Shown one piece after another: positions 1 through 64,000 of a DNA stretch of 64,000 nucleotides (positions within the stretch are counted from its first letter, which is position 1; the number at the start of each line of letters is the position of its first letter). The stretch spans positions 186,001 through 250,000 of the forward strand of contig NZ_CDBI01000014.1 in assembly GCF_000820025.1 (NCBI RefSeq). The letters are read 5' to 3'. The DNA is from Aeromonas popoffii. GTDB taxonomy: Bacteria; Pseudomonadota; Gammaproteobacteria; Enterobacterales; Aeromonadaceae. Under the pieces are notes generated by a model. The model searched no databases. It saw only the letters and a list, made by a program, of their open reading frames with translations, and had not been told where the DNA came from. The position numbers and the translations under genes are program-made.

Positions 1-336
1 CTCGCCCGCATCGTCCAGCTTGATGCGGAACAGCCAGCCAGCGCCGTAGGGGTCTGAGTTGACCAGCTCCGGGCTGCCTTCCAGCTCTTCGTTGATGGCA
101 ACTATCTCACCGCTCACCGGGCTGTAGATGTCAGAGGCGGCCTTGACCGACTCGGCCACGGCGCAGTCATCACCGGCGCCAATTTGCTTGCCCACTTCCG
201 GCAGGTCGATAAACACCATGTCTCCCAGCAGATCCTGGGCGTGCTCGGTGATACCGACCACGGCCTCGCCGTTGGCTTCAACACGGATCCACTCGTGGGA
301 GGTGGCATATTTCAGTTCGCTCGGGATATGGCTCAT
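1..336 (-). CDS. gcvH: Glycine cleavage system H protein (3' end outside window)
   Basis: Lipoyl carrier of the cytoplasmic glycine cleavage complex; it shuttles the aminomethyl group from the P protein to the T protein and is re-oxidised by the L protein. The visible 112 residues start [19 protein letters not shown] and contain the lipoylation region [12 protein letters not shown], whose Lys (about residue 64) carries the lipoyl arm. The family is about 125-130 residues long, so only the last 15 or so are missing beyond the left edge. It lies 93 bp downstream of gcvT on the same strand, the gcvTHP order, so it is probably co-transcribed with gcvT; gcvP would be expected further left. The ATG at 336 is preceded by an AAGGAAG ribosome-binding site. 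Confidence 0.97.
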
Positions 337-429
337 TTGTGCTTCCTTCTTATTCACTTGGATCACTTGTACCTGGACCGCGTACAAGGGGTACTGGCGA
401 AGGGCTGCCCCTTCGCCGCAATGGGGTTG

Positions 430-1527
430 TTACACCAGCTTCTGGCCGTTGCGCACGAAAGCGGGCTTGGTGACCTTCACAGTGACCAGCTTCTTGCGGA
501 TCTCTACCTGGGCCTCTTCACCGATATCGCGGGGCACCCGAGCCAGGGCGATGCTGTAGCCCAGGGTCGGCGAGAACGAGCCTGAGGTGATCACACCTTC
601 CCGCTTCTCACCGCTGGCGGTGGTGAAGGTGACCGGCATGCCGGCACGCAGCACCCCCTTCTCTTCCATCACCAGACCAACCTGCTTGGGCTGGGTGCCC
701 GCCGCCTTCTGTGCTTCCAGCACGGCGCGACCAATAAATTGGCGGGAGGCCGGCTCGAAGGCCAGAGTCCAGGCCATGTTGGCGGCGAGTGGGCTGATAC
801 TCTCATCCATGTCCTGGCTGTAGAGGTTCATGCCGGCTTCGAGGCGCAGGGTATCCCGCGCGCCCAGCCCGCAAGGGGCCACGCCGTTGTCCAGCAGCGC
901 CTGCCACAGGTCGCACGCCCGGGATCCCGGCACCACGATTTCGTAACCGTCTTCGCCTGTGTAGCCCGTGGTGGCGATGAAGAGATCCCCTGCCTGCACG
1001 CCGAAGAAGGGTTTCATCCCTTCCACTGCCGCGTTCTGCTCAGGGGTAAACACCTTGGCCGCCTTGGCCTTGGCGTTGGGGCCCTGCACCGCGATCATGG
1101 CGAGTTCGGGACGTTCGGTCACGCTCACGGCAAAATCGATGGCGTGGTGACGGATCCAGGCCAGATCCTTCTCACGGGTAGCCGAGTTCACCACCAGGCG
1201 ATAGAAGGTATCGGTCAGATAGTAGGTAATGAGGTCATCGATGACGCCGCCATCGGGGTTGAGCATGCCACTGTAGAGGGCCTTACCCGGGACTGTGAGT
1301 TTGGCCACGTCATTGGCCAGCAGGTGTTGCAGGAAGGCTTTGACCCGCTCGCCAGTCAAGTCGACTATGGTCATGTGGGAGACGTCGAACATGCCGGCAT
1401 CGGTGCGCACCGCGTGGTGCTCTTCCAGCTGGGAGCCGTAGTTGATGGGCATTTCCCAACCGTGGAAGTCCACCATTTTGGCGCCGGCTTCCAGGTGCTT
1501 GGGATGCAATACTGTAGTCTGGATCAT
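430..1527 (-). CDS. gcvT: Glycine cleavage system T protein (aminomethyltransferase)
   Basis: Releases ammonia from the aminomethyl group held on lipoyl-GcvH and passes the methylene group to tetrahydrofolate. The 365 residues match the family length. The N-terminus has the conserved [21 protein letters not shown] block and the MFDVSHM segment at about residues 46-52; the GCV_T barrel carries [11 protein letters not shown] at about 192-202, and a C-terminal domain follows. The ATG at 1527 has an AAGGA site 9 bases upstream. It is the first gene of the gcvTH(P) operon. Its leader is long (about 155 nt from a TATAAT -10 box at 1690-1695), and I found no canonical glycine-riboswitch core in it. 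Confidence 0.97.
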
Positions 1528-1689
1528 CGCTGTGTTTCCTTAAGCGTTCGCGACAACACTCGCAATCCGCCCTCCCCTGACAGCCAACAGAACATGCCAT
1601 CGTCTGTGCAACAGAAAAAGAGAAGAGACGGTCGGAGTCTGTGCTCGTTCCAGCCCCGCAGGGCAAGAGTGATTCCTTGAACGCAGCGG

Positions 1690-1695
1690 ATTATA
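1690..1695 (-). promoter_or_regulatory. Candidate -10 box for gcvTH(P)
   Basis: The minus strand reads TATAAT exactly. No good -35 hexamer lies 17 bases upstream, which would fit an activator-dependent promoter. This places the start of the gcvT mRNA near 1683 and implies a leader of about 155 nt. Confidence 0.45.
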
Positions 1696-1870
1696 TGACA
1701 AGCGGGCGAGCGGGCCGCTCAAAAAAAACTAATCCACTGCCAGTAAACAGACCCCAGACACTAAGGTAAAAACAGTGATAAAAACAGTAAAAAAGCGACT
1801 CACACGAGATTAAATTTTGATTTTTACCGTTTCGTCACAATTTACAGAAAAACGTTTCGCCCGCCACCCA

Positions 1871-1906
1871 GATTAAAGGCTGATGCCCAAAATAGGTCAT
1901 CAGCCT
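1871..1906 (-). terminator. Terminator-like hairpin after ubiI
   Basis: On the minus strand AGGCTGATG (1906-1898) pairs with CATCAGCCT (1885-1877) across a 12-base loop and is followed by TTTAATC. It sits about 40 bp past the ubiI stop codon. The U-tract is short, so efficiency is uncertain. Confidence 0.5.
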
Positions 1907-1944
1907 CGTCAGATTAGTTTTGTTGTAAAAAAACCTGAGTAGTA

Positions 1945-3183
1945 TTAGATTTTTTCACCCTTGGCCAGGATGGGCAGTTCGCCATCTAGCCCCATGGCAG
2001 CCCGGATCACCCCTTGTTTGAGCGGCGCCAGTGCGTCGAAAGCACACAATCCCACCCCGCGCACCAGCTTCTTGAGGGGGTTGGCCCCGCTGAACAGCCG
2101 CTTGAGCCCTTCCATCGCCGCCAGCATGCGGGCCGCCTCGCTCTTGCGCCAGCGCTCGTAGCTGCGCAGGTTGGCCAGCAGGCCTATATCCCCACCGACA
2201 CGATGAGTGTGCACAATCTGCTCCGCCAGCGCTGCCGCATCCAGCAGGCCCAGGTTGACCCCCTGCCCCGCCAGCGGATGTATGGTGTGAGCCGCATCCC
2301 CCACCAGCACCAACCGCTCGCGAGCGAAATCGCGGGCATAGCGGGCGGTGAGCGGGATGGCACTGCGCGCCCCTTCCACCTTGCACAACCCCAGCCGGCC
2401 ATCGAAGGCGGTGGTGAGCTGGCGATTGAACTGTTCATCATCGCAGGCACACAGCGCCTCGGCCCGCGTGGCGGGCACAGACCAGACGATGGAGCAGAGA
2501 TCGGGTTGCCACAGGGGCAGGAAGGCGAGTGGACCATCGGGGGTGAAGATCTGGCGGGCCACCGCCTCGTGGGGCTCGGCACAGCGCACCGTCACCACCA
2601 GGGCGTGATGACCGTAATCCCAGCTGGTGAGCGGAATATCCGCCTGCCGGCGCACCCAGGAGTGGGCGCCATCGGCGGCCACCACCAACTTGGCCGACAG
2701 GGCGCGGCCATCGTCCAGCAGCAGGAGCGAACCCGCCTCACCACTTTGCAGGCTGGCGGCTCGGGCTGGGCTCAGCAGACTGATGTTGCTCGCCCCCCCG
2801 TTACTGTCATCGAGAATCGCCTCCAGCAACGCCAGCTGAATGACCCGATTCTCGACGATGTGACCGAGCGCCGCCTGGCGCAGACCGGCGGCATCAAAGC
2901 CAATCTGGCCGAAGCTGTCTTGCTCCCACACCTGCATCTTCTCGTAGGGCTGCAGGCGGCGCGACTCGATCCCGGCCCAGGCGCCAACCTGCTGCAAGAT
3001 GCGCTGACTGGCCAGACTCAAGGCACTGACCCGGTTGTCCGGCGCGTCACCAAGCGCAGGATCGGGCAACTGCCCCTCCACGATGGCGATCTTGAGGCCA
3101 CTCTGCTTGAGTGCGGCGGCGAGCCCAAGGCCCACCATGCCACCTCCCACAATCACCACATCCACGTTTTGCATCTGCATCAT
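1945..3183 (-). CDS. ubiI: FAD-dependent 2-octaprenylphenol hydroxylase UbiI (VisC)
   Basis: Aerobic ubiquinone biosynthesis: C5 hydroxylation of octaprenylphenol by a flavoprotein monooxygenase that works with the Ubi complex at the inner membrane. The 412 residues show the N-terminal FAD dinucleotide fold VVIVGGGMVGLGLA (about 9-22), the DG motif VVAADGAHSWVRR (about 168-180) and the FAD-ribityl motif VGDAAHTIHPLAGQGVNLG (about 296-314). An AGGAA site precedes the ATG at 3183. It lies directly downstream of ubiH, the enterobacterial ubiH-visC order. UbiF/UbiM-type paralogues are the alternative, but synteny with ubiH, gcvT and ygfB favours UbiI. Confidence 0.92.
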   Translation of the reverse strand: MMQMQNVDVVIVGGGMVGLGLAAALKQSGLKIAIVEGQLPDPALGDAPDNRVSALSLASQRILQQVGAWAGIESRRLQPYEKMQVWEQDSFGQIGFDAAGLRQAALGHIVENRVIQLALLEAILDDSNGGASNISLLSPARAASLQSGEAGSLLLLDDGRALSAKLVVAADGAHSWVRRQADIPLTSWDYGHHALVVTVRCAEPHEAVARQIFTPDGPLAFLPLWQPDLCSIVWSVPATRAEALCACDDEQFNRQLTTAFDGRLGLCKVEGARSAIPLTARYARDFARERLVLVGDAAHTIHPLAGQGVNLGLLDAAALAEQIVHTHRVGGDIGLLANLRSYERWRKSEAARMLAAMEGLKRLFSGANPLKKLVRGVGLCAFDALAPLKQGVIRAAMGLDGELPILAKGEKI

Positions 3184-3277
3184 CTGTTCCTTTCGTGGCT
3201 GACCGTCGGGTCAGCAGGGGACGCCCGTTGGCATCAGCCCTTTCAATTCGCGTTTGACCGCTGCAGGGCGACGCACC

Positions 3278-4504
3278 TCATTTACTACGGCACACGTCAG
3301 CCACAAACCCCAGGGTACGGGAGGCCAGCGGCGCCTTGAGGCAAGCCAGCCGCCCCATCAGGGAGAGCGCCAGGTTGCGGCCCACCACCAACGGAGCGTG
3401 GCCATTGGAGAAGAGCTGGGCCAGCGAGGAGGTGAGCCAGATGGTGCGGGCCTGATCCTCCTTGCGCCGCTGCCAGTAACCGTTGAGCACAGCAAAGCTG
3501 CCGATGTCCTCCCCCACCGCGAGCGCGCCAGCAACCGCCTGGGCAAGCAGGTCAAGATCGCGCATGCCGAGGTTGAAGCCTTGCCCTGCGATGGGGTGCA
3601 GCAGGTGAGCGGCATTGCCCACCAGCACGGTGCGCTGAGCCAACGGATAGTCGGTGGCCGTCTGCACCAGCGGATAGACGTGACGCTGGCCGCATCGCTC
3701 GAAACGGCCGAGCCGCCAGCCAAACGCCTGCTGCAACCGGGCAAGAAAGGCGGTGTCATCCAGTCCCATCAGGTCATCCGTCTGATCCCGCCCGACGCTC
3801 CACACCAGGGAGGAGAGCCCATCCTGCATCGGTAGCAAAGCCAGCGGCCCCCCTTGGGTGAAGCGTTCGAACGCCCGCCCGGCGGGATCCTCGGCGGTCT
3901 TGACCGTGGCGATGATGGCACTTTGCTCAAAGTCGTGACGAGTGACCGGCAACTTGAAGTGCTGACGCACGAAGGAGTGACCGCCATCCGCCGCCACCAG
4001 CAGCCGGGTCTGGTAACGCTCGCCACTGGCCAACACCAGGGTCACGCCCTCCTCAAGCGGTTCAATGGTCGAGAGTTGGGCCGGGCACCGCATATGGATG
4101 TGAGGACAGGTCGCCATTCCCTGTTGCAGTGTGATGCCGGCCGCTGACAGCTCGATCACCTGGCCGAGCGCAGGCAGACCATATTCCGCCGCCGACAACC
4201 TGGCCTGGCCACAATGGCCCCGATCCGAGACATGGATCTGGGTGATGGGGGTGCAGTGGGGGGCGAAGCGAGGCCAGAGGCCGTGACGGGCCAGCGCATC
4301 ACAGGTGCCCGCAGAGAGCGCGATGGCGCGGGCATCGAAGCCGGGATGGGCATTGAGCTCGGGAGCGCTCGCCTCCAGCAGCAGGATCTGCAGGGGCTCG
4401 CCGTCGGCACCTCGCAACGCGGCAAGAGAGAGCGCCAGCACGGCGCCACTCATTCCACCGCCGACGATAGCCACGTCGACATGAACCAGATCAGATTGAG
4501 ACAT
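3278..4504 (-). CDS. ubiH: 2-octaprenyl-6-methoxyphenol 4-hydroxylase UbiH
   Basis: FAD-dependent C1 hydroxylase of aerobic ubiquinone synthesis, same superfamily as the adjacent UbiI. The 408 residues contain VAIVGGGMSGAVLALS (FAD Rossmann motif, about 10-25), LVAADGGHSFVRQ (DG motif, about 168-180) and VGNAAHLLHPIAGQGFNLG (about 295-313). Asn replaces the usual Asp in the GDAAH motif, a substitution I recall as typical of UbiH. It lies 94 bp upstream of ubiI on the same strand. In enterics pepP sits between ygfB and ubiH; here only about 200 bp separate them. A hairpin after ygfB suggests that ubiHI has its own promoter. Confidence 0.92.
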   Translation of the reverse strand: MSQSDLVHVDVAIVGGGMSGAVLALSLAALRGADGEPLQILLLEASAPELNAHPGFDARAIALSAGTCDALARHGLWPRFAPHCTPITQIHVSDRGHCGQARLSAAEYGLPALGQVIELSAAGITLQQGMATCPHIHMRCPAQLSTIEPLEEGVTLVLASGERYQTRLLVAADGGHSFVRQHFKLPVTRHDFEQSAIIATVKTAEDPAGRAFERFTQGGPLALLPMQDGLSSLVWSVGRDQTDDLMGLDDTAFLARLQQAFGWRLGRFERCGQRHVYPLVQTATDYPLAQRTVLVGNAAHLLHPIAGQGFNLGMRDLDLLAQAVAGALAVGEDIGSFAVLNGYWQRRKEDQARTIWLTSSLAQLFSNGHAPLVVGRNLALSLMGRLACLKAPLASRTLGFVADVCRSK

Positions 4505-4642
4505 GAGATGAGAGGAAGAAGCTGGAAACGTGGCCCCATGCTATCACAAAGCGGGGGGCCGGGATGCGAAGCCACGGGCAAAAAACGGCGTCACGACCAT
4601 GATCTGGTTGAAAAAATGCTGAACGGGTTCCCCCATCAGGCC

Positions 4643-4674
4643 GGATAAAATCAGAGCGCCACCAGGGCGCTCTG
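4643..4674 (-). terminator. Terminator-like hairpin after ygfB
   Basis: Minus-strand AGAGCGCC (4673-4666) and GGCGCTCT (4660-4653) form a perfect 8-bp stem with a 5-base loop, followed by GATTTTAT. It lies 35 bp after the ygfB stop and separates ygfB from ubiHI. Confidence 0.6.
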
Positions 4675-4707
4675 CGTTGTTTTATGCTGTTTCTGTCGCA
4701 AGGGCCA

Positions 4708-5277
4708 TCAGTGCAAGGTCGGCGGCGCGATCGGGGTATCGGGACGCTTGCCAAACTCCTCGAAGGTCATCATGACCCCCAGCCGTACATGCTCGTAGAG
4801 CACCAGGAAGGAGGCTTCGTTTTCGTCATCTTCCTGATCGAACTCGGCAGAGACCTGGGTGATGCTGGCGATGTCCTGGATCATCTCCTGCAACTCTTCG
4901 GACGCCCTGGAAAGCTCCTGCTGCACCACGCCAAACCCGGCCAGAAATGCCTGTGACCAGTCCACCAGCGAGTCGATGCGCTCATCGAGCGGCGCCTCAT
5001 CGCTTGGCAGCAGCAGCTCGACGCCCTTCTGGGCCATCAGGCTCTCGACTATCTCGTGATAGAGATCTGTCATCACCTGGCGCACCGGGGCCGGCAAGCC
5101 GAAACCGTCGTTAACCAGATCGTTGAAGGGCGGCAGCCAGCTCTTGTCATCCAGTGCCACGCCACCGCAGACGAGACCGCAGATCACGCCATGGGCCTCC
5201 ACCGCCGTTGCCATCAGCTCATGCTGTTCCATCAGGTCGGCCACGGCCGTGTATTTCAGGGGGTTCGTTTTGCTCAT
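4708..5277 (-). CDS. ygfB: UPF0149 family protein YgfB
   Basis: Small acidic cytoplasmic protein of the YgfB/YecA (UPF0149) family, 189 residues. The family is all-helical and its biochemical role is unsettled. Typical features are ATAVEAHGVICGLVCGG near residues 22-38, WSQAFLAGFGVV near 97-108 and an acidic FDQEDDENEASF segment near 146-157. I start it at the ATG at 5277; an in-frame TTG at 5292 is less likely. Its divergent position opposite zapA and 6S RNA matches the enterobacterial arrangement and supports the name. Confidence 0.88.
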   Translation of the reverse strand: MSKTNPLKYTAVADLMEQHELMATAVEAHGVICGLVCGGVALDDKSWLPPFNDLVNDGFGLPAPVRQVMTDLYHEIVESLMAQKGVELLLPSDEAPLDERIDSLVDWSQAFLAGFGVVQQELSRASEELQEMIQDIASITQVSAEFDQEDDENEASFLVLYEHVRLGVMMTFEEFGKRPDTPIAPPTLH

Positions 5278-5450
5278 CGAAGATCCGCTCAAAGTTCAGG
5301 CAAATATGCAAAATTAATGGTCAGGATCCTAGCATTCTCCCCCTTCCAGAGCCAGCAAGGCCTTGAAACTTCTGCATCTGCGCTATATAGTCCCGCCCAG
5401 TTGTCCACGTGGATAAAGGCGGAAATCAGCACCGCCGTATTGAGGAAGGC

Positions 5451-5783
5451 ATGAGCACAGAGGCCGTAGAAATCGTCATTTTGGGACGTCCCTACAAGGT
5501 ATCCTGTCCCTTGGGACAGCAGGATGCCCTGCGCCAGGCCGCCGACCAGCTGACTGACAAACTCATCGAGCTGCGTCAACGCTCAAAGGTCTCCAGCAAT
5601 GAACAGCTGGCGGTGATGGCCGCGCTCAATTTTTGCCATGAGCTCTGCCTTGAAAAAGAGAAGAATCACCAATACTCTGAGACCATGGACAAGCGGATCA
5701 AGATGCTGCAACGCACCATAGAAGCGGCCTTGATCGAGCACGGACAGTATGGCGAATCCAGCGGCGAGGGCCTGCAGCCCTAA
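5451..5783 (+). CDS. zapA: Cell division protein ZapA
   Basis: Promotes bundling of FtsZ protofilaments at the division ring. The 110-residue product starts MSTEAVEIVILGRPYKVSCP, the N-terminal ZapA beta-hairpin domain, and continues into a long charged helix (about 45-100) that forms the tetrameric coiled coil. The open frame extends upstream, but the ATG at 5451 follows TGAGGAAGG at a suitable distance and gives the family length. It is immediately followed by 6S RNA, as in enterobacteria. Confidence 0.93.
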   Translation: MSTEAVEIVILGRPYKVSCPLGQQDALRQAADQLTDKLIELRQRSKVSSNEQLAVMAALNFCHELCLEKEKNHQYSETMDKRIKMLQRTIEAALIEHGQYGESSGEGLQP

Positions 5784-5800
5784 TCGCGTACCGTTTTAAA

Positions 5801-5983
5801 ATTCCCTGGGATGTTTGTCAGCCGGTTCAAGTCCCCGAGCCGATAATCATACCCACTAGGGGATCGGCCTTCTGGCTATTGCGCATGCTCGGCACGACCG
5901 AGAAGCCTGCGGTCAGATTCGATTCCCGCCTTGAACCTACGGTTCAAGGGCCCAAACCGGCAACGGCATCTCCGGGGTACCAA
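5801..5983 (+). ncRNA. ssrS: 6S RNA
   Basis: About 183 nt whose ends pair (ATTCCCTGGGATG with CATCTCCGGGGTACC) to form the closing stem of 6S RNA, the sigma-70 holoenzyme mimic used in stationary phase. Blocks shared with the E. coli molecule are visible: AGTCCCCGAGCCGATA at 5831-5846, the GCATGCTCGG...CCGAGAAGCCT arm at 5882-5910, and CCTTGAACC...GGTTCAAGGG at 5931-5950. It follows zapA by 17 bp, the conserved synteny. Ends are assigned by similarity and pairing, so allow a few bases of error. Confidence 0.93.
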
Positions 5984-5987
5984 CAGC

Positions 5988-6021
5988 AAAAAGCCCGTCA
6001 TCCAGATGACGGGCTTTTTCT
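5988..6021 (+). terminator. Rho-independent terminator after 6S RNA
   Basis: GCCCGTCATC (5993-6002) pairs with GATGACGGGC (6005-6014) and is followed by TTTTTCTTT; an A-run on the left side extends the stem. It lies directly after the 6S RNA. Confidence 0.85.
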
Positions 6022-6114
6022 TTGCCTGCCGTTTACCAAGGCCCAGCGCGCAGCGCATTCTTGTCTGCTCAGATTCCCCCCGGTCGATGCCCGCGCGGCA
6101 CCGGCTATCGAGCC

Positions 6115-6144
6115 AATAAAAAGCCCGCCGACGAGGGCAGGCTT
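6115..6144 (-). terminator. Rho-independent terminator after emrD
   Basis: On the minus strand AAGCCTGCC and GGCGGGCTT form a stem with one wobble pair, followed by TTTTATT. It lies about 20 bp past the emrD stop. Confidence 0.75.
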
Positions 6145-6164
6145 GTCATTGTGACAGAAGGCGA

Positions 6165-7364
6165 TCAGACGGCCATCTGCTCGTGAGGCGAGCCGTGGTG
6201 GCGCAGCCAGGCAAAGCTCAGGGCCACCAGCAGAACCATGAGCGTCATGATAACCCCCAGGGTCACCTGCCCTTCCATCGGGAAGCAGGCAGCCAGCAGG
6301 GTGACTATCCCCGCCCCCAGGTTCTGCATGCCACCCAGGATCGCGCCGGCTGTTCCCGCCTGTCCCGGGAAGGGCTCGATGGCGCAGGAGGTGGCGGTCG
6401 GATAGAGGATGCCGCTACCGATGAAGTAGACGGCCGCACCGCCCACCAAAGAAGCCGCACTTACCACGCCAAACAAGCCCGGCAGCAGAATGATCAGCGA
6501 CCCCAGCGCCAGGAATACGATGCCCAGGCGCATCAGCTTGCCCTGACTCAGGCGAAAGCTCAGCTTGGCGGAGAGCCAGGCGCCGAACAGGTAGCCGGGC
6601 AGCGGCAACACGAACAGAACGCTCACGGTGCGGGCACTCAGCTTGAGCACATCGCCGAGCAGCACGCCGGCCGCCGCTTCAAACACTGCCAGACCGGCAA
6701 AGGTCGCCATCAGGCAGAGCAGATTACCCTGAAAGCGCGGATTGCCCAGTACGTGGCGGTAGGCGGCGCCGACTCGCAGCGGCTGTTGCCGGGCAGCCTG
6801 CGGCAGGGTTTCACCAAACCAGGCCAGCAGTGCCAGGGTGGTCACGGCACCAAAGCCGAACAGGAACCAGTAACCGGCGCGCCAGTTGAACAGCTCGGTC
6901 AACCAGCCACCCAGTACGGGCGCCAGCAACGGGGAGAAGATCACCCCCATGCTCACCAGGCTGTTGGCCCGGTTCAATTCGGCGCCGCTGTAGCGATCGC
7001 GCATCACGGTACGGCTCATGGCCCCGCCGGCACCCGTCCCCATCCCCTGGATCAGGCTGCCCACCAGCAGCGCGGTGAAGCTCGGGATCAGCTGAATGGT
7101 CAGAGTCCCCACCAGAAATACCATCATGCCGATAAGCAACACCGGACGACGGCCGATGCGATCTGACAGCGGGCCATAGACAAACTGGGAGAGCCCGTAG
7201 GGAATGAGGTAACAGGCCATCACCGCCTGCAACTGGCCGGAGGCCACGTTGAAGTCCCCCGCCATCATAGGAATAGAGGGCACATACAGGGTCTGGGTCA
7301 TCTGGCCCACCGCAACCATCAGGATGGTCAGAAAAAACAGAGGGTAAAAACTGTGCCGATACAT
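6165..7364 (-). CDS. emrD: EmrD-like multidrug efflux MFS transporter
   Basis: Proton-driven drug exporter of the inner membrane, DHA1/Bcr-CflA branch of the major facilitator superfamily. The 399 residues give about 12 hydrophobic segments. The cytoplasmic loop 2-3 signature GPLSDRIGRRPVLLIG is at about 63-78, and the motif C region, important for antiporters, includes FSPLLAPVLGGWL at about 148-160. The start MYRHSFYPLFFLTILMVAVG goes straight into helix 1. The divergent upstream region (7365-7612) is shared with no other start. The exact EmrD assignment is from overall resemblance; a Bcr-type paralogue cannot be excluded. In enterics fau (ygfA) follows 6S RNA; this gene occupies that position on the opposite strand. 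Confidence 0.82.
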   Translation of the reverse strand: MYRHSFYPLFFLTILMVAVGQMTQTLYVPSIPMMAGDFNVASGQLQAVMACYLIPYGLSQFVYGPLSDRIGRRPVLLIGMMVFLVGTLTIQLIPSFTALLVGSLIQGMGTGAGGAMSRTVMRDRYSGAELNRANSLVSMGVIFSPLLAPVLGGWLTELFNWRAGYWFLFGFGAVTTLALLAWFGETLPQAARQQPLRVGAAYRHVLGNPRFQGNLLCLMATFAGLAVFEAAAGVLLGDVLKLSARTVSVLFVLPLPGYLFGAWLSAKLSFRLSQGKLMRLGIVFLALGSLIILLPGLFGVVSAASLVGGAAVYFIGSGILYPTATSCAIEPFPGQAGTAGAILGGMQNLGAGIVTLLAACFPMEGQVTLGVIMTLMVLLVALSFAWLRHHGSPHEQMAV

Positions 7365-7581
7365 ATCTCAGTCCCGAAAATCATCAAAAAGCTGCCGCAT
7401 CCCTGACAGAAACCTGCAGAGGGGATCCAAAAAAAGAGTCAATCAAAGGTGAAAATACAAGGCGGAGAACCCGCACCGGCCGGGAGCAGGGCACTCCCTT
7501 GGCTTGGCGTGATCTTAGTGATTCAGATCACGAAAAACGAACGAATCTTTGTAATCAGCTTTCCCAAGTTTTTCTAATGTA

Positions 7582-7600
7582 ACGGGGCAATTTGCCCCGT
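7582..7600. repeat. Perfect GC-rich hairpin after the GST gene
   Basis: ACGGGGCAA-T-TTGCCCCGT, a 9-bp perfect inverted repeat 13 bp beyond the GST stop codon. There is no T-run on either side, so it may be a weak terminator or an mRNA 3'-end stabiliser. Confidence 0.4.
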
Positions 7601-7612
7601 CAGCAATAAAAA

Positions 7613-8275
7613 TCAACGCGTTACCATCCGCTGTGCCTGCTTGACCAGATCCTCCGGTGTCTCGTTGCGCGGCGGTATAGTAATCCCTTTCTGGCAGGCG
7701 GGTTTCTCTGCCATGCGCACCATCCAGGCTTGCAGATGCGGCAGACCCTCGATGGAGATACCACTCCAGTCATGAATGCGCACCCAGGGCCAGGTGGCGA
7801 TGTCGGCGATGCTGTACTCATCGGCCAGGTATTCATGCTGCGCCAGGTGACTGTCGAGCACCTCGAACAGGCGGCGTCCCTCCTTCTGGTAGCGCTCGAT
7901 GGCGGCCGGAATCTTCTCCGGGAAGTAGCGATAGAAGACATTGGCCTGCCCCATCATGGGGCCCACCCCGCCCATCTGGAACATCAGCCACTGGATGGCT
8001 TGGGAACGACGCTTGGGATCCTGCGGCAGCAACTTGCCCGCCTTCTCAGCCAGATAGAGCAGGATGGCGCCGGACTCGAACACGGCGAAGTCACCGTTAT
8101 CCCGATCGACGATGGCCGGGATCCGTCCGTTGGGGTTGATGGCCAGAAACTCGGGCTTTTTCTGATCCAGCGCCGACAAATCCAGCGGGATCACCCGATA
8201 AGGCAGCCCCAACTCTTCGAGGGCAATCGCCACCTTGAAACCATTGGGGGTAGCTGCGGTATAAAAATCAATCAT
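7613..8275 (-). CDS. Glutathione S-transferase-fold disulfide-bond oxidoreductase (YfcG/YghU-like)
   Basis: Cytoplasmic thiol-redox protein of the Nu/YfcG GST class, 220 residues. The N-terminal thioredoxin-like domain starts [20 protein letters not shown]; the TPN motif at about 8-10 replaces the Ser/Cys of other GSTs. The conserved [12 protein letters not shown] (about 46-57, cis-Pro) and [15 protein letters not shown] (about 65-79) bind glutathione. The all-helical C-terminal domain includes [16 protein letters not shown] (about 149-164, N-capping box). I start at 8275 because AAGGAG lies 6 bases upstream; ATGs at 8278 and 8296 are in frame. Physiological substrates are not predictable from sequence. 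Confidence 0.85.
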
Positions 8276-8464
8276 CATGAACTCCTTGTGATCCACACAT
8301 TGGCACAGAGATGGCCACTACTGTGCTTATGCCAGATCGTTAACGACTACGGGGTAGATCCACGCGGACATCTTCCCGTGCTCCGGCATGGCAAAGCGGC
8401 ACAATACGGTCAGTTATGACAAATATTGCACCGCTTTAACAGCCCGATAGCAGGAAAGAAAACG

Positions 8465-8920
8465 CTAGCTATACAGCCCCATGGGTTGGCGCTGACGCAA
8501 CAAGATGAGACGGGACAACAGCGGAAAATAGGACTCAAGCTTGCTCAATAGCACTCTGCTACAGGCGGGATCGGCCAGCTCGGATTCGTCCAGCACTATG
8601 CCATTGGAGACAAAATAGAAACGCGGATCCCGCACATCCGGCCCCTGAATGGTGAGGGTCTCATCCCCGCCGCGCATCAACAGCGGTAATACCGGCAAAC
8701 CGAACGTCTCGCCGCTGCGCTGCCAGGCAAACTCGGGCCAGGGTGTATCGCCATCTAACAGCAATATGGCCGCCTCTTCTGTACCCGGCTGCCACAGTGA
8801 TGGCTGGGCAATGCTCACCTCGTTGAAGTAGTCGCCATATCCGGTTGATGCTCTCAAGGCAGCCAGCAGACCTTGAGTGGTCGCTGCCGACGGTTTTTGA
8901 CTGACTAATGACAGATTCAT
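8465..8920 (-). CDS. Hypothetical protein
   Basis: 151-residue protein without a recognised domain. It starts MNLSLVSQKPSAATTQGLLA and ends RQRQPMGLYS, with no signal peptide or membrane segment. A mixed alpha/beta pattern is suggested by ILLLDGDTPWPEFAW (about 52-66) and LPVLPLLMRGG (about 74-84). An in-frame TTG at 8941 could extend it by seven residues; neither start has a strong ribosome-binding site. It stands alone between the GST gene and divergent suhB. Codon use resembles its neighbours and the frame is long relative to the other frames, so it is probably a real gene. Confidence 0.6.
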   Translation of the reverse strand: MNLSLVSQKPSAATTQGLLAALRASTGYGDYFNEVSIAQPSLWQPGTEEAAILLLDGDTPWPEFAWQRSGETFGLPVLPLLMRGGDETLTIQGPDVRDPRFYFVSNGIVLDESELADPACSRVLLSKLESYFPLLSRLILLRQRQPMGLYS

Positions 8921-9120
8921 GATCCACGTCCCTATGCTCAATGCAGCCTGTTATTCGGCTACCGCCATAAGATTAGACCAAAAAGAGTCTGTATTGGAGC
9001 CGTCAGATCTGGCAGTCGCCAAGGTCAGGGAGAAGGCGTATAACGGTTGCCATTATCGAAAAGACTGCTATTATACCGCGTCCTTTTATCCCCCGTTCTT
9101 TAACATCCAGTGGTGAACCT

Positions 9121-9924
9121 ATGCATCCGATGCTGAATATCGCCGTGCGCGCTGCGCGCAACGCCGGTCAAGTAGTAGTAAAAGCCTTCTCCCAGCCCGA
9201 AAACATCGAGGCCATCCAGAAAGGCAGCAATGACTTCGTGACCAACGTTGACCGTGACGCCGAAGCGGCCATCATTCACACCATCAAAAAATCTTACCCG
9301 GAACACAGCATCATAGCTGAAGAGTCTGGTGAGATTGCCGGAACCAATCCGGACTACCAATGGATCATTGACCCACTGGATGGCACGACCAACCTCGTCA
9401 AGGGCATTCCGCACTTTGCTGTCTCCATCGCCCTGCGCGTCAAGGGCAAGACCGAGCAGGCCGTCGTTTACGATCCCATCCGTGACGAGCTGTTTACCGC
9501 GACCCGTGGTAACGGCGCCCAGCTGAACGGCTACCGCATCCGTGTCGGCAAGGCCAAAGAGCTGGCTGGCACCGTACTGGCCACCGGTTTCCCATTCAAA
9601 CAGAAGCACCACATAGAACCGTACCTGAAGATGTTCCAGAGCATGTTCATCGAATGTGCTGACATCCGTCGCTCCGGCTCTGCCGCGCTGGATCTGGCCT
9701 ATGTGGCTGCCGGTCGCGTCGACGGTTTCTGGGAAATCGGCCTCAAGCCCTGGGATACCGCTGCCGGTGAGCTGCTGGCCAAAGAGTCCGGCGCCATCGT
9801 CACCGACTTCGTGGGTGGTCACAACTACGAAAATTCCGGCAACATAGTGGTTGCCAACCCGCGCGTCCTGAAAGAGATGCTCGGCAAGATCCGTGAAAAC
9901 CTGCCTGAGTCCCTGGCCAAATAA
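9121..9924 (+). CDS. suhB: Inositol-1-monophosphatase SuhB
   Basis: Mg2+-dependent inositol monophosphatase; in enterics SuhB also joins the rRNA antitermination complex. The 267 residues carry the metal-binding motifs EESGE (about 67-71), DPLDGTTN (about 84-91) and KPWDTAAGELL (about 210-220), plus the family signature after ADIRRSGSAALDLA (about 181-194). The ATG at 9121 begins MHPMLNIAVRAARNAGQV, as in the family. It is a single-gene unit ending at a strong terminator at 9954-9978. Confidence 0.95.
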   Translation: MHPMLNIAVRAARNAGQVVVKAFSQPENIEAIQKGSNDFVTNVDRDAEAAIIHTIKKSYPEHSIIAEESGEIAGTNPDYQWIIDPLDGTTNLVKGIPHFAVSIALRVKGKTEQAVVYDPIRDELFTATRGNGAQLNGYRIRVGKAKELAGTVLATGFPFKQKHHIEPYLKMFQSMFIECADIRRSGSAALDLAYVAAGRVDGFWEIGLKPWDTAAGELLAKESGAIVTDFVGGHNYENSGNIVVANPRVLKEMLGKIRENLPESLAK

Positions 9925-9953
9925 GCCAGCGCCTCGCAGAGGCACGCACAGTG

Positions 9954-9978
9954 AACCCGGTCCAGGCCGGGTTTTTTT
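9954..9978 (+). terminator. Rho-independent terminator after suhB
   Basis: AACCCGG (9954-9960) pairs with CCGGGTT (9967-9973) and is followed by a T-run. Confidence 0.85.
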
Positions 9979-10190
9979 ATGTCTATTGCAAAGCCATCTA
10001 TCTGCAAAGCCGCAAAACAATCCTGCCCGGCACCTACCTTACCCTCAGCCGGGAGCTTGATATACACATGCTCTCAGCAAGTGTCTTGCCACCGATATCA
10101 ACTCCCTCCCCTTTGCAACGGCTCAATCAACCACAAAAAGGGGTTTATCCACTGGGCGCCGGCCTTTTCAGTACTGTCTTTGCCAAATAA

Positions 10191-10216
10191 CAAAACCCGG
10201 CCTGAGCCGGGTTTTG
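10191..10216 (-). terminator. Bidirectional terminator after the MCP gene
   Basis: CAAAACCCGG (10191-10200) is perfectly complementary to CCGGGTTTTG (10207-10216), giving U-rich 3' arms on both strands. It lies 65 bp past the MCP stop on the minus strand. Confidence 0.75.
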
Positions 10217-10280
10217 TTATCCATCCAACGGGGACAGTGCCTGCTCAGCGTGAGCCGACCCGGCACAGCCCTTTATATCA

Positions 10281-11912
10281 TCAAGCCAGACGGAAGCGAC
10301 CTATGGTCTGCTTCAGGCCGGCGGCCAGCTGGCTCAGCTCCAGACAAGCGCGGGCGGTGTGATCGGCCCCGATGGCAACTTCGTTGGAAGATTCATTGAT
10401 CCGCTCCACGTTGCGACCCAGCTCATCGGAGACCGCATCCTGCTCACCACAGGCACTGGCAATCTGAATGGCCATGTCGGCAATCTGGGCGACCGCCTCT
10501 TCGATCTGCTGGATGCCATCGCTGGTCTGTTCGCTCTGCACCACACACTGGCGGATCATATCGCAGCTTTGACCTGTCACCTCTTTCGCCTGGTTGGCGC
10601 GCGCCTGCAGGGTTTCTATGATGGCCACTATCTCGCCGGTGGATGCCTGGGTGCGACCCGCCAGGGTACGCACCTCATCAGCCACCACGGCAAAGCCACG
10701 ACCCTGCTCACCGGCACGGGCCGCCTCGATGGCGGCGTTGAGCGCCAGCAGGTTGGTCTGATCGGCGATGCCGCGGATCACGTCCACCACCACGTTGATC
10801 TGGGCAGATTCACGCTCCAGCTCGGCGACCAGGGTCCCCGCCTGTTCAATCTCCTCGGCAACCCGGGTAATGGCCACCAGCGAGCTCTGCACATCCTGAT
10901 TGCCGCGACGGGCCAGGGCGTTGGCAGAGCTGGCGGACTCAGAGGCGGTCTCTGTGTTGCCGGCCACATCGGCCACGGTCGCCTTCATCTGGGTCATGGC
11001 GGTCGCCACCAGGGTGATCTCCTGCTGCTGGCTCTGGATCCCCTGCGCCGACTGTGCGGAGACGGCACTCACCTCTTCGATGGCGGTGCCAAGCTGGGTC
11101 ACGGCGGCGACCACTTCTTCAATCAGGCCACGCAGATTGTCCTGCATCTTGAGGGATGCCTTGGCCAGCATGCCCAGCTCATCACGGCCTATGTGCTGGC
11201 GATCCAACTGATGGGTCAGGTCACCTGCGGCGATGGCGTTGGCCTGCGCCACCACGGCTTGCAGCGGCAAACAGATCTGGCGAGTCAGGAACCAGGTCAT
11301 GGCCATCATGAACAGCAGCAGACCACCGATGCTCACCATGGCAAAACGGGTCACCATGTTGACGCTGTCGAGCAGGCTGCCACGATTCTCCTTCACGAAG
11401 CCGAGGTTCACCTCCACCAGGCTGTTGACCGACTGCTCCAGTGCACCATAGGCGGCGTTGGACTGGAACAGCTGTGCCTTGGCCTGGGCCAGCTGGCCTT
11501 GTACCAACAGCTGATCGACTGCATTGACCGAGTTCAGGTACTGCTGCCAGTCCTGCTTGGCTCGGTTGAACACCCGGCGCTCATGTTCAGCACCCACCGT
11601 TGACTCGTAGCCACGAAAAGCACGCTCGACCTTCTGGACACTGTCCTGAATACGGCCACGACGGGCCTGCAGATCGGCGGCATCGTCAACCATCAGCAGG
11701 GCGAACTGGGCCCGACGCACATAAGAGACGTCGTAGAGCAGCGTTTGCACCGAAAGCACGCTCGGCAGGGTGGAGTCGGTAAAGTTCAACACGCGGTCGC
11801 GCACGCCGCGCAGCTCGCTGGAGAGAAAAATACCGAATATCACGTTGACGGCAGCAATGACCGCAAAGACCACGGCAATCTTCTTGCCGATAGACAGATT
11901 TTTATAAAACAT
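10281..11912 (-). CDS. Methyl-accepting chemotaxis protein
   Basis: Inner-membrane chemoreceptor feeding the CheA/CheW pathway. The 543 residues run: TM1 (about 11-31), a periplasmic four-helix-bundle-type sensor (about 32-188), TM2 (about 189-209), HAMP (about 210-262) and the cytoplasmic signalling coiled coil. The near-invariant hairpin tip [20 protein letters not shown] is at about 382-401, followed by [15 protein letters not shown]. The ligand cannot be predicted from the sensor domain. No CheW-binding pentapeptide for CheR is visible at the C-terminus, which ends [10 protein letters not shown]. It is a monocistronic gene with a leader of unknown extent. Confidence 0.93.
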
Positions 11913-12735
11913 GGTGACTGGTGATCCTCAACTGCTGACAAGCAGGTGCACTGTGGCGATCACATCCGTGTGAGCTAATACCCGGACATTCCTGACGGGA
12001 GATGAGACGTTGCGAAAAACCAAGGGAAGGGCTGGTTTCGCGAGGGCGGCATGTTATCACAGAACGGCCTACTCCCTTCACCGGAATTCGCAGTGTGAAA
12101 GCAAGTTACTTTTCCTAACAACCAGACTTTCATCACAAACTATTTATAGCGACCAAAACATATCAAATCGTTAGCCGATGAATGCAATCGGTCAGCGGGC
12201 ATGGACCCATGCCGCAGGCCCGCCTCGGTGTAATGCAACACCATGGTGATGAGCATCCTCATCCGCTGCCAATCGAGGTCATGCTTATGGATAACGCGTC
12301 GGCGCTGCCAGTTTCCTCCAGCTCAATCCCGCTACACGGGCTGGCGGTGCCCGTTATGGCCTCATCGGTGGACCGGCCGGCTTGGCCGCCAGTGCCATAG
12401 AGATCTATCACACGGTGACGCAACCGGAATCGGTCCCAAAATAGATCGACAACCGGGATGGACACACTAGCCGGGTCTGCGTCGTCCTCAGCAACCATGA
12501 CAACGGCGCCATAGCGCGGCGGCAAGCCATCGGCGGGCTCTTCATCAATCGCGGCGAGATCCGCAACCGGACCCACTGCGACAAGGGCTGATGAAACGGG
12601 GACATATCACTTCCACCTCTGCCCCCTTTTATCTTCCTCCTGGCGATAATCTCGGAATGCTCGGCGCCATCGCCAACTTTTGTTATGATTCACAACAACT
12701 TATTCGGCCACACGGCCATCGAGACGAGGTGAGTG
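11913..12735. other. Long intergenic region without a convincing gene
   Basis: 823 bp between the divergent MCP and mtnN genes. The left third is the MCP upstream region. From about 12190 to 12600 the DNA is GC-rich and coding-like but broken by stops in every frame. The longest plausible stretch is about 50 codons (about 12291-12435, plus strand) with a glycine-rich segment ending in TVTQPESVPK. No start or ribosome-binding site supports any frame. It may be a decayed gene; I cannot name it. The last 130 bp hold the mtnN upstream region. Confidence 0.4.
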
Positions 12736-13428
12736 ATGAAAGTAGGTATTATCGGCGCCATGGAACAGGAAGTGGCCTTGCTGCGCAGCCAGATGAACGA
12801 GCCAACCACCCTGCAACTGGGCGGTTGCGAGTTCTATCAGGGAATGCTGGCGGGCAAAGAGGTGATCCTGACTCGCTCTGGCATCGGTAAGGTTGCCGCC
12901 AGCGTCGCCACCAGCCTGCTGCTGGAAAAATTTGCCCCGGATTGCGTGATCAACACCGGCTCTGCCGGCGGCTTTGCCCAGGATCTGCATATAGGTGACG
13001 TGGTCATCGCCAGCGAAATGCGCTTCCACGACGTGGATGTGACCGCCTTCGGCTACGAGATGGGCCAGATGGCGCAACAACCCGCCGCCTTCCCCTGCGA
13101 TGATAAATTGATTGCAGTGGCCCAAGATTGCATCGCCGAGCAAGGCAAGCATCAAACCAAAGTTGGCCTTATTTGTACCGGCGATCAGTTCATGTGCAAA
13201 CCGGATGCCATCGCCAAGGCCCGTGCCGATTTCCCGCAGATGCTGGCAGTCGAGATGGAAGGGGCCGCCATCGGCCAGGTGTGCCACATGTTCAAGGTCC
13301 CCTATCTGGTGGTGCGTGCCATGTCAGACATCGCCGGCAAGGAACAGGTTGAATCCTTCGACGCCTTCATCGAGGTGGCGGGCAAGCATTCGGCCGAGAT
13401 GATCATCAAGATGCTCGGCAAGCTGTGA
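12736..13428 (+). CDS. mtnN: 5'-methylthioadenosine/S-adenosylhomocysteine nucleosidase
   Basis: Hydrolyses MTA and SAH to adenine plus the thioribose product, feeding methionine salvage and the activated methyl cycle, including autoinducer-2 production through LuxS. The 230 residues start [16 protein letters not shown], with the catalytic Glu12 in AMEQEV. The [11 protein letters not shown] segment (about 172-182) binds the ribose, and the catalytic Asp lies in [10 protein letters not shown] (about 194-203). The ATG at 12736 follows GAGGTGA; a GTG one codon upstream is also in frame. The stop overlaps the cbiB-like start, so this is the first gene of a three-gene operon with cbiB and btuF. 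Confidence 0.96.
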
Positions 13429-14375
13429 TCGACCTCGCCACGCTGGAACACATGGCCGCCACTCCGGCGGCCATTTTGCTCGGGGCCGCGCTGCTGGAAG
13501 CCATACTGCCCTGGCCTGCCCAGTTCAGACTCTCCGCGCTGGTGCCCCTGCTGACTCGCTTGGGCCACAAGGTTCACCGTCCAGATGGCGCGCCCCAGCA
13601 GCAATTTCGGGCCGGCCTGCTGGCCCTGCTGGTCGTCTGGCTGCCATGCGCCGCCGGACTCTGGGCCGTGCGCAACCTCTCCCTCTCGGAGCCGCTGTTT
13701 GATCTGCTGTTTCTGCTGCTGATGATAGAATCGCGCCCGCTGCGAGAGCTCGCCAAGTCCACCCGTTCACTAGCATGTCAGGAAACCCTGGTGGTTGCCC
13801 GCCTGCAGGCCGCCCCCTGGCTCAGGCGTGAGACCGGCAAACTCTCCGTGATGGGGGTCACCAAGGCGGTCAGCGAGACCTGCGCACTGCGGCTGACAGG
13901 GCAGTGGGCCGGCCCCTTGCTCGGGTTTGCGCTGGCAGGCGTTCAAGGTGCCCTGCTGTGGCGACTCGCTCAATTGATGAACCAGGGCTGGAGCCCCAAG
14001 CAAGCGGCATTCAGCCACTTCGGCCGTGCCGCTGCCATGCTTTACCAGGGGCTCTGTACCCCCGCCATCCTGCTGCTGGTACTGCCCCTCGGCCTGATCC
14101 GGCTGCGCCAACTGGGGGCTCGCCTGCGCACGGCCATACAGTGGCCCTACCCTGCCATGGGCGCCTTGTTGACGCTGCTGTCCCACTCGCTGGGTATCCG
14201 GCTGGGTGGCCCACGCTATTACCAGAACACCCTGTTCCGCTTCCCGGTGTTCGATGCGGTGAACGACCCTGATGCCAGCAGTGCACTGCGCTTGCTCAAC
14301 CGGTTGCAACAGGTTGGCTGGGGCTGGCTGGCACTGGCACTCCTCTTCACCGCTCTGGAGCAACTGCATGGCTAG
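13425..14375 (+). CDS. cbiB: CobD/CbiB-family cobalamin biosynthesis membrane protein
   Basis: Integral membrane protein of the CobD/CbiB family, which joins the aminopropanol (phosphate) arm to adenosylcobyric acid to give adenosylcobinamide. The 316 residues include several hydrophobic segments and family-like features such as [11 protein letters not shown] (about 109-119), [11 protein letters not shown] (about 143-153) and [16 protein letters not shown] (about 249-264). It starts with GTG at 13425, overlapping the mtnN stop by 4 bp, and overlaps btuF by 8 bp, so translation is probably coupled. No other corrin-ring gene is in the window. A role in salvage of incomplete corrinoids is inferred from the btuF neighbour. 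Confidence 0.85.
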
Positions 14376-15192
14376 GTATGTCGCCCTGATCTGTCTGCTC
14401 TGTTGGCCACTGACGCTGCTGGCGGCTGCGCCGATGCGCATCGTCAGCCTCACGCCCCATCTGACCGAGCTGCTGTTTGCCATCGGTGCCGGCGATCGCA
14501 TCGTCGCCACCGATGATGCCTCCGACTTTCCGCCCGAGGTGACAACTCGGCCACACGTGGCCAACTACCGCAGCATCAACCTGGAAGCCCTGCTGGCCCA
14601 AAAACCGGATCTGGTGGTGGCCTGGCACTCTGCCCAATCCCGCATGCTCGCCCCCATAGAGCAGCTGGGCATTCCCGTGTTCTACTCTGAGCCCACGGAC
14701 TTCGCCTCCCTGGCCACGGAAATACGGGCGCTGGGACAACGGCTGGAGCTGGAACAAGCAGCCAATTCCCAGGCCGATGCCTATCTCGCCAGATTGGCAG
14801 AACTCAAGCAACGCTACGGCCAGCCCAAGCATATCAAGGTGTTTTATCAGCTCTGGCATCCCCCTCTGACCAGCGTCAGCGGTGCCGCCTGGCCAGCTCA
14901 GGCCATCGAACTATGCGGGGGGGAGAACCTGATGGCCAAGGCCAAGACCCCCTACCCTCAAGTCAGTCTGGAGCAGGTGATCAAGGCCAACCCGGCACTG
15001 ATCCTGGCGGGGAGTCAAGATCCCGGCGCCCTGCGTCACTGGCAGCAGTGGCCCATGATCGATGCGGTCAAACACCAGCGCCTGCAACTCATCAACTCGG
15101 ATGAGCTACACCGCTTCACCCCGAGGGCACTCAATGCCGTGCAGCAGGTGTGTGATGCCATAGAGCAAGCGAACCCATTCAAGCCCACATGA
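14368..15192 (+). CDS. btuF: Vitamin B12 periplasmic binding protein BtuF
   Basis: Periplasmic cobalamin-binding protein delivering B12 to the BtuCD ABC transporter. 274 residues with a Sec signal peptide, [20 protein letters not shown] (about 1-20). The mature part begins PMRIVSLTPHLTELLFAIGA, typical of the TroA/helical-backbone metal-receptor fold with two lobes joined by a long helix. The ATG at 14368 overlaps the cbiB stop; the same frame is open further upstream, but this start gives the signal peptide. btuC and btuD are not in the window. Confidence 0.93.
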   Translation: MARYVALICLLCWPLTLLAAAPMRIVSLTPHLTELLFAIGAGDRIVATDDASDFPPEVTTRPHVANYRSINLEALLAQKPDLVVAWHSAQSRMLAPIEQLGIPVFYSEPTDFASLATEIRALGQRLELEQAANSQADAYLARLAELKQRYGQPKHIKVFYQLWHPPLTSVSGAAWPAQAIELCGGENLMAKAKTPYPQVSLEQVIKANPALILAGSQDPGALRHWQQWPMIDAVKHQRLQLINSDELHRFTPRALNAVQQVCDAIEQANPFKPT

Positions 15193-15204
15193 AACGACCC
15201 CACA

Positions 15205-15220
15205 ACCATTTCAAAATGGT
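15205..15220. repeat. Inverted repeat between btuF and legB
   Basis: ACCATTT-CA-AAATGGT, a perfect 7-bp inverted repeat 13 bp past the btuF stop and followed by a short T-rich tract. It could be a weak btuF terminator or an operator for the leg cluster; the sequence does not decide. Confidence 0.35.
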
Positions 15221-15350
15221 CCAAATTTTGCTAGGGAATATGAGTGATTTAAGTTTTAGCTCAGTGAGGATCATACTAAACAACGCACTGATCTATTTTT
15301 ACGCTATTAGAATGACACTTTGTCCTCTCGATTTGTATTGGTGATAAAGA

Positions 15351-16544
15351 ATGAACAATGAGATCCTGCCCCTGATTGATCGTAAGATGTCCCTGTTTAC
15401 TCTCGATCTCCAAAAAGTGGAAGTACTGCTGAGTCAGACGGTAATAAGTTCACGGTTCTTGGTATTAGGTGGGGCTGGTACGATAGGGCAAGCCGTCACT
15501 AAAGAGATCTTCAAACGTCATCCTCTCAAACTTCATGTCATTGATATTAGTGAGAATAACCTAGTTGAGTTGGTAAGAGATATTCGCAGCTCGTTCGGAT
15601 ACATCGATGGCGATTTTCAGACCTTTGCGCTGGATATTGGCTCCATTGAATATGATGCGTTTATCAAAGCCGATGGCGCTTACGACTATGTGCTCAATCT
15701 CTCCGCGTTGAAGCACGTGCGTAGCGAAAAAGATCCCTTCACCCTGATGCGCATGATCGATGTCAACGTGTTCAACACAGAGAAAACCATCCAGCAGTCC
15801 ATCGAGATGGGAGTGAAGAAGTATTTCTGTGTCTCGACGGACAAGGCCGCCAACCCGGTCAACATGATGGGGGCCTCCAAGCGCATCATGGAGATGTTCC
15901 TGATGCGTCGCAGCGAGCAGATTGCCATTTCAACCGCGCGTTTTGCCAACGTGGCCTTCTCCGATGGCTCCCTGTTACACGGCTTCAATCAACGGCTGCA
16001 AAAGCGTCAGCCCATCGTCGCCCCCTGCGACATCAAGCGCTATTTTGTGACACCGCAAGAGTCCGGGGAACTGTGTCTGATGTCCTGCATCTTTGGTGAG
16101 AACCGGGATATTTTCTTTCCCAAACTCAGTGAAGCACTGCATCTCATCACGTTCGCCGAGATTGCGGTGAAATATCTGGAGCGGCATGGTTACAAGCCTT
16201 ATCTGTGCAAGGACGAGGATGAAGCCAGGACCATGATGGCGAGCCTGCCGGAGCAGGGAATGTGGCCTTGCCTCTTTACAAAGAGCGATACGACGGGTGA
16301 GAAAGACTTCGAAGAGTTCTTCACTGATAAAGAAGTGCTGGACATGGAGAGGTTCGAAAATCTGGGTATCATCAAGAATGCAGCCGCCTACCAGAATGAC
16401 TTGCTCAACCATTTTGAGCAGACCATTACTGCCATGAAAATGAAACGTGCCTGGGACAAGAAAGATATCGTGGAGTTGTTTTTTGCCATGCTCCCGGGCT
16501 TTGCTCATAAAGAAACGGGCAAATACCTCGACGGCAAGATGTAA
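15351..16544 (+). CDS. legB: NDP-N-acetylglucosamine 4,6-dehydratase (LegB-type)
   Basis: First committed step of nonulosonic-acid synthesis: an NAD(P)-dependent extended SDR that converts NDP-GlcNAc to the 4-keto-6-deoxy sugar. 397 residues; the Rossmann motif LVLGGAGTIGQAVTKEI (about 37-53) and the catalytic region STDKAANPVNMMGASKRIME (about 161-180) are clear. The MMGASK segment corresponds to the MxxxK active site of this family. A C-terminal extension (about 270-397) follows. It opens a run of nine genes on the plus strand with legC 9 bp downstream. PseB-type (pseudaminic) activity is the alternative; the hydrolysing epimerase and ptmE in the same cluster favour the legionaminic route. 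Confidence 0.85.
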   Translation: MNNEILPLIDRKMSLFTLDLQKVEVLLSQTVISSRFLVLGGAGTIGQAVTKEIFKRHPLKLHVIDISENNLVELVRDIRSSFGYIDGDFQTFALDIGSIEYDAFIKADGAYDYVLNLSALKHVRSEKDPFTLMRMIDVNVFNTEKTIQQSIEMGVKKYFCVSTDKAANPVNMMGASKRIMEMFLMRRSEQIAISTARFANVAFSDGSLLHGFNQRLQKRQPIVAPCDIKRYFVTPQESGELCLMSCIFGENRDIFFPKLSEALHLITFAEIAVKYLERHGYKPYLCKDEDEARTMMASLPEQGMWPCLFTKSDTTGEKDFEEFFTDKEVLDMERFENLGIIKNAAAYQNDLLNHFEQTITAMKMKRAWDKKDIVELFFAMLPGFAHKETGKYLDGKM

Positions 16545-16553
16545 GGAGTCGGT

Positions 16554-17699
16554 GTGCATACTCAATTAATTCGTTTTATTCGTGATACCTACAAGACCGA
16601 TGACTTCATCCCTCTCCATTCGCCGACCTTTGCCGGCAATGAGCGACAATATGTTCTGGACACTCTGGAAAGCACCTTTGTCTCCAGTGTCGGCGCCTAT
16701 GTTGAGCAGTTTGAGCACCAAATAGCGGCCTTTACCGGTTCTGCCCGTGCCGTTGCCACCATGAATGGCACGGCGGCGCTGCATATCGCGCTCTATATGG
16801 CGGGGGTACAGGCCGGCGATCTAGTGATCACCCAGCCCCTGACTTTCGTGGCGACCTGCAACGCCTTGTATCACATGGGCGCAGAACCCGTGTTTGTCGA
16901 TGTGTCACGCCAGAGCCTGGGTCTGTGCCCCATTGCCTTGGCCAACTGGCTGGAAGAGCATGCCTCTCGCACCGAGACAGGAGCCATCCACAAGGCAAGC
17001 GGGCGCCGCCTGCAAGCCGTTGTGCCCATGCACACCTTTGGTCATCCGGTTGAACTCGATGAGCTTCAGGCCGTGTGTCAGGCCTGGGGCATAGCTCTAG
17101 TGGAAGATGCTGCCGAAAGCCTTGGCTCCTATTACAAAGGCAAACATACAGGGACGTTGAGTGCATTTTCCGCCCTGAGCTTCAATGGCAACAAGATTAT
17201 CACCACGGGGGGCGGCGGCATGGTGCTCTGCCAGAATGCCGAACAGGGGGCGCGTACCAAGCACATCACCACTACGGCCAAGGTGCCGCACCCGTTCGAG
17301 TTCTATCACGATGAGCCTGGCTTTAACTACCGGATGCCCAATCTGAATGCGGCTCTGGGGTGTGCCCAGATGGAGGCCTTGCCTCAGTTCCTGGCACAGA
17401 AGCGGGCACTTGCCATGCACTATGCCGAGTTCTTCAAAGATCAGGCGTGCCAGTTTGTCACCGAACCGCCCTACGGGCGTTCCAACTACTGGCTCAATGC
17501 GATTGTCTGTGAAGATCAAAGCCAGCGGGATACCCTGTTGACCGAGCTGAATAAAGCGGGCGTCATGATCCGACCGGTGTGGAAGCTGATGCACCGCCTG
17601 CCCATGTTCTCCCATGTCCTGCGAGGAGACCTAAGTCAATCAGAATTCCTTGAAGCTCATTTGGTAAATTTACCGAGTACGCCTGTACTCCGAGGATAA
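16554..17699 (+). CDS. legC: DegT/DnrJ/EryC1 aminotransferase LegC
   Basis: PLP-dependent sugar aminotransferase that aminates C4 of the 4-keto intermediate. 381 residues with the DegT fold: TGSARAVATMNGTAALHIAL (about 62-81), VVPMHTFGHPVELDEL (about 158-173), VEDAAESLGS (about 183-192, PLP-ring Asp), and the PLP lysine in SFNGNKIITTGGGGMV (about 207-222). It starts with GTG at 16554, 9 bp after legB. DNA composition is still backbone-like and changes abruptly just after this gene. Confidence 0.9.
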   Translation: MHTQLIRFIRDTYKTDDFIPLHSPTFAGNERQYVLDTLESTFVSSVGAYVEQFEHQIAAFTGSARAVATMNGTAALHIALYMAGVQAGDLVITQPLTFVATCNALYHMGAEPVFVDVSRQSLGLCPIALANWLEEHASRTETGAIHKASGRRLQAVVPMHTFGHPVELDELQAVCQAWGIALVEDAAESLGSYYKGKHTGTLSAFSALSFNGNKIITTGGGGMVLCQNAEQGARTKHITTTAKVPHPFEFYHDEPGFNYRMPNLNAALGCAQMEALPQFLAQKRALAMHYAEFFKDQACQFVTEPPYGRSNYWLNAIVCEDQSQRDTLLTELNKAGVMIRPVWKLMHRLPMFSHVLRGDLSQSEFLEAHLVNLPSTPVLRG

Positions 17700-17703
17700 G
17701 ACA

Positions 17704-18708
17704 ATGGTTGCACAAAATAACTGTGATCTATCGTCAGATATCTACTACCAGCGAGCTTATTCGGCATTGTATGAGGGAGCCAGTGCTTACTTTCACTTTC
17801 TCTATGAAGAAGGATGTCACTCCGTAAAATTTAGTGCGTTGAAACGCCGAATAATGAATGTTGCAGGAGTAAAAATAGATGAGGAGCTGTATGATTTAGA
17901 AACGCCTTATGGGTATGGAGGTCCTATCTCTAACTGTATGGATGAGCAATTTTTACAAAATGCCTTCACTGCATACAGAGAATACTGTAAGCAGCATCAC
18001 ATTATATGTGAATTTATCCGATTTCATCCATTTAACAGTATGGCTGATAAAAGCATGCTGTTTGACATGCACTTTCCTGAGCGACAAGTAGTTATTGTTG
18101 ATTTAAAAAAAACGATAACAGAGCGTCGCAATATATATTCAAAAACGACAAGAAACATTGTAAGAAAAGCAGAAAAAAACTTGTTAGTCGAAACTGAAGA
18201 TGTAAGCCTTAATGACTTCATTGGTATGTATTACCTGACGATGAAAAAAAATTCCGCGAGCGATTTTTTCTACTTTAAAGAAGATTACTTCAAAGAGTTG
18301 ATGAATTTAGCGGGAGTATCCCTCCTCGCTATTAAAAAAGAAAACATTTACGCATCCATTGGTTTTTTTATGTGTAGTAAAGAACTTGCTTATTATCATC
18401 TTTCAGCCAATAACCCAGAGTTTGTTAAAGAGAATGGTAATTATCTGCTGCTTGATGCTGCATTTGAGTTTGCGAAAAAGCAGGGATGCAAATATATGAT
18501 GTTAGGAGGAGGAAGGACTTCATCTCCAGATGATAACTTGTTTCTATTTAAGTCTAAGTTCTCGCCATTAGTCGCCCCCTTTTATATTGCAGGCTTGGAT
18601 TTCATGCCAAAAAAACGCCAGATGTTAAACCAAATTTGGTGTGAACAAAATCAAGGAGTACAACCTCCGAAATTATTCCAGCTATACAGAGTTGAGAGGA
18701 ACACATGA
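17704..18708 (+). CDS. FemAB/GNAT-like acyltransferase of the nonulosonate cluster
   Basis: 334-residue protein with features of the FemAB/GNAT superfamily: FYFKEDYFKELMNLAG (about 197-212), AYYHLSANNPEFVKENGNYL (about 234-253), and a C-terminal MMLGGGRTSSPDDNLFLFKS (about 262-281) that resembles the FemAB core. No membrane segment or signal is seen. It sits between legC and legI with a 4-bp spacer and a 4-bp ATGA overlap, so it is part of the operon. It could transfer an acyl or aminoacyl group to an amino-sugar intermediate; this is inference. It is not part of the minimal legionaminic pathway. Composition becomes AT-rich from here on. Confidence 0.6.
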   Translation: MVAQNNCDLSSDIYYQRAYSALYEGASAYFHFLYEEGCHSVKFSALKRRIMNVAGVKIDEELYDLETPYGYGGPISNCMDEQFLQNAFTAYREYCKQHHIICEFIRFHPFNSMADKSMLFDMHFPERQVVIVDLKKTITERRNIYSKTTRNIVRKAEKNLLVETEDVSLNDFIGMYYLTMKKNSASDFFYFKEDYFKELMNLAGVSLLAIKKENIYASIGFFMCSKELAYYHLSANNPEFVKENGNYLLLDAAFEFAKKQGCKYMMLGGGRTSSPDDNLFLFKSKFSPLVAPFYIAGLDFMPKKRQMLNQIWCEQNQGVQPPKLFQLYRVERNT

Positions 18709-19706
18709 TGAGCAATACTTTTATTATTGCAGAGGCTGGAGTGAACCATAATGGTGACATCAACTTAGCAAAAAAATTGATCGATGTAGCCTTTGATGCC
18801 GGCGTTGATGCTGTAAAATTTCAAACATGGAAAACTGAATTACTGGTAACTGAAGACGCAAGAATGGCGAACTACCAGATTGAAAATACCCAGCGAGAGG
18901 AAACTCAGTTTCAAATGCTGAAACGGTTGGAACTAAGTTACTCCGACTTCATCTTGCTTAAAGAATATTGTGATGAAAAAAATATTATTTTTATGTCTAC
19001 GCCAGATGAAGAGCAAAGTGCAACATTTCTAAATAACTTGCAAAGCATATTTAAAATTGGCTCTGGTGAACTAACCAATATTCCATTTCTTCGTCACATT
19101 GCGTGTTTTGGTAAACCCGTTATCTTATCTACCGGTATGGGGTATCTATCGGAGGTAGAGAATGCAATTCTTACGTTAAGTGAAGCGGGGATTCCTTTGT
19201 CAGATATTACTGTTCTTCATGCAACAACAGACTACCCTACTTCACCTAGTGATGTGAATCTGCGAGCGATGACAACTATTGAAAATGCATTTCCAGGAGT
19301 GACTATTGGTTATTCAGATCATACCTTGGGCATCGAAATACCAATAGCAGCAGTCGCTCTTGGTGCGAAAGTAATTGAAAAACATTTCACCCTAGATAAA
19401 ACCATGCAAGGTCCCGATCATAAGGCAAGTTTGGAACCTTCTGAATTGGCCAATATGGTATCAGCTATTCGAAATATCGATAGAGCACTGGGTGATGGTT
19501 GGAAAATACCAACTAAAGCAGAAAAATTAAATCGAAATATTGTCAGGAAAAGCATTATTGCAAGAATAAATATTCCTATTGGTACACTAATTAGTGCGGA
19601 TATGTTGGAAATTAAGCGCCCTGGTAATGGTATCTCAGCAGCTCGTTGGGATGAAGTTGTTGGGTCGATAGCGAAAAAAAATTACCGTGAGGGGGAGCTG
19701 ATCTAA
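18705..19706 (+). CDS. legI: N,N'-diacetyllegionaminate synthase (NeuB/LegI family)
   Basis: Condenses the released diacetylated 6-deoxy hexose with phosphoenolpyruvate to form the nine-carbon acid. 333 residues: a TIM-barrel NeuB domain (about 1-270) with EAGVNHNGD (about 9-17), AVKFQTWKTE (about 36-45), KIGSGELTN (about 116-124), STGMG (about 139-143) and EKHFTLDKTMQGPDHKASLE (about 225-244). A C-terminal SAF domain (about 275-333) with RKSIIARINIPIG follows. The start overlaps the preceding stop (ATGA) and its own stop overlaps legG (TAATG). NeuB (sialic acid) and PseI are close relatives; context supports LegI. Confidence 0.88.
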   Translation: MMSNTFIIAEAGVNHNGDINLAKKLIDVAFDAGVDAVKFQTWKTELLVTEDARMANYQIENTQREETQFQMLKRLELSYSDFILLKEYCDEKNIIFMSTPDEEQSATFLNNLQSIFKIGSGELTNIPFLRHIACFGKPVILSTGMGYLSEVENAILTLSEAGIPLSDITVLHATTDYPTSPSDVNLRAMTTIENAFPGVTIGYSDHTLGIEIPIAAVALGAKVIEKHFTLDKTMQGPDHKASLEPSELANMVSAIRNIDRALGDGWKIPTKAEKLNRNIVRKSIIARINIPIGTLISADMLEIKRPGNGISAARWDEVVGSIAKKNYREGELI

Positions 19707-20869
19707 TGCGTAAGATCTGTGTAGTAACTGCCACTCGGGCGGAATACGGTTTACTTAAGTGCCTGTTAGAGGATATCCAAGCTGATAGTGATCTTGAATT
19801 ACAAATCATATCTACCGGCACCCACCTTTCTCCAGAATTTGGTTTGACGAATCAGCAAATTGAAGGAGATGGTTTTGCTGTTAACAAAAAAATTGAAATA
19901 CTCTTATCGTCAGATACACCTATAGGTGTCAGTAAAAGTATGGGACTGGCTCAAATTAGTTTTGCTGAAGCATTTGATGAGTTAAATCCAGATATTATTG
20001 TAGTATTAGGTGATCGCTATGAGCTTATCCCTATAGTCTCGGCTGCCAATATTGCTCGTATTCCTGTTGCACACTTGAGTGGGGGTGAGCTAACTGAAGG
20101 GACCATAGATGAAACGATTCGCCATGCCATTACTAAGTTGTCACAACTTCACTTTACAGCTATGGATGAGTACACTCACCGAGTGATACAGATGGGTGAG
20201 CAGCCAAACAGAGTATTCACAGTTGGTGAAGTTGGCTTGGACAACTTAATGCGAATGAAACTGATGTCTCGCTCAGAGTTTGAAAATTCAATTGGATGTA
20301 ATCTTAAAGCGCGAAACATCCTCTTTACCTATCACCCAGAGACGACTAAAGATATTTCTGAGATAGCGATTGATTTATCTAAAATTTTACGAAGTTTAGA
20401 TAAACTGGAGGATACATTATTAATATTCACTAAAGCTAATGCTGATGTCGGTGGCCGATTACTCAATAAGATGATCGATGACTACATCACTAAAAATGAA
20501 ACTAAAGCAGTCTGTTTTTTGTCATTGGGACAGTTAAGATATTTATCTGCATTGCAATATGTAGATGCAGTTGTCGGTAATTCATCTAGTGGTATTGTGG
20601 AAGCACCGTCATTTAAAATTGCAACTATTAATATTGGTAGTCGTCAACATGGGCGTGTCAGAGCCTCAAGTGTTATTGATGTAGATGTGGATGAAGATAA
20701 AATATATTACGCTATCCAGTATATATATTCATCAGAGTTTATGGATATTTTAAAAAATACGACTAATCCGTATGGCCAAGGGAATAGTTCTCCACGAGTA
20801 GTCAGTGTACTGAAAACAGTGGATTTAGATAATTTAAAAACGAAGAGATTCTATGATGTTAAATTTTAG
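19706..20869 (+). CDS. legG: UDP/GDP-N,N'-diacetylbacillosamine 2-epimerase (hydrolysing), NeuC/LegG family
   Basis: Inverts C2 and releases the nucleotide, giving the free 2,4-diacetamido-6-deoxymannose used by LegI. 387 residues of the GT-B-like UDP-GlcNAc 2-epimerase family: VVTATRAEYGLLKCLLEDI at the N-terminus, VVLGDRYELIP (about 94-104), HLSGGELTEGTIDETIRH (about 124-141) and GNSSSGIVEAP (about 291-301). A hydrolysing epimerase at this step distinguishes the legionaminic/sialic routes from the pseudaminic route, which uses PseG. It overlaps legI by one base and the next gene by 17 bp. Confidence 0.88.
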   Translation: MRKICVVTATRAEYGLLKCLLEDIQADSDLELQIISTGTHLSPEFGLTNQQIEGDGFAVNKKIEILLSSDTPIGVSKSMGLAQISFAEAFDELNPDIIVVLGDRYELIPIVSAANIARIPVAHLSGGELTEGTIDETIRHAITKLSQLHFTAMDEYTHRVIQMGEQPNRVFTVGEVGLDNLMRMKLMSRSEFENSIGCNLKARNILFTYHPETTKDISEIAIDLSKILRSLDKLEDTLLIFTKANADVGGRLLNKMIDDYITKNETKAVCFLSLGQLRYLSALQYVDAVVGNSSSGIVEAPSFKIATINIGSRQHGRVRASSVIDVDVDEDKIYYAIQYIYSSEFMDILKNTTNPYGQGNSSPRVVSVLKTVDLDNLKTKRFYDVKF

Positions 20870-21842
20870 TTTAAAACCTATAGGTGGTGAACAAGAGATA
20901 GACTCTGATGACCTTTTTTATGAGGTGACAAATAGTGGTCGTTCATCTTTGAGATGGGCTTTGCTCTCTATGGAGTTGCAAGGTAAACGTATTCTGGTCC
21001 CTGACTTTATTTGCCAAGTCGTGATTGATATTCTTAATGAATATAATATGCAGATACACTTTTACAATGTACAAGAAGACTTTGAATTTTTTTTGCCAAG
21101 TTGTTTAGATAATTACGATGCTCTATATGTAGTTAAATATTTTGGCCATGAATCTGTATCTTTTAAAAAAACAACTAATAATAATACGTTGCCTCTGATT
21201 ATTGATGGTGTATTTGATGTGCAGCGTCCACATGTTAATTTAAAAAGCCATTGGTGTTATTTTAATAGTTTGCGAAAAATATCAGCCATAGCTGATTTTA
21301 GTCAAATCATTTCAAATAAACCATTATTTAGGATAGCGAAAAAAAATATCCCTGAATTTTCAATGTTAAAATATAAAGCGAAAGAAATAAAACATGCTTT
21401 TATTAACAATTCAAAATGGAACGAAAAAAAATATTTAGACCTCTTTTCAACTGCCGAATGTTTGATAAACGATAGCCACGACATTTATCATCCTGAAGGT
21501 AGAAGCATTTATCTGACGAGCTGTTTTTATTCAAAAATACACGATGAAATAAGTCATCGGAAAAAAAACTTAATGTCAGCAATAGAGAACTTGAAAAAAA
21601 TTAACTTTATTGGCATATCACCTGAGTTTCCCAGTTTTTTACCTTTACTTTTAAATAAGCGAGATGATGTTAGATATGAACTAATGAGGAATTCTATTTA
21701 TCTTGCCATTCACTGGCCCACAATAGAGCAGTCAAAAAATTCATTATCTGATCGAGTAATATCTATCCCCTTAGATTCTAGATATTCTGACATGGAAATT
21801 AAACACATATGCAACATAATAAGTAAGGTGGAAAATGAATAA
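20853..21842 (+). CDS. DegT-like PLP-transferase-fold protein of unknown function
   Basis: 329 residues that follow the layout of DegT/DnrJ aminotransferases but are strongly diverged. SGRSSLRWALLSMELQGKRI (about 28-47) resembles the nucleating motif, LVPDFICQVVIDIL (about 48-61) the 'P.f.c' strand, and PLIIDGVFDV (about 114-123) the PLP-Asp strand. YFNSLRKISAIADFSQII (about 134-151) stands where the Schiff-base lysine motif should be, with a candidate Lys. Glycines after the lysine are missing, so catalysis is doubtful. The gene overlaps legG and the following GNAT gene, so it belongs to the operon. AT-rich. A role in further modifying the nonulosonate is inferred only from position. Confidence 0.5.
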   Translation: MMLNFSLKPIGGEQEIDSDDLFYEVTNSGRSSLRWALLSMELQGKRILVPDFICQVVIDILNEYNMQIHFYNVQEDFEFFLPSCLDNYDALYVVKYFGHESVSFKKTTNNNTLPLIIDGVFDVQRPHVNLKSHWCYFNSLRKISAIADFSQIISNKPLFRIAKKNIPEFSMLKYKAKEIKHAFINNSKWNEKKYLDLFSTAECLINDSHDIYHPEGRSIYLTSCFYSKIHDEISHRKKNLMSAIENLKKINFIGISPEFPSFLPLLLNKRDDVRYELMRNSIYLAIHWPTIEQSKNSLSDRVISIPLDSRYSDMEIKHICNIISKVENE

Positions 21843-22344
21843 TAAAAACTTCACTCTTCAACTAACTAAATCTTCTGATTTTGAGGCTTTTTTAAACTTG
21901 AAATCTGAAACAGAAAATATATATTGGTCTGGCTTCAATAGTGTTCCAGATCGGAATATCCTTTGGTCCCATTTTATCGAGTCTATATATAGTAAGACTC
22001 GTTATTTTTTTCTTTTATTTGAGGGTGAGCAAGCAATAGGCTATCTTTATATTGATTACATTATGTTAACCAGAGCCATAGAAATCGCATATGGTATATC
22101 TAAGACTAAATCAGGAAGTGGCTTAGCTAAAACAATGATAAATTTGGGTTTATCATATATTGAACTTGAATATGACACTATCATTGCATGGATTGCGATA
22201 TCTAACATCGCTTCAATTAAATCAGTTGAGTCTTTAGGATTTAAAAGGACAGGTGAGGAAGAGTACCGAACGTTTCTTCAAGAAGTTGAACAAATAAAAT
22301 TCTGCAAGTATATAAAGAAAAAAGGTGATACAAATGAGTTATGA
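21835..22344 (+). CDS. GNAT N-acetyltransferase (candidate LegH)
   Basis: 169-residue Gcn5-related acetyltransferase. The acetyl-CoA-binding region is IAYGISKTKSGSGLAKTMIN (about 83-102), followed by AWIAISNIASIKSVESLGFK (about 122-141), the usual 'N..S..vaeklGF' motif. In the legionaminic pathway an acetyltransferase (LegH) N-acetylates C4 of the LegC product, and this is the best candidate. The FemAB-like gene at 17704 is the other. It overlaps the preceding gene by 8 bp and ptmE by 11 bp. Confidence 0.75.
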   Translation: MNNKNFTLQLTKSSDFEAFLNLKSETENIYWSGFNSVPDRNILWSHFIESIYSKTRYFFLLFEGEQAIGYLYIDYIMLTRAIEIAYGISKTKSGSGLAKTMINLGLSYIELEYDTIIAWIAISNIASIKSVESLGFKRTGEEEYRTFLQEVEQIKFCKYIKKKGDTNEL

Positions 22345-23383
22345 ATGGAAAAATCTATTACTGACTCCATCTTCGACAATCTTAGATGCCCTAGCGATTA
22401 TTAATAAAGAATCCTTGAAAGTTGCACTTGTCGTTAGACAAGATAATTACCTAATGGGTGTGGTGACTGATGGTGATATTCGTCGTGGCCTACTGAAACA
22501 CTTGTCATTATCTGATAGTGTATCTATGGTAATGAATACTAATCCGATTACTGCGGAGTTTGATACTGAGAACAAAGTCTTGATTGCGCTCATGGCTTCT
22601 AGGTCAATTCTATTCATTCCTTTAATGAAGGGAGGTACAGTCGTTGGATTAGAAACAATGCAAGGGGTGCTAAGTAAGCCAATATATGAAAATCCAGTTT
22701 TCATCATGGCAGGTGGATTTGGAACTCGCTTGAGACCCTTGACGGAATGTTGTCCCAAACCAATGCTAAAGGTAGGAGGAAAACCAATCCTTGAGCTACT
22801 ACTCTGTAGATTTATCAAGGCAGGGTTTAAAAATATCTATATCTCCACCCACTATATGCCGGAGCAGATCACCAACTATTTTGGTGATGGTTCAGCTTGG
22901 GGAGCCAATATTCGTTACGTACATGAAGAGACTCCACTAGGAACAGGTGGAGCCCTAGGTCTACTACCTACCGATATACCAACCTTGCCACTCATCATGA
23001 TCAATGGTGATATTCTAACTACGGTAGATTTTGAACGACTGATCGATTTTCACAATAAATATCAGCCAGCAGCCACCATGTGTGTTCGTGATTATGAACA
23101 TCAGATCCCATTTGGGGTCATTAGCGGTGATGGTCATCGTATAATCGAGATGCAAGAAAAACCCATCCAGCGCTACCTCGTTAATGCGGGAATATACGTG
23201 GTCAGCCCTGATGTGTTTAGGAGTGTGCCAAGCCAGAAGTATATTGATATGCCTACTTTGCTGGAACAGCAGATAGCCAAAAAACAAGATGTTTTAATGT
23301 TTCCTCTCCATGAATATTGGCTAGACATTGGCCGTATAGATGATTTTAACAAGGCACAGCTAGACATTAAGGGGTTAGTGTAA
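22334..23383 (+). CDS. ptmE: CBS-domain sugar-1-phosphate nucleotidyltransferase PtmE
   Basis: 349 residues: two CBS repeats (about 10-115; VVTDGDIRRGL is typical) fused to an NTP_transferase domain (about 121-349) with the nucleotide-binding GGFGTRLRPLTE, the KPMLKVGGKP segment and MINGDILTT (catalytic Asp). In Campylobacter PtmE makes GDP-glucosamine/GDP-GlcNAc precursor for legionaminic acid, so its presence links this cluster to a GDP-sugar route. ATG at 22334 with AAAGG 9 bases upstream; an in-frame GTG at 22325 is less likely. Partners ptmA, ptmF and pgmL are not in the window. Confidence 0.85.
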   Translation: MSYEWKNLLLTPSSTILDALAIINKESLKVALVVRQDNYLMGVVTDGDIRRGLLKHLSLSDSVSMVMNTNPITAEFDTENKVLIALMASRSILFIPLMKGGTVVGLETMQGVLSKPIYENPVFIMAGGFGTRLRPLTECCPKPMLKVGGKPILELLLCRFIKAGFKNIYISTHYMPEQITNYFGDGSAWGANIRYVHEETPLGTGGALGLLPTDIPTLPLIMINGDILTTVDFERLIDFHNKYQPAATMCVRDYEHQIPFGVISGDGHRIIEMQEKPIQRYLVNAGIYVVSPDVFRSVPSQKYIDMPTLLEQQIAKKQDVLMFPLHEYWLDIGRIDDFNKAQLDIKGLV

Positions 23384-24087
23384 TGTCACTAAATATTGCT
23401 ATCATTCCGGCACGTGGAGGCAGTAAACGCCTACCAAATAAAAATATCTTGCCATTGGCGGGTAAACCGTTGATCACCTGGACGATAGATGCGGCTCTCG
23501 AGAGTCAGCTATTTGATATGGTATTGGTGAGCACAGACTCTCAAGACATCGCTGATATCGCAATAAATGCTGGCGCGACCGTGCCATTTTTACGACCAGC
23601 CCAGCTAGCCAATGATACCGCAACAACCAATGATGTAATCACTCATATGATCGAGTGGGTTGAATTACATTACAGAAGGGTGTCAAGGGTGACACTGCTA
23701 CAGCCAACATCGCCCCTGCGTGATGCAAATAATATTAAAGAGGCCATGGCACTTTATGAGATGAAAAATGCGCTGGCCGTTATCTCGGTTTGCGAACTTG
23801 AGCACCCTATACAATATTGCAATCGCCTATCAGAGAATTTAAGCATGGAGGGTTTTCTTCCCATTGCAGCGAATCGACGTAGTCAAGAGCTAGAACCTTA
23901 TTATCGATTAAATGGTGCAATTTATATTTTTGATAGAAAATTTGTTGGCAAAATGTCCGATATATATTCTAAAGGTTCTATAGCTTATATTATGAGCAAG
24001 TTAAAATCTGTAGATATTGATGATGAATTTGACTTCAACATGGCTGAATTTATTAAAAATAACTGCCATCATGAAAATAAAAGATGA
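23383..24087 (+). CDS. legF: CMP-legionaminic acid synthetase (NeuA/LegF family)
   Basis: Activates the nonulosonic acid with CTP to the CMP-sugar donor. 234 residues with the cytidylyltransferase signature IIPARGGSKRLPNKNI (about 6-21), STDSQDIADIA (about 48-58), LLQPTSPLRDANNI (about 100-113) and LNGAIYIFDR (about 178-187). It starts at TAATG overlapping ptmE and is the last gene of the cluster; maf converges from the other side 101 bp away. NeuA, PseF and LegF share these motifs; the cluster context decides. Confidence 0.87.
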   Translation: MSLNIAIIPARGGSKRLPNKNILPLAGKPLITWTIDAALESQLFDMVLVSTDSQDIADIAINAGATVPFLRPAQLANDTATTNDVITHMIEWVELHYRRVSRVTLLQPTSPLRDANNIKEAMALYEMKNALAVISVCELEHPIQYCNRLSENLSMEGFLPIAANRRSQELEPYYRLNGAIYIFDRKFVGKMSDIYSKGSIAYIMSKLKSVDIDDEFDFNMAEFIKNNCHHENKR

Positions 24088-24188
24088 CATATGCCACCTG
24101 ATTTTTAATCAAAGTGGCAGTGATGATATTTCATACTCATTTTTAAAATTTAAAAAAAAGATTATGAGCTCATCCTGCCACTATATAT

Positions 24189-26279
24189 TTACTTTTTATA
24201 TAAATTAACTATTTCATTATCAACCATATCTACACTATCAAGTGCCTTGGGATACATATCTTTTGCTTTTTTCAGAAAACCTAACCAGAGGTCGATTGCA
24301 GGTTTCATCATGGCTAATGCTTTTTCTTCCTCTTTAAACAAGTAAAGAATAGAACTCAACATGGCGAACATATGATTCATCGAGCCGTTCAACATTTGTG
24401 CGATTATCTTATTCTTGGTTGTAGATATCTGAGAAAGATAACCGAAGTGCCTTAGCATCAATTGATTTATCTCATTTCTAGATGAAAAATCATGTTGCCA
24501 TTCACCTATTATCTTATCGACAACATAATTGAAGAAATCAACATCCAGTAATGATTTAAAATCCTGCATTGGCAGTCCCAAAGGGGCACAGAGGTGATTG
24601 GTTATTTCATGCAGAATAGCTGCCTTATCAATAGGCTGACATAGTACGATGTCATGGGCGGGAACAGGTCTAGCCCCCGATATTTTGGCACCATCACTAC
24701 AGTTGGCACAATGTACATCTTTATTTATGGCCAATACATCTTCAATGATATGCCTCGAGGTATCATACATCGCATTACTTATAACGACACCACCAAAATT
24801 AGCCTCACATTGCCGTTCATGGTCGCTACACACCAACTCAGTCAATATTTTAGCATTTTTTTCATTATTATAATATGCACTAGACTTAGCGTGATGGTGA
24901 TTTTTATCCTTATAGCCGTTATCCAAACCAAACAGATATAGATTTTTAAATCCAAGCTGGATAGGCGCATGAACCCCTATATTGCCAACAAAGGGATTAA
25001 CCGCCTGCCAAGCGGCAAAATCTTTGGCGGCAGAAAAATATGTTTGGCACATCATCACCCCTGGTTCATTGCTCTTAAACGCAAGAACCGTTTTCTTGAA
25101 CAGGGTTGAACAGTCTGGATGGACGACATCAGTGCTCAAAAACAAAATATCTTGTAAGTATTCAGGGTCATCCAGATTAACCATAAAATCATAAATTGCT
25201 TTGGTGCGTTCAATTTGAACTTCTATATCTGGCTTGATCCCATGCTTATGTAAAGCTGATATAGCACTGCCACAAGATATCAAAATGGCACGGTCTTTAT
25301 TATTTTTAATAGTAGCTAATGACTCATCGAGTGATGGGCCACTACCAATAATAAACACCGGAACTCTTTGATAATCCTGCGCAATTTTTTTATTTTTCTT
25401 AAAAAATGGTACGCCACGTTCAATATTGCGCATAGTATGAGAAAGTGCGATCAGGCTATCATCAAAAAAGCCCCATCCCATCACTAATAGATAATATTGC
25501 TGCTGTACCGTTTTCATAAGATTTTTTATCATATCATTTTGATACCCCCACATAATAAAAGCATTTGCAACCAAGAATGCACCTCGACAACTAACCGCCG
25601 ATGAAAAATCCCTGACTATACTCTGTTCATCCTGTCCTAACAGAATATGCAATCCCAGATTTTCCTGATACAAATAGGCTAGCAGTGGGGCCCAGTCGAA
25701 GCAGAACAATGAAGCGTAGAATAAATCCAGGTCTGGCTCAAACAAGAACAACGAGCTAACTTTGCAACGCTCATAAAGATAACCAAGGTGATAACCCAAA
25801 CCAACCCCAAAGATCAATGCACAGGGAACTTGATCTGGTACTTTAACGAGGTGTTCTGCTTGTGATGATATTTCATCCTTATAAATATTAAGATTGTTGA
25901 GGTGTTCAACATGGATGGAGCCCATTGGGTTCGCTTCCTGGCGGAAGGAAAATTTTGACAATGCCCCCTTATCCATGAATTCATTCACGAGTGTCTCACA
26001 GCTGAGATAGGGTTCAGCCCCATAAATGGCAACGTCATCGTCAAGCCATTTAAGATTTGGTTGACCGTTTTCATTACAAAAAAAACTGAATGGACGTGTA
26101 GGAGAATAAACCTCATACATATCAGCGATGTGAGGAATATATTTCCGAAAGGCCTCTATGTTCTGTGTAAAACGAAGCGGCAATGCGACCATCATGGCAG
26201 CTTCTTGCTCTGCTTGTTGTTGAAGTCTCCGCATTTCCTGCTCGGCTTTTACCAGCACAGTATCAATATTGACCGACAT
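24189..26279 (-). CDS. maf: Motility accessory factor (Maf) flagellin nonulosonate transferase
   Basis: 696 residues of the Maf family (DUF115/MAF_flag10), cytoplasmic glycosyltransferases that transfer CMP-activated pseudaminic or legionaminic acid to Ser/Thr of flagellin before export. The central domain contains FGVGLGYHLGYLYE (about 157-170) and VPVFIIGSGPSLDESLATI (about 307-325), the DUF115 nucleotide-sugar signature, followed by ILISCGSAISALHKHGIKPD (about 332-351). The ATG overlaps the preceding stop (TGATG) with AAGGAG upstream. It sits next to the CMP-nonulosonate cluster and downstream of the flagellin operon, which supports the function. In this genus the gene is often called maf1. 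Confidence 0.92.
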   Translation of the reverse strand: MSVNIDTVLVKAEQEMRRLQQQAEQEAAMMVALPLRFTQNIEAFRKYIPHIADMYEVYSPTRPFSFFCNENGQPNLKWLDDDVAIYGAEPYLSCETLVNEFMDKGALSKFSFRQEANPMGSIHVEHLNNLNIYKDEISSQAEHLVKVPDQVPCALIFGVGLGYHLGYLYERCKVSSLFLFEPDLDLFYASLFCFDWAPLLAYLYQENLGLHILLGQDEQSIVRDFSSAVSCRGAFLVANAFIMWGYQNDMIKNLMKTVQQQYYLLVMGWGFFDDSLIALSHTMRNIERGVPFFKKNKKIAQDYQRVPVFIIGSGPSLDESLATIKNNKDRAILISCGSAISALHKHGIKPDIEVQIERTKAIYDFMVNLDDPEYLQDILFLSTDVVHPDCSTLFKKTVLAFKSNEPGVMMCQTYFSAAKDFAAWQAVNPFVGNIGVHAPIQLGFKNLYLFGLDNGYKDKNHHHAKSSAYYNNEKNAKILTELVCSDHERQCEANFGGVVISNAMYDTSRHIIEDVLAINKDVHCANCSDGAKISGARPVPAHDIVLCQPIDKAAILHEITNHLCAPLGLPMQDFKSLLDVDFFNYVVDKIIGEWQHDFSSRNEINQLMLRHFGYLSQISTTKNKIIAQMLNGSMNHMFAMLSSILYLFKEEEKALAMMKPAIDLWLGFLKKAKDMYPKALDSVDMVDNEIVNLYKK

Positions 26280-26605
26280 CAGAACTCCTTACTATTCAGG
26301 TTATAGGCCTGTCCAGCCTTGTTACCTTTCCCGACTTGAACCAGCTTATTAAAAACAATTTGATGATAGCTGACAGTTAAAGCTTTCAGCCTTTCTTCTT
26401 GAATGGACAGTGCAGCGGCCAATTCCGCAACTGCCTGCTGTTGCATTGGGCACTCTTTGGCCAGTTGCGCCAACTGATCTATCAAGGCCAATCGTTGATC
26501 CATGCACGGCAAAGCCTCATCATATTGATGCTGTTGCAATAGATCCTCTATCAAGTAGAGATTATTCCGTAATGCCTCATCGAGGAAGGCAAGAGTGACT
26601 CTCAC
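26279..26605 (-). CDS. FliT/FlaI-like flagellar protein
   Basis: 108-residue, largely helical, charged protein (EALRNNLYLIEDLLQQHQYD... then QERLKALTVSYHQIVFNKL). Size, helical content and position right after fliS match FlaI of polar vibrio/aeromonad flagellar loci, a FliT-like export chaperone that would hold FliD. Family similarity is inferred mainly from context. GTG start at 26605 overlaps the fliS stop (GTGA), and its stop overlaps maf, so the three are translationally coupled. Confidence 0.65.
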   Translation of the reverse strand: MRVTLAFLDEALRNNLYLIEDLLQQHQYDEALPCMDQRLALIDQLAQLAKECPMQQQAVAELAAALSIQEERLKALTVSYHQIVFNKLVQVGKGNKAGQAYNLNSKEF

Positions 26606-27027
26606 AGCTCACCCAACTTTTTTCGCATCTGATAGCCCTGCTGCTTTTCGGCTTCCGGCAATTGATCCCAAGCAGACTTGATCGTCACCATCAGTGCCAT
26701 AACCTCATCGAGGGGCGCGACATCCCGTGCCAGACTGGCATCCCAAATGCGCTCATCCATATATGCATAGAGTTTGTATAAATCTTCAGAAATCGCACCC
26801 TGACTCATATCTAACGCATCCTGCAATCCATGTAATAGGCCCTGAGCTTTAGAAACCGCAATAGACTTTGCTTCCATGTCACCACGCTCTATCGCGCCTT
26901 TAGATTGAGCCAACCGTTCTAAAAAGCCTTGCATCATGAGTTGAATAACACGATGTGGATCTGCAACAGCAAGATCAGCCGCAATACTGGTTGCTTTATA
27001 TGCTTTTAGATTACGTTGGTACATCAT
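26602..27027 (-). CDS. fliS: Flagellar export chaperone FliS (FlaJ)
   Basis: 141-residue chaperone that binds the disordered C-terminal D0 helix of flagellin in the cytoplasm and prevents premature polymerisation. It starts MMYQRNLKAYKATSIAADLA, close to the family consensus, with VIQLMMQGFLERLAQSKGAI (about 28-47) and the helical core to YKLYAYMDERIWDA. ATG at 27027 preceded by GGGAGC. It follows fliD by 22 bp. Confidence 0.93.
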   Translation of the reverse strand: MMYQRNLKAYKATSIAADLAVADPHRVIQLMMQGFLERLAQSKGAIERGDMEAKSIAVSKAQGLLHGLQDALDMSQGAISEDLYKLYAYMDERIWDASLARDVAPLDEVMALMVTIKSAWDQLPEAEKQQGYQMRKKLGEL

Positions 27028-27049
27028 ATGCTCCCTCTAATAATAATCA

Positions 27050-28459
27050 TCATCTGTTATTGTTATTGTTATTGTTAATCTGTAATGACTTCAACGCTAA
27101 TGCGGAGTTATTCATTTTAGCTAGCAACACATCCAGACTACCATATTGTGCACGCAATGCTGCTTCATACTTAGCCAGTTGAGCATTTGATGTTGCCTGC
27201 TTTTGATTCAAACTGCGTAAGTCCGCATTAAGCGTATCTGTGCGTTCAGCCAACATACCACCTGACTTGGTATACTCCTTGAGCCCTTTATTCAAAGTAC
27301 CAGCAAGACCATCATCACCACCAAATAAGGCTACTACCTGATCGAAATTTTTATCCACTGCTTGGCCAAATTTCTCTTTATCTAGAGATAACTTGCCCTT
27401 ATTATCCATTTTGATACCAATTTCGAAAATACTTGAATATGTTGTACTCGAACCTGCGTTTCCAGTGATGGTATTAGCCATAAAGCTACTGATTGTCCGT
27501 GTACTTGCATCACCTGCAAGAGCACCACCATCATCTTGTCTGACTCCACCGACAATACTGTTTCGCTTGCCCAGCGCATCCATCTTGTCCTGAAGTGCGT
27601 TATAGCCATCGATAAATTGTTTCACCATATCTTCAATTGAAGACTTATCGGTGGATATATCTACTTTGTTAGATTTGAAACCACCGCTACTATCTTCATC
27701 CGATACGCGTAGCACAGTAAGTTTGAGATCCTGTATCGAATCATCAAAAACATTGGTATCACTTTTAAGCTCATTACCATCAATCAGAATTTCAGCACTG
27801 CTCGCGGCCTGTGTCTGACTCATGACACTACCAGGCTCTCCAATCGAAAACATTCCAAGCTCTGATGTATTGCCGGTGATAGTAAGACCCTTACCATCCC
27901 CAGAGACACCTGAATCAATAATTAATTTTGCTTTACCATCTGCGGTGTTAACAATATTGGCACTTAACCCAAAGTTATCACTGTTGCTGTTAATACTCTT
28001 GCGAATATCTTGCAGGGTATCGCCAGCCTTAACATCAACTTTGAACTCTTTATCACCAGCTTTGAACGTCAGTTGACCATCTTGGGTAATAAGTGAAGTC
28101 GTTGAGCTATCAAAGAGACCTTCTTGGCGACTGGTGGTCGCTAATTTTTTTACGGTGACATTATACTGGCCATTTGAGCCACCACTTTTACTCTCTACTT
28201 TCATCACCGGGTTATCTTTATCTTGGGTGATATTGATAGCACGTTTGTTGAAAGCGCCAGGTTTGCTCAATGTATCGAGAATATCAGTGAAGGTGGTGAG
28301 GGATGATTTTAGCTGACCAATACCAGAGATCGCGATCTGGGTACTGTTTTGTTTTTTGATGATCGGTTGTTGTAACTGTGCTTTTTTAGCCGCCACACTG
28401 GCCGCAATCACACTCTCGAGATCAAGCCCAGAACCCGCGCCAGCAGAGGTAATTGCCAT
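27050..28459 (-). CDS. fliD: Flagellar filament cap protein FliD (FlaH)
   Basis: Filament cap (HAP2) that folds flagellin at the growing tip. 469 residues: N-terminal D0/D1 region MAITSAGAGSGLDLESVIAA, a variable middle rich in Ser/Thr/Asp, and a conserved C-terminal part FDQVVALFGGDDGLAGTLN (about 370-388) ending in the coiled D0 helix. The extreme C-terminus is unusual: seven Asn and an Arg, encoded by an AACAAT hexanucleotide repeat at 27053-27073. GGAGA lies 7 bases before the ATG. It is part of the flaB-flaG-fliD-fliS operon. Confidence 0.92.
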   Translation of the reverse strand: MAITSAGAGSGLDLESVIAASVAAKKAQLQQPIIKKQNSTQIAISGIGQLKSSLTTFTDILDTLSKPGAFNKRAINITQDKDNPVMKVESKSGGSNGQYNVTVKKLATTSRQEGLFDSSTTSLITQDGQLTFKAGDKEFKVDVKAGDTLQDIRKSINSNSDNFGLSANIVNTADGKAKLIIDSGVSGDGKGLTITGNTSELGMFSIGEPGSVMSQTQAASSAEILIDGNELKSDTNVFDDSIQDLKLTVLRVSDEDSSGGFKSNKVDISTDKSSIEDMVKQFIDGYNALQDKMDALGKRNSIVGGVRQDDGGALAGDASTRTISSFMANTITGNAGSSTTYSSIFEIGIKMDNKGKLSLDKEKFGQAVDKNFDQVVALFGGDDGLAGTLNKGLKEYTKSGGMLAERTDTLNADLRSLNQKQATSNAQLAKYEAALRAQYGSLDVLLAKMNNSALALKSLQINNNNNNNR

Positions 28460-28484
28460 GTTATCGTCTCCTCATTTGTTCGAT

Positions 28485-28907
28485 TTAAATTTCACTATCT
28501 AGCAACAGGCCAAGTTTCGGATTAGCACCCGCATCTCCCTGACGCAAGGCCTGGATCCGCTTGTGAATTTCGAGCAGCTCTTCACTCGGAATTTGCCGTA
28601 TAACGGATCGGGTGTCCGAGTCAACCACCTTGATCACCACCTGCCCCAAGTCTTGCTCCATGCTGAAATTAACCGTCCAACCTTGTTGCACGCTAAATTC
28701 TTGCAAATTCTGTACCTGTTTTTCAATCTCTGCTTGGCTTTGTACCGGCTGACGATCAGTTTTTGCCGTATCCTGATTTTTCCGCAGTGCAACGCCAGGT
28801 TCTTCCACTAAACCAGAAAGCAGTTGAGCGGCCACTTGGCCGCTCTTATCACTTAGCTGTAAGGAAGCGCCATTGGCAGATGACACATTACCGAGTTCAG
28901 TTGTCAT
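28485..28907 (-). CDS. flaG: Polar flagellar protein FlaG
   Basis: 140-residue FlaG-family protein. The conserved C-terminal domain reads VNFSMEQDLGQVVIKVVDSD (about 79-98) and IRQIPSEELLEIHKRIQAL (about 103-121), with a low-complexity polar N-terminus. The role is not firmly known; loss usually lengthens polar filaments. ATG at 28907 with GGGAGAAA upstream. Only 35 bp separate it from flaB, without a terminator. Confidence 0.9.
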   Translation of the reverse strand: MTTELGNVSSANGASLQLSDKSGQVAAQLLSGLVEEPGVALRKNQDTAKTDRQPVQSQAEIEKQVQNLQEFSVQQGWTVNFSMEQDLGQVVIKVVDSDTRSVIRQIPSEELLEIHKRIQALRQGDAGANPKLGLLLDSEI

Positions 28908-28942
28908 CTTATTTCTCCCATTTCAATCAGCACTGTCCATCA

Positions 28943-29860
28943 TTAGCCGAGCAGAGACAAGGCAGACTGAGGACGCTGGTTAGCTTGGGCCAACACGCTT
29001 GAGGCCGCTTGCTGCAGAATGTTCTGCTTGGTCATATTGGCAGTCTCGGTGGCAAAGTCCGCATCACGAATACGGGAGCGGGCTGCTGATACGTTCTCCG
29101 AAATATTGGCCTGGTTGCGAATGGTCGAATCCAACCGGTTCTGTACCGCACCCAGCTCGGCACGCTTGCCATCGACTACCCCCAGCATGGCATCTGCTGC
29201 GGCCAACACCTTTTGTGCCTCACTCTGGCTAGTAATATCGATAGCACCAGCGCCGCCACCACCAAAAATAGTGATAATGCTAACATTCGTCGTTACACTG
29301 CCCGCAGCACCGCTGATGACAGCAATCGTGGTTCCCGCAGCCTTGGCAATGCCAGAAATGCTGAACCCCGCAGACTGATTCAAGCTAAAGCCGATAGTTT
29401 GGTTGGCATCAGCACCAACTTGGAAACTCCCCTTAAAAGACCCATCCAACAGTTTGGTGCCCGCAAAGGTGGTATCCTTCGAGATCCGGTTAATCTCAGA
29501 CCCGAGCTGATCTACCTCTTTTTGTAGCGCTTCACGATCTTTGGCAGAGTTGGAACCGTTGGCAGATTGCTGGGCCAGGGTGCGCATCCGCTGCAGCATG
29601 CCGGTTACCTCATCCATGGCCCCTTCCGCTGTTTGCGCCAACGAGATACCATCGTTGGCATTACGGTTACCCTGATCCAGACCGTTGATCTGTGAGGTTA
29701 AGCGGTTTGAAATTTGCAGACCTGCCGCATCGTCCTTGGCACTGTTGATGCGTAGGCCAGATGCCAGGCGAGTATATGAGGTATCCAAGGATTTACTGGT
29801 ATTCATCAGGTTACGCTGGGCGTTCAGTGATGAAGTATTGGTGTTGATAAACATGGCCAT
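28943..29860 (-). CDS. flaB: Polar flagellin FlaB
   Basis: 305-residue flagellin, filament subunit of the polar flagellum, exported through the flagellar type III system without a signal peptide. Conserved D0/D1 N-terminus [19 protein letters not shown] and [20 protein letters not shown] (about 32-51); C-terminus [20 protein letters not shown] and [18 protein letters not shown]. The central domain is very short (about 175-225, Gly/Ser/Thr-rich), where O-glycosylation by Maf is expected. I start at 29860 (GGGAGA 8 bases upstream); the upstream in-frame extension is not flagellin-like. A sigma-28 promoter lies at 30038-30064. Confidence 0.95.
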
Positions 29861-30037
29861 AATAAAATCTCCCGAAGAACATGCGACTGCGGGTTGCGCC
29901 GCCAAAGCGACGTCCCACCGTTAGAAGAACAGGTTGAACAATCCTGTGTCTTCTGGCGGGTGTCTGTTTGAACGAACAGGCCACCCGCAGTAGTGCAAAC
30001 GTTGGATTCCGAACACCCCTCGATTGCTTCACTTTAT

Positions 30038-30064
30038 GTAACGGCCGCATGAACACAAGCTTTA
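30038..30064 (-). promoter_or_regulatory. Sigma-28 promoter of flaB
   Basis: The minus strand reads TAAAGCTT (30064-30057), an 11-bp spacer, then GCCGTTAC (30045-30038). The enterobacterial sigma-28 consensus is TAAAGTTT-N11-GCCGATAA, so 13 of 16 positions match with exact spacing. Confidence 0.75.
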
Positions 30065-30182
30065 GGAAAATAATTGCCGAAGGCGGCAAGTTTTATCCGG
30101 CCAGCGGCAAATCACAGGTATCAGAAGACTCGCCATGTGACGTCAGTCACCATGACGACTAGCACATAGGAGAAGGTGGTTT

Positions 30183-30198
30183 TGGCACGGTTTGTGCT
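30183..30198 (+). promoter_or_regulatory. Sigma-54-like promoter on the plus strand
   Basis: TGGCACGGTTTGTGCT differs from the consensus TGGCACGNNNNTTGCW at one position; the invariant GG (30184-30185) and GC (30196-30197) are exactly 10 bases apart. It points toward the flaA 3' end, where no annotated plus-strand gene exists, and a terminator follows at 30404-30437. Predicted transcript start is about 30208. Confidence 0.5.
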
Positions 30199-30227
30199 TA
30201 GTAGGATGGAGTGGCGTCAATTTGACG

Positions 30228-30259
30228 GCACAATAAAAAGAGGCCGGAAAATCCGGCCT
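30228..30259 (-). terminator. Terminator of flaA
   Basis: On the minus strand AGGCCGG and CCGGCCT form a 7-bp stem with a 5-base loop (30259-30241), followed by CTTTTTATT. It lies about 180 bp after the flaA stop. Confidence 0.7.
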
Positions 30260-30403
30260 AAAATGAGCATATGCTCAGGAGAATACGACCAAGCGTGACA
30301 GAACTGAACAGCTGGACAACACTTGGCACTACTAATAGAGAATTTATTCTCTCCCGATAGAACAGAGTGCTAACCCGAACACCCCTTTGTTCCATCTCTT
30401 GAC

Positions 30404-30437
30404 CAGGGCGGCCTGAACAACCGCCCTGTTTTCTTTT
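30404..30437 (+). terminator. Plus-strand terminator before the flaA 3' end
   Basis: CAGGGCGG (30404-30411) pairs with CCGCCCTG (30421-30428), followed by TTTTCTTTT. The T-run is only on the plus strand, so it does not serve flaA, which is on the minus strand and ends at 30439. Confidence 0.65.
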
Positions 30438-30438
30438 G

Positions 30439-31359
30439 TTAGCCCTGCAACAGTTGGAGTGCAGCCTGCGGACGCTGGTTGGCTTGTGACAGAACGCTAG
30501 ATGCAGCCTGCTGCAGAATATTTTGTTTGGTCATATTGGCGGTCTCGGTGGCAAAGTCCGCATCGCGAATGCGGGAGCGAGCAGCTGATACGTTCTCCGA
30601 GATATTGGCCTGGTTACGAATGGTTGAATCCAAGCGGTTCTGCACCGCACCGAGTTCGGCACGCTTGCCATCTACTACCTCCAGCATGGCATCTGCTGCT
30701 GCCAACACCTTTTGTGCCTCACTCTGGCTACTGATATCGATACCACCAACGCCGCCACCACCAAAAATTATTGATACGCCAACATTGGTAGTTACACTGC
30801 CCGCCGCACCGCTGATGACAGCAATCGTGGTTCCCGCAGCCTTGGCAATGCCAGAAATACTGAAACCTGCGGCCTGAGACAGGCTAAAACTGATGGTCTG
30901 GTTGGCATCAGCGCCTACTTGGAAGGTGCCACCAAAAGATCCATCCAACAATTTGGTACCCGCAAAAGTGGTAGAAGTAGAGATACGATTTATCTCTGCA
31001 CCCAGCTGATCCACCTCTTTTTGCAGGGCTTCACGATCTTTTGCTGAGTTGGAACCGTTGGCAGATTGTTGAGCCAAGGTGCGCATCCGCTGCAGCATAC
31101 CGGTCACTTCATCCATGGCCCCTTCGGCAGTTTGCGCGAGAGAGATACCATCGTTGGCATTACGGTTACCCTGATCCAACCCGTTTATCTGAGAGGTCAG
31201 ACGGTTGGATATTTGCAGACCGGCGGCATCATCTTTTGCGCTGTTGATGCGCAGACCAGATGCCAAACGGGTATAAGAAGTATCCAATGATTTGGTCGAG
31301 TTCGTCATATTACGCTGAGCGTTGAGCGATGAAACGTTGGTGTTGATATACATGGCCAT
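30439..31359 (-). CDS. flaA: Polar flagellin FlaA
   Basis: 306-residue flagellin, paralogue of flaB. N-terminus [20 protein letters not shown] and C-terminus [19 protein letters not shown]. The two products are nearly identical over D0/D1 and differ mainly at the very ends and around residues 115-230, in the short central segment ([17 protein letters not shown] here). Maf would glycosylate Ser/Thr in that segment. CTTAGGAGAATAGTT precedes the ATG. A strong sigma-28 promoter lies at 31508-31534 and a terminator at 30228-30259, so it is monocistronic, separate from the flaB operon. Confidence 0.96.
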
Positions 31360-31507
31360 AACTATTCTCCTAAGCTATTAAATTTGCTATCTAATTTGCT
31401 CGAACTTTATTGTCTTTCATGTCCGATGCGTCTTATTTAACGGCCTCTTTTTCGATGTCTTTAGCATTATTTTTAACGCTTCATCGCATTAACGCCGCTT
31501 ACCCTAT

Positions 31508-31534
31508 TTATCGGCACACTCTCGCAGGACTTAA
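31508..31534 (-). promoter_or_regulatory. Sigma-28 promoter of flaA
   Basis: The minus strand carries a perfect -10 element GCCGATAA (31515-31508), 11 bases after TTAAGTCC (5 of 8 to TAAAGTTT). It gives a leader of about 140 nt before flaA. Confidence 0.8.
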
Positions 31535-31671
31535 GCAAAAAAATTCAAAAAGTCCCCCTTATCAGCGGGATGCAGGCATAGACAGAGGGTCATGAGACGT
31601 CCGGCCCCTTGTCAGCTTCGGCTCCCGCCTCAAGCCAGCAGCCACTTCCCCTCTGCTCACCCCGTATCCCG

Positions 31672-31707
31672 CCTGCAAAAACTGGGTCTGGCTCCCACTT
31701 TTGCAGG
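31672..31707 (+). repeat. Hairpin in the leader of the TRIC-family gene
   Basis: CCTGCAAAA (31672-31680) is exactly complementary to TTTTGCAGG (31699-31707), with an inner GGG...CCC pairing. It lies 74 bp before the start codon and is not followed by T's in either direction. Confidence 0.4.
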
Positions 31708-31780
31708 CCGCCATTGGTCAGATGCTGGCCCAGCCCCTAAAATCGCGGCCCCATCAACAATTGGACGTGAGTTGTTCTCC

Positions 31781-32413
31781 ATGCAGACACTGGTTGAGCA
31801 GATTGTTTACATCAGCGACATGTTTGGTACTGCGGTATTCGCGTTTTCGGGCGTGCTGGTTGCGGGGCGGCTCAGGATGGATGGCTTCGGCGTCATGGTA
31901 CTGGCAGCCGTCACCGCCATCGGCGGCGGCACCATACGTGACATGATCCTGGGGGCCACCCCTGTGTTCTGGGTGCGCGACCCCCTCTATATCTGGATCG
32001 TCATCGCCACAGCGCTGATCGGGATGTGGATGGTCAAGCTGCCCCGTCGCATGCCCTGGTATGTGCTGCCGGTGGCAGACGCCTTCGGGCTGGCCCTCTT
32101 CACCGTGATCGGCACCCAGAAGGCCCTCAACTTTGGTTCCCCCGGCCTGATTGCCGTGATCATGGGAACCATGACAGGGGTGGCCGGTGGCATGATCCGG
32201 GATGTCTTGGCCCGGGAAGTACCCATGGTGCTGCAAAAAGAGATCTATGCCACAGCCTGCATCCTGGGAGGCATCCTCTATACCCTGGCGCTTGAGGTCA
32301 ATATGGACAGGGTCACCGCCATGCTCATCTGCATGACGGCCGTGTTTGGTTTACGGGTTGCCGCCATCTACTGGCACCTGTCACTGCCCACCTTCTCGTT
32401 GCAACGCCATTGA
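31781..32413 (+). CDS. TRIC-type cation channel family membrane protein (UPF0126/YadS-like)
   Basis: 210-residue inner-membrane protein with two copies of the TRIC/UPF0126 repeat, seven hydrophobic segments in all. The glycine motif appears twice: [13 protein letters not shown] (about 46-58) and [13 protein letters not shown] (about 131-143), each in a membrane helix and marking the pseudo-twofold repeat. Prokaryotic TRIC homologues form homotrimeric K+-permeable channels; physiological role here is unknown. I start at ATG 31781 ([20 protein letters not shown]), which places helix 1 at the family position. Confidence 0.88.
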
Positions 32414-32517
32414 TATCCAGGCCGGGGGCGCTATGTCGCACTCCCGGCCGAGTTACGTTGAACCAAGCAAGCTTTTCTGTTGTCATACGATCCAGTCGTT
32501 GTAAGCCGGAATCCCTC

Positions 32518-32910
32518 ATGCAAAAACTTGGGCTCATCACTTCCCTGTTACTGATGAATGTGGCAACGGCGCAAGCCGATGCACAGATACTGTTCGGACG
32601 ACTGGCTTCTACCCCGGTACAGCAGTTTAACCTGCAGATCCGCCAGGCAAACACTGCCCAGCAAACCTGGGTCAACGATTATCGTGAAGTGGCACTGCGT
32701 TTTGTCGGCCACAGCGACATACCCAGTCGTATCCAGGCACAACAACTGGACAACGATCTGGTGCTCTCGGTGGCCCTCGATGGCAACAAAAGCGACATGA
32801 TCTACATCCTGACCCTGTTTCGCAGCAACAACCTGTGGCAGATGCGGCAAGCCGAAATGGGCTGGCGCTGTCAGGGGCAATCGACCTTTACACCCGTCCC
32901 CTGCCCCTGA
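32518..32910 (+). CDS. Hypothetical secreted protein
   Basis: 130 residues with a clear Sec signal peptide MQKLGLITSLLLMNVATAQA (cleavage near residue 20). The mature part is polar and probably beta-rich (QQFNLQIRQANTAQQTWVND; DLVLSVALDGNKSDMIYILT) and has two Cys near the C-terminus (WRCQGQSTFTPVPCP) that could form a disulfide. I do not recognise a family. It lies 104 bp after the TRIC gene and before a terminator at 32951-32978. A periplasmic location is inferred. Confidence 0.65.
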   Translation: MQKLGLITSLLLMNVATAQADAQILFGRLASTPVQQFNLQIRQANTAQQTWVNDYREVALRFVGHSDIPSRIQAQQLDNDLVLSVALDGNKSDMIYILTLFRSNNLWQMRQAEMGWRCQGQSTFTPVPCP

Positions 32911-32946
32911 GCCGCGTGCGACGTCAGGACCCCATCAGAGTGACAT

Positions 32947-32978
32947 AAAAAATCCGGCACATTGGCCGGATTTTTTTA
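32947..32978. terminator. Bidirectional terminator between the secreted protein gene and thiI
   Basis: AATCCGGC (32951-32958) pairs with GCCGGATT (32965-32972), followed by TTTTT on the plus strand and preceded by AAAAAA, which serves convergent thiI. Confidence 0.85.
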
Positions 32979-32994
32979 TGGGAAACGTGTGCCG

Positions 32995-34443
32995 TTACGG
33001 GCGGTACACCTTGACGTTGTCAAAGCCCTTCTCTTTCAGATAGAGCGCCTGCAGCTTGCTCATCACGCCGCGATCGCAGTAGAGCAGATAGGTCTTCTCC
33101 CTGGGCAGATCACCAAAGGCGGTGGCCAGCTTGAAGAAAGGAAGGTGCAGCACCTCACGTCCTTCCACCACCAGCGGCTTCTCGTCTCGCTCATCACTGG
33201 AGCGGATATCCAGGATCACCTCATCAGCGCCCAGCACTTGAGTCGTTTCGACCTCTTGCACTTCAGCGGCGGTCTCTTCACCGATGCGGCGGATATCGAG
33301 GTAACGGGCCTCGGACACCACCTTGTCCAGGATGGCGAAGTCGAAGTTGGCCTCTTCCGCCTCGATGTTGGACAGCACAGCCTTGATGGTTGGCTTCTTG
33401 GAGATGACGCCGCAATACTCCGGCATGGTCTCGGCAAACTCCAGAGTGCCGATGCGGCGGGCTTCACTGATGATGTCCGGCTTGTCCCAGGTGATGAGCG
33501 GGCGCAGGATCACCTTGTCGGTCACCCGATCGATGACGTTCAGGTTGGTCAGAGTCTGGCTGGACACCTGACCCACGCACTCGCCTGTCACCAGTGCCGG
33601 GATCTGGAAGTAGTCGGCCACATGACCGGCGGCGCGCATCATCATCCGCTTGAGCACCACCCCCATCTGACCGTTATCCACCTTCTCCAGAATCTCGGCG
33701 ACCACGGGTTCAAAGTCGATGGCGGTGAAGCGCACCTTGTGGGAAGCGCCAAACTTGTTCCACAGGTAATAGGCCACCTGCTTGACACCGATCTCGTGGG
33801 CGGCGCCGCCAAGGTTGAAGAAGCAGTAGTGCACCCGGCAACCGCGCTTAATGAACTGGTAGGAGGCGACACCCGAGTCGAAGCCACCAGAGAGCAGGCT
33901 CAGCACATCTTCCTGGGTCGCCATGGGGAAGCCCCCCATGCCGTGGTGGACGGCGCTGATGATGTAGAGCTCGTCATTTTCCACTTCCAGGTTGACCTGG
34001 ATGTCAGGTTTTTTCAGGCGCACACCGGCGGTTTCGCAATGCTGGTTAAGGCCCCCCCCTACATAACGCTCCAGCTCCAGCGAGCTGAAGTCGTGCTTGC
34101 CGACACGGCGGGCACGCACGCAGAAGGTCTTGCCTTTCAGGCGATCGCCCCAGACGGCACGGGTCTGCTCGAAGATATCGTGCAGGTCGGTGAAGTTGCT
34201 CAGTTTCACTTCGAGGAAGTACTGGATGCCAGGAATACAGCTGAGCGTCTCCAGATACTGGGCGTGGAACTGATCGTTGCGAGAGCTCACTACCAGCTTG
34301 TCCCAATCCATCCGTACGCGGGCGTCTTCGTCGAAGCGGCGCAACACGTTGCGAATGTTGCCCTGCAACATTTTGGTGAAGCGCTGGCGAACTGACTTGC
34401 TCTTGATGGTGATTTCCGGGAACAGTTTGATAATGAACTTCAT
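32995..34443 (-). CDS. thiI: tRNA 4-thiouridine synthase ThiI
   Basis: Makes s4U8 in tRNA and, in enterics, supplies sulfur for the thiazole of thiamine. 482 residues: N-terminal ferredoxin-like and THUMP domains (about 1-165), a PP-loop ATPase domain with [15 protein letters not shown] (about 180-194), and a C-terminal rhodanese domain (about 385-482) whose catalytic Cys is in [11 protein letters not shown] (about 452-462). The rhodanese extension is the long form, as in E. coli. Single-gene unit convergent with the small secreted-protein gene. Confidence 0.96.
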
Positions 34444-34621
34444 GGTTTTGACTCGGGTGGCCTTGATTTAAGGGCGCGAATTATATCAGAACTTTGTAGC
34501 CAGCGCCTACTGGATGCACGTTTACTCACATTCCCTCATGCAACGTTTGCGACGCGGCGGCAATCTTGCGTATATTCCCAAACCTGCGCCCTGGCCACCC
34601 CCCTGACAACAGACAGATTCG

Positions 34622-35581
34622 ATGAAGACCTTTATCTACTACCCCGGCATGGAGGTTCGCGACGAGCTCTGGCTCAAATTTGCCCTGCTCTATCTGGAGC
34701 GACTCGCCTTCGTCTTTACCGTCAGTGAACAGAGCAGCCTCACCGTCCTGCTCCATACCCTGGAAGAGCAGACCGATCTGCTGGCAAAGCGGCCTGAGCC
34801 AAGCTTCTTTGCAGACATCACCCCGCAACTGGAGAGCCAGATCAGCGGCCTTGTCGCCCCCGATTTTGTCCGCCACAAGGTGTTTGGCAACAAGGCGCTG
34901 ATCACTCGCTGGCGCCAACCTACCAACCACGACTGCTTCTGCCCCGCTCAGGCCGGTCTTGAGCGGCTACACAGCTTTTGCCTCGCCCACGGCTTTGCCA
35001 CGTCGGATGAGGGAGGGGTCAAGATGGCGCGGCGCTTTGCCAATCTGCTCTCCATGCGCCTCGCCCGTGAGTGGGCACTCGCCAATGAGGGTGCGCTCAT
35101 CACGGATCACGACTATCTCGACCGCCTGCTCCACCTGCTGGAGTCTCGCTACCACAACCGGGGCGGTCAGGATTGTTTCCACCTCGAGATACCATTGCAA
35201 GTGCCCACTCACCTAAGCGACATCCCGTTTGCCGAGCTGATTGCCCTGCGTGCTCGCAGCGGTTTTCGCCAGCAACTGGCTGAGTTCCATCAAGCCTTCG
35301 ATGCCATGCTCACCATGCTCGGCAGTGGCTATGCTGACCCGACGGCTCTGACCCGTTTCGAACAAGCACAACAGGGGCTCAATCAGCTGCTGGGACCAGA
35401 GACCCACAGCCTGCCGCTCACCACCCTGGTCAGCACAGGCCTGCCTGCCATGGCGATGATCCATCAGCTCAAGACGAGCCACCCAAAGAGCCGCCTGATC
35501 TTCCATCCCATCAAGAAGAGTCATTTCCACCAGCGCAAGAGCCAGCACTTCTTCACCCGGTTGGGGCAAGTCAAATCCTGA
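34622..35581 (+). CDS. Hypothetical protein (DUF6236-like N-terminus)
   Basis: 319-residue soluble protein without signal or membrane segments. The N-terminus MKTFIYYPGMEVRDELWLKF, followed by ALLYLERLAFVF, resembles the opening pattern of DUF6236-type proteins, but I cannot confirm membership. Other visible segments are KMARRFANLLSMRLAREWAL (about 134-153) and ITDHDYLDRLLHLLESRY (about 160-177). The C-terminus is basic (HPIKKSHFHQRKSQ). Codon use is backbone-like. It is divergent from thiI, with a GATCAG...CTGATC hairpin after its stop. Confidence 0.65.
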   Translation: MKTFIYYPGMEVRDELWLKFALLYLERLAFVFTVSEQSSLTVLLHTLEEQTDLLAKRPEPSFFADITPQLESQISGLVAPDFVRHKVFGNKALITRWRQPTNHDCFCPAQAGLERLHSFCLAHGFATSDEGGVKMARRFANLLSMRLAREWALANEGALITDHDYLDRLLHLLESRYHNRGGQDCFHLEIPLQVPTHLSDIPFAELIALRARSGFRQQLAEFHQAFDAMLTMLGSGYADPTALTRFEQAQQGLNQLLGPETHSLPLTTLVSTGLPAMAMIHQLKTSHPKSRLIFHPIKKSHFHQRKSQHFFTRLGQVKS

Positions 35582-35607
35582 GCCAACCGGCAGCCGATAT
35601 GGCCCAA

Positions 35608-35633
35608 CGGGATCAGCTCAAAGCCTGATCCCG
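35608..35633 (+). terminator. Terminator-like hairpin after the 319-residue gene
   Basis: CGGGATCAG (35608-35616) and CTGATCCCG (35625-35633) form a perfect 9-bp stem. The following TCTTGG is a poor U-tract. Confidence 0.45.
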
Positions 35634-35695
35634 TCTTGGCGGCATGAGGCGCCGGCAATATTATGGCGCTCGGCCAGCGCGAACCAGTCGCCCTC

Positions 35696-38095
35696 TCAGG
35701 AGGGGTTTTCCAGCCGAAATTCGACTCTATCGCTGTTGCCCGCCTCATCCACCACCACCAGCTGGTAGCGCCCCGCCTCGCTCAATACCTGATCCCCGTC
35801 CCAGCGCAGCCGCTGGCCATTGAGAAACCAGAACGGCTTGCCGACGCCACCCAGCACCTTAGGTTGCAGGCGATAGCGCTGGCTGCGGATAAGGTTGCCC
35901 TCCCCCAGCGCGACGATGCGAATGGGGGCTTGCAGCTCGGCGCTCTGCACTTCCCCTGCACAACCACTTGCCAGCAGCGCCTGCCGTCGCTCGCCGGGTG
36001 ACCGCCACGGCTCCAGCGACAATGGCCAGAGTGCCCGGAAGCCCGACTGCGCCGCATCGGGGCAGCGGGCCAAGGTCGGCTTGCCCTCGGCGGTCAGTGC
36101 AACTTGGCGCAGCGGCGAGGGCCAATCCATGGGGTCGGGCAAGGTGGGGGGATCGCGCCCTTCCAGCAACCAGGCGCTCTGGCGCTGCAAACAAGTCTGC
36201 GGCAGGGTCGCGCTCGCCTTGCGCCCCAGCGGCCAGCAGATTTCGGCCTCGCTCACCGTGTTGGGCTGCACAGGCAGGGGGCTGTTGTCAGCCAGCCGCG
36301 AGTAGACCGAGAGCAGCAGCGGCACCGCCGCACTCTGGCCGTAAAAGCCGGGCAAGGGGGTGCCATCGGGGCGCCCCAGCCAGACGCCGATGGTCCAGCG
36401 ACCGGAGACCCCCATCGCCCAACTGTCGCGATAGCCGTAGCTGGTGCCGGTCTTCCAGGCCAGTCGGTTGACCCGACCGGTCGCCTCGCTGGTAAAGGGC
36501 TGATCCGCCCGTCCCTGGGCGCTCAATATTTGCCAGATGATCCAGGCCGCCCCCGGGCTCAGCAAGGGGCGGGGCACCGCCTGCTGCCCCGCCAGCCAGA
36601 CCGGCATAGCCACCTGCCCCTCACGGGTCAGCGCGCTGTAGAGCGCCACCAACTGCTCGAGCCGAATGCCTGCCGCCCCCAATGCAATGGCCGGATTGGG
36701 TTTGTCGGAGAGCGCCAGCCGCACCCCGGCGTTGTCGAGGCGGCTGACCAGTTTGTCGGCCCCAAGCGCCTCCAGCACCTGTACCGCCGGCACGTTGAGG
36801 GATTGCTGCAATGCCTGAGTGAGGGTCACCGGCCCCTGAAAGGCGCCGGAAAAGTTAGCGGGGCGATAATCCGAGCCCACTCTTGGCGCGTCGGAGAGCA
36901 GGGAGGCCGAGTGCACCAACCCCTCGTCCATCGCCAGACCGTAGATAAAGGGCTTGAGGGTGGAGCCGGGGGAGCGGATCGCCTGCACCATGTCGAGATA
37001 ACCGTGGCGGCGCAAATTGCCATACTCGGCGCTGCCAACATAGGCGCGCACCGCCATGGTTTTATTGTCCACCAGCAGCAGCGCAGCAGAGGTCTGCTCG
37101 GGGAAGCGGCGGATATAACTCGCCACCCGCGTCTCCAGCCAGCGCTGCAGATCGCCGTCTATGGTGGTGTGCACCAGGACGCCCGGCTGGCTGTCGGCGG
37201 CCAGACGAGCAAACAGCGGCGCCTCCATCGGGGTGAAATGGCCGCGAGCCAGCACAGGCTCGATGCGTCCCTCCTGCCACGCCTGCTCGGGCCAGACCCC
37301 CTGTGCCACCAGTCGCTGCATCACCTTGTCGCGGGCGGCGCGGGCCCGCTCGGGATGGCGATCTGGTCGGTTGCGGCTGGGGGCCTGTGGCAGCACCGCC
37401 AACAGCGCTGCCTCGGCGTGAGTCAGCTTGGCCACGCTCTTGCCAAGATAGGCAAAACTTGCCGCCTGCACCCCTTCCAGGTTGCCGCCAAACGGCGCCC
37501 GGTTGAGGTAGACGGTGAGCAGGGTGCGCTTGTCGTAGTGCCACTCCAGCTGCAGCGCACGCGCCATCTGGCGCAGCTTGCCGGGTATCGACCTCTGATA
37601 GGGCTCGATCAGGCGGGCCACCTGCATGGTGAGGGTCGAGCCCCCCGAGACGGCGCGCCCGTAGCGCAGCCACTGACCGATGCCGCGCACCATGGCCACC
37701 GGATTGACCCCGGGATGGCGCCAGAAGTAGCGATCCTCGTAACCCAGCAGCGCCTCGATATAGCGGGGGGAGACCTGATCCAGCGTCACGGGGTAACGCC
37801 ACACGCCGCTGGTGTCGGCAAAGGCGCGCAGTGGCCTCCCCTTCATGTCGAGCACCACCCGCGCGTAGGCGGGGTCGAGTGGCGGAGGTGGAAAGAGGCG
37901 ATCCAGCGCCAGCAGCGACAGGAACAAGGCAACGGCCCCCAGCACCGAGAAGCGCAGCCAGCGCGGCAGACGGCCCAGCCAACGCCGACAGGCGCGGCCA
38001 CTGCGACCCAGGCTCAGCCAGCCACGCTGCCAAAAAGTGAGCGAGCGAACCCGCTCGAGGGAGGGGGCGTTGCCCAGAGGGCGTCTGCGACTCAT
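35696..38095 (-). CDS. pbpC: Penicillin-binding protein 1C
   Basis: Bifunctional class A PBP of the inner membrane facing the periplasm. 799 residues: a TM segment (about 45-65, FSVLGAVALFLSLLALDRLF); a GT51 transglycosylase domain with the catalytic Glu in LGYEDRYFWRHPGVNP (about 117-132) and GGSTLTMQVARLI (about 151-163); and a transpeptidase domain with SPGSTLKPFIYG (SxxK), SLN and KTGTSYG motifs. A C-terminal BiPBP_C domain (about 710-799) is the mark of PBP1C. It follows the alpha-2-macroglobulin gene by 10 bp, the same yfhM-pbpC pairing as in E. coli. Confidence 0.95.
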   Translation of the reverse strand: MSRRRPLGNAPSLERVRSLTFWQRGWLSLGRSGRACRRWLGRLPRWLRFSVLGAVALFLSLLALDRLFPPPPLDPAYARVVLDMKGRPLRAFADTSGVWRYPVTLDQVSPRYIEALLGYEDRYFWRHPGVNPVAMVRGIGQWLRYGRAVSGGSTLTMQVARLIEPYQRSIPGKLRQMARALQLEWHYDKRTLLTVYLNRAPFGGNLEGVQAASFAYLGKSVAKLTHAEAALLAVLPQAPSRNRPDRHPERARAARDKVMQRLVAQGVWPEQAWQEGRIEPVLARGHFTPMEAPLFARLAADSQPGVLVHTTIDGDLQRWLETRVASYIRRFPEQTSAALLLVDNKTMAVRAYVGSAEYGNLRRHGYLDMVQAIRSPGSTLKPFIYGLAMDEGLVHSASLLSDAPRVGSDYRPANFSGAFQGPVTLTQALQQSLNVPAVQVLEALGADKLVSRLDNAGVRLALSDKPNPAIALGAAGIRLEQLVALYSALTREGQVAMPVWLAGQQAVPRPLLSPGAAWIIWQILSAQGRADQPFTSEATGRVNRLAWKTGTSYGYRDSWAMGVSGRWTIGVWLGRPDGTPLPGFYGQSAAVPLLLSVYSRLADNSPLPVQPNTVSEAEICWPLGRKASATLPQTCLQRQSAWLLEGRDPPTLPDPMDWPSPLRQVALTAEGKPTLARCPDAAQSGFRALWPLSLEPWRSPGERRQALLASGCAGEVQSAELQAPIRIVALGEGNLIRSQRYRLQPKVLGGVGKPFWFLNGQRLRWDGDQVLSEAGRYQLVVVDEAGNSDRVEFRLENPS

Positions 38096-38105
38096 AAAGC
38101 GCCAG

Positions 38106-41100
38106 CTACTCAGAAATCGTTACCTCATGGATATCCTCACCCACAGCCCGCAGCTCGGGTCGGTACATATCCTCCACCTGGGTCGGCGGCACCTGATAGC
38201 GACCCGGCGTCACCGCCCGCATCAGGTAGACCAGCTGCTGATTGCTCCCCTCGCTCAGTTCGAGCGCTGCCGTGTAGCTGTCGTCGCGAAACGCCTGATG
38301 CTTGAGGTAGTCGTTCCACTCGCTCTGCCACGCAGGTTTCCCCTCAATCGAAAGATCTTCGAGCTTGATACTGTTGCCAAGGGCCGGATTCTCCAGCTCG
38401 AAGCCCGCCGGTACCATCTCCACCAGCAGGGCATCGGGCACCGCCGATTTGCTGCTGACATTGAGCCGCACCACCACCAGATCACCGACCTTCACCTTGG
38501 CGGGATCAAACGGCTGACCCTCGCTGTTGAACCAGCTGCGGGTCACGCTTATCCCCTGACTTAACCGGGCAGGAGCCCGTTCGGGGTAGCCGATCAGGGT
38601 GCGCTGCACATAGAGGGATCCCTTGCCCTCGTTGGCGACGGCGCTGGCGGCCAGTGCCTCGGGGGCGCCCTGCTGCAGCGGAGCCGAACCGCTCAGGGAT
38701 TCACTGCCAAGAGAGGAAGTTACCTTGGCCTGCCAGTCGATAGCCGGATCGAAGCGGGCGAGTCGCAACAGGGCGAACCGCTCCTGGGTGCTGAGCCACT
38801 GACGGTGAGCCAGGGTATCGGCCACCTTGGCACTCAGCGTTGGCCAGCGTTCCAAAGCCAGCTTGTACTGGCGCAGCAAGGAGAGCTCAAGGGCTTCATC
38901 GCGCAGGGGGGAACCGTAATCCCCCAGATAGTCGTCACCCCGCGCGGTCCCTAGCGCCCGGCTGAGTGCCTTGGCGGCGGTCTGCTCATCCCCCATGGCC
39001 GAGAGGGCTAGCGAGAGGTGGAGCAGCGGCAAGCCGGATCTGGCGTGATCGGCCTGCTGCTCCCAGATAAGGCGCAAGGTAGCGAGCGGCGCCTTGCCCA
39101 CCCGGGCCAGCACATAGGCGCTGTAGGCCTGATAGGCCAACCGGCTATGCTCGGGGGCACCGCTCCAGCGCTCGCCGTACTGGCTGTCGCTGAGATAACT
39201 CTGCAGCCGGTTCAGCGCCTGATTGAGCATGGCCTCCGGCACTGCGTCGCCTGCCTCCTTGCGGGCCAGCAGGTAGTCGGCGGCATAGGCGGTGAGCCAC
39301 TGCTCCTCGTCGGAGCGACCATCCCACAAACCAAAACCGCCGCTGGGCAGTTGCAACCGCTGCAACCGTTGCAGCAGGGCGCGCTGCACATCCGCCTCGC
39401 TCGCCGGTTTCTTGCCCTCTGTGGGTTTGCTCCAGACAGCCCGCTCATCCGCCGTGGTCAGCAGATAGGGCCAGGCACGCGACAAGGTCTGCTCCAGACA
39501 GGCGTAGGGGTAGTCAGCCAGCGCCTGCCACTGGGCTGCCGGATCCCAGGGCGGGGTGCCGGAGAGGCTGAGCAGCCCCTGCAGATTGGCGCGATCCAGC
39601 CCGGCCAGCTCAGCTGGCGCAAAAGCCATCTCTTGGCCGGGGGCCAGCATCTGGTAGCGCTGGCGAGTCTCGGCAGGCCAGGGGGAGCGCAGCGGCAAAT
39701 ACCAGTCGCGGCTGATGGCAAAATCCTTGCCACTGGCCGCCAACTGCAGGCTCGCCAGACCGCTCGCGCCAATCACGGTGAGCGGCAGGGTCAACCACTG
39801 CTCCTCGCCGTTTTTAAGAGACAGCGAGCTGGGCAGCTCGCCATTTGCCTTGAGCCCGCCATTGAGGGTCCAGGCCAGGGAGAGAGTCTGATCCTCGCCA
39901 CTCATGTTGCGCAGCTGCACCAGCGCCCGGGTCTCATCCCCTCTGGCGCCAAAGCGCGGCCAGCCGATCTCGGCCACCAGCGGCGCCACAACTTTGACGG
40001 CGCGTTCAGCCTCGCCGACTTGCTGTTCATTCCAGGCCAGCGCCATCAGCGCCAGCTCGCCGTTGAAGTTGGGTAGTTCGAGCGGGATCACCGCCTTGCC
40101 GCTCTCGTCAAAAGTCACCTCGCCGCTCCAGAGCGCTGCTACCTCGACCCGGCTCTCCAGCGCGCCACCTTTTTTCAGCGGCGCACGGTCGCCCCCGTAG
40201 TTAAGGCGGGCCAGCTTGCCATCCTGCGGCGGGATCACCTGGCCGTAGTTGTCGAACAAATCTTGGGCGAAGCGCTTGCGACCAAAGAAGATCTCGAACG
40301 GGTCGAGGGGCTGGTAGTCGCTGATGTTGAGCACGCCCCGATCCACCGCCGCCAGCACCACCCGCCCCTGACTGTTGGGGGTGGAGGTGGCGGTCACCTC
40401 CAGACGGGTGAGCGGCACCGCTTTATCAGGCGCGCTCAGGGTAAGCGGCAGACGGCGCGCTTCCCGGTCCAGCGTGAGCGGCACCAGCCCGACCGAGCGC
40501 AGGCTCTGCACACTCTTTTGACTCACCGGCTTGGATTCGCTGTCTGGCGCGGCTATCTGGGCCGAGATATGCAGATCGTGACGCTGCCACTCGGGGCTGA
40601 CCGGGATCTCGAACTCGCCGCGGGCATCCTTGGCATCACCACCGGCTGCGTTAAGCTCGATACGCTGCCACCAGCGCAGGCCATCGCCATCCTCCACCAG
40701 CAGCAAGCCCTTGCCGGGTCGCGGTGCGACGAGCGTCACTTTTGCCTTGTCGCCCGCCAGATAGGCGCGCTTGTCGAGGGTGATGGCGATTTTGTCAGGC
40801 CGCGCCTGCTCGCCACCGCCGCCCCAGGCGTAACTGCCGATCTCTACCCGCAGGCTCGATTGATGGCCCTGACTGTTCTCCACCTCCAACCGATACCAAC
40901 CCGCCGCCAGCTGCAAACTGAGGGGGGTCGGCCCCTTGCCATCCAGCTGCAGGGTCTGCTCCTGCTCCAGATAGGGCTGGCTGTTGAACTCGTACTTCCA
41001 CCCCTCGCCATCGGCGTAGTGCCAGTAGTAGTCGCGGTACTCGTTGATGAGGCGCACCTTCACCGCCCCCGCCACCGGCTGACCTTGTTCATCGAGGTTG

Positions 41101-43040
41101 AGGATCTGGAAGGGGAGCGGCTTGCCCCCTTCCACCCGATCCGCCACGAAGTCGGCCTTGAGCGCCGGCCACTGGCTGCCTGCAGGCCAGCCATACTGGG
41201 TGCGGCTGCGATTGACGGCGCGGCCACCGGGCTCGGAGAGCGACACCCGATAAGCCACCTCCAGCGGCCCGAGGGCGCGCACGCCATCGAGTTCATCAGC
41301 CAGCAAGAAAGTCCCCTGCCCCTGCGCATTGAGGGTGAGACTCCGCGCCTCGAGATCCTTGGCCTGCTCGGCCAGCAGCACGTCACCCAGAGTGAACTCC
41401 TGCCATTGGGTGAAAGGCATGGTGGCGCGGCTGATTTTCACCTCCGCCTTCGCCTTGGTGGCGCTCGCTGGCGCACCGTAGAGATAGTCCCCTTGCAGCG
41501 GCAGGTTGAGCGCCTGTTGCTGGGTCAGCAATTCCCCATCCGGCCCCTTGCCAAGCTGCAGTTTCAAGCGCTCCGGCAAAAACTCCTCCACTAGGAAAGG
41601 CCACTCGAAGCGGCTGCCAGCGGCGGTCTTGAGGTTGATGGTCCAGCGCCCGAGCGGCGCATCGTCCGGCAGACGCAGGCCGTAGTGGGCCGCGCCAAGA
41701 TTGTCCGGTAGCAGTCGTTTCTGTTCGAGCAGCTGACCGTCCGGCTGTTTCACCTCCAGCTCCACCGCCATCCCCGGCAGCAGCTGGCCATCCTGCCCCT
41801 TGAGCAGGATCTCGCTGTCGAGCCGCTCGCCGGGGCGATAAAGGTCGCGCCCGCTGAACAGATAAAGCTGCTGGGCCTGCCAGGGCTGGGTACCGAGATC
41901 GAAGGTGGAGAGATCGAGCGCAGCCCCATCGAGGCGCAGCACCGCCAGATGGTTGCCCTGTTCGGCCAGTAGCAGGCGAGCACCCTGCACCTGCTCAAAG
42001 CGACGATGGCCCTGCGGATCCGTGGTTTGCACCTGCAGCCGGTTGCCTTTCTCGTCGAGCAGGGAGAGCTGCACATCCTTGAGGGGGTCGGCGGTGGCCA
42101 GCGAGCTGACGAACACCTCCAGCTGATCGCGGTAACGGCGGGCACTGAGTCCCATGTCGCTCACCGCAAAGTATGTGGTCTCCTTGCGCCAGTCGTAGTT
42201 GCCAAGGGGCGACATCACCGCAAAGTAGACACCGGCCTCGGCCAGCTGCGGCTCCTTCACATTGATAAGGCGGGTCTCGCGCCGGTTGGCATCGAGCTCC
42301 AGCGCGTAGCGGCCGCTGAATACCCGCTTGGCGCGGCTGGTGATCTGTTCAAGCTCCCAGTTACCCATGCCGGCGCCGGGGCGATACTCGGCCAGAAAAC
42401 GGGGCAGATACTCGGCATCGACCCGAAAGAAATCGATATTGACCTCATCCACGTTGACCGCGCTGATGGGCAGGCGAAGTTCCTGACGCAGCGGCAATAC
42501 CATGCCGCTGGCGGTAAAGGAGGCCCCCGCCTCCAGCGGGCGGGTCTTGAGGGTCCAGCTTTGGGGGGATGGTCCCAACCCCGACTTGAGACTCACCTCG
42601 TAGCTTTTGTCGGGCTGAACGTTCGGAAAATAGAGGGTGCGACCATCTTCGGCGAGGATCCACTCCCCCTGTACCTGCTTGCCCCCTTCACTGACCCCGA
42701 GCCAGCTCTGCCAGTTTGCCTTGGGCACCAGAGGGCCGGAGAAGACCAGCGCCAGCGCCGGGGCGTCTCTATATTGACGGGCATTGGCCTGCACCACGGC
42801 CATGGGTACGCCAGCTGCTTGCTGCGCGGCCGGCACATTGACCGTCGGGGTGGGCTTGTCCTGACCACAACCGACCAAGAGCAGACCGGTCAATAACAAG
42901 GCAGACCAGCGACGCTGGCGCGGCGCAAGCCAGATGGGAGCAAGGTACTGGGAAGCAGGACGCGGGGCAAAGGGGCGCATGAGTTCCATCCCGGATTGGA
43001 TCGCTGCCACAGCAGCGCGATAGGCAACAGGATAAGACAT
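38106..43040 (-). CDS. Bacterial alpha-2-macroglobulin lipoprotein (YfhM-like)
   Basis: Periplasmic broad-spectrum protease trap. About 1644 residues with a lipoprotein signal ending in LLLTGLLLVGCGQ (lipobox LVGC, Cys about 59). It carries MG-type beta domains, a central A2M region and the thioester motif in DYPYACLEQTLSRAW (about 1175-1189; the Cys-Gln thioester covalently captures proteases). The alpha-alpha-barrel domain around the thioester and a C-terminal receptor-like domain follow. The N-terminus before the lipobox is long, so a start at 42989 or 42980 may be the real one; ribosome-binding sites do not decide. The pair with pbpC suggests defence of peptidoglycan-exposed periplasm and repair, as proposed for the E. 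coli homologue. Confidence 0.92.
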   Translation of the reverse strand: MSYPVAYRAAVAAIQSGMELMRPFAPRPASQYLAPIWLAPRQRRWSALLLTGLLLVGCGQDKPTPTVNVPAAQQAAGVPMAVVQANARQYRDAPALALVFSGPLVPKANWQSWLGVSEGGKQVQGEWILAEDGRTLYFPNVQPDKSYEVSLKSGLGPSPQSWTLKTRPLEAGASFTASGMVLPLRQELRLPISAVNVDEVNIDFFRVDAEYLPRFLAEYRPGAGMGNWELEQITSRAKRVFSGRYALELDANRRETRLINVKEPQLAEAGVYFAVMSPLGNYDWRKETTYFAVSDMGLSARRYRDQLEVFVSSLATADPLKDVQLSLLDEKGNRLQVQTTDPQGHRRFEQVQGARLLLAEQGNHLAVLRLDGAALDLSTFDLGTQPWQAQQLYLFSGRDLYRPGERLDSEILLKGQDGQLLPGMAVELEVKQPDGQLLEQKRLLPDNLGAAHYGLRLPDDAPLGRWTINLKTAAGSRFEWPFLVEEFLPERLKLQLGKGPDGELLTQQQALNLPLQGDYLYGAPASATKAKAEVKISRATMPFTQWQEFTLGDVLLAEQAKDLEARSLTLNAQGQGTFLLADELDGVRALGPLEVAYRVSLSEPGGRAVNRSRTQYGWPAGSQWPALKADFVADRVEGGKPLPFQILNLDEQGQPVAGAVKVRLINEYRDYYWHYADGEGWKYEFNSQPYLEQEQTLQLDGKGPTPLSLQLAAGWYRLEVENSQGHQSSLRVEIGSYAWGGGGEQARPDKIAITLDKRAYLAGDKAKVTLVAPRPGKGLLLVEDGDGLRWWQRIELNAAGGDAKDARGEFEIPVSPEWQRHDLHISAQIAAPDSESKPVSQKSVQSLRSVGLVPLTLDREARRLPLTLSAPDKAVPLTRLEVTATSTPNSQGRVVLAAVDRGVLNISDYQPLDPFEIFFGRKRFAQDLFDNYGQVIPPQDGKLARLNYGGDRAPLKKGGALESRVEVAALWSGEVTFDESGKAVIPLELPNFNGELALMALAWNEQQVGEAERAVKVVAPLVAEIGWPRFGARGDETRALVQLRNMSGEDQTLSLAWTLNGGLKANGELPSSLSLKNGEEQWLTLPLTVIGASGLASLQLAASGKDFAISRDWYLPLRSPWPAETRQRYQMLAPGQEMAFAPAELAGLDRANLQGLLSLSGTPPWDPAAQWQALADYPYACLEQTLSRAWPYLLTTADERAVWSKPTEGKKPASEADVQRALLQRLQRLQLPSGGFGLWDGRSDEEQWLTAYAADYLLARKEAGDAVPEAMLNQALNRLQSYLSDSQYGERWSGAPEHSRLAYQAYSAYVLARVGKAPLATLRLIWEQQADHARSGLPLLHLSLALSAMGDEQTAAKALSRALGTARGDDYLGDYGSPLRDEALELSLLRQYKLALERWPTLSAKVADTLAHRQWLSTQERFALLRLARFDPAIDWQAKVTSSLGSESLSGSAPLQQGAPEALAASAVANEGKGSLYVQRTLIGYPERAPARLSQGISVTRSWFNSEGQPFDPAKVKVGDLVVVRLNVSSKSAVPDALLVEMVPAGFELENPALGNSIKLEDLSIEGKPAWQSEWNDYLKHQAFRDDSYTAALELSEGSNQQLVYLMRAVTPGRYQVPPTQVEDMYRPELRAVGEDIHEVTISE

Positions 43041-43149
43041 TCGACTCGCTTGACACAAAACTCATTGCAAAGTATCGGGCGTGAATGGCCACCGGTCAGA
43101 CAGCAAAACGCCAACCTGATGGTCGGCGTTTTGCGGGTCGGTGAAGCCG

Positions 43150-44820
43150 TTACGCCATCACCGCCATCTGCCAGGTTTTGAAACCGCCGGAGAGGTTCTT
43201 CACCTTGAAGCCGTGCTGGCTGAGCAAGCGGCAGGCCACGTGGCCACGCAAGCCCACCTGACAGCTGATGAGCAGCTCTTTCTCCCTGGGCAGTTCATTC
43301 AGGCGACCGCGCAGCTCATCGAGGGGGATGTGCAGGGCACCGGGAATGCGACCCAGCTGGTCGAGCTCGGGGCCATTGCGCACATCCAGCACCTGCTGAT
43401 GGGGATGGCAGGCCTGCACCTCGGCGGTATGACAGAGCAGGGTATCTCCCTTGAGATGATTGCTCGCCACGAAGCCCGCCATGTTGATCACATCCTTGGC
43501 CGAGCCGAATGGCGGCGCATAGGTGAGCTCCAGATCCTGCAGATCAAACACCGTCAGCCCGGCACGCTGGGCCACCGCCAGCACGTCGATGCGCTTGTCG
43601 ACTCCGTCCTTGCCGATGGCCTGAGCGCCGTAGATCTTGCCATCGGGGGCAAACAGCAGCTTGAGGCTAACCGGGTGAGCGCCCGGGTAGTAACCGGCGT
43701 GACTGCCCGGATGCACATAGACCTTCTCGAACGGCAGCCCCAGTTGCAGCAACCGTTTCTCGTTGAGACCCGTGCTGCCCACCGCCAGATCGAACAGCTT
43801 GCAGATGGCAGTGCCCTGGGTCTTCTTGTAGGTTTCGCTGCGGCCCAGCATGTTGTCGGCGGCGATGCGTCCCTGCCGGTTGGCGGGGCCCGCCAGCGGG
43901 ATCAGCACGGACTCGCCGGTGACGAAGTCGGTCTCCTCCACCGCATCCCCCACCGCATAGATGAAGGGATCCGAGGTGCACATGCTGGCATCCACCTTGA
44001 TACCGCCGCGCGGCCCCAGCTCAAGACCCGCCTGTGCTGCAAGCCGAGTCTCGGGCTTGACGCCGATGGCCAGGATCAGCAGGCCGGTGTCGAGCCGGGT
44101 GCCGTCACTCAGGGTCAGCCGCAAGCCGGTGCTGACCGTTTGCTCCGGCTGCCCGTCCAGGATCTCGATAGACGCGAGGCCGGTGCGCAGCCGCAGGTCG
44201 ATCCCCTCTTCGCGGATGCGGGCATGGAGCATGTTGGCCATCTCTCTGTCCACCGGTGCCATCACCTGATCGGAGAGCTCCAGCAGGGTGACATCCCGCT
44301 TGCGCTGGTGCAGTGCCTCCATCATTTCCAGCCCGATGAAGCCGCCCCCCACGACTGTGACGTGGTGCGGATCATCGCGCTGCAGGGCCGCCAGTATGCG
44401 GTCCATGTCAGCAATGTTGCGCAAGGTATGCACGCCCGGGCTGTCGATGCCGGGGAAAGGCGGGCGAATGGGGGCCGCTCCCGGGCTCAGCAACAGCTGA
44501 TCATAAGATTCGCGCCGCTCGTCGCCGGTGAGCAGGTTGCGCACCAGCAGGGTCTTGCCAACCTTGTCGATGTCGATCACATCGTGAAAGACCCGCACAT
44601 CCACGTTGAAACGGCGCTTGAAGCTTTGCGGCGTCTGCAACAGCAAGGCCGAGCGGTCCTGAATGTCGCCACCGATATGATAAGGCAAGCCACAGTTGGC
44701 GAAGCTGACAAACTCGCCCCGCTCGAACATCACTATCTCGGCTGTTTCGCTCAGGCGACGGGCTCTGGCCGCCGCGGAGGCTCCCCCCGCCACACCGCCT
44801 ACAATCAGGATCCGTTTCAT
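43150..44820 (-). CDS. CoA-disulfide reductase/NADH oxidase fused to rhodanese
   Basis: 556-residue FAD- and NAD(P)H-dependent pyridine-nucleotide disulfide oxidoreductase with a C-terminal rhodanese domain (CDR-RHD type). FAD motif MKRILIVGGVAGGASAAARA; the redox Cys43 in SFANCGLPYHIGG; NAD motif VTVVGGGFIGLEMMEAL (about 152-168); and the FAD-binding IYAVGDAVEE (about 277-286). The rhodanese part (about 460-556) has its catalytic Cys in LISCQVGLRG. The family reduces CoA disulfides, persulfides or polysulfides in sulfur metabolism. I start at ATG 44820 (GGAG 8 bases upstream), not the TTG at 44841. A conspicuous inverted repeat lies in its promoter region. Confidence 0.9.
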   Translation of the reverse strand: MKRILIVGGVAGGASAAARARRLSETAEIVMFERGEFVSFANCGLPYHIGGDIQDRSALLLQTPQSFKRRFNVDVRVFHDVIDIDKVGKTLLVRNLLTGDERRESYDQLLLSPGAAPIRPPFPGIDSPGVHTLRNIADMDRILAALQRDDPHHVTVVGGGFIGLEMMEALHQRKRDVTLLELSDQVMAPVDREMANMLHARIREEGIDLRLRTGLASIEILDGQPEQTVSTGLRLTLSDGTRLDTGLLILAIGVKPETRLAAQAGLELGPRGGIKVDASMCTSDPFIYAVGDAVEETDFVTGESVLIPLAGPANRQGRIAADNMLGRSETYKKTQGTAICKLFDLAVGSTGLNEKRLLQLGLPFEKVYVHPGSHAGYYPGAHPVSLKLLFAPDGKIYGAQAIGKDGVDKRIDVLAVAQRAGLTVFDLQDLELTYAPPFGSAKDVINMAGFVASNHLKGDTLLCHTAEVQACHPHQQVLDVRNGPELDQLGRIPGALHIPLDELRGRLNELPREKELLISCQVGLRGHVACRLLSQHGFKVKNLSGGFKTWQMAVMA

Positions 44821-44851
44821 CAGAAAGACTCCGGTTAACAATAGATTGCCA

Positions 44852-44875
44852 CTAAATTAGCTATTACTAATTTAG
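44852..44875. promoter_or_regulatory. Candidate operator upstream of the CoA-disulfide reductase
   Basis: CTAAATTAG-CTATTA-CTAATTTAG: a perfect 9-bp inverted repeat with a 6-bp spacer, between divergent genes and 31 bp from the reductase start. Its AT-rich form resembles sites of ArsR-family repressors, including sulfide/persulfide sensors; the regulator is not in the window. Confidence 0.5.
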
Positions 44876-44954
44876 ATTTCAATGAAATTTTGTTTAGGTC
44901 GATTTTGCAGTATTCTTGCCACCCGCCAGTTGTTCAACAGGATGTTACCAGTTC

Positions 44955-47894
44955 ATGTCGTCTACCGCGCTCAGTCACCTTCCCCCTGCCTGCCAGCCCC
45001 CCCTGTTCTTTCGTCTGGATGTCCGCAGCCAACGGCTGGTCGCCCTGACCGATGTGATGCAAACCCCGCTCTACTGGCTGGATGAGCCGAGAAGCGCCTG
45101 GCCCGCCCAGTTGCCCGATGCCCTGCGTCTACCCATAGAGCAAGCCCTTGCCAGCGGCTTGGGAGGCAAACTGGTACTGCGCTTCGCCGGCCAGCAGTGG
45201 CACATAGCCCTCTCCCACGAGCAGGATGCCTTCTGGCTCATCTGCCTGCAGACCCAGCGCCAGGAGCCCATCGCCGATCTGGCGTTGCAGCTGCCACGGC
45301 TGAGCCAGATGGCCAGCCAGCAGCAGTTTGCCGCCATGCTGGAGGCCCTCAAGGAGAGCCTGGGGGCCGATCGCCTCATTCTTTGGCACTATCAGGCCAA
45401 CGGCTCGCTCGGCAGCGAGCAGCTGACCCCTGTCTTTGCCCTTGGTGCCGAGGGGATCTCGGCCATCCGGGGTGACAGTCGCTACATACGCGCCCTGCGC
45501 ACCCGCAAGTCTTTGAGTTTCTCCGAAGCCGCGCACCAGCCCATGCTGAGCCAGCACTACTATCTGGCCAGTGCGGGGATCAGCTCGCGCCTCGACGGCG
45601 CCCTGCTGGAGCAGGAAAAACTCATCGGCGTACTGAGCCTCGAATACCTCAACGCCACCCCGCTCAGCGAGGAGATGCAGCAGCTGGTGCGTCACAGCGC
45701 CCAATTACTCGGCCACTGGCAGCCGGACCCCGAGCCCCTGCTCACCCCTGTGCTGACCCTGCCGACTGAACTGACCCTGCTGACCGGCATCGCCTATTGT
45801 CGCGCCCTGTTGCACTGGGCCATGACCGCCAGTGGCGCCCGCATCGGCTGGGTCGGTGAGTACCAGCCGCGCGGCCAGGATCTCTGGATCATTCCGCGCT
45901 GCGTGCTGGAGGGGGAGACCTTCTCCGTCCTCAAACCCATACAGATGGATCCGGGCCCCGACCAGGAGCTGTTCCAGCACGGTCAAGCTGTCTATGTGGA
46001 AGACCTGCCCCTGCGCTACCCCCAGGCAGCCCAGCTGCTGGCCCTCAATGCCAGGGCCTATGTCGGCATCCCCCTGCACGGGCCGGGTAGCGTCCCCATG
46101 GGCCAGCTCACCCTGCTGCTCGACGAGCCGCTGGCCGACCCTATGCCACTGCTCGATGCCCTCAACAGTCAGCACGAGCGGGCCGCCATCGAGCTGCAGC
46201 GGCTCGCCGCCGACGATGCCCTGCGCCTGGCGGAAGTGGCCTTCAACACCCACGACGGCCTGCTGGTGATGGATCACCAGGGGATCATCCTCAAGGTCAA
46301 CCGCTCCTTTGGTCGCATCACCGGCTTTAGCGATGATGCGATGATCGGCCAGCATATCATCAAGCTGCGGCCCACCTATTACGGCGATCACCTGAAAGAG
46401 GATGTCAGACGGGCGGTCGATGAGCAGGAGTTCTGGATGGGCGAGGAGCGTTGCCTGCACCAGGATGGTCATCTGTTCCCGGTGCGGCTGATGGTGAGCG
46501 GCGTCAAGGATGAGCACGGTGAGCTCAGCCATTACGTCTGCAGCTTTTACGACATCACCAAAGAGAAAGACGCCGCCCGCCACATAGAGCAGCTCGCCTA
46601 TTACGACGATCTGTGCGGCCTCTACAACAGGCGCAGCCTCAACGACATCATGCAGCGCACCCTGCAGGCACCCAGTGGTCAGTGGGGTGCCCTGTTGCTG
46701 GTGGATCTGGACAACTTCAAATCGATCAACGACTCCCTCGGCCACGCCTGCGGCGATCTGCTGCTGCAAGCCGTGGTAGAGCGGCTCAAGGGGCTACCTC
46801 AGGACAACCTGGTGCTGGCCCGCATTTCAGGAGACGAGTTCGCCCTGCTGTTCACCGCCCTGGGTCAGGGCTATGTCACCGCCAAGATCCTGGCCGAGCA
46901 CTTCGCCCGCGAGCTGATGGGGCTGTTTCGCACCCCGTTCGATATCGAGGATCACAAGCTGCACTGCAGCGCCTCAGTGGGGATCAGCCTCTTCTCCAAC
47001 GAAGATCAGGATCATCTGGTGCTGATGCAGCAGGCCGATACCGCCACTCACATGGCCAAGCGCTCCGGCCAGAGTAACTATGTGTTCTTCAGCGAGGCCA
47101 TGGCCCAGAAAGAGAAGAGCAAGCTGGCCCTCAACAACCAGCTGCGCGATGCCCTGCGCAACCATGAGCTGCAGCTTTACTACCAGCCGCAATACAGGGT
47201 CGACAACGGCAGTTTGTCAGGGATAGAGGCGCTGCTACGCTGGCAGCGCAGCGACGGCACCATGGTACCGCCGGGAGACTTCATCCCCATCGCCGAGGAG
47301 ACCAGCCTCATCCAGGACATAGGCTACTGGGTGATGAAGACCGCCTGCGCCCAGTACAGCTTCTGGCTCAACCGCGGTTTTGCCATTCCTCACCTGTCGG
47401 TCAACGTCAGCGCCCGCCAGTTCCACACGGCAGGATTTGTGCAGCAGGTGGAGTACATATTGCGCGACACAGGAGTGCCCCCCTCCCGTCTGCTGCTGGA
47501 GGTGACCGAATCCGTGGTGCTGGAGAACCGGCTGGAGAGCATCGCCAGGATGCGGCAACTCAAGGATCTTGGTCTCTTGCTCTCCATCGATGACTTCGGT
47601 ACCGGCTACTCGTCGCTCGCCTACCTGCGGGATCTGCCGGCGGACGAAGTGAAGCTCGACCGAAGCTTCATTCAGACCCTGGTGCACAGCGAACAGGACA
47701 AGGCTATCGTCAAGGCGATCCTGGATCTGGCCAAGGTTTTCCGCTTTACCGTGACCGCCGAAGGGGTGGAGGATGAGGCACAGCTCGCCATCCTCAAAGC
47801 GCTGGGATGCCAGCATTATCAAGGCTTCCTGACCAGTAAGCCACTCACGGTCAGGGCCCTGGAAAGCCTGCTGGGTTCGCCCCTGCCGGGCTAA
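44955..47894 (+). CDS. GAF/PAS-GGDEF-EAL cyclic-di-GMP signalling protein
   Basis: 979-residue cytoplasmic c-di-GMP regulator. N-terminal sensory region with two GAF-like segments (about 90-240 and 265-415), then PAS (about 425-540), GGDEF (about 545-705) and EAL (about 725-970). The GGDEF motif is ARISGDEFALLF (Gly to Ser at the first position), and an RxxD inhibitory site is not obvious. The EAL domain is intact: GIEALLRWQ, VNVSARQF, EVTESVVLEN, IDDFGTGYSSL, KLDRSFI. It is therefore probably an active phosphodiesterase, with diguanylate cyclase activity uncertain. No membrane segment. Start 44955 is the first ATG; a TTG at 44916 is in frame. Confidence 0.9.
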   Translation: MSSTALSHLPPACQPPLFFRLDVRSQRLVALTDVMQTPLYWLDEPRSAWPAQLPDALRLPIEQALASGLGGKLVLRFAGQQWHIALSHEQDAFWLICLQTQRQEPIADLALQLPRLSQMASQQQFAAMLEALKESLGADRLILWHYQANGSLGSEQLTPVFALGAEGISAIRGDSRYIRALRTRKSLSFSEAAHQPMLSQHYYLASAGISSRLDGALLEQEKLIGVLSLEYLNATPLSEEMQQLVRHSAQLLGHWQPDPEPLLTPVLTLPTELTLLTGIAYCRALLHWAMTASGARIGWVGEYQPRGQDLWIIPRCVLEGETFSVLKPIQMDPGPDQELFQHGQAVYVEDLPLRYPQAAQLLALNARAYVGIPLHGPGSVPMGQLTLLLDEPLADPMPLLDALNSQHERAAIELQRLAADDALRLAEVAFNTHDGLLVMDHQGIILKVNRSFGRITGFSDDAMIGQHIIKLRPTYYGDHLKEDVRRAVDEQEFWMGEERCLHQDGHLFPVRLMVSGVKDEHGELSHYVCSFYDITKEKDAARHIEQLAYYDDLCGLYNRRSLNDIMQRTLQAPSGQWGALLLVDLDNFKSINDSLGHACGDLLLQAVVERLKGLPQDNLVLARISGDEFALLFTALGQGYVTAKILAEHFARELMGLFRTPFDIEDHKLHCSASVGISLFSNEDQDHLVLMQQADTATHMAKRSGQSNYVFFSEAMAQKEKSKLALNNQLRDALRNHELQLYYQPQYRVDNGSLSGIEALLRWQRSDGTMVPPGDFIPIAEETSLIQDIGYWVMKTACAQYSFWLNRGFAIPHLSVNVSARQFHTAGFVQQVEYILRDTGVPPSRLLLEVTESVVLENRLESIARMRQLKDLGLLLSIDDFGTGYSSLAYLRDLPADEVKLDRSFIQTLVHSEQDKAIVKAILDLAKVFRFTVTAEGVEDEAQLAILKALGCQHYQGFLTSKPLTVRALESLLGSPLPG

Positions 47895-47959
47895 ACAGGT
47901 AGGATTTATAGGGCTTTATGTAATAAAATAACGACCTGCTCGAATCGTTGGAGTTGTCT

Positions 47960-48766
47960 ATGTCTGTCATTAATCGGATCCCTGCTGTCAACACCAGCGG
48001 TGCGGTCGCTGAAACCAGCGAGTCCGGGATCATTGGCCGGATCCATTCCGTTGAAACCTGCGGCACTGTCGATGGCCCCGGGATACGGTTTATCGTGTTC
48101 ATGCAAGGCTGCCTGATGCGCTGCAAGTACTGCCACAACCGGGACACCTGGGACACCCAGGGTGGCCGTGAAGTGACGGTGCAGGAGTTGATGAGCGACA
48201 TCACCAGCTATCGCCACTTCATGAATGCCTCTGGCGGTGGCGTGACCGCCTCGGGTGGCGAAGCCATGTTGCAACAAAACTTCATCGCCGACCTGTTCGC
48301 CGCCTGCAAAGAGAAAGGCATACACACCTGTCTCGATACCAATGGCTTCGTGCGTCATTACGACGAACAGCTCGACAAGGTGCTCGACAACACGGATCTG
48401 GTGCTGCTCGACATCAAGCAGATCAATGACGAGAAGCACATACCGCTCACCCACGTCAGTAACAAGTACACCCTGGAGTTCGCCCGCTATCTGGCCACCA
48501 AGGGCAAGACCATGTGGATCCGCTACGTGGTGGTGCCGACCTGGTCAGACGATGACGAAAGCGCCGAAGGGCTGGGTCAGTTCATCGCCGAGCTGGGTGA
48601 TTGCGTCGAGAAGGTTGAGCTGCTGCCCTACCACGAGCTGGGCAAGCACAAGTGGGACGTACTGGGTGAGAACTATGATCTGAACGGGATCAAGCCCCCC
48701 AGCAAGGAGACCATGGACCGAGTTCAGGGCATCCTCAGCAAGTATCACAAACACGTCAAATACTGA
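47960..48766 (+). CDS. pflA: Pyruvate formate-lyase activating enzyme
   Basis: Radical-SAM enzyme that puts the glycyl radical on pyruvate formate-lyase under anaerobiosis. 268 residues with the [4Fe-4S] motif [10 protein letters not shown] (CxxxCxxC, about 52-61), the SAM-binding [10 protein letters not shown] (about 94-103) and [20 protein letters not shown] (about 126-145). ATG 47960 follows GGAG at 6 bases. A TTG 12 bases upstream is in frame. pflB, which normally precedes it (focA-pflB-pflA), is absent here; instead the EAL gene lies 65 bp upstream. A terminator follows. Confidence 0.95.
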
Positions 48767-48776
48767 TTGTTAAATC

Positions 48777-48812
48777 AGGGCTGGCAGGGAATACGCCAGC
48801 CCTTGTTATTGT
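48777..48812 (+). terminator. Rho-independent terminator after pflA
   Basis: AGGGCTGGC (48777-48785) pairs with GCCAGCCCT (48795-48803), followed by TGTTATTGTT. Confidence 0.75.
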
Positions 48813-48863
48813 TATCCCTCACCCCTGCTCGCTCAGTACGCCATCACATGACAAGGACATGCC

Positions 48864-49505
48864 ATGAGTGAAGGACAAGCCGCAGCCCTCCTGCTCTGGC
48901 TATTGCTGCTTATATTCAGCCTGCGCGGCCCCCTGCTGCGAACCCTGCTTGCCCAGCCACTCTATCAACACCTCTGCCTGGGTGGCGCCATCGCGCTGGT
49001 CCCACTCTGGCTCTTGCGTGCCGGCCTGCACGAGGGGCTGGAGGTGCACTTTCTCGGCCTCACCAGCCTGACCCTGTTGCTAGGGTGGCGCCTCGCCCTG
49101 CTCGCTCCCTGCCTGACACTGCTGATCCTCGGCTACTTCGATGTCATCGAGCTCGCCGACATCGGCTGGCATGCACTGATCGGCGTCGCTCTGCCCGTGG
49201 CCACCAGCTGGTTGCTGTTTCTGGCCAGCTGGGCCTGGTTGCCCCGCCACCTGTTCGTCTACCTGTTCGTGGTCGCCTTCGGCGGCGGCGCCCTCAGTAT
49301 CTCGGTCAAGGTGGTCGCCAGCGCCCTGCTGATGGACATGAGTGGCACCTATCCGTGGCACACCATCAGTGCAGACTACCTCTCCATCTGGCCACTGCTG
49401 CTCTTCCCCGAAGCCCTGCTCAACGGCATGACAATGACACTGCTCGCCATCTACCGCCCCCACTGGGTCAATACCTTCTTCGAGCGGGAGTACCTGGGGC
49501 GCTGA
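48864..49505 (+). CDS. CbiM-like energy-coupling factor membrane protein
   Basis: 213-residue, very hydrophobic inner-membrane protein with six or seven helices. GLEVHFLGLTSLTLLLGWRL (about 58-77) and FGGGALSISVKVVASALL (about 138-155) resemble the CbiM/ECF permease family, whose members form the substrate channel of cobalt and nickel importers. The N-terminal Met-His metal motif of true CbiM is missing, so the substrate is uncertain. It stands alone without CbiN, CbiQ or CbiO partners. The Leu-rich composition makes similarity weak evidence. Confidence 0.65.
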   Translation: MSEGQAAALLLWLLLLIFSLRGPLLRTLLAQPLYQHLCLGGAIALVPLWLLRAGLHEGLEVHFLGLTSLTLLLGWRLALLAPCLTLLILGYFDVIELADIGWHALIGVALPVATSWLLFLASWAWLPRHLFVYLFVVAFGGGALSISVKVVASALLMDMSGTYPWHTISADYLSIWPLLLFPEALLNGMTMTLLAIYRPHWVNTFFEREYLGR

Positions 49506-49553
49506 CCCCTACGCCATGCTTGTCTGTCCATGACTCACCCCCCATGGGCAGAC

Positions 49554-49580
49554 AAAAAGCCCCTGACGAGCAGGGGCTTG
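49554..49580 (-). terminator. Terminator after the PagL-like gene
   Basis: AAGCCCCTG (49557-49565) and CAGGGGCTT (49571-49579) form a 9-bp stem. On the minus strand it is followed by TTTGTC; it may also act weakly on the plus strand. Confidence 0.7.
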
Positions 49581-49602
49581 GCAACCAGAAGAGACGCAAG
49601 CG

Positions 49603-50127
49603 TTAAAACCGGTAGTCGATATGAAGTGAGTGAGTATCCAGACTTGGGTTGGACTCATACATGTTGGCGTTGGACATGTGCTCATACTGATAGCCAATCA
49701 GCCAGTTGCGGGTGATTGCATAGCCCAGACCAATACCGGTGGCAAACTGGAAGGGGCCGCCGTAATCCTTGAAGCCATTGCCACGATGACCAAATTCATG
49801 ATCCGCCAGCCATAACACCTCGGCCGGGAGCCAGACCACCCAGTTACCCCATAGGCATTCGGCGCGAGCCCCCGTGCCCAGCCTGGCCGCTCGCTCATCC
49901 TCCACCTCCAGCATGCCCCCTCGCACACCGAGACCAAACTGGCAGCCTGAATCCCCCCAGCGCCAGAACATATGATGAAGTTTCACGTCAGCCGTAAAGA
50001 TGTCGAGCTTCTCGCTCTCGGCAGGTGTACCCAATTGCAGTACAACAATATTGTCATTGGCGATTGCCCCTGAACTCGCGACCAACGAAGCCAGCAGTCC
50101 CGAGAGCAAGAGAGTATTAGCGTCCAT
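49603..50127 (-). CDS. PagL-like lipid A 3-O-deacylase
   Basis: 174-residue outer-membrane beta-barrel with an N-terminal signal peptide (about 1-23, LLLSGLLASLVASSGAIAND). The C-terminal end carries the PagL catalytic His-Ser motif in YEHMSNANMYESNPSLD (about 148-164), and the chain ends in aromatic Phe, typical of outer-membrane barrels. PagL removes the 3-position acyl chain from lipid A and lowers its immunostimulatory activity. GGAGGGGAT precedes the ATG. Other barrel families of this size (PagP, OmpW) do not have the HxSN motif. Confidence 0.85.
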   Translation of the reverse strand: MDANTLLLSGLLASLVASSGAIANDNIVVLQLGTPAESEKLDIFTADVKLHHMFWRWGDSGCQFGLGVRGGMLEVEDERAARLGTGARAECLWGNWVVWLPAEVLWLADHEFGHRGNGFKDYGGPFQFATGIGLGYAITRNWLIGYQYEHMSNANMYESNPSLDTHSLHIDYRF

Positions 50128-50552
50128 ATCCCCTCCTACATCCTTGTTATCTATGGTGCCGTCCGAACGGGCACATATGAGGATAGGTCAGCGGGATGGA
50201 CGCTTGTCAACGCGATGGATAAAACTAAAAAAATCATCATTTAAGAATAAATAGTCTAGCAATGCTGAGGTGTTGGCGTTTAATTCAGGTAAACCAACAA
50301 CAATTGGTCATTATTTGACCGCAAGGACCATGGCGGCCACTTATCGCAATCCAACATAAAATACAACAAATACGGATCGCAAAAACAAGATAAAATAACG
50401 ACACTTGTTTGATCCGGCGGCACCTGAATTAATCAGCTTATCGTCACGAACACTCATCAGACCTGTTATATTTTAACCAATAACACCATAAACTATTACA
50501 TAACAACGCCTTACATCTTACAGTTGACATTTTGGTAATTAGCTATCGTGTG

Positions 50553-50581
50553 TTGACTCAATTGCACCTGATAGGTACCAT
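50553..50581 (+). promoter_or_regulatory. Candidate promoter of the kps operon
   Basis: TTGACT (50553-50558), a 17-bp spacer, then TACCAT (50576-50581). Another near-consensus TTGACA lies at 50524 without a matching -10. It gives a leader of about 350 nt before kpsM. Confidence 0.3.
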
Positions 50582-50763
50582 GCGCCACAAATAAAAATAA
50601 GCATGATGAGCGTCACATAATGGCGCTATATGCACGGGTTGGTTGCTTACCTTTGTAAGTTGAATTCTGTTTGCTTTTTAAGCAAGCAGCCCCTCGTTAT
50701 CACCCTCGATTTATTTACCATCATTACAACTCGCTTTTTGGTCCGGGAATATGTCATTGCCGT

Positions 50764-50775
50764 GCGGTAGCCATG
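50764..50775 (+). promoter_or_regulatory. Possible ops (RfaH) element in the kps leader
   Basis: GCGGTAGCCATG contains GCGGTAGC of the ops consensus GGCGGTAGCGTG but has an extra base before the final TG. It lies about 165 bp before the kpsM start, within the predicted leader, as RfaH-dependent capsule operons do. It is a partial match. Confidence 0.35.
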
Positions 50776-50940
50776 CCTAAAAAGCACCCTAGCGCCACAT
50801 GTTGGTAACAAACCAGAAACCAAAAACATTCAACACACACTGATGACTAGCTATTCATCATGAGCGCTCGCCTGTCGCCTAAACGTTTGTGATAGAGTCG
50901 CCCCTCTTCTTCATCCATATGCCGATATAAAGATTAAAAT

Positions 50941-51741
50941 TTGAACACCCCAATTCTATCAAATCAGCGTCGGGCCTCATGGGCGGTGCTCAAGGATGTG
51001 ACCTTCGGCTTGCTGATGCGGGAGCTCAAGACCCGTTTTGGCAACTACCGCATGGGATATTCCTGGGCTGTGCTGGATCCCTTACTTACCATTACGTTGT
51101 TCTGCTTCGTATTCGGGATGCGGCAACGCAATGGCTTTGGCGGGGTCGAAGCGCCCGTTTTTGTTGCTGCTGGCTACCTTCCTTTTCTGATGTTTCAAAA
51201 CATGGCCAGCCAGCTGCAGTCCGCAGTTAGTGCTAACAAAGGGCTGTTCTGCTATCGGCAGGTAACTCCCTTTGCCACCCTGTTCTCTCGTTTCTTGCTG
51301 GAAACTCTGATCGGCGTGCTGGTGGCCTTTGTACTGATCCTGGGGCTGATGTGGTTCGGTTTCGATGCCATGCCAACAGATCCATTGGCCGTACTGACAG
51401 GATATGGCCTGCTGATGCTCTTCTCTTTTGCGCTGGGAACCTTGTTCTGTATCGCCACCTCCCTCTCTGAGGAGGCGCGCAAGCTGATACCCATTCTGAT
51501 GCGCCCCATGATGTGGATCTCGGCGGTCTTCTTCCCGCTGGCGGCCGTGCCACAAAATTTCCAGCATCTGCTGCTGTGGAACCCAGTGGTGCACGCGCTT
51601 GAACTTATCCGCTCGGGCTGGATTGCCGGTTTTCAGACACAGGGGGGCAATTGGTCGTATCTGGCGGGCATCACCCTGGTGCTGCTGACCTTTGCGATGA
51701 GTGCCTATCGCCTCAGCCATCGACGACTCATAGCAAGCTGA
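50941..51741 (+). CDS. kpsM: Capsule ABC-transporter permease KpsM
   Basis: Inner-membrane half of the ABC exporter for group 2 capsular polysaccharide. 266 residues: LLMRELKTRFGNYRMGYSWA (about 24-43) is the ABC2_membrane entry motif, and six helices follow, with PMMWISAVFFPLAAVP (about 197-212) and WNPVVHALELIRSGWI (about 219-234). The frame has no ATG before residue 26; the family position favours TTG at 50941 as start, with weak ribosome-binding support. First gene of kpsMTED. Confidence 0.92.
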   Translation: MNTPILSNQRRASWAVLKDVTFGLLMRELKTRFGNYRMGYSWAVLDPLLTITLFCFVFGMRQRNGFGGVEAPVFVAAGYLPFLMFQNMASQLQSAVSANKGLFCYRQVTPFATLFSRFLLETLIGVLVAFVLILGLMWFGFDAMPTDPLAVLTGYGLLMLFSFALGTLFCIATSLSEEARKLIPILMRPMMWISAVFFPLAAVPQNFQHLLLWNPVVHALELIRSGWIAGFQTQGGNWSYLAGITLVLLTFAMSAYRLSHRRLIAS

Positions 51742-51745
51742 CAAC

Positions 51746-52396
51746 ATGATCACTCTGGATAACGTCTCAAAATATTACCCGACCAAGTTTGGCCGCCATT
51801 ACGTGTTAAGAAATGTGAGCTTTACCCTGCCGGGGGATCGCAATATTGGCATTTTGGGGGCAAACGGCGCGGGCAAGTCGACTCTGCTGCGCCTGCTGGG
51901 CGGCATGGACATGCCCAACAAGGGCAAGGTGATCCGCCACAGCCGGGTCTCCTGGCCACTGGCCCTGAGCGGCGGCTTTCAGGGCAGCATGACGGGGCGT
52001 GAAAATACCCGCTTCGTCTGCCGCATTCATGGGGTACACGACACGGCCGAGGTCGAAGAGTGGGTAAAAGCATTCTCTGAGATTGGCCAGCACTATGAGT
52101 TGCCCATCAAGGGGTATTCGAGCGGGATGAAATCCAAATTCTCCTTTGCCGTCAGCATGGCCTTTGATTTTGATATCTATCTGACCGACGAGATCACCTC
52201 GGTGGGGGATGCCAGATTCAGACAGAAATGCATCGATGTCTTCACCCAAAAACGGGAAACCGCCAGCCTTATCATGGTCTCTCACGACATGAAAACCCTG
52301 CGCCAACAGTGCGACATGGGCATAGTGCTGCAAAACGGGCAGTTGACCCTGCATGACGACATCGAAAAAGCCATCGCCATCTATCAAACGCTCTGA
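51746..52396 (+). CDS. kpsT: Capsule ABC-transporter ATPase KpsT
   Basis: ATPase partner of KpsM at the inner face of the membrane. 216 residues with Walker A GANGAGKST (about 38-46), the ABC signature YSSGMKSKFSF (about 127-137), and Walker B IYLTDEITSVGD (about 145-156). The length is that of group 2 KpsT. It starts 4 bp after kpsM. Confidence 0.94.
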   Translation: MITLDNVSKYYPTKFGRHYVLRNVSFTLPGDRNIGILGANGAGKSTLLRLLGGMDMPNKGKVIRHSRVSWPLALSGGFQGSMTGRENTRFVCRIHGVHDTAEVEEWVKAFSEIGQHYELPIKGYSSGMKSKFSFAVSMAFDFDIYLTDEITSVGDARFRQKCIDVFTQKRETASLIMVSHDMKTLRQQCDMGIVLQNGQLTLHDDIEKAIAIYQTL

Positions 52397-52427
52397 TGTT
52401 TTCTTTTAAGTCTTTCCACGGATATTT

Positions 52428-53621
52428 ATGACCAAAGCCAATTTGACCGCCCTGCTTGAGCGCAAGCTGCGTAAATTCAAGCGCGACCCCAAGCTGTTTC
52501 TTATCGATTCCAAGGGCTATCGGGTTGCCCATCAATCATGGAAAAAAGCCATCAAACTTGGCAGTTTTCTGTGGATCCTAGCGTGCTTCATGCTAGCAAC
52601 CTTCTATTACAGTTTTATGGCAAGCGATCGCTATGTCAGTCAGGCGAGCCTAATCATCAAGCAGGCCGATCAACTCAAGATGCTGCCGGATGCCCTCTCC
52701 ATGCTGGGGCTGGGGGGCAGCAATCATCAGGATGTGCTGGTGATCCAGGACTACCTCAAATCCTGGGATATGCTCAACACCCTGGATAACGCACTGCAAC
52801 TGAAAAAACACTTTCAAAGCGACAGTGCCGATATGTTCTCGCGCCTGCCGGCAGATGCCACCCGCGAAGAGTTTCTGGCATTTTATCGGGATCACCTCAC
52901 CGTCAGCCTGGATGAACTCTCCGGGGTATTGACCGTCAGCCTGCAAGCCTTCGAGCCTGATTATGCCAAACAGGTTGTTAGCCTGATGCTCAAAGAGAGC
53001 GAAGGCTTTATCAACCGGTTGAGCCGTCAGGTGGCGATGGAGCAACTCAAATTCGTGGAAACAGAAGTGGCCCGCTCACACGAGCGGCTGTTGGGAGAGC
53101 AGGCAAAGATGCTGGCCTTCCAGAACCAGCACCAGCTGATGAGCCCCGAGGCCACCAGTACCGCCATGATGGGGGTGGTGTCTGAGCTTGAAGCGGAACT
53201 GGTGCGCCAGGATGCCGAACTCAAGCGACTGCAAATCTACATGAACCCCAATGCCCCTGACGTGGTCGCGGTCAAAGACAGGGTCGATGCCCTCACCCGC
53301 CAGCTGGCACAAGAGAAGAAGCGCCTGACCGGCAGCGAGAAGCAATCCCTCAACGAGGTCAATGCCGACTATCAGGCGGTACAGGTACAAACCCAGCTGG
53401 CGGCCGATGTCTACAAGACAGGTCTGGTCAGCATGGAGCAGGCCCGCGTCGAGGCCTATCGCAAACTGAAGCACTTGCTGGTGGTGAGCCAACCCACTCA
53501 GGCCGAAGAGGCCGAATATCCCCGTCGTCTCTACAATCTGGCCACCATTGGCGTTCTGCTTTGCCTTTTCTACGGTCTGATCGTGATGGGTCTTGCCACC
53601 TTGCGCGAACATCAGGACTGA
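52428..53621 (+). CDS. kpsE: Capsule export inner-membrane protein KpsE
   Basis: PCP-3-type periplasmic adaptor joining the KpsMT exporter with the KpsD channel. 397 residues: an N-terminal TM (about 40-62, GSFLWILACFMLATFYYSFM), a periplasmic coiled-coil region (about 180-340) and a C-terminal TM (about 370-390, LATIGVLLCLFYGLIVMGLA). Its stop is followed 7 bp later by kpsD. Confidence 0.92.
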   Translation: MTKANLTALLERKLRKFKRDPKLFLIDSKGYRVAHQSWKKAIKLGSFLWILACFMLATFYYSFMASDRYVSQASLIIKQADQLKMLPDALSMLGLGGSNHQDVLVIQDYLKSWDMLNTLDNALQLKKHFQSDSADMFSRLPADATREEFLAFYRDHLTVSLDELSGVLTVSLQAFEPDYAKQVVSLMLKESEGFINRLSRQVAMEQLKFVETEVARSHERLLGEQAKMLAFQNQHQLMSPEATSTAMMGVVSELEAELVRQDAELKRLQIYMNPNAPDVVAVKDRVDALTRQLAQEKKRLTGSEKQSLNEVNADYQAVQVQTQLAADVYKTGLVSMEQARVEAYRKLKHLLVVSQPTQAEEAEYPRRLYNLATIGVLLCLFYGLIVMGLATLREHQD

Positions 53622-53628
53622 CAGGAGT

Positions 53629-55287
53629 ATGTCGTTGAATACCTTCTTTACCAGACCATTGAATCTCAAGCCGAGCGTGCTGGCACTGAGCCTGAGCTTG
53701 CTGCTCCAACCCGCTTATGCCCTGGAAATCTCCCAGGAAGGGGCCCCGGTGCGCAAGGTCATCACGGATACCCAGACCCGGGATCCTGTGTTTGGCAACT
53801 GGCTGTTTCGCGGTGAGTTTGCCCGTGAATCCTTCAACGGCTTCAACCCGGATTACCGCATCGCCATCGGCGATCGCCTGCAGGTGCAGTTGTGGGGGGG
53901 GGTCGAGTTTGATCAACCCCTGACGGTCGATCAACAGGGCAACATCTTCCTGCCCAAGGTGGGCCCCATCAAGGTAGCCGGGGTACGCAACGAACAACTG
54001 AACGACACCCTGCTCGGGGCCGTCACCACCGTCTATCAGAAGAACGTCAGCGTGTACGCCACGCTGGACGTGAGCCAGCCGGTCAAGATCTTCGTGACCG
54101 GCTTTGTCAAACAGCCAGGCCTGTTTGCCGGTCAGTCTGGCGACTCCATTCTCTACTTCCTCGACAAGGCTGGCGGTATCGCCCCCGAGCGCGGTAGCTA
54201 TCTGGATGTGGCCCTCAAGCGCAATGGCCAGACCCTGCGCCACTACAACCTCTACCAGTTCCTGGTCCATGGCACCCTGCTGCCAACCCAGCTGCGCGAT
54301 GGCGACATCATAGTGGTGGCGCCGCTGCGCTATCAGGCCACGGTGCGCGGCAAGGTGGCAAATGCCAACAAGTTCGAGCTGAGCAAACCCCATGTCACCC
54401 TGGCCGAACTGATGCAGATGGCCAGCCCCGATCCCGATGCCACTCATATTCGGGTGAGCCGCAATCAGGGCGAAGATATCCGCATGGATTACTACCCCAT
54501 CAATGACGCCCAACTGGCCAAAAACATGGTCAGCTCGGGCGACACAGTGGAAGTGATCGCCGACAAACGCTATGCCTCCATCGCGGTGCGGGTCGAAGGG
54601 GAACACGACAGTGCGCAGGAGTATGTGCTCAAGTACGGTGCCCGTCTCGGCGACATCCTCAACGGCCTGAAACTGACCCAGGATGCGGACCTGAGCGCCA
54701 TCCAGCTCTATCGTGACTCGGTCAAGGTGCGCCAGAAAGAGATGTTGCAATCGTCACTCAAGGCGCTGGAGGCCAGTATTCTGACCGCCCGCTCCTCTTC
54801 CGAAGGGGAAGCCAAGCTGCGCAACAGCGAAGCCCAACTGCTGATGCAGTGGGTTGAGCGTGCCAAAGACATTGAACCCAACGGGCAGGTGGTGTTGGCC
54901 AATGGCACCAATATGGAAGATGTGCGACTCGAACCGGGCGATATCATCCGTATTCCGCGCCAGACCAACCTCATCATGGTGCACGGCGATGTCATGTTCC
55001 CGAACGCCATCCTGATGGACAACAAACGTACCGTGGCCGATTACATCAATCTGGCCGGCGGCTTTACCCAGAAAGCCAGCAACTCCCGTATTTTGTTGCT
55101 GCATCGTGATGGCACCTTCAGCCAGATCGAGAAGAGCGATCTGGAAAATAAAGAGATCACCATCAAGCCGGGTGACGAGATCTTCGTCCTGCCGCAGGTC
55201 GATACCAAGTCGCTGCAGATCACCAAGGATATTACCGAGGTGCTCTATCAAATCGCCATTTCGGCTAGGGCCTTGGTACTTCTTTAA
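53629..55287 (+). CDS. kpsD: Capsule polysaccharide export protein KpsD (OPX family)
   Basis: Outer polysaccharide exporter of the group 2 capsule system. 552 residues: a Sec signal peptide (about 1-31, ALSLSLLLQPAYALE), a Poly_export domain (about 75-160, YRIAIGDRLQVQLWGG...DQQGNIFLPKVGPI), then SLBB-type soluble domains (FVTGFVKQPGLFAG; VHGDVMFPNAILMD). No lipobox is seen, as in E. coli KpsD. The ATG at 53629 has AGGAG immediately upstream; an in-frame TTG at 53635 would have better spacing. Confidence 0.93.
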   Translation: MSLNTFFTRPLNLKPSVLALSLSLLLQPAYALEISQEGAPVRKVITDTQTRDPVFGNWLFRGEFARESFNGFNPDYRIAIGDRLQVQLWGGVEFDQPLTVDQQGNIFLPKVGPIKVAGVRNEQLNDTLLGAVTTVYQKNVSVYATLDVSQPVKIFVTGFVKQPGLFAGQSGDSILYFLDKAGGIAPERGSYLDVALKRNGQTLRHYNLYQFLVHGTLLPTQLRDGDIIVVAPLRYQATVRGKVANANKFELSKPHVTLAELMQMASPDPDATHIRVSRNQGEDIRMDYYPINDAQLAKNMVSSGDTVEVIADKRYASIAVRVEGEHDSAQEYVLKYGARLGDILNGLKLTQDADLSAIQLYRDSVKVRQKEMLQSSLKALEASILTARSSSEGEAKLRNSEAQLLMQWVERAKDIEPNGQVVLANGTNMEDVRLEPGDIIRIPRQTNLIMVHGDVMFPNAILMDNKRTVADYINLAGGFTQKASNSRILLLHRDGTFSQIEKSDLENKEITIKPGDEIFVLPQVDTKSLQITKDITEVLYQIAISARALVLL

Positions 55288-55309
55288 TCATTCACTTGCC
55301 ATAAAAGTT

Positions 55310-55340
55310 TGGTAGGACCGAGATGTTATCTCGGCCCTAC
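55310..55340 (+). terminator. Terminator-like hairpin after kpsD
   Basis: GTAGG-A-CCGAGAT and ATCTCGG-CC-CTAC form an interrupted stem around a 3-base loop. The following CTATTACAT is a poor U-tract, so read-through into galU is likely. Confidence 0.5.
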
Positions 55341-55386
55341 CCTATTACATATAAAAAAACCAACATAAATATAAGTAAGGGATAAA

Positions 55387-56265
55387 ATGAAAGCTGTTAT
55401 TCCAGTTGCGGGTTTGGGCACCCGCATGTTACCTGCCACCAAAGCTATTCCGAAAGAAATGCTTCCTATTGTAGATAAACCATTGATCCAATATGTGGTC
55501 AATGAGTGTATTGCTGCAGGTATCAAAGAAATTATTCTGGTCACACATTCATCCAAAAATGCGATAGAGAACCACTTCGATAAATCATTCGAACTGGAAG
55601 CCACTCTAGAAAGTCGTGTAAAACGGCAGTTGCTGGAAGAAATTCAATCCATATGCCCCAAAGACGTGACTATCATGCATGTTCGCCAAGGGGAAGCAAA
55701 AGGATTGGGCCACGCGGTGCTGTCAGCGTATCCCCTTGTTGGCCACAATCCTTTTGTTGTGGTACTGCCCGACGTCATTATTGACGATGCCGCCAGCGAT
55801 CTGAAAAAAGACAACTTGGCTAAAATGGTCCGTAACTATAAAGAGTCAGGCCATTCTCAGATCATGGTTGAGCCGGTAGCGGTTCAGGATGTGTCAAAAT
55901 ACGGTATTGTGGATTGCCATTCCATCGATATAACCGCTGGTGAATCTGCCACTATATTTAATGTGGTCGAGAAGCCAGAACAAGATGAAGCACCATCCAA
56001 TCTGGCTATCGTGGGACGTTACGTATTGACCCCGGATATATGGCAACACCTGCGTATGACACTGCCGGGGGCAGGAGATGAAATCCAGCTTACTGACGCC
56101 ATATCCGAATTACTCAAAGGTGGACAGGTGGATGCCTTCTGCATGCAAGGAAGATCTCATGATTGTGGTGACAAGTTAGGATATATGAAAGCGTTTGTTG
56201 AATATGGTCTTAGACACAAAGACTTTCAGCATGGCTTCCGAGAATTTATAACATCATTGGTTTGA
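55387..56265 (+). CDS. galU: UTP-glucose-1-phosphate uridylyltransferase GalU
   Basis: Makes UDP-glucose for capsule, LPS core or O-antigen sugars. 292 residues with the nucleotide-binding [19 protein letters not shown] (about 9-27), [15 protein letters not shown] (about 106-120) and [10 protein letters not shown] (about 124-133, catalytic Asp). AAGGGATAAA precedes the ATG. GC content falls toward its 3' end. A perfect hairpin follows the stop at 56280. Confidence 0.95.
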
Positions 56266-56279
56266 TTTTATAATATTTT

Positions 56280-56300
56280 GAGCGAGGGTTTCCCTCGCTC
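56280..56300 (+). terminator. Perfect hairpin between galU and the Stealth gene
   Basis: GAGCGAGGG (56280-56288), TTT loop, CCCTCGCTC (56292-56300), followed by TATATG. The ATG of the next frame lies 3 bases beyond the stem, so either this is a leaky galU terminator or translation starts further on, at 56319. Confidence 0.6.
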
Positions 56301-56303
56301 TAT

Positions 56304-57401
56304 ATGAAGTTCAAGATTATGCGTAAACTCAAAAAATTCTTCAAAAATCCTGGCATTTTTATTCGAGACCACTTAAATAAAAAACACCCAATCATTCGTA
56401 ATGAGATCGCGTGTGCAGAGAATGAAGAAGATATTCTTATGCGACACGATCTTGCCATGGAAAGTCAGATTGAAATTGATTTTCCAATCGATGTTGTATT
56501 CACTTGGGTTGATGATTCAGATCCTGATTGGCAGATACGCTGCCAACAGTACAAGCAGTTGGTAAATAATAATTATGTGGGACAACATGCCACTGATCCT
56601 GCCAGGTTCAGTAATCATGATGAATTAAAATATTCACTGGGCAGTATACTCAAGTTATTACCTTGGGTTAGACGAATATATATTGTCACCGATAAGCAGT
56701 GCCCAAAATGGTTAACACCGAGTGATAGAGTTCGTATCGTTGATCATACTGATATTATCGAGGCGCAGTATCTGCCCACCTTTAACTCACATGTGATAGA
56801 AGCCCATCTGCACCAGATCCCAGATTTGGCAGAACACTTTATCTATTTCAATGATGATGTATTCGTGGCCAGACCACTTCCTGCCGGACATTTCTTTAGA
56901 AGCAATGGAATTGCATCCCTATTTATGTCAAAAAAAAGTCTCTCTGCTATGCAGGCTAAAGGAACTGATACCCCAACACTTTCTGCCTCATTGAAGTCAG
57001 CCTCCCTGCTTAATCATGACTTTAGCTTTTTGATTGATCACCCTCTAGTTCACACTTATGTTCCGCTAAGAAAGAGTATGTTTGAAGAATGTTGGCGGTT
57101 GTATAGGGCTGATATTAAGAGCTTCTTGCCAAATAGGTTTAGAACCAATAATGATCTGAACTTAGCCACATTTTTTATCCCTTGGCTATCTTACATAAGA
57201 GGAGTTGCTGTGCCATCTAGGGATATATGTTATTACTTTAATGCTAGATCACCTGCAGCTGCGAACTATTTTAATGCTTTACAATTAGCAAAAAAGAATG
57301 GAACACTACCTCACTCATTTTGTGCAAATGACTTTAACACGAAGAATATAAATCACAGACACAATGTAGCAAAACTGTTATCTAATTATTTTTCTGAATG
57401 A
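56304..57401 (+). CDS. Stealth-family capsule phosphotransferase
   Basis: Hexose-1-phosphate transferase of the Stealth family, which forms phosphodiester bonds between sugars of capsular polymers in the cytoplasm. 365 residues (360 if the ATG at 56319 is used). The CR1 motif [15 protein letters not shown] is at about 64-78 and the CR2-like [20 protein letters not shown] at about 104-123. [13 protein letters not shown] (about 184-196) and later [20 protein letters not shown] (about 233-252) complete it. AT-rich DNA from here to about 60.75 kb. The hairpin right before the 56304 ATG makes that start doubtful. Confidence 0.85.
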
Positions 57402-57414
57402 TCGGGATAAGAAA

Positions 57415-59691
57415 GTGAACAAGTTAATATCAATTATAATTCCAGTCTACAATGTAGAAAAATATATAAAAGACTGCCTTGAATCCTTAATCATGCAAAC
57501 CGTTGATGGCTTTAGTTTTGAGGAATCAATAGAAGTCATTCTCATCGATGATGGTTCTCCAGATAAATCCGTTGACATAATAAGGGAGTACCAGAAAACT
57601 TATAAGAATATATATCTCATTCAGCAAGAAAATGCCGGGCAATCCGTTGCTAGAAATAATGCTATAAAAGTTGCTGTAGGTGAGTATATATTTTTCTTGG
57701 ATTCTGACGATTTACTACCTCCTGACGCTCTAGCACCACTATACAAACTAGCAAAGGAAACTTGCTCAGAGGTCATTGTATCTCATAGTAAAGCATTTAA
57801 TTCTAGAAGAAGCTGGTTTATTGAAGACCACGCTGAAGTAGCCAGTGCAGCCCTTAGAAAAGTTAAGTTCTTTCATCACTCTATTTTAGTGAAAACGCCC
57901 GCCCCATGGGCCAAGTTATATAAAAGAAGTCTGCTATTAAGAAACAATATCGAGTTTCCTGTTGGTATCAAATTAGCCGAGGACTGGATATTTGTAATGA
58001 AGGCTATGTATAAGGCTAATCACATATCAACAACTCCACATATAAGCTATCTCTATCGTGGGCGAGATGATGAGGATAACCCTTCATGTACACAAATCGT
58101 CAACGAAAAAGTATTCTATGATCTAACAAAAGTGTACGAATTGACATTGCAGTTTGGATTGCCGGAGCGACAAACTTATCTTGCAAAGCTGTTTATATTA
58201 CGGGGGTTACTATACCGTCTAACCAAGTATTCGACTGATTGTACTATTGATGAAGTAAAACCTATATATAAGCATGTTAGACACTTTCTAAACTCTCATA
58301 TTGGAGATAAGCCTCTAAGAGTTTTTACACCACAGAGACGTCTACCCTTATTGCTTATCTATCATGGCTTCTATTCAGAAGCACATAGAGTCATGAATGG
58401 CATATTTAAAAAATCATGTCTGAATAAGGGAATAGAAAAGAGTGATAATGATATTACTCAAGATTATCACAACTTGAAAAACAAGAAGATAAAAGTAAAG
58501 ATAAAAAAAATAAAAAATAAATTCAAGTCAGCATGCATTAATACTGCATGGAAAGCTAAATATGGAATATCAAAAATAGCTAGTGCAATTCTATATAAAG
58601 ATAGAGATAACATTGTTCTTGTAGGTGAACGATTAGGAAAAACGGCAAATGATTCTAGTTACCATTTGTTCTGTCACGTTAATGATGCAAAAAAATATAA
58701 GGGAAGTAAAGAGTATTATTATGTTATCGACAGAAATGCAAAAACAAAAGATAATTTAGATGGATTTAATAATGTAATTAGGTATGGCAGCTTAAAACAC
58801 TTTATTATATTTAATAGATCATCAACTTATGTATTCAGCGATAGCATGAGGGATGTATTCCATCAATGGCAACGTGTTGCTGAAGAGCACAAACATAAGA
58901 AAAAGATTTTTCTACAGCATGGCATTTTCGCTCTTAATAGAGCAACTGGATATTATGATAAAAACTCCATGGAAAAGCGTCATGAACTTCCAGATAAATT
59001 TATTGTGAGCTCTGATTTTGAAAAGCAACTGATTTGTAGACAATTTGGTTTTGATAAAAGTGAAGTTTCGGTTACAGGGCTTTCTCGTTTTGATAAGTTA
59101 CCTAAAAAACAGAATAAACGCTCAAGAAAAATATTGATTCTTCCAACATGGCGAGATTGGCTATCAAATGTCAGTGAGAAACAGTTCATTAATTCTCAAT
59201 ACTACAAAAAAATTAATGAATTATTGGTGTCAGAAAACTTCAATCAAATGCTAGCAGAAAACAATATGTCTGCTGATGTCTGTTTACACCATAAAATGCA
59301 TGCACATTTAAAAGCATTGCCTTGGTCAGACACAATTACAGTGCATAGTATGAATGACATTGATGTTCAATCACTTATTATATCAGCAGATATAATGATT
59401 ACTGATTATTCCTCTGCATCATTTGACATGCTTTATCAAAGAAAACCTGTAATCTATTATTGGTTTGATGCACAAAAGTTCTTTTCAACTCGTGGTGGGC
59501 CTCTTGTGTGCCCTCGTACTGGCATTCCTGGACCAGTTGTCACTTCAGAACATAAACTTATTGATGGAATAAATGAAATTATAGCCAACAACATTAACAT
59601 AGATAAAAAATATGAAGGAATTGCAAATAAATTCTTTACCTATAGAGACAACAAAAATTCAAAAAGAATTATTGAATTGATTGAAGCTTGA
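57415..59691 (+). CDS. GT2 glycosyltransferase fused to CDP-glycerol glycerophosphotransferase
   Basis: 758-residue cytoplasmic fusion. Residues about 1-330 form a GT-A family 2 transferase: ISIIIPVYNVEKYIKDCLES, ILIDDGSPD (about 42-50) and FFLDSDDLLP (about 92-101). After a Lys-rich linker (about 345-385) the C-terminal part (about 385-758) has the TagB/TagF glycerophosphotransferase pattern: FLQHGIFALNR, LPTWRDW, DVCLHHKMHAHL and ADIMITDYSSASFDML. It would add a sugar and glycerol (or ribitol) phosphate, building a teichoic-acid-like capsule polymer. GTG start at 57415, 13 bp after the Stealth gene. No CDP-glycerol synthetase is visible in the window. Confidence 0.87.
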   Translation: MNKLISIIIPVYNVEKYIKDCLESLIMQTVDGFSFEESIEVILIDDGSPDKSVDIIREYQKTYKNIYLIQQENAGQSVARNNAIKVAVGEYIFFLDSDDLLPPDALAPLYKLAKETCSEVIVSHSKAFNSRRSWFIEDHAEVASAALRKVKFFHHSILVKTPAPWAKLYKRSLLLRNNIEFPVGIKLAEDWIFVMKAMYKANHISTTPHISYLYRGRDDEDNPSCTQIVNEKVFYDLTKVYELTLQFGLPERQTYLAKLFILRGLLYRLTKYSTDCTIDEVKPIYKHVRHFLNSHIGDKPLRVFTPQRRLPLLLIYHGFYSEAHRVMNGIFKKSCLNKGIEKSDNDITQDYHNLKNKKIKVKIKKIKNKFKSACINTAWKAKYGISKIASAILYKDRDNIVLVGERLGKTANDSSYHLFCHVNDAKKYKGSKEYYYVIDRNAKTKDNLDGFNNVIRYGSLKHFIIFNRSSTYVFSDSMRDVFHQWQRVAEEHKHKKKIFLQHGIFALNRATGYYDKNSMEKRHELPDKFIVSSDFEKQLICRQFGFDKSEVSVTGLSRFDKLPKKQNKRSRKILILPTWRDWLSNVSEKQFINSQYYKKINELLVSENFNQMLAENNMSADVCLHHKMHAHLKALPWSDTITVHSMNDIDVQSLIISADIMITDYSSASFDMLYQRKPVIYYWFDAQKFFSTRGGPLVCPRTGIPGPVVTSEHKLIDGINEIIANNINIDKKYEGIANKFFTYRDNKNSKRIIELIEA

Positions 59692-59757
59692 GTTAAAATC
59701 CTTGCCAGTGGAATTTTCATTTTCACTGGCACTTAATAAGTATAGTTAAGGCTGGCA

Positions 59758-60597
59758 ATGATTAGAATTAAAAGCAAAGAAGATATGTTAAAGGTTGGTT
59801 CTAACTTTTTCCATGGTCATTTACCTGAGATGATAAATTCTGAAATTCTCTTAGATGGTGAGAACAATATAATCTACTGTCAGGATAAGGTTACACTAAA
59901 AAATGTAACATTAAGATTCCTCGGTAATAACTCGGTAATTTTTTTATCGAGTAGCAAACATGCGTATACATTAACCACAAACATTTTTAATAACTCAGTT
60001 CTTTTTTTCGGGGAGGATAATTATTTTAACCCACATGGACAAACCATGAGTCTTATTCTTTCTGAAGGAAAAAACATTTTTTTCGGCAGTAGATGTTTAT
60101 TATCTTTTGGTATTAGTGTTAGATTAGCAGATCCTCATCTCATTTTTGATGCCAAAACTAAAAAAAGAATCAATCACAGCAAAAGTGTTTTTGTTGGAGA
60201 CCATGTTTGGATTGGGCAGGACACACTCCTTCTTAAAGGGGTAAAAATAGGTTCTGGTAGCATTGTTGGTGCTAATTCTGTATTATCAAACAAAACAGTT
60301 CACTCAAATTCCAGCTGGGCAGGCAATCCCGCTAAAATATTGAGAAATGATGTTTTCTATACTGAGGAATGTGTCCATGATTGGGGGGAGCTCGAGACAG
60401 AGAAGTTTTGTAAGAAAGATACCGATGCATATATATTTAATTTCAAAGATGGTGAAACAAGGTCTTTCAATAGTATTGATGATGACGTTTTATCTTTGGC
60501 TAGCGCTAAGGAAAAACTCGGCTACATAATATCTAACATAAGTTCTTTTGATAAAAAGAATAGATTTTTCATTCCTTCTTCCGCTCAACTACTGTGA
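59758..60597 (+). CDS. Left-handed beta-helix (hexapeptide) acetyltransferase
   Basis: 279-residue protein with a hexapeptide-repeat beta-helix. The acetyltransferase core SVFVGDHVWIGQDTLLLKGV (about 142-161) is followed by IGSGSIVGANSVLSNK and NSSWAGNPAKILRND (about 182-196), the CoA-binding end of the helix. Upstream (about 1-135) the repeats are less regular. A C-terminal extension (about 205-279) is of unknown function. It is probably an O-acetyltransferase of the capsule repeat unit, by context. Last gene of the AT-rich core. Confidence 0.8.
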   Translation: MIRIKSKEDMLKVGSNFFHGHLPEMINSEILLDGENNIIYCQDKVTLKNVTLRFLGNNSVIFLSSSKHAYTLTTNIFNNSVLFFGEDNYFNPHGQTMSLILSEGKNIFFGSRCLLSFGISVRLADPHLIFDAKTKKRINHSKSVFVGDHVWIGQDTLLLKGVKIGSGSIVGANSVLSNKTVHSNSSWAGNPAKILRNDVFYTEECVHDWGELETEKFCKKDTDAYIFNFKDGETRSFNSIDDDVLSLASAKEKLGYIISNISSFDKKNRFFIPSSAQLL

Positions 60598-60800
60598 TAT
60601 AAGCCTCTATCACAACAATTTTTCATTGGGTGTCAAACCAATATAGTAATTGAAAAAAGCGTCCACTTTAATATCTTCATGTGATTATAAAAGCTAGATA
60701 TCGTATTTATTGAAATTTAAAAAATATGCCGTAAACAGCTTGCGTAATTCGAAAATATATTCCTTTTGCTTTTTAACACCCTTTTATCCGAGCAACTTGC

Positions 60801-62888
60801 ATGACTCTATGGACACAATCTGGCGGCATACTGGCCCGCAGCGCGCAGATCAGCGCCTGTCTGGGCCAGCCATTGGCACGTCTCACCCCTGATGCCCCCC
60901 CCCAGCCCGGCGATGCCCTGGTGGGCTGGGGCCAGAAAGCCAATACCCGTCAGATTAAACAGCAGGCGCAGGCATTGGGCCTGCCCTATTGGCAGTTGGA
61001 AGATGGCTTTATCGGTTATATCGGTCATCCCGCCAAAGGCGGCAAGGCGGTCTCGCTTATCGCAGACCCCGTCGGCATCTATTACGATGCGCGCCAGCCC
61101 AGCCAGCTTGAACAGCTGATTGCCACCCCGGTGGATGACGCCCTGCTTGAGCGAGCGCAGCGACTGATGGCTGACCTGGTGCGCCTTGGTGTGACCAAGT
61201 ACAACTGCTATGCCACTCGCCCTGCCCATCCCGCTGGCGATGCTTCTGCCGGGCTCTCTGCGCGAGGTGAGCCGGGTGGTTTGCCCGCGGCGCTGGCCCA
61301 GCGCCTGCTGCAAGATGGCAGACCCAGGGTGCTGTTGGTGGATCAGGTGGCGGGCGATCTCTCCATTCCGGGGGCCCTGGCCAGTGAGACCGATTTTATG
61401 GCCATGGTCGAGGCGGCACGTCGCAATCACCCCCATGCCCGCCTGCTGCTGCGCACGCATCCCGACACCCGTTTTGGCAAGAAGAGCGGCGTGCTGGCCC
61501 GACTGCAACTGGATGATGTGGAGGTAGTTGCCGATCACTGCCATCCCCATGCCCTGCTCAGCCGGGTGGAGGCCGTCTATACCGTCTCTTCCCAACTCGG
61601 ATTTGAGGCGCTGCTGCTCGGCAAGCCGGTGTATTGCTTCGGCATGCCGTTCTACGCTGGCTGGGGGCTGACCGTTGATAGCAAGCAGTGCGAGCGCCGC
61701 AAGGTTCAGGTATCGCTGCCCCAACTGGCAGCGGCGGCGCTTATCCTCTATCCGCGCTATCTGGATCCGGTGCTCGGTCAGCGCTGTGAGGTGGAGGAGG
61801 TGCTGGCCATCATTGCGCGCCAGCAGAGGCCAGCGCCGCGCTGGCGCAGGCTCTATCTGGTTGGTTTCTCCCTGTGGAAACGCGCCTTTATGCAGGCATT
61901 TTGCCACCACCTGGCCGATGAGCTGCGCTTTGTGCGCACGCCGCCCAAGCGGCTGACCGGCGATGAGCAGGTGCTGGTCTGGGGCAGCCGCTACCCGGAT
62001 CTGACCTCGGCCATTCGGGTTGAAGATGGCTTTATCCGATCCCGGGGGCTCGGTTCCAACCTCTGTCGCCCCTCTTCCCTCTCCATCGATCTGGTCGGGA
62101 TCTATTTCGACAGCCGCATGCCAAGCGGGCTCGAGCAGTTGCTCAACTATCAGCAACTGACACAGGTCGACGTCAATCGGGGCGCCGCCCTGATTGAACT
62201 GCTCCTGCAGCACAGGGTCAGCAAGTACAACGTGGGCACGCCACAGCACTACACACCGCCTGCCGATGGGCGCCCGCTGGTGCTGGTGGTGGGTCAGGTA
62301 GACGGGGATGCCTCCATCCTGACCGGCAGCCCGACCATTCGCAGCAATGAACAGTTGCTGTGGGCCGTGCGCGCCGCCAAGCCAGAGGCGCATATCCTGT
62401 TCAAGCCACACCCGGATGTGGTGGCGGGCAATCGGGCAGGTGCCATCTCTGCCGCCTGCCTGGCAGAGTGTGTCGACAGCCAGGTGCTGGACATAGGGCT
62501 AACCAGTCTCTACCCCCACGTGGACGAGCTGCATACCATGACCTCGCTGAGCGGATTCGAAGCCCTGGTGCAGGGGGTGAAGGTCACGACCTGGGGGCAG
62601 CCCTTCTACAGCGGCTGGGGACTGACGACAGATGCTCATCCCCCGGCCCGGCGCCAGCGCAACCTGCCCCTGGCGGCGCTGGTTTACCTGACGCTGGTCG
62701 CCTATCCGCTCTACATCGATTGGCAGACCGGGCTCTGGATAAGCCCGGAGCAGTTGATCCGCCAGCTGGCAGAGCAAGGGCACTCATCGGCCCACAAGTC
62801 GAGCCGCTGGCAACGCTGGCAGATCAAACTGAGTTACCTGACACAGACGCTGTTGCAGCGCCCCGCCCTCCCCCGGTTCATGAGATAA
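60801..62888 (+). CDS. kpsC: Capsule lipid-Kdo primer glycosyltransferase KpsC
   Basis: Builds the poly-beta-Kdo linker on phosphatidylglycerol that anchors group 2 capsules, together with KpsS. 695 residues with two tandem halves, each with a Kdo-transferase-like module. The first half has YWQLEDGFIGYIGH (about 63-76), VTKYNC (about 131-136) and PVYCFGMPFYAGWGLTVDSK (about 276-295). The second repeats these as IRVEDGFIRSRGLG, VSKYNVG and TTWGQPFYSGWGLTTD. The length matches E. coli KpsC. Composition returns to the GC-rich backbone abruptly at this gene. kpsS follows by 7 bp. Confidence 0.94.
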   Translation: MTLWTQSGGILARSAQISACLGQPLARLTPDAPPQPGDALVGWGQKANTRQIKQQAQALGLPYWQLEDGFIGYIGHPAKGGKAVSLIADPVGIYYDARQPSQLEQLIATPVDDALLERAQRLMADLVRLGVTKYNCYATRPAHPAGDASAGLSARGEPGGLPAALAQRLLQDGRPRVLLVDQVAGDLSIPGALASETDFMAMVEAARRNHPHARLLLRTHPDTRFGKKSGVLARLQLDDVEVVADHCHPHALLSRVEAVYTVSSQLGFEALLLGKPVYCFGMPFYAGWGLTVDSKQCERRKVQVSLPQLAAAALILYPRYLDPVLGQRCEVEEVLAIIARQQRPAPRWRRLYLVGFSLWKRAFMQAFCHHLADELRFVRTPPKRLTGDEQVLVWGSRYPDLTSAIRVEDGFIRSRGLGSNLCRPSSLSIDLVGIYFDSRMPSGLEQLLNYQQLTQVDVNRGAALIELLLQHRVSKYNVGTPQHYTPPADGRPLVLVVGQVDGDASILTGSPTIRSNEQLLWAVRAAKPEAHILFKPHPDVVAGNRAGAISAACLAECVDSQVLDIGLTSLYPHVDELHTMTSLSGFEALVQGVKVTTWGQPFYSGWGLTTDAHPPARRQRNLPLAALVYLTLVAYPLYIDWQTGLWISPEQLIRQLAEQGHSSAHKSSRWQRWQIKLSYLTQTLLQRPALPRFMR

Positions 62889-62895
62889 GCCGCAC

Positions 62896-64000
62896 ATGAA
62901 GATTTTGTTGTTGCAAGGACCGCTCGGCCCCTTCTTTCAAACCTTGAGCCAGACCCTGAGCGAGGCAGGCCACGAGGTTTACAAGATCCATTTCAATGGC
63001 GGCGACGAGTGCTGGCCCTGCACAGGCCATAACGAACGCTTCACCGGCAAGCCGGAAACCTGGAATACCTTTTTTCGCCGCTTTATCAAGCGACATGGTA
63101 TCGACAGCCTGATCTGCTACGGCGATTGCCGCTATTACCACCTGCAGGCCATTCGCATCTGCAAGCTGAAGAAGATCGCCGTCTGGGCCATGGAAGAGGG
63201 GTATCTGCGCCCCGACTATGTGACCCTGGAGCAGGGGGGTGTCAATGCCTTCAGCCCGCTCTTTGCCAAACGTGACCAGCTGGCCAAGATGGCCTGGCCC
63301 GCCCCCTATGAAGCGCAGCTGCAGGTAGGCAAGACCTTTGCCCGCCGCGCCGGGTATGCCAGCCGCTACCACATCAACAAGATGCTGTTTCGCTGGCGTT
63401 ATCCGCATTTCGTCAACCACAGACCCTGGAGCCTGTATCAGGAAGCCCGAGGCTGGGTGGCGGGCGGCCTGGTCAAGTGGTGGTACAGATGGTCTGATCG
63501 CTCGCTGCTCAAGGCGCTGCCCCAGCACAAGGGCCATATCTTCTTCGTGCCCTTGCAGGTCACCGAGGATTTTCAGATAAGGGAGCACTCTGACTTGAGC
63601 GGCGTGGAGGAGATGGTCGCCCAGGTGATGAACTCCTTTGCCGAGCATGCCCGCCGCGAGGATGTGTTGCTGTTCAAGCACCACCCCATGGACCGGGGTT
63701 ATGTCAGCTACCAGTCCCAGATAAACCGGCTGGTGACGCTGCTCGGGCTGGAAGGGCGGGTGTTTTATGGTTACGACTTGCCGCTGCCGACCCTTTATCC
63801 GCTGCTCAAGGGCGTCATCACCATCAACAGCACCGTTGGTCTCTCCGCCCTGCTGCACGATGTGCCGACCTTTTGCATGGGGCGGGCCCTGTATGATCTG
63901 GCAGGCCTCACCACCCGTGGCAGCCTTGCAACCTTCTGGCACAAGCAGAGCCCGGTGTGCAGCGACACCTTCGAGCGCATGCGCCAGTCCCTGCTCCATC
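62896..64000 (+). CDS. kpsS: Capsule Kdo transferase KpsS (3' end outside window)
   Basis: Adds the first Kdo to the phosphatidylglycerol primer, preceding KpsC. The visible 368 codons, open to the right edge, start MKILLLQGPLGPFFQTLSQT and include YGDCRYYH (about 76-83), AMEEGYLRPDY (about 100-110), LFKHHPMDRGYVSYQSQINR (about 261-280) and TINSTVGLSALL (about 312-323), typical of the Capsule_synth family. The family is about 390-400 residues, so roughly 30 are missing. A long frame on the opposite strand (62878-63999) is a shadow. ATG 62896 lies 7 bp after kpsC. Confidence 0.93.
   Translation, partial: MKILLLQGPLGPFFQTLSQTLSEAGHEVYKIHFNGGDECWPCTGHNERFTGKPETWNTFFRRFIKRHGIDSLICYGDCRYYHLQAIRICKLKKIAVWAMEEGYLRPDYVTLEQGGVNAFSPLFAKRDQLAKMAWPAPYEAQLQVGKTFARRAGYASRYHINKMLFRWRYPHFVNHRPWSLYQEARGWVAGGLVKWWYRWSDRSLLKALPQHKGHIFFVPLQVTEDFQIREHSDLSGVEEMVAQVMNSFAEHARREDVLLFKHHPMDRGYVSYQSQINRLVTLLGLEGRVFYGYDLPLPTLYPLLKGVITINSTVGLSALLHDVPTFCMGRALYDLAGLTTRGSLATFWHKQSPVCSDTFERMRQSLLH

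Follow-up and report, generated by a model that had tools for sequence, protein, structure and literature searches.

The question raised by this locus is which nonulosonic acid (NulO) is made by an operon that lies beside maf and two flagellin genes of Aeromonas popoffii. The window, that is, the whole stretch of DNA analysed, comprises 64,000 nt (GCF_000820025.1, contig NZ_CDBI01000014.1, 186,001–250,000 of the forward strand). Between btuF and maf, the ORF list places nine plus-strand ORFs, which overlap or are separated by no more than 9 bases, from LegB at 15351 to LegF at 24087, exactly where an earlier note on this DNA had put them beside Maf and two flagellins; 3' of the operon follow Maf on the minus strand, a small ORF, FliS, FliD, FlaG and the two flagellins (Table 1). 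The listed TTG start of the flagellin nearer to Maf is probably too early. Published Aeromonas flagellin glycosylation is mainly of the pseudaminic kind, as the earlier note rightly held, although NeuC-bearing islands, FGI Group III, had already been printed as pseudaminic/sialic (PMC7874193). We consider it probable that the present locus is a flagellin-glycosylation island making an alanylated legionaminic acid.

Table 1. Features of the operon and of its neighbourhood (positions in the window)
Feature	Position	Strand	Evidence
LegB, NDP-GlcNAc 4,6-dehydratase, PglF/WbpM motif class	15351..16544	+	PF02719; PDB 3pvz; motif
LegC, PLP aminotransferase, predicted to add the 4-amino group	16554..17699	+	TIGR04181
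FemAB/FemX-type aminoacyl transferase (predicted), where LegH is expected	17704..18708	+	PF02388; PDB profile matches; O161 homologue
LegI, NulO synthase, NeuB family	18705..19706	+	family scores; pairs with O161 LegI; tree
LegG, hydrolysing NDP-sugar 2-epimerase, NeuC family	19706..20869	+	TIGR03568; O161 homologue
Divergent DegT-fold PLP-enzyme homologue, 329 aa	20853..21842	+	family profile A3; invariant residues; O161 homologue
GNAT acetyltransferase	21835..22344	+	PF13420/PF13302 over cut-off
PtmE, CBS-domain sugar-1-phosphate nucleotidyltransferase	22325..23383	+	PF00571 + PF00483
LegF, CMP-NulO synthetase	23383..24087	+	PF02348; nearest PDB sequences; O161 homologue
Maf flagellin NulO transferase	24189..26279	-	PF20157 + PF01973; tree
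Flagellin, likely acceptor	28943..29905	-	ORF; homologous flagellins in Maf neighbourhoods
Second flagellin, likely acceptor	30439..31359	-	ORF; homologous flagellins in Maf neighbourhoods

Class of the pathway

That the operon encodes a pathway of the legionaminic (Leg) and not of the pseudaminic (Pse) type, as had been proposed, is well supported. LegC exceeds the TIGR04181 cut-off (533 against 420 bits), LegG that of the hydrolysing NeuC model (TIGR03568; 468 against 236 bits), and LegI lies above the NeuB cut-off (479 against 400) and below that of PseI (257 against 340); the whole genome holds no PseI over the cut-off. Trees were built for LegI and Maf. In the LegI tree, all 24 Aeromonas PseI rows entered, which coincide with the PseI places of the genus survey, form one clade with support 100/100 that excludes the window protein (L050 and L052 stay ungrouped), so that the placement named in the earlier note as its refuting test, once run, separated LegI from PseI. 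The forks between Leg proteins and the single sialic NeuB row are left open by this tree, so that Leg is told from Neu by LegB and LegC rather than by LegI.

The LegB protein spans a match to PDB 3pvz at residues 3–397 (E 1.8e-213) and carries the motif TDK-xn-M-x3-K as TDKAANPVNMMGASK from residue 163, which is tabulated for PglF/WbpM among the C5-retaining enzymes (PMC8987622); by this motif, the window LegB is expected to be a C5-retaining 4,6-dehydratase. The motif is found in 18 of the 18 LegB rows examined, a set that leaves out L029 (another dehydratase type), L056 and L057. At the same site, a tyrosine is present in 13/13 PseB-like rows of the genus; the NCBIfam models confirm PseB in a single locus, L123. 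Neither an inverting PseB with this tyrosine nor a PseI was found in the window.

A product consisting of pseudaminic acid, possibly with sialic acid, would agree with the published account of FGI Group III, in which such genes are called pse, an additional sialic acid is suggested and the word "legionaminic" occurs zero times in the main text (PMC7874193). It would also agree with the score of LegF, which falls just under the PseF cut-off (204.4 against 205.7, within 1.3 bits). However, the O161 LegF of E. coli also scores best on the PseF model (168), though its sugar is Leg, so this score does not decide between Leg and Pse and was rejected as a decisive character; the nearest PDB sequences of the window LegF are CMP-NeuAc synthetases. 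Synthesis of Neu5Ac, moreover, does not need LegB or LegC. With LegI outside the PseI clade, a genome devoid of PseI over the cut-off and a LegB without the PseB tyrosine, the Pse pathway was rejected, and a pseudaminic/sialic product is hardly credible. These data point to a legionaminic sugar where the literature has assigned a pseudaminic/sialic one to Aeromonas islands of this kind.

The gene in the place of LegH

The Leg set, described as complete in the earlier note, does include LegC, LegI and LegG over their cut-offs and a PtmE composed of CBS and nucleotidyltransferase domains, but no hexapeptide LegH is present in the operon, and elsewhere in the genome there are only partial 35% matches over 84–93 aa; PtmA and PtmF are also absent from the operon. 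The protein that follows LegC, which had been taken for an N-acetyltransferase, belongs to the FemAB family by a Pfam score over the cut-off (PF02388), unless the later GNAT was meant; only one of these two genes had been named, and the PLP homologue had been passed over. On sequence grounds, LegH thus appears to be replaced in this operon by a FemAB-type, aminoacyl-tRNA-dependent transferase. Compared with the PDB, the FemAB family profile matched aminoacyl-transferases only (8 sequences at E ≤ 0.01), the best match, to the FemX alanyltransferase (3e-14), covering the C-terminal part only; in the profile alignment, F282-K283 of the window protein fall at the Phe-Lys pair of FemX (F304-K305). 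FemX enzymes take L-Ala-tRNA. Structure prediction from single sequences gave models of low confidence for the PLP and FemAB proteins (mean pLDDT 37.2 and 36.5, respectively), from which nothing was concluded.

The order LegB-LegC-FemAB-LegI-LegG-PLP-PtmE-LegF is common to the window and two E. coli O161-type records, the identities being 76, 66, 64, 78, 74, 50, 56 and 48%, respectively (eight genes, 48–78%); as in O161, FemAB stands between LegC and LegI, and the PLP homologue after LegG. The O161 cluster differs in its downstream O-antigen genes and in lacking a GNAT homologue, whereas the window has a GNAT, adjoins maf and flagellins, and possesses Aeromonas-like LegB-LegC. The operon has a mosaic structure, in which LegB-LegC correspond to Aeromonas clusters of the LegH type and FemAB-LegI-LegG-PLP to E. 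coli O161, with LegI and LegG nearer to O161 than to LegH-type loci by identity and, for LegI, in the tree. Of 5426 E. coli genomes, seven (O161 type) possess the O161 FemAB gene, and among the 23 E. coli with LegB-LegC, the window LegI-LegG stretch is at least 80% covered in those seven only. Between LegB and LegF, O161 has just two genes without a counterpart in the E. coli LegH-type clusters, namely FemAB and the PLP gene. The earlier note, correct as to Leg, missed both the FemAB gene in the place of LegH and the collinearity with O161, where the sugar is Leg5Ac7-D-Ala: the O161 O-antigen repeat includes Legp5NAc7N(D-alanyl), in which C5 bears an N-acetyl and C7 a D-alanyl group (PMC10609480). 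We infer the link between FemAB and alanine from this subtraction between clusters and from one review's table.

Alternatively, either the FemAB protein or the GNAT could stand in for LegH as an N-acetyltransferase using acetyl-CoA, in which case the flagellin would bear plain di-N-acetyl-legionaminic acid (Leg5Ac7Ac, 316.127 Da). PseH is itself a GNAT. Its activity as the N-acetyltransferase of the Pse pathway (PMC4363471) favours such a role, as do the label "GNAT family N-acetyltransferase" on four of five plasmid matches to FemAB and the Leg-like glycans of 316 and 358 Da on Plesiomonas shigelloides flagellins (PMC4481668). We nevertheless regard this product as unlikely: the O161 cluster, with FemAB and no GNAT homologue, belongs to a sugar with D-alanyl at C7 (PMC10609480), LegI and LegG side with O161, and the profile matches of FemAB are aminoacyl transferases. 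The GNAT found no match among plasmids, and viral contigs gave no LegI match and, in the FemAB search, one distant relative.

Among 16 Leg loci, 4 have FemAB, 10 have a hexapeptide LegH and 2 have neither, and in no locus do both occur; this table leaves out the LegB-bearing loci L052 and L054–L057 and a broken copy in L026, and its LegH query missed L142, whose hexapeptide was confirmed by Pfam.

Proposed product and its target

Because the FemAB clusters of E. coli O161 are collinear with the operon and the O161 O-antigen carries D-alanyl at C7, the product is predicted to be CMP-Leg5Ac7Ala, or the N-acetyl-alanyl form given the extra GNAT, which Maf would deliver to flagellin. In the proposed route, LegB would dehydrate NDP-GlcNAc with C5 retained, LegC would transaminate C4, and the FemAB-type enzyme, not LegH, would put alanine, most likely from Ala-tRNA, on the 4-amino nitrogen, which later becomes that of C7. 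Inversion of the alanyl group to the D form may be due to the PLP homologue, and acetylation of the alanine amine probably to the GNAT. LegG would then take the nucleotide off and epimerise C2, LegI would condense the sugar with phosphoenolpyruvate, and LegF would activate it to CMP-Leg5Ac7Ala or CMP-Leg5Ac7(N-acetyl-Ala). On Ser/Thr of both flagellins, Maf would attach this sugar instead of pseudaminic acid, the usual one in the genus. The presence of PtmE is the one sign that the precursor may be GDP-linked; PglF and WbpM, of the LegB motif class, are UDP-GlcNAc enzymes (PMC8987622). The calculated added masses are 345.154 Da (Leg5Ac7Ala) and 387.164 Da (Leg5Ac7AcAla), to which correspond oxonium ions of m/z 346.161 and 388.171 and DMB derivatives of m/z 480.21 and 522.22; for plain Leg5Ac7Ac, the respective values are 317.134 and 451.18. 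The prediction links a flagellin island with an O-antigen structure already reported. FemAB instead of LegH may serve as a sequence marker predicting an amino-acid-bearing nonulosonic acid.

The profile of the PLP family (A3) matches DegT aminotransferases (best E 2e-11), and D118 and K142 are invariant across 7 rows. Since FemAB and the PLP gene are the only additions of O161 relative to the E. coli LegH-type clusters, this homologue might be an epimerase that converts a FemAB-installed L-alanyl amide to D-alanyl on the nucleotide sugar, a tentative reading that we consider rather doubtful; we know of no sugar tailoring of this kind. If it is true, Leg clusters that combine FemAB and such a PLP enzyme with a GNAT or a methyltransferase for capping would constitute a tRNA-dependent, mix-and-match decoration of flagella and O-antigens. 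The use of L-Ala-tRNA by FemX enzymes, set against the D-alanine of O161, counts against the alanylation proposed for the FemAB-type enzyme.

Flagellin might also not be the target at all, the alanylated sugar being destined instead for a surface polysaccharide, just as E. coli O161 places it in the O-antigen. In four other genus genomes (L021, L022, L023, L025), the stretch retrieved around the Leg genes shows no Maf or flagellin, and one genome (G035) has Leg and no Maf match at 1e-40. Even so, this destination seems quite improbable, as the window operon lies directly between btuF and maf/flagellin, which is the pse position, no flippase, polymerase or sugar transferase family among the NCBIfam and Pfam models matches any of its nine proteins, and no PseI is left to feed Maf. 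For the favoured transfer to flagellin, the window Maf has the N-terminal and MptE-like domains and lies beside flagellins. It is 65–69% identical to 14 Mafs from pse genomes and groups with them in the tree, so that a change of donor is not visible in Maf.

The genus and other systems

Across 37 genus genomes, Leg and Pse are almost mutually exclusive: 30 have Pse only, 5 Leg only, 1 both and 1 neither (Fisher p 8e-5, a value that ignores relatedness). The place of the window operon is taken by btuF-pseB-pseC-pseI-maf in 12 of the 31 loci examined, the pse genes being labelled there by 25–35% similarity to the window Leg proteins. The FemAB type of the window occurs in 1/37 genomes.

By its published description, to which the comparison is confined, subgroup IIIC of FGI Group III resembles the window: pseB, pseC and a gene named as a GNAT come first, pseI precedes neuC, and genes for a CBS protein and a PLP transferase and pseF follow, the whole adjoining maf-1 as it does in IIIA. 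It differs in that a methyltransferase is listed as well (PMC7874193). A. hydrophila AH-1 carries a glycan of 403 Da, which was dropped as a candidate for the window sugar; AH-1 has homologues of pseB-C and pseG-I (PMC4691044). The Plesiomonas shigelloides and E. coli O61-type clusters share LegB, LegC, LegG, LegI, PtmE and LegF with the window, and in Plesiomonas flagellin is likewise the target (PMC4481668), but they contain LegH, PtmF and PtmA and no FemAB; with the corresponding window proteins, O61 LegI shares 46% and O61 LegG 48% identity. Clostridioides difficile type B has a FemAB-like gene in its flagellin glycan locus (PMC5207246) and an aminodideoxyhexose to which an amino acid is joined by an amide bond (PMC5207245), in a glycan that these accounts do not describe as a nonulosonic acid. 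If the GNAT acetylates the alanine, the predicted product would equal the Leg5Ac7AcAla described for Vibrio vulnificus CMCP6 and Aliivibrio wodanis, compared here by description. For the A. wodanis-like cluster, a second aminotransferase is mentioned and a DMB product of m/z 522 tentatively given (PMC7371886), which equals the value of 522.22 calculated for Leg5Ac7AcAla.

Assignment of the operon to a legionaminic acid pathway

The nine ORFs of the leg operon overlap or lie no more than 9 bases apart, and therefore look like one transcript. The coordinates proposed for it in an earlier note are exact; the gene list in that note was incomplete, and the protein after LegC that it called an N-acetyltransferase belongs by family to FemAB, the aminoacyl-tRNA-dependent transferases. 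Its choice of a legionaminic acid (Leg) rather than a pseudaminic acid (Pse) pathway is borne out by NCBIfam cut-offs, a LegI tree and a LegB motif. LegC, LegI and LegG score above their NCBIfam cut-offs, and LegI scores below that of PseI. In a tree of 42 synthases, comprising several long-branch rows and a single sialic NeuB (E. coli K1), the Aeromonas PseI sequences (n=24) form one clade (100/100), and the window LegI pairs with that of E. coli O161 (100/100), with the sequence from genome G185 next (82/77). The tree excludes Pse; given the long branches and the open forks between K1 NeuB, the L029 sequence, the LegH-type Leg clade and the window group, it does not separate Leg from Neu. 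The call of Leg over Neu, a prediction from sequence, depends on LegB and LegC rather than on the synthase tree. The window dehydratase LegB carries the motif TDK-xn-M-x3-K, tabulated for PglF/WbpM among C5-retaining enzymes, the inverting PseB type having Tyr (PMC8987622); Met was found in the 18 LegB sequences examined and Tyr in 13/13 PseB-like sequences of the genus. The window LegF falls short of the PseF cut-off by no more than 1.3 bits, on a model that is not discriminating, since it is also the best match of O161 LegF (168 bits). By analogy with the C. jejuni pathway as described in PMC4481668, PtmE suggests a GDP-GlcNAc precursor, against which count both the absence of PtmA/PtmF from the operon and the use of UDP-GlcNAc by PglF/WbpM (PMC8987622).

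Features of the window and of loci in other records
Record	Position	Strand	Feature
Window	15351-24087	+	leg operon: LegB, LegC, FemAB-family protein, LegI, LegG, 329-aa protein, GNAT, PtmE, LegF
Window			Facing the operon: Maf, small ORF, FliS, FliD, FlaG, two flagellins
Window	50941-62888		ORFs resembling ABC-transporter capsule export (KpsM/T-, KpsE-, Wza-, KpsC-like), by eye
Window	56.3-60.6 kb		Low-GC glycosyltransferase-like ORFs surrounded by the capsule-like ORFs, by eye
L144 (O161)	17392-18390		Homologue of the 329-aa protein
L029	3601-15736		FemAB, LegC, LegG, LegI, PtmE, LegF, two methyltransferases, weakly DegT-like protein; GDP_Man_Dehyd-type dehydratase in place of PglF-motif LegB; adjoins Maf and flagellin
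L138 (Cetobacterium plasmid capsule locus)	7095-9879		LegC-family aminotransferase, sugar transferase, FemAB relative
L049	4780-5736		Formyltransferase at the usual LegH place in a Leg cluster
L021	10513-12068		Formyltransferase and PIG-L deacetylase within a Leg cluster
L027	6092-7629		Formyltransferase and PIG-L deacetylase within a Leg cluster
G033, C36 (L008, L009)	164493-165099		Second LegB copy, broken, with internal stops

A FemAB-family protein in place of LegH

LegH, the hexapeptide (PglD-like) N-acetyltransferase of ordinary Leg pathways, is present in the LegH-type clusters, namely L021-L025 from the genus, L141-L143 from E. coli (O61 among them) and L051 and L053 from two further genomes. 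A search of the window's own genome gave no good match to it. Among 16 tabulated Leg loci, which are not independent and leave aside five other LegB-bearing loci, ten have the hexapeptide protein, four have FemAB (window, O161, L027, L029) and none has both. The remaining two lack either protein: L049 has a formyltransferase, and L050 a GNAT and a PylC-like ATP-grasp protein. A FemAB profile of 11 relatives matched eight PDB sequences at E <= 0.01, named as FemX alanyltransferase, lipid II glycyltransferase or aminoacyl-tRNA-dependent peptide synthase, with the best match confined to the C-terminal part. The functional Phe-Lys pair of FemX is kept as F282-K283. C. difficile type B, with a FemAB-like gene in its flagellin locus (PMC5207246) and an amino acid amide-linked to an aminodideoxyhexose on its flagellin (PMC5207245), offers a precedent for such a gene in a flagellin locus, and C. 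botulinum flagellin is reported to bear a Leg with an amino acid at C5 (PMC5207245). A FemAB-Leg link was not found in the titles and abstract openings of the papers listed, most subscription journals lying outside that search; the one paper found to contain both terms concerns C. difficile. The gene content of L138 raises the possibility that bacillosamine-type sugars are FemAB substrates too. The L049 product is perhaps a 7-N-formyl Leg, and the formyltransferase/PIG-L pairs suggest an exchange of N-acetyl for N-formyl on the sugar.

Two E. coli records with wzx annotated as O161 encode, in order, LegB, LegC, FemA/FemB, NeuB, NeuC, a hypothetical protein, PtmE and LegF. The FemAB gene is found in 7/5426 E. 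coli genomes and LegB-LegC in 23, where the window LegI-LegG segment is covered at 99% in the seven FemAB genomes, at 4-26% in ten, and is unmatched in six. The O161 repeat is given in a review table as ->8)-a-Legp5NAc7N(D-alanyl)-(2->4)-b-D-GlcpA-(1->3)-b-D-GlcpNAc (PMC10609480); by subtraction, its alanine should come from FemAB, from the PLP homologue discussed below, or from genes outside the cluster.

No NCBIfam or Pfam family model is passed by the window 329-aa protein. Its family profile matches DegT aminotransferases (best 2e-11), and the family has an invariant Asp and Lys. The O161 hypothetical protein, annotated as 263 aa, lies in a frame open for 333 codons (stop included); translated from an ATG further upstream, it is 50% identical to the window protein. 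Since the frame stays open upstream and homology spans the full length, the annotation appears to place the start too far downstream. As L-Ala-tRNA is the substrate of FemX enzymes whereas the O161 alanine is D, a possible role of this PLP homologue as epimerase is attractive, although it is weakened by distant relatives in loci without a FemAB match (L058-L061). The GNAT, of which no homologue was found in the O161 cluster, would acetylate the alanine to give Leg5Ac7AcAla. PMC7371886 reports that sugar from V. vulnificus CMCP6, assigns it tentatively in A. wodanis (m/z 522; calculated, 522.22) and mentions a second aminotransferase in the A. wodanis-like cluster; the comparison with these systems is by published description. 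In L027 and L029 methyltransferases adjoin FemAB (that of L027 split over two ORFs), whereas the window has instead the GNAT, further on.

Mosaic structure and distribution across the genus

By DNA comparison (blastn, E 1e-10), LegB-LegC is 78-89% identical to five Aeromonas LegH-type clusters (about 15450-17686) and PtmE 70-74%, the latter match reaching through LegF in two (L021, L022); between them, 17.7-22.6 kb is unmatched in the five except for 84 bases in L023. The alignment with O161, at 68%, spans 15450-21166. Protein identities switch sides in step with the DNA: to the best genus locus versus O161 they are 89 vs 76 for LegB, 95 vs 66 for LegC, 50 vs 78 for LegI, 50 vs 74 for LegG, 70 vs 56 for PtmE and 76 vs 48 for LegF. 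GC3 is 0.64-0.65 in LegB and LegC, 0.26-0.36 in the middle and still low (0.36-0.37) in PtmE and LegF. We read this mosaic as exchange of a cassette predicted to set the C7 substituent. The cassette seems to be present in a second isolate: an 8.6 kb contig (L011, JAAFID010000145.1) is 98.1% identical to window 17792-26379. The record bears the title of a Cytophagales MAG, and its sequence most probably comes from Aeromonas and was put in the wrong bin.

Among published Aeromonas flagella glycosylation islands, the neuC-bearing Group III (16 strains) has been interpreted as pseudaminic, possibly plus sialic acid. In 3/4 strains of subgroup IIIC a GNAT-named gene follows pseC, and a CBS protein, a methyltransferase and a PLP transferase are encoded as well; the word 'legionaminic' has 0 occurrences in the main text of that paper (PMC7874193). 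Since plasmid FemAB relatives are named GNAT in 4/5 matches, the IIIC gene may, by analogy, belong to the same FemAB family.

Among 37 genomes of the genus, counted over cut-off, PseI occurs in 31 and LegG in six, the same six that have LegB. Five, the window's own included, have Leg only; G023 alone has both and G030 (80% complete) alone has neither, an exclusion with Fisher p = 8e-5, relatedness ignored. As 12/31 annotated Maf neighbourhoods read btuF, PseB-like, PseC-like, PseI, Maf, and the window reads btuF, leg operon, Maf, the pattern resembles an allele swap at a single locus. The window Maf is 65-69% identical to, and groups at 100/99 with, Mafs of 14 pse-bearing genomes (G023 and 13 that have Pse only), its position as sister to rather than inside them being weakly supported (82/44). 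Mafs of Leg-only genomes fall in three separate places, a pattern compatible with donor tolerance of Maf or with repeated change; the tree alone is no demonstration that Leg is the sugar used by Maf. Maf was not seen in the fetched Leg stretches of G023, G027, G033 and G035 (the last with no Maf match at 1e-40), and the Leg operon of G003 is also near maf (L024). Besides the broken copy, the G033 genome has a full-length LegB in a Leg cluster.
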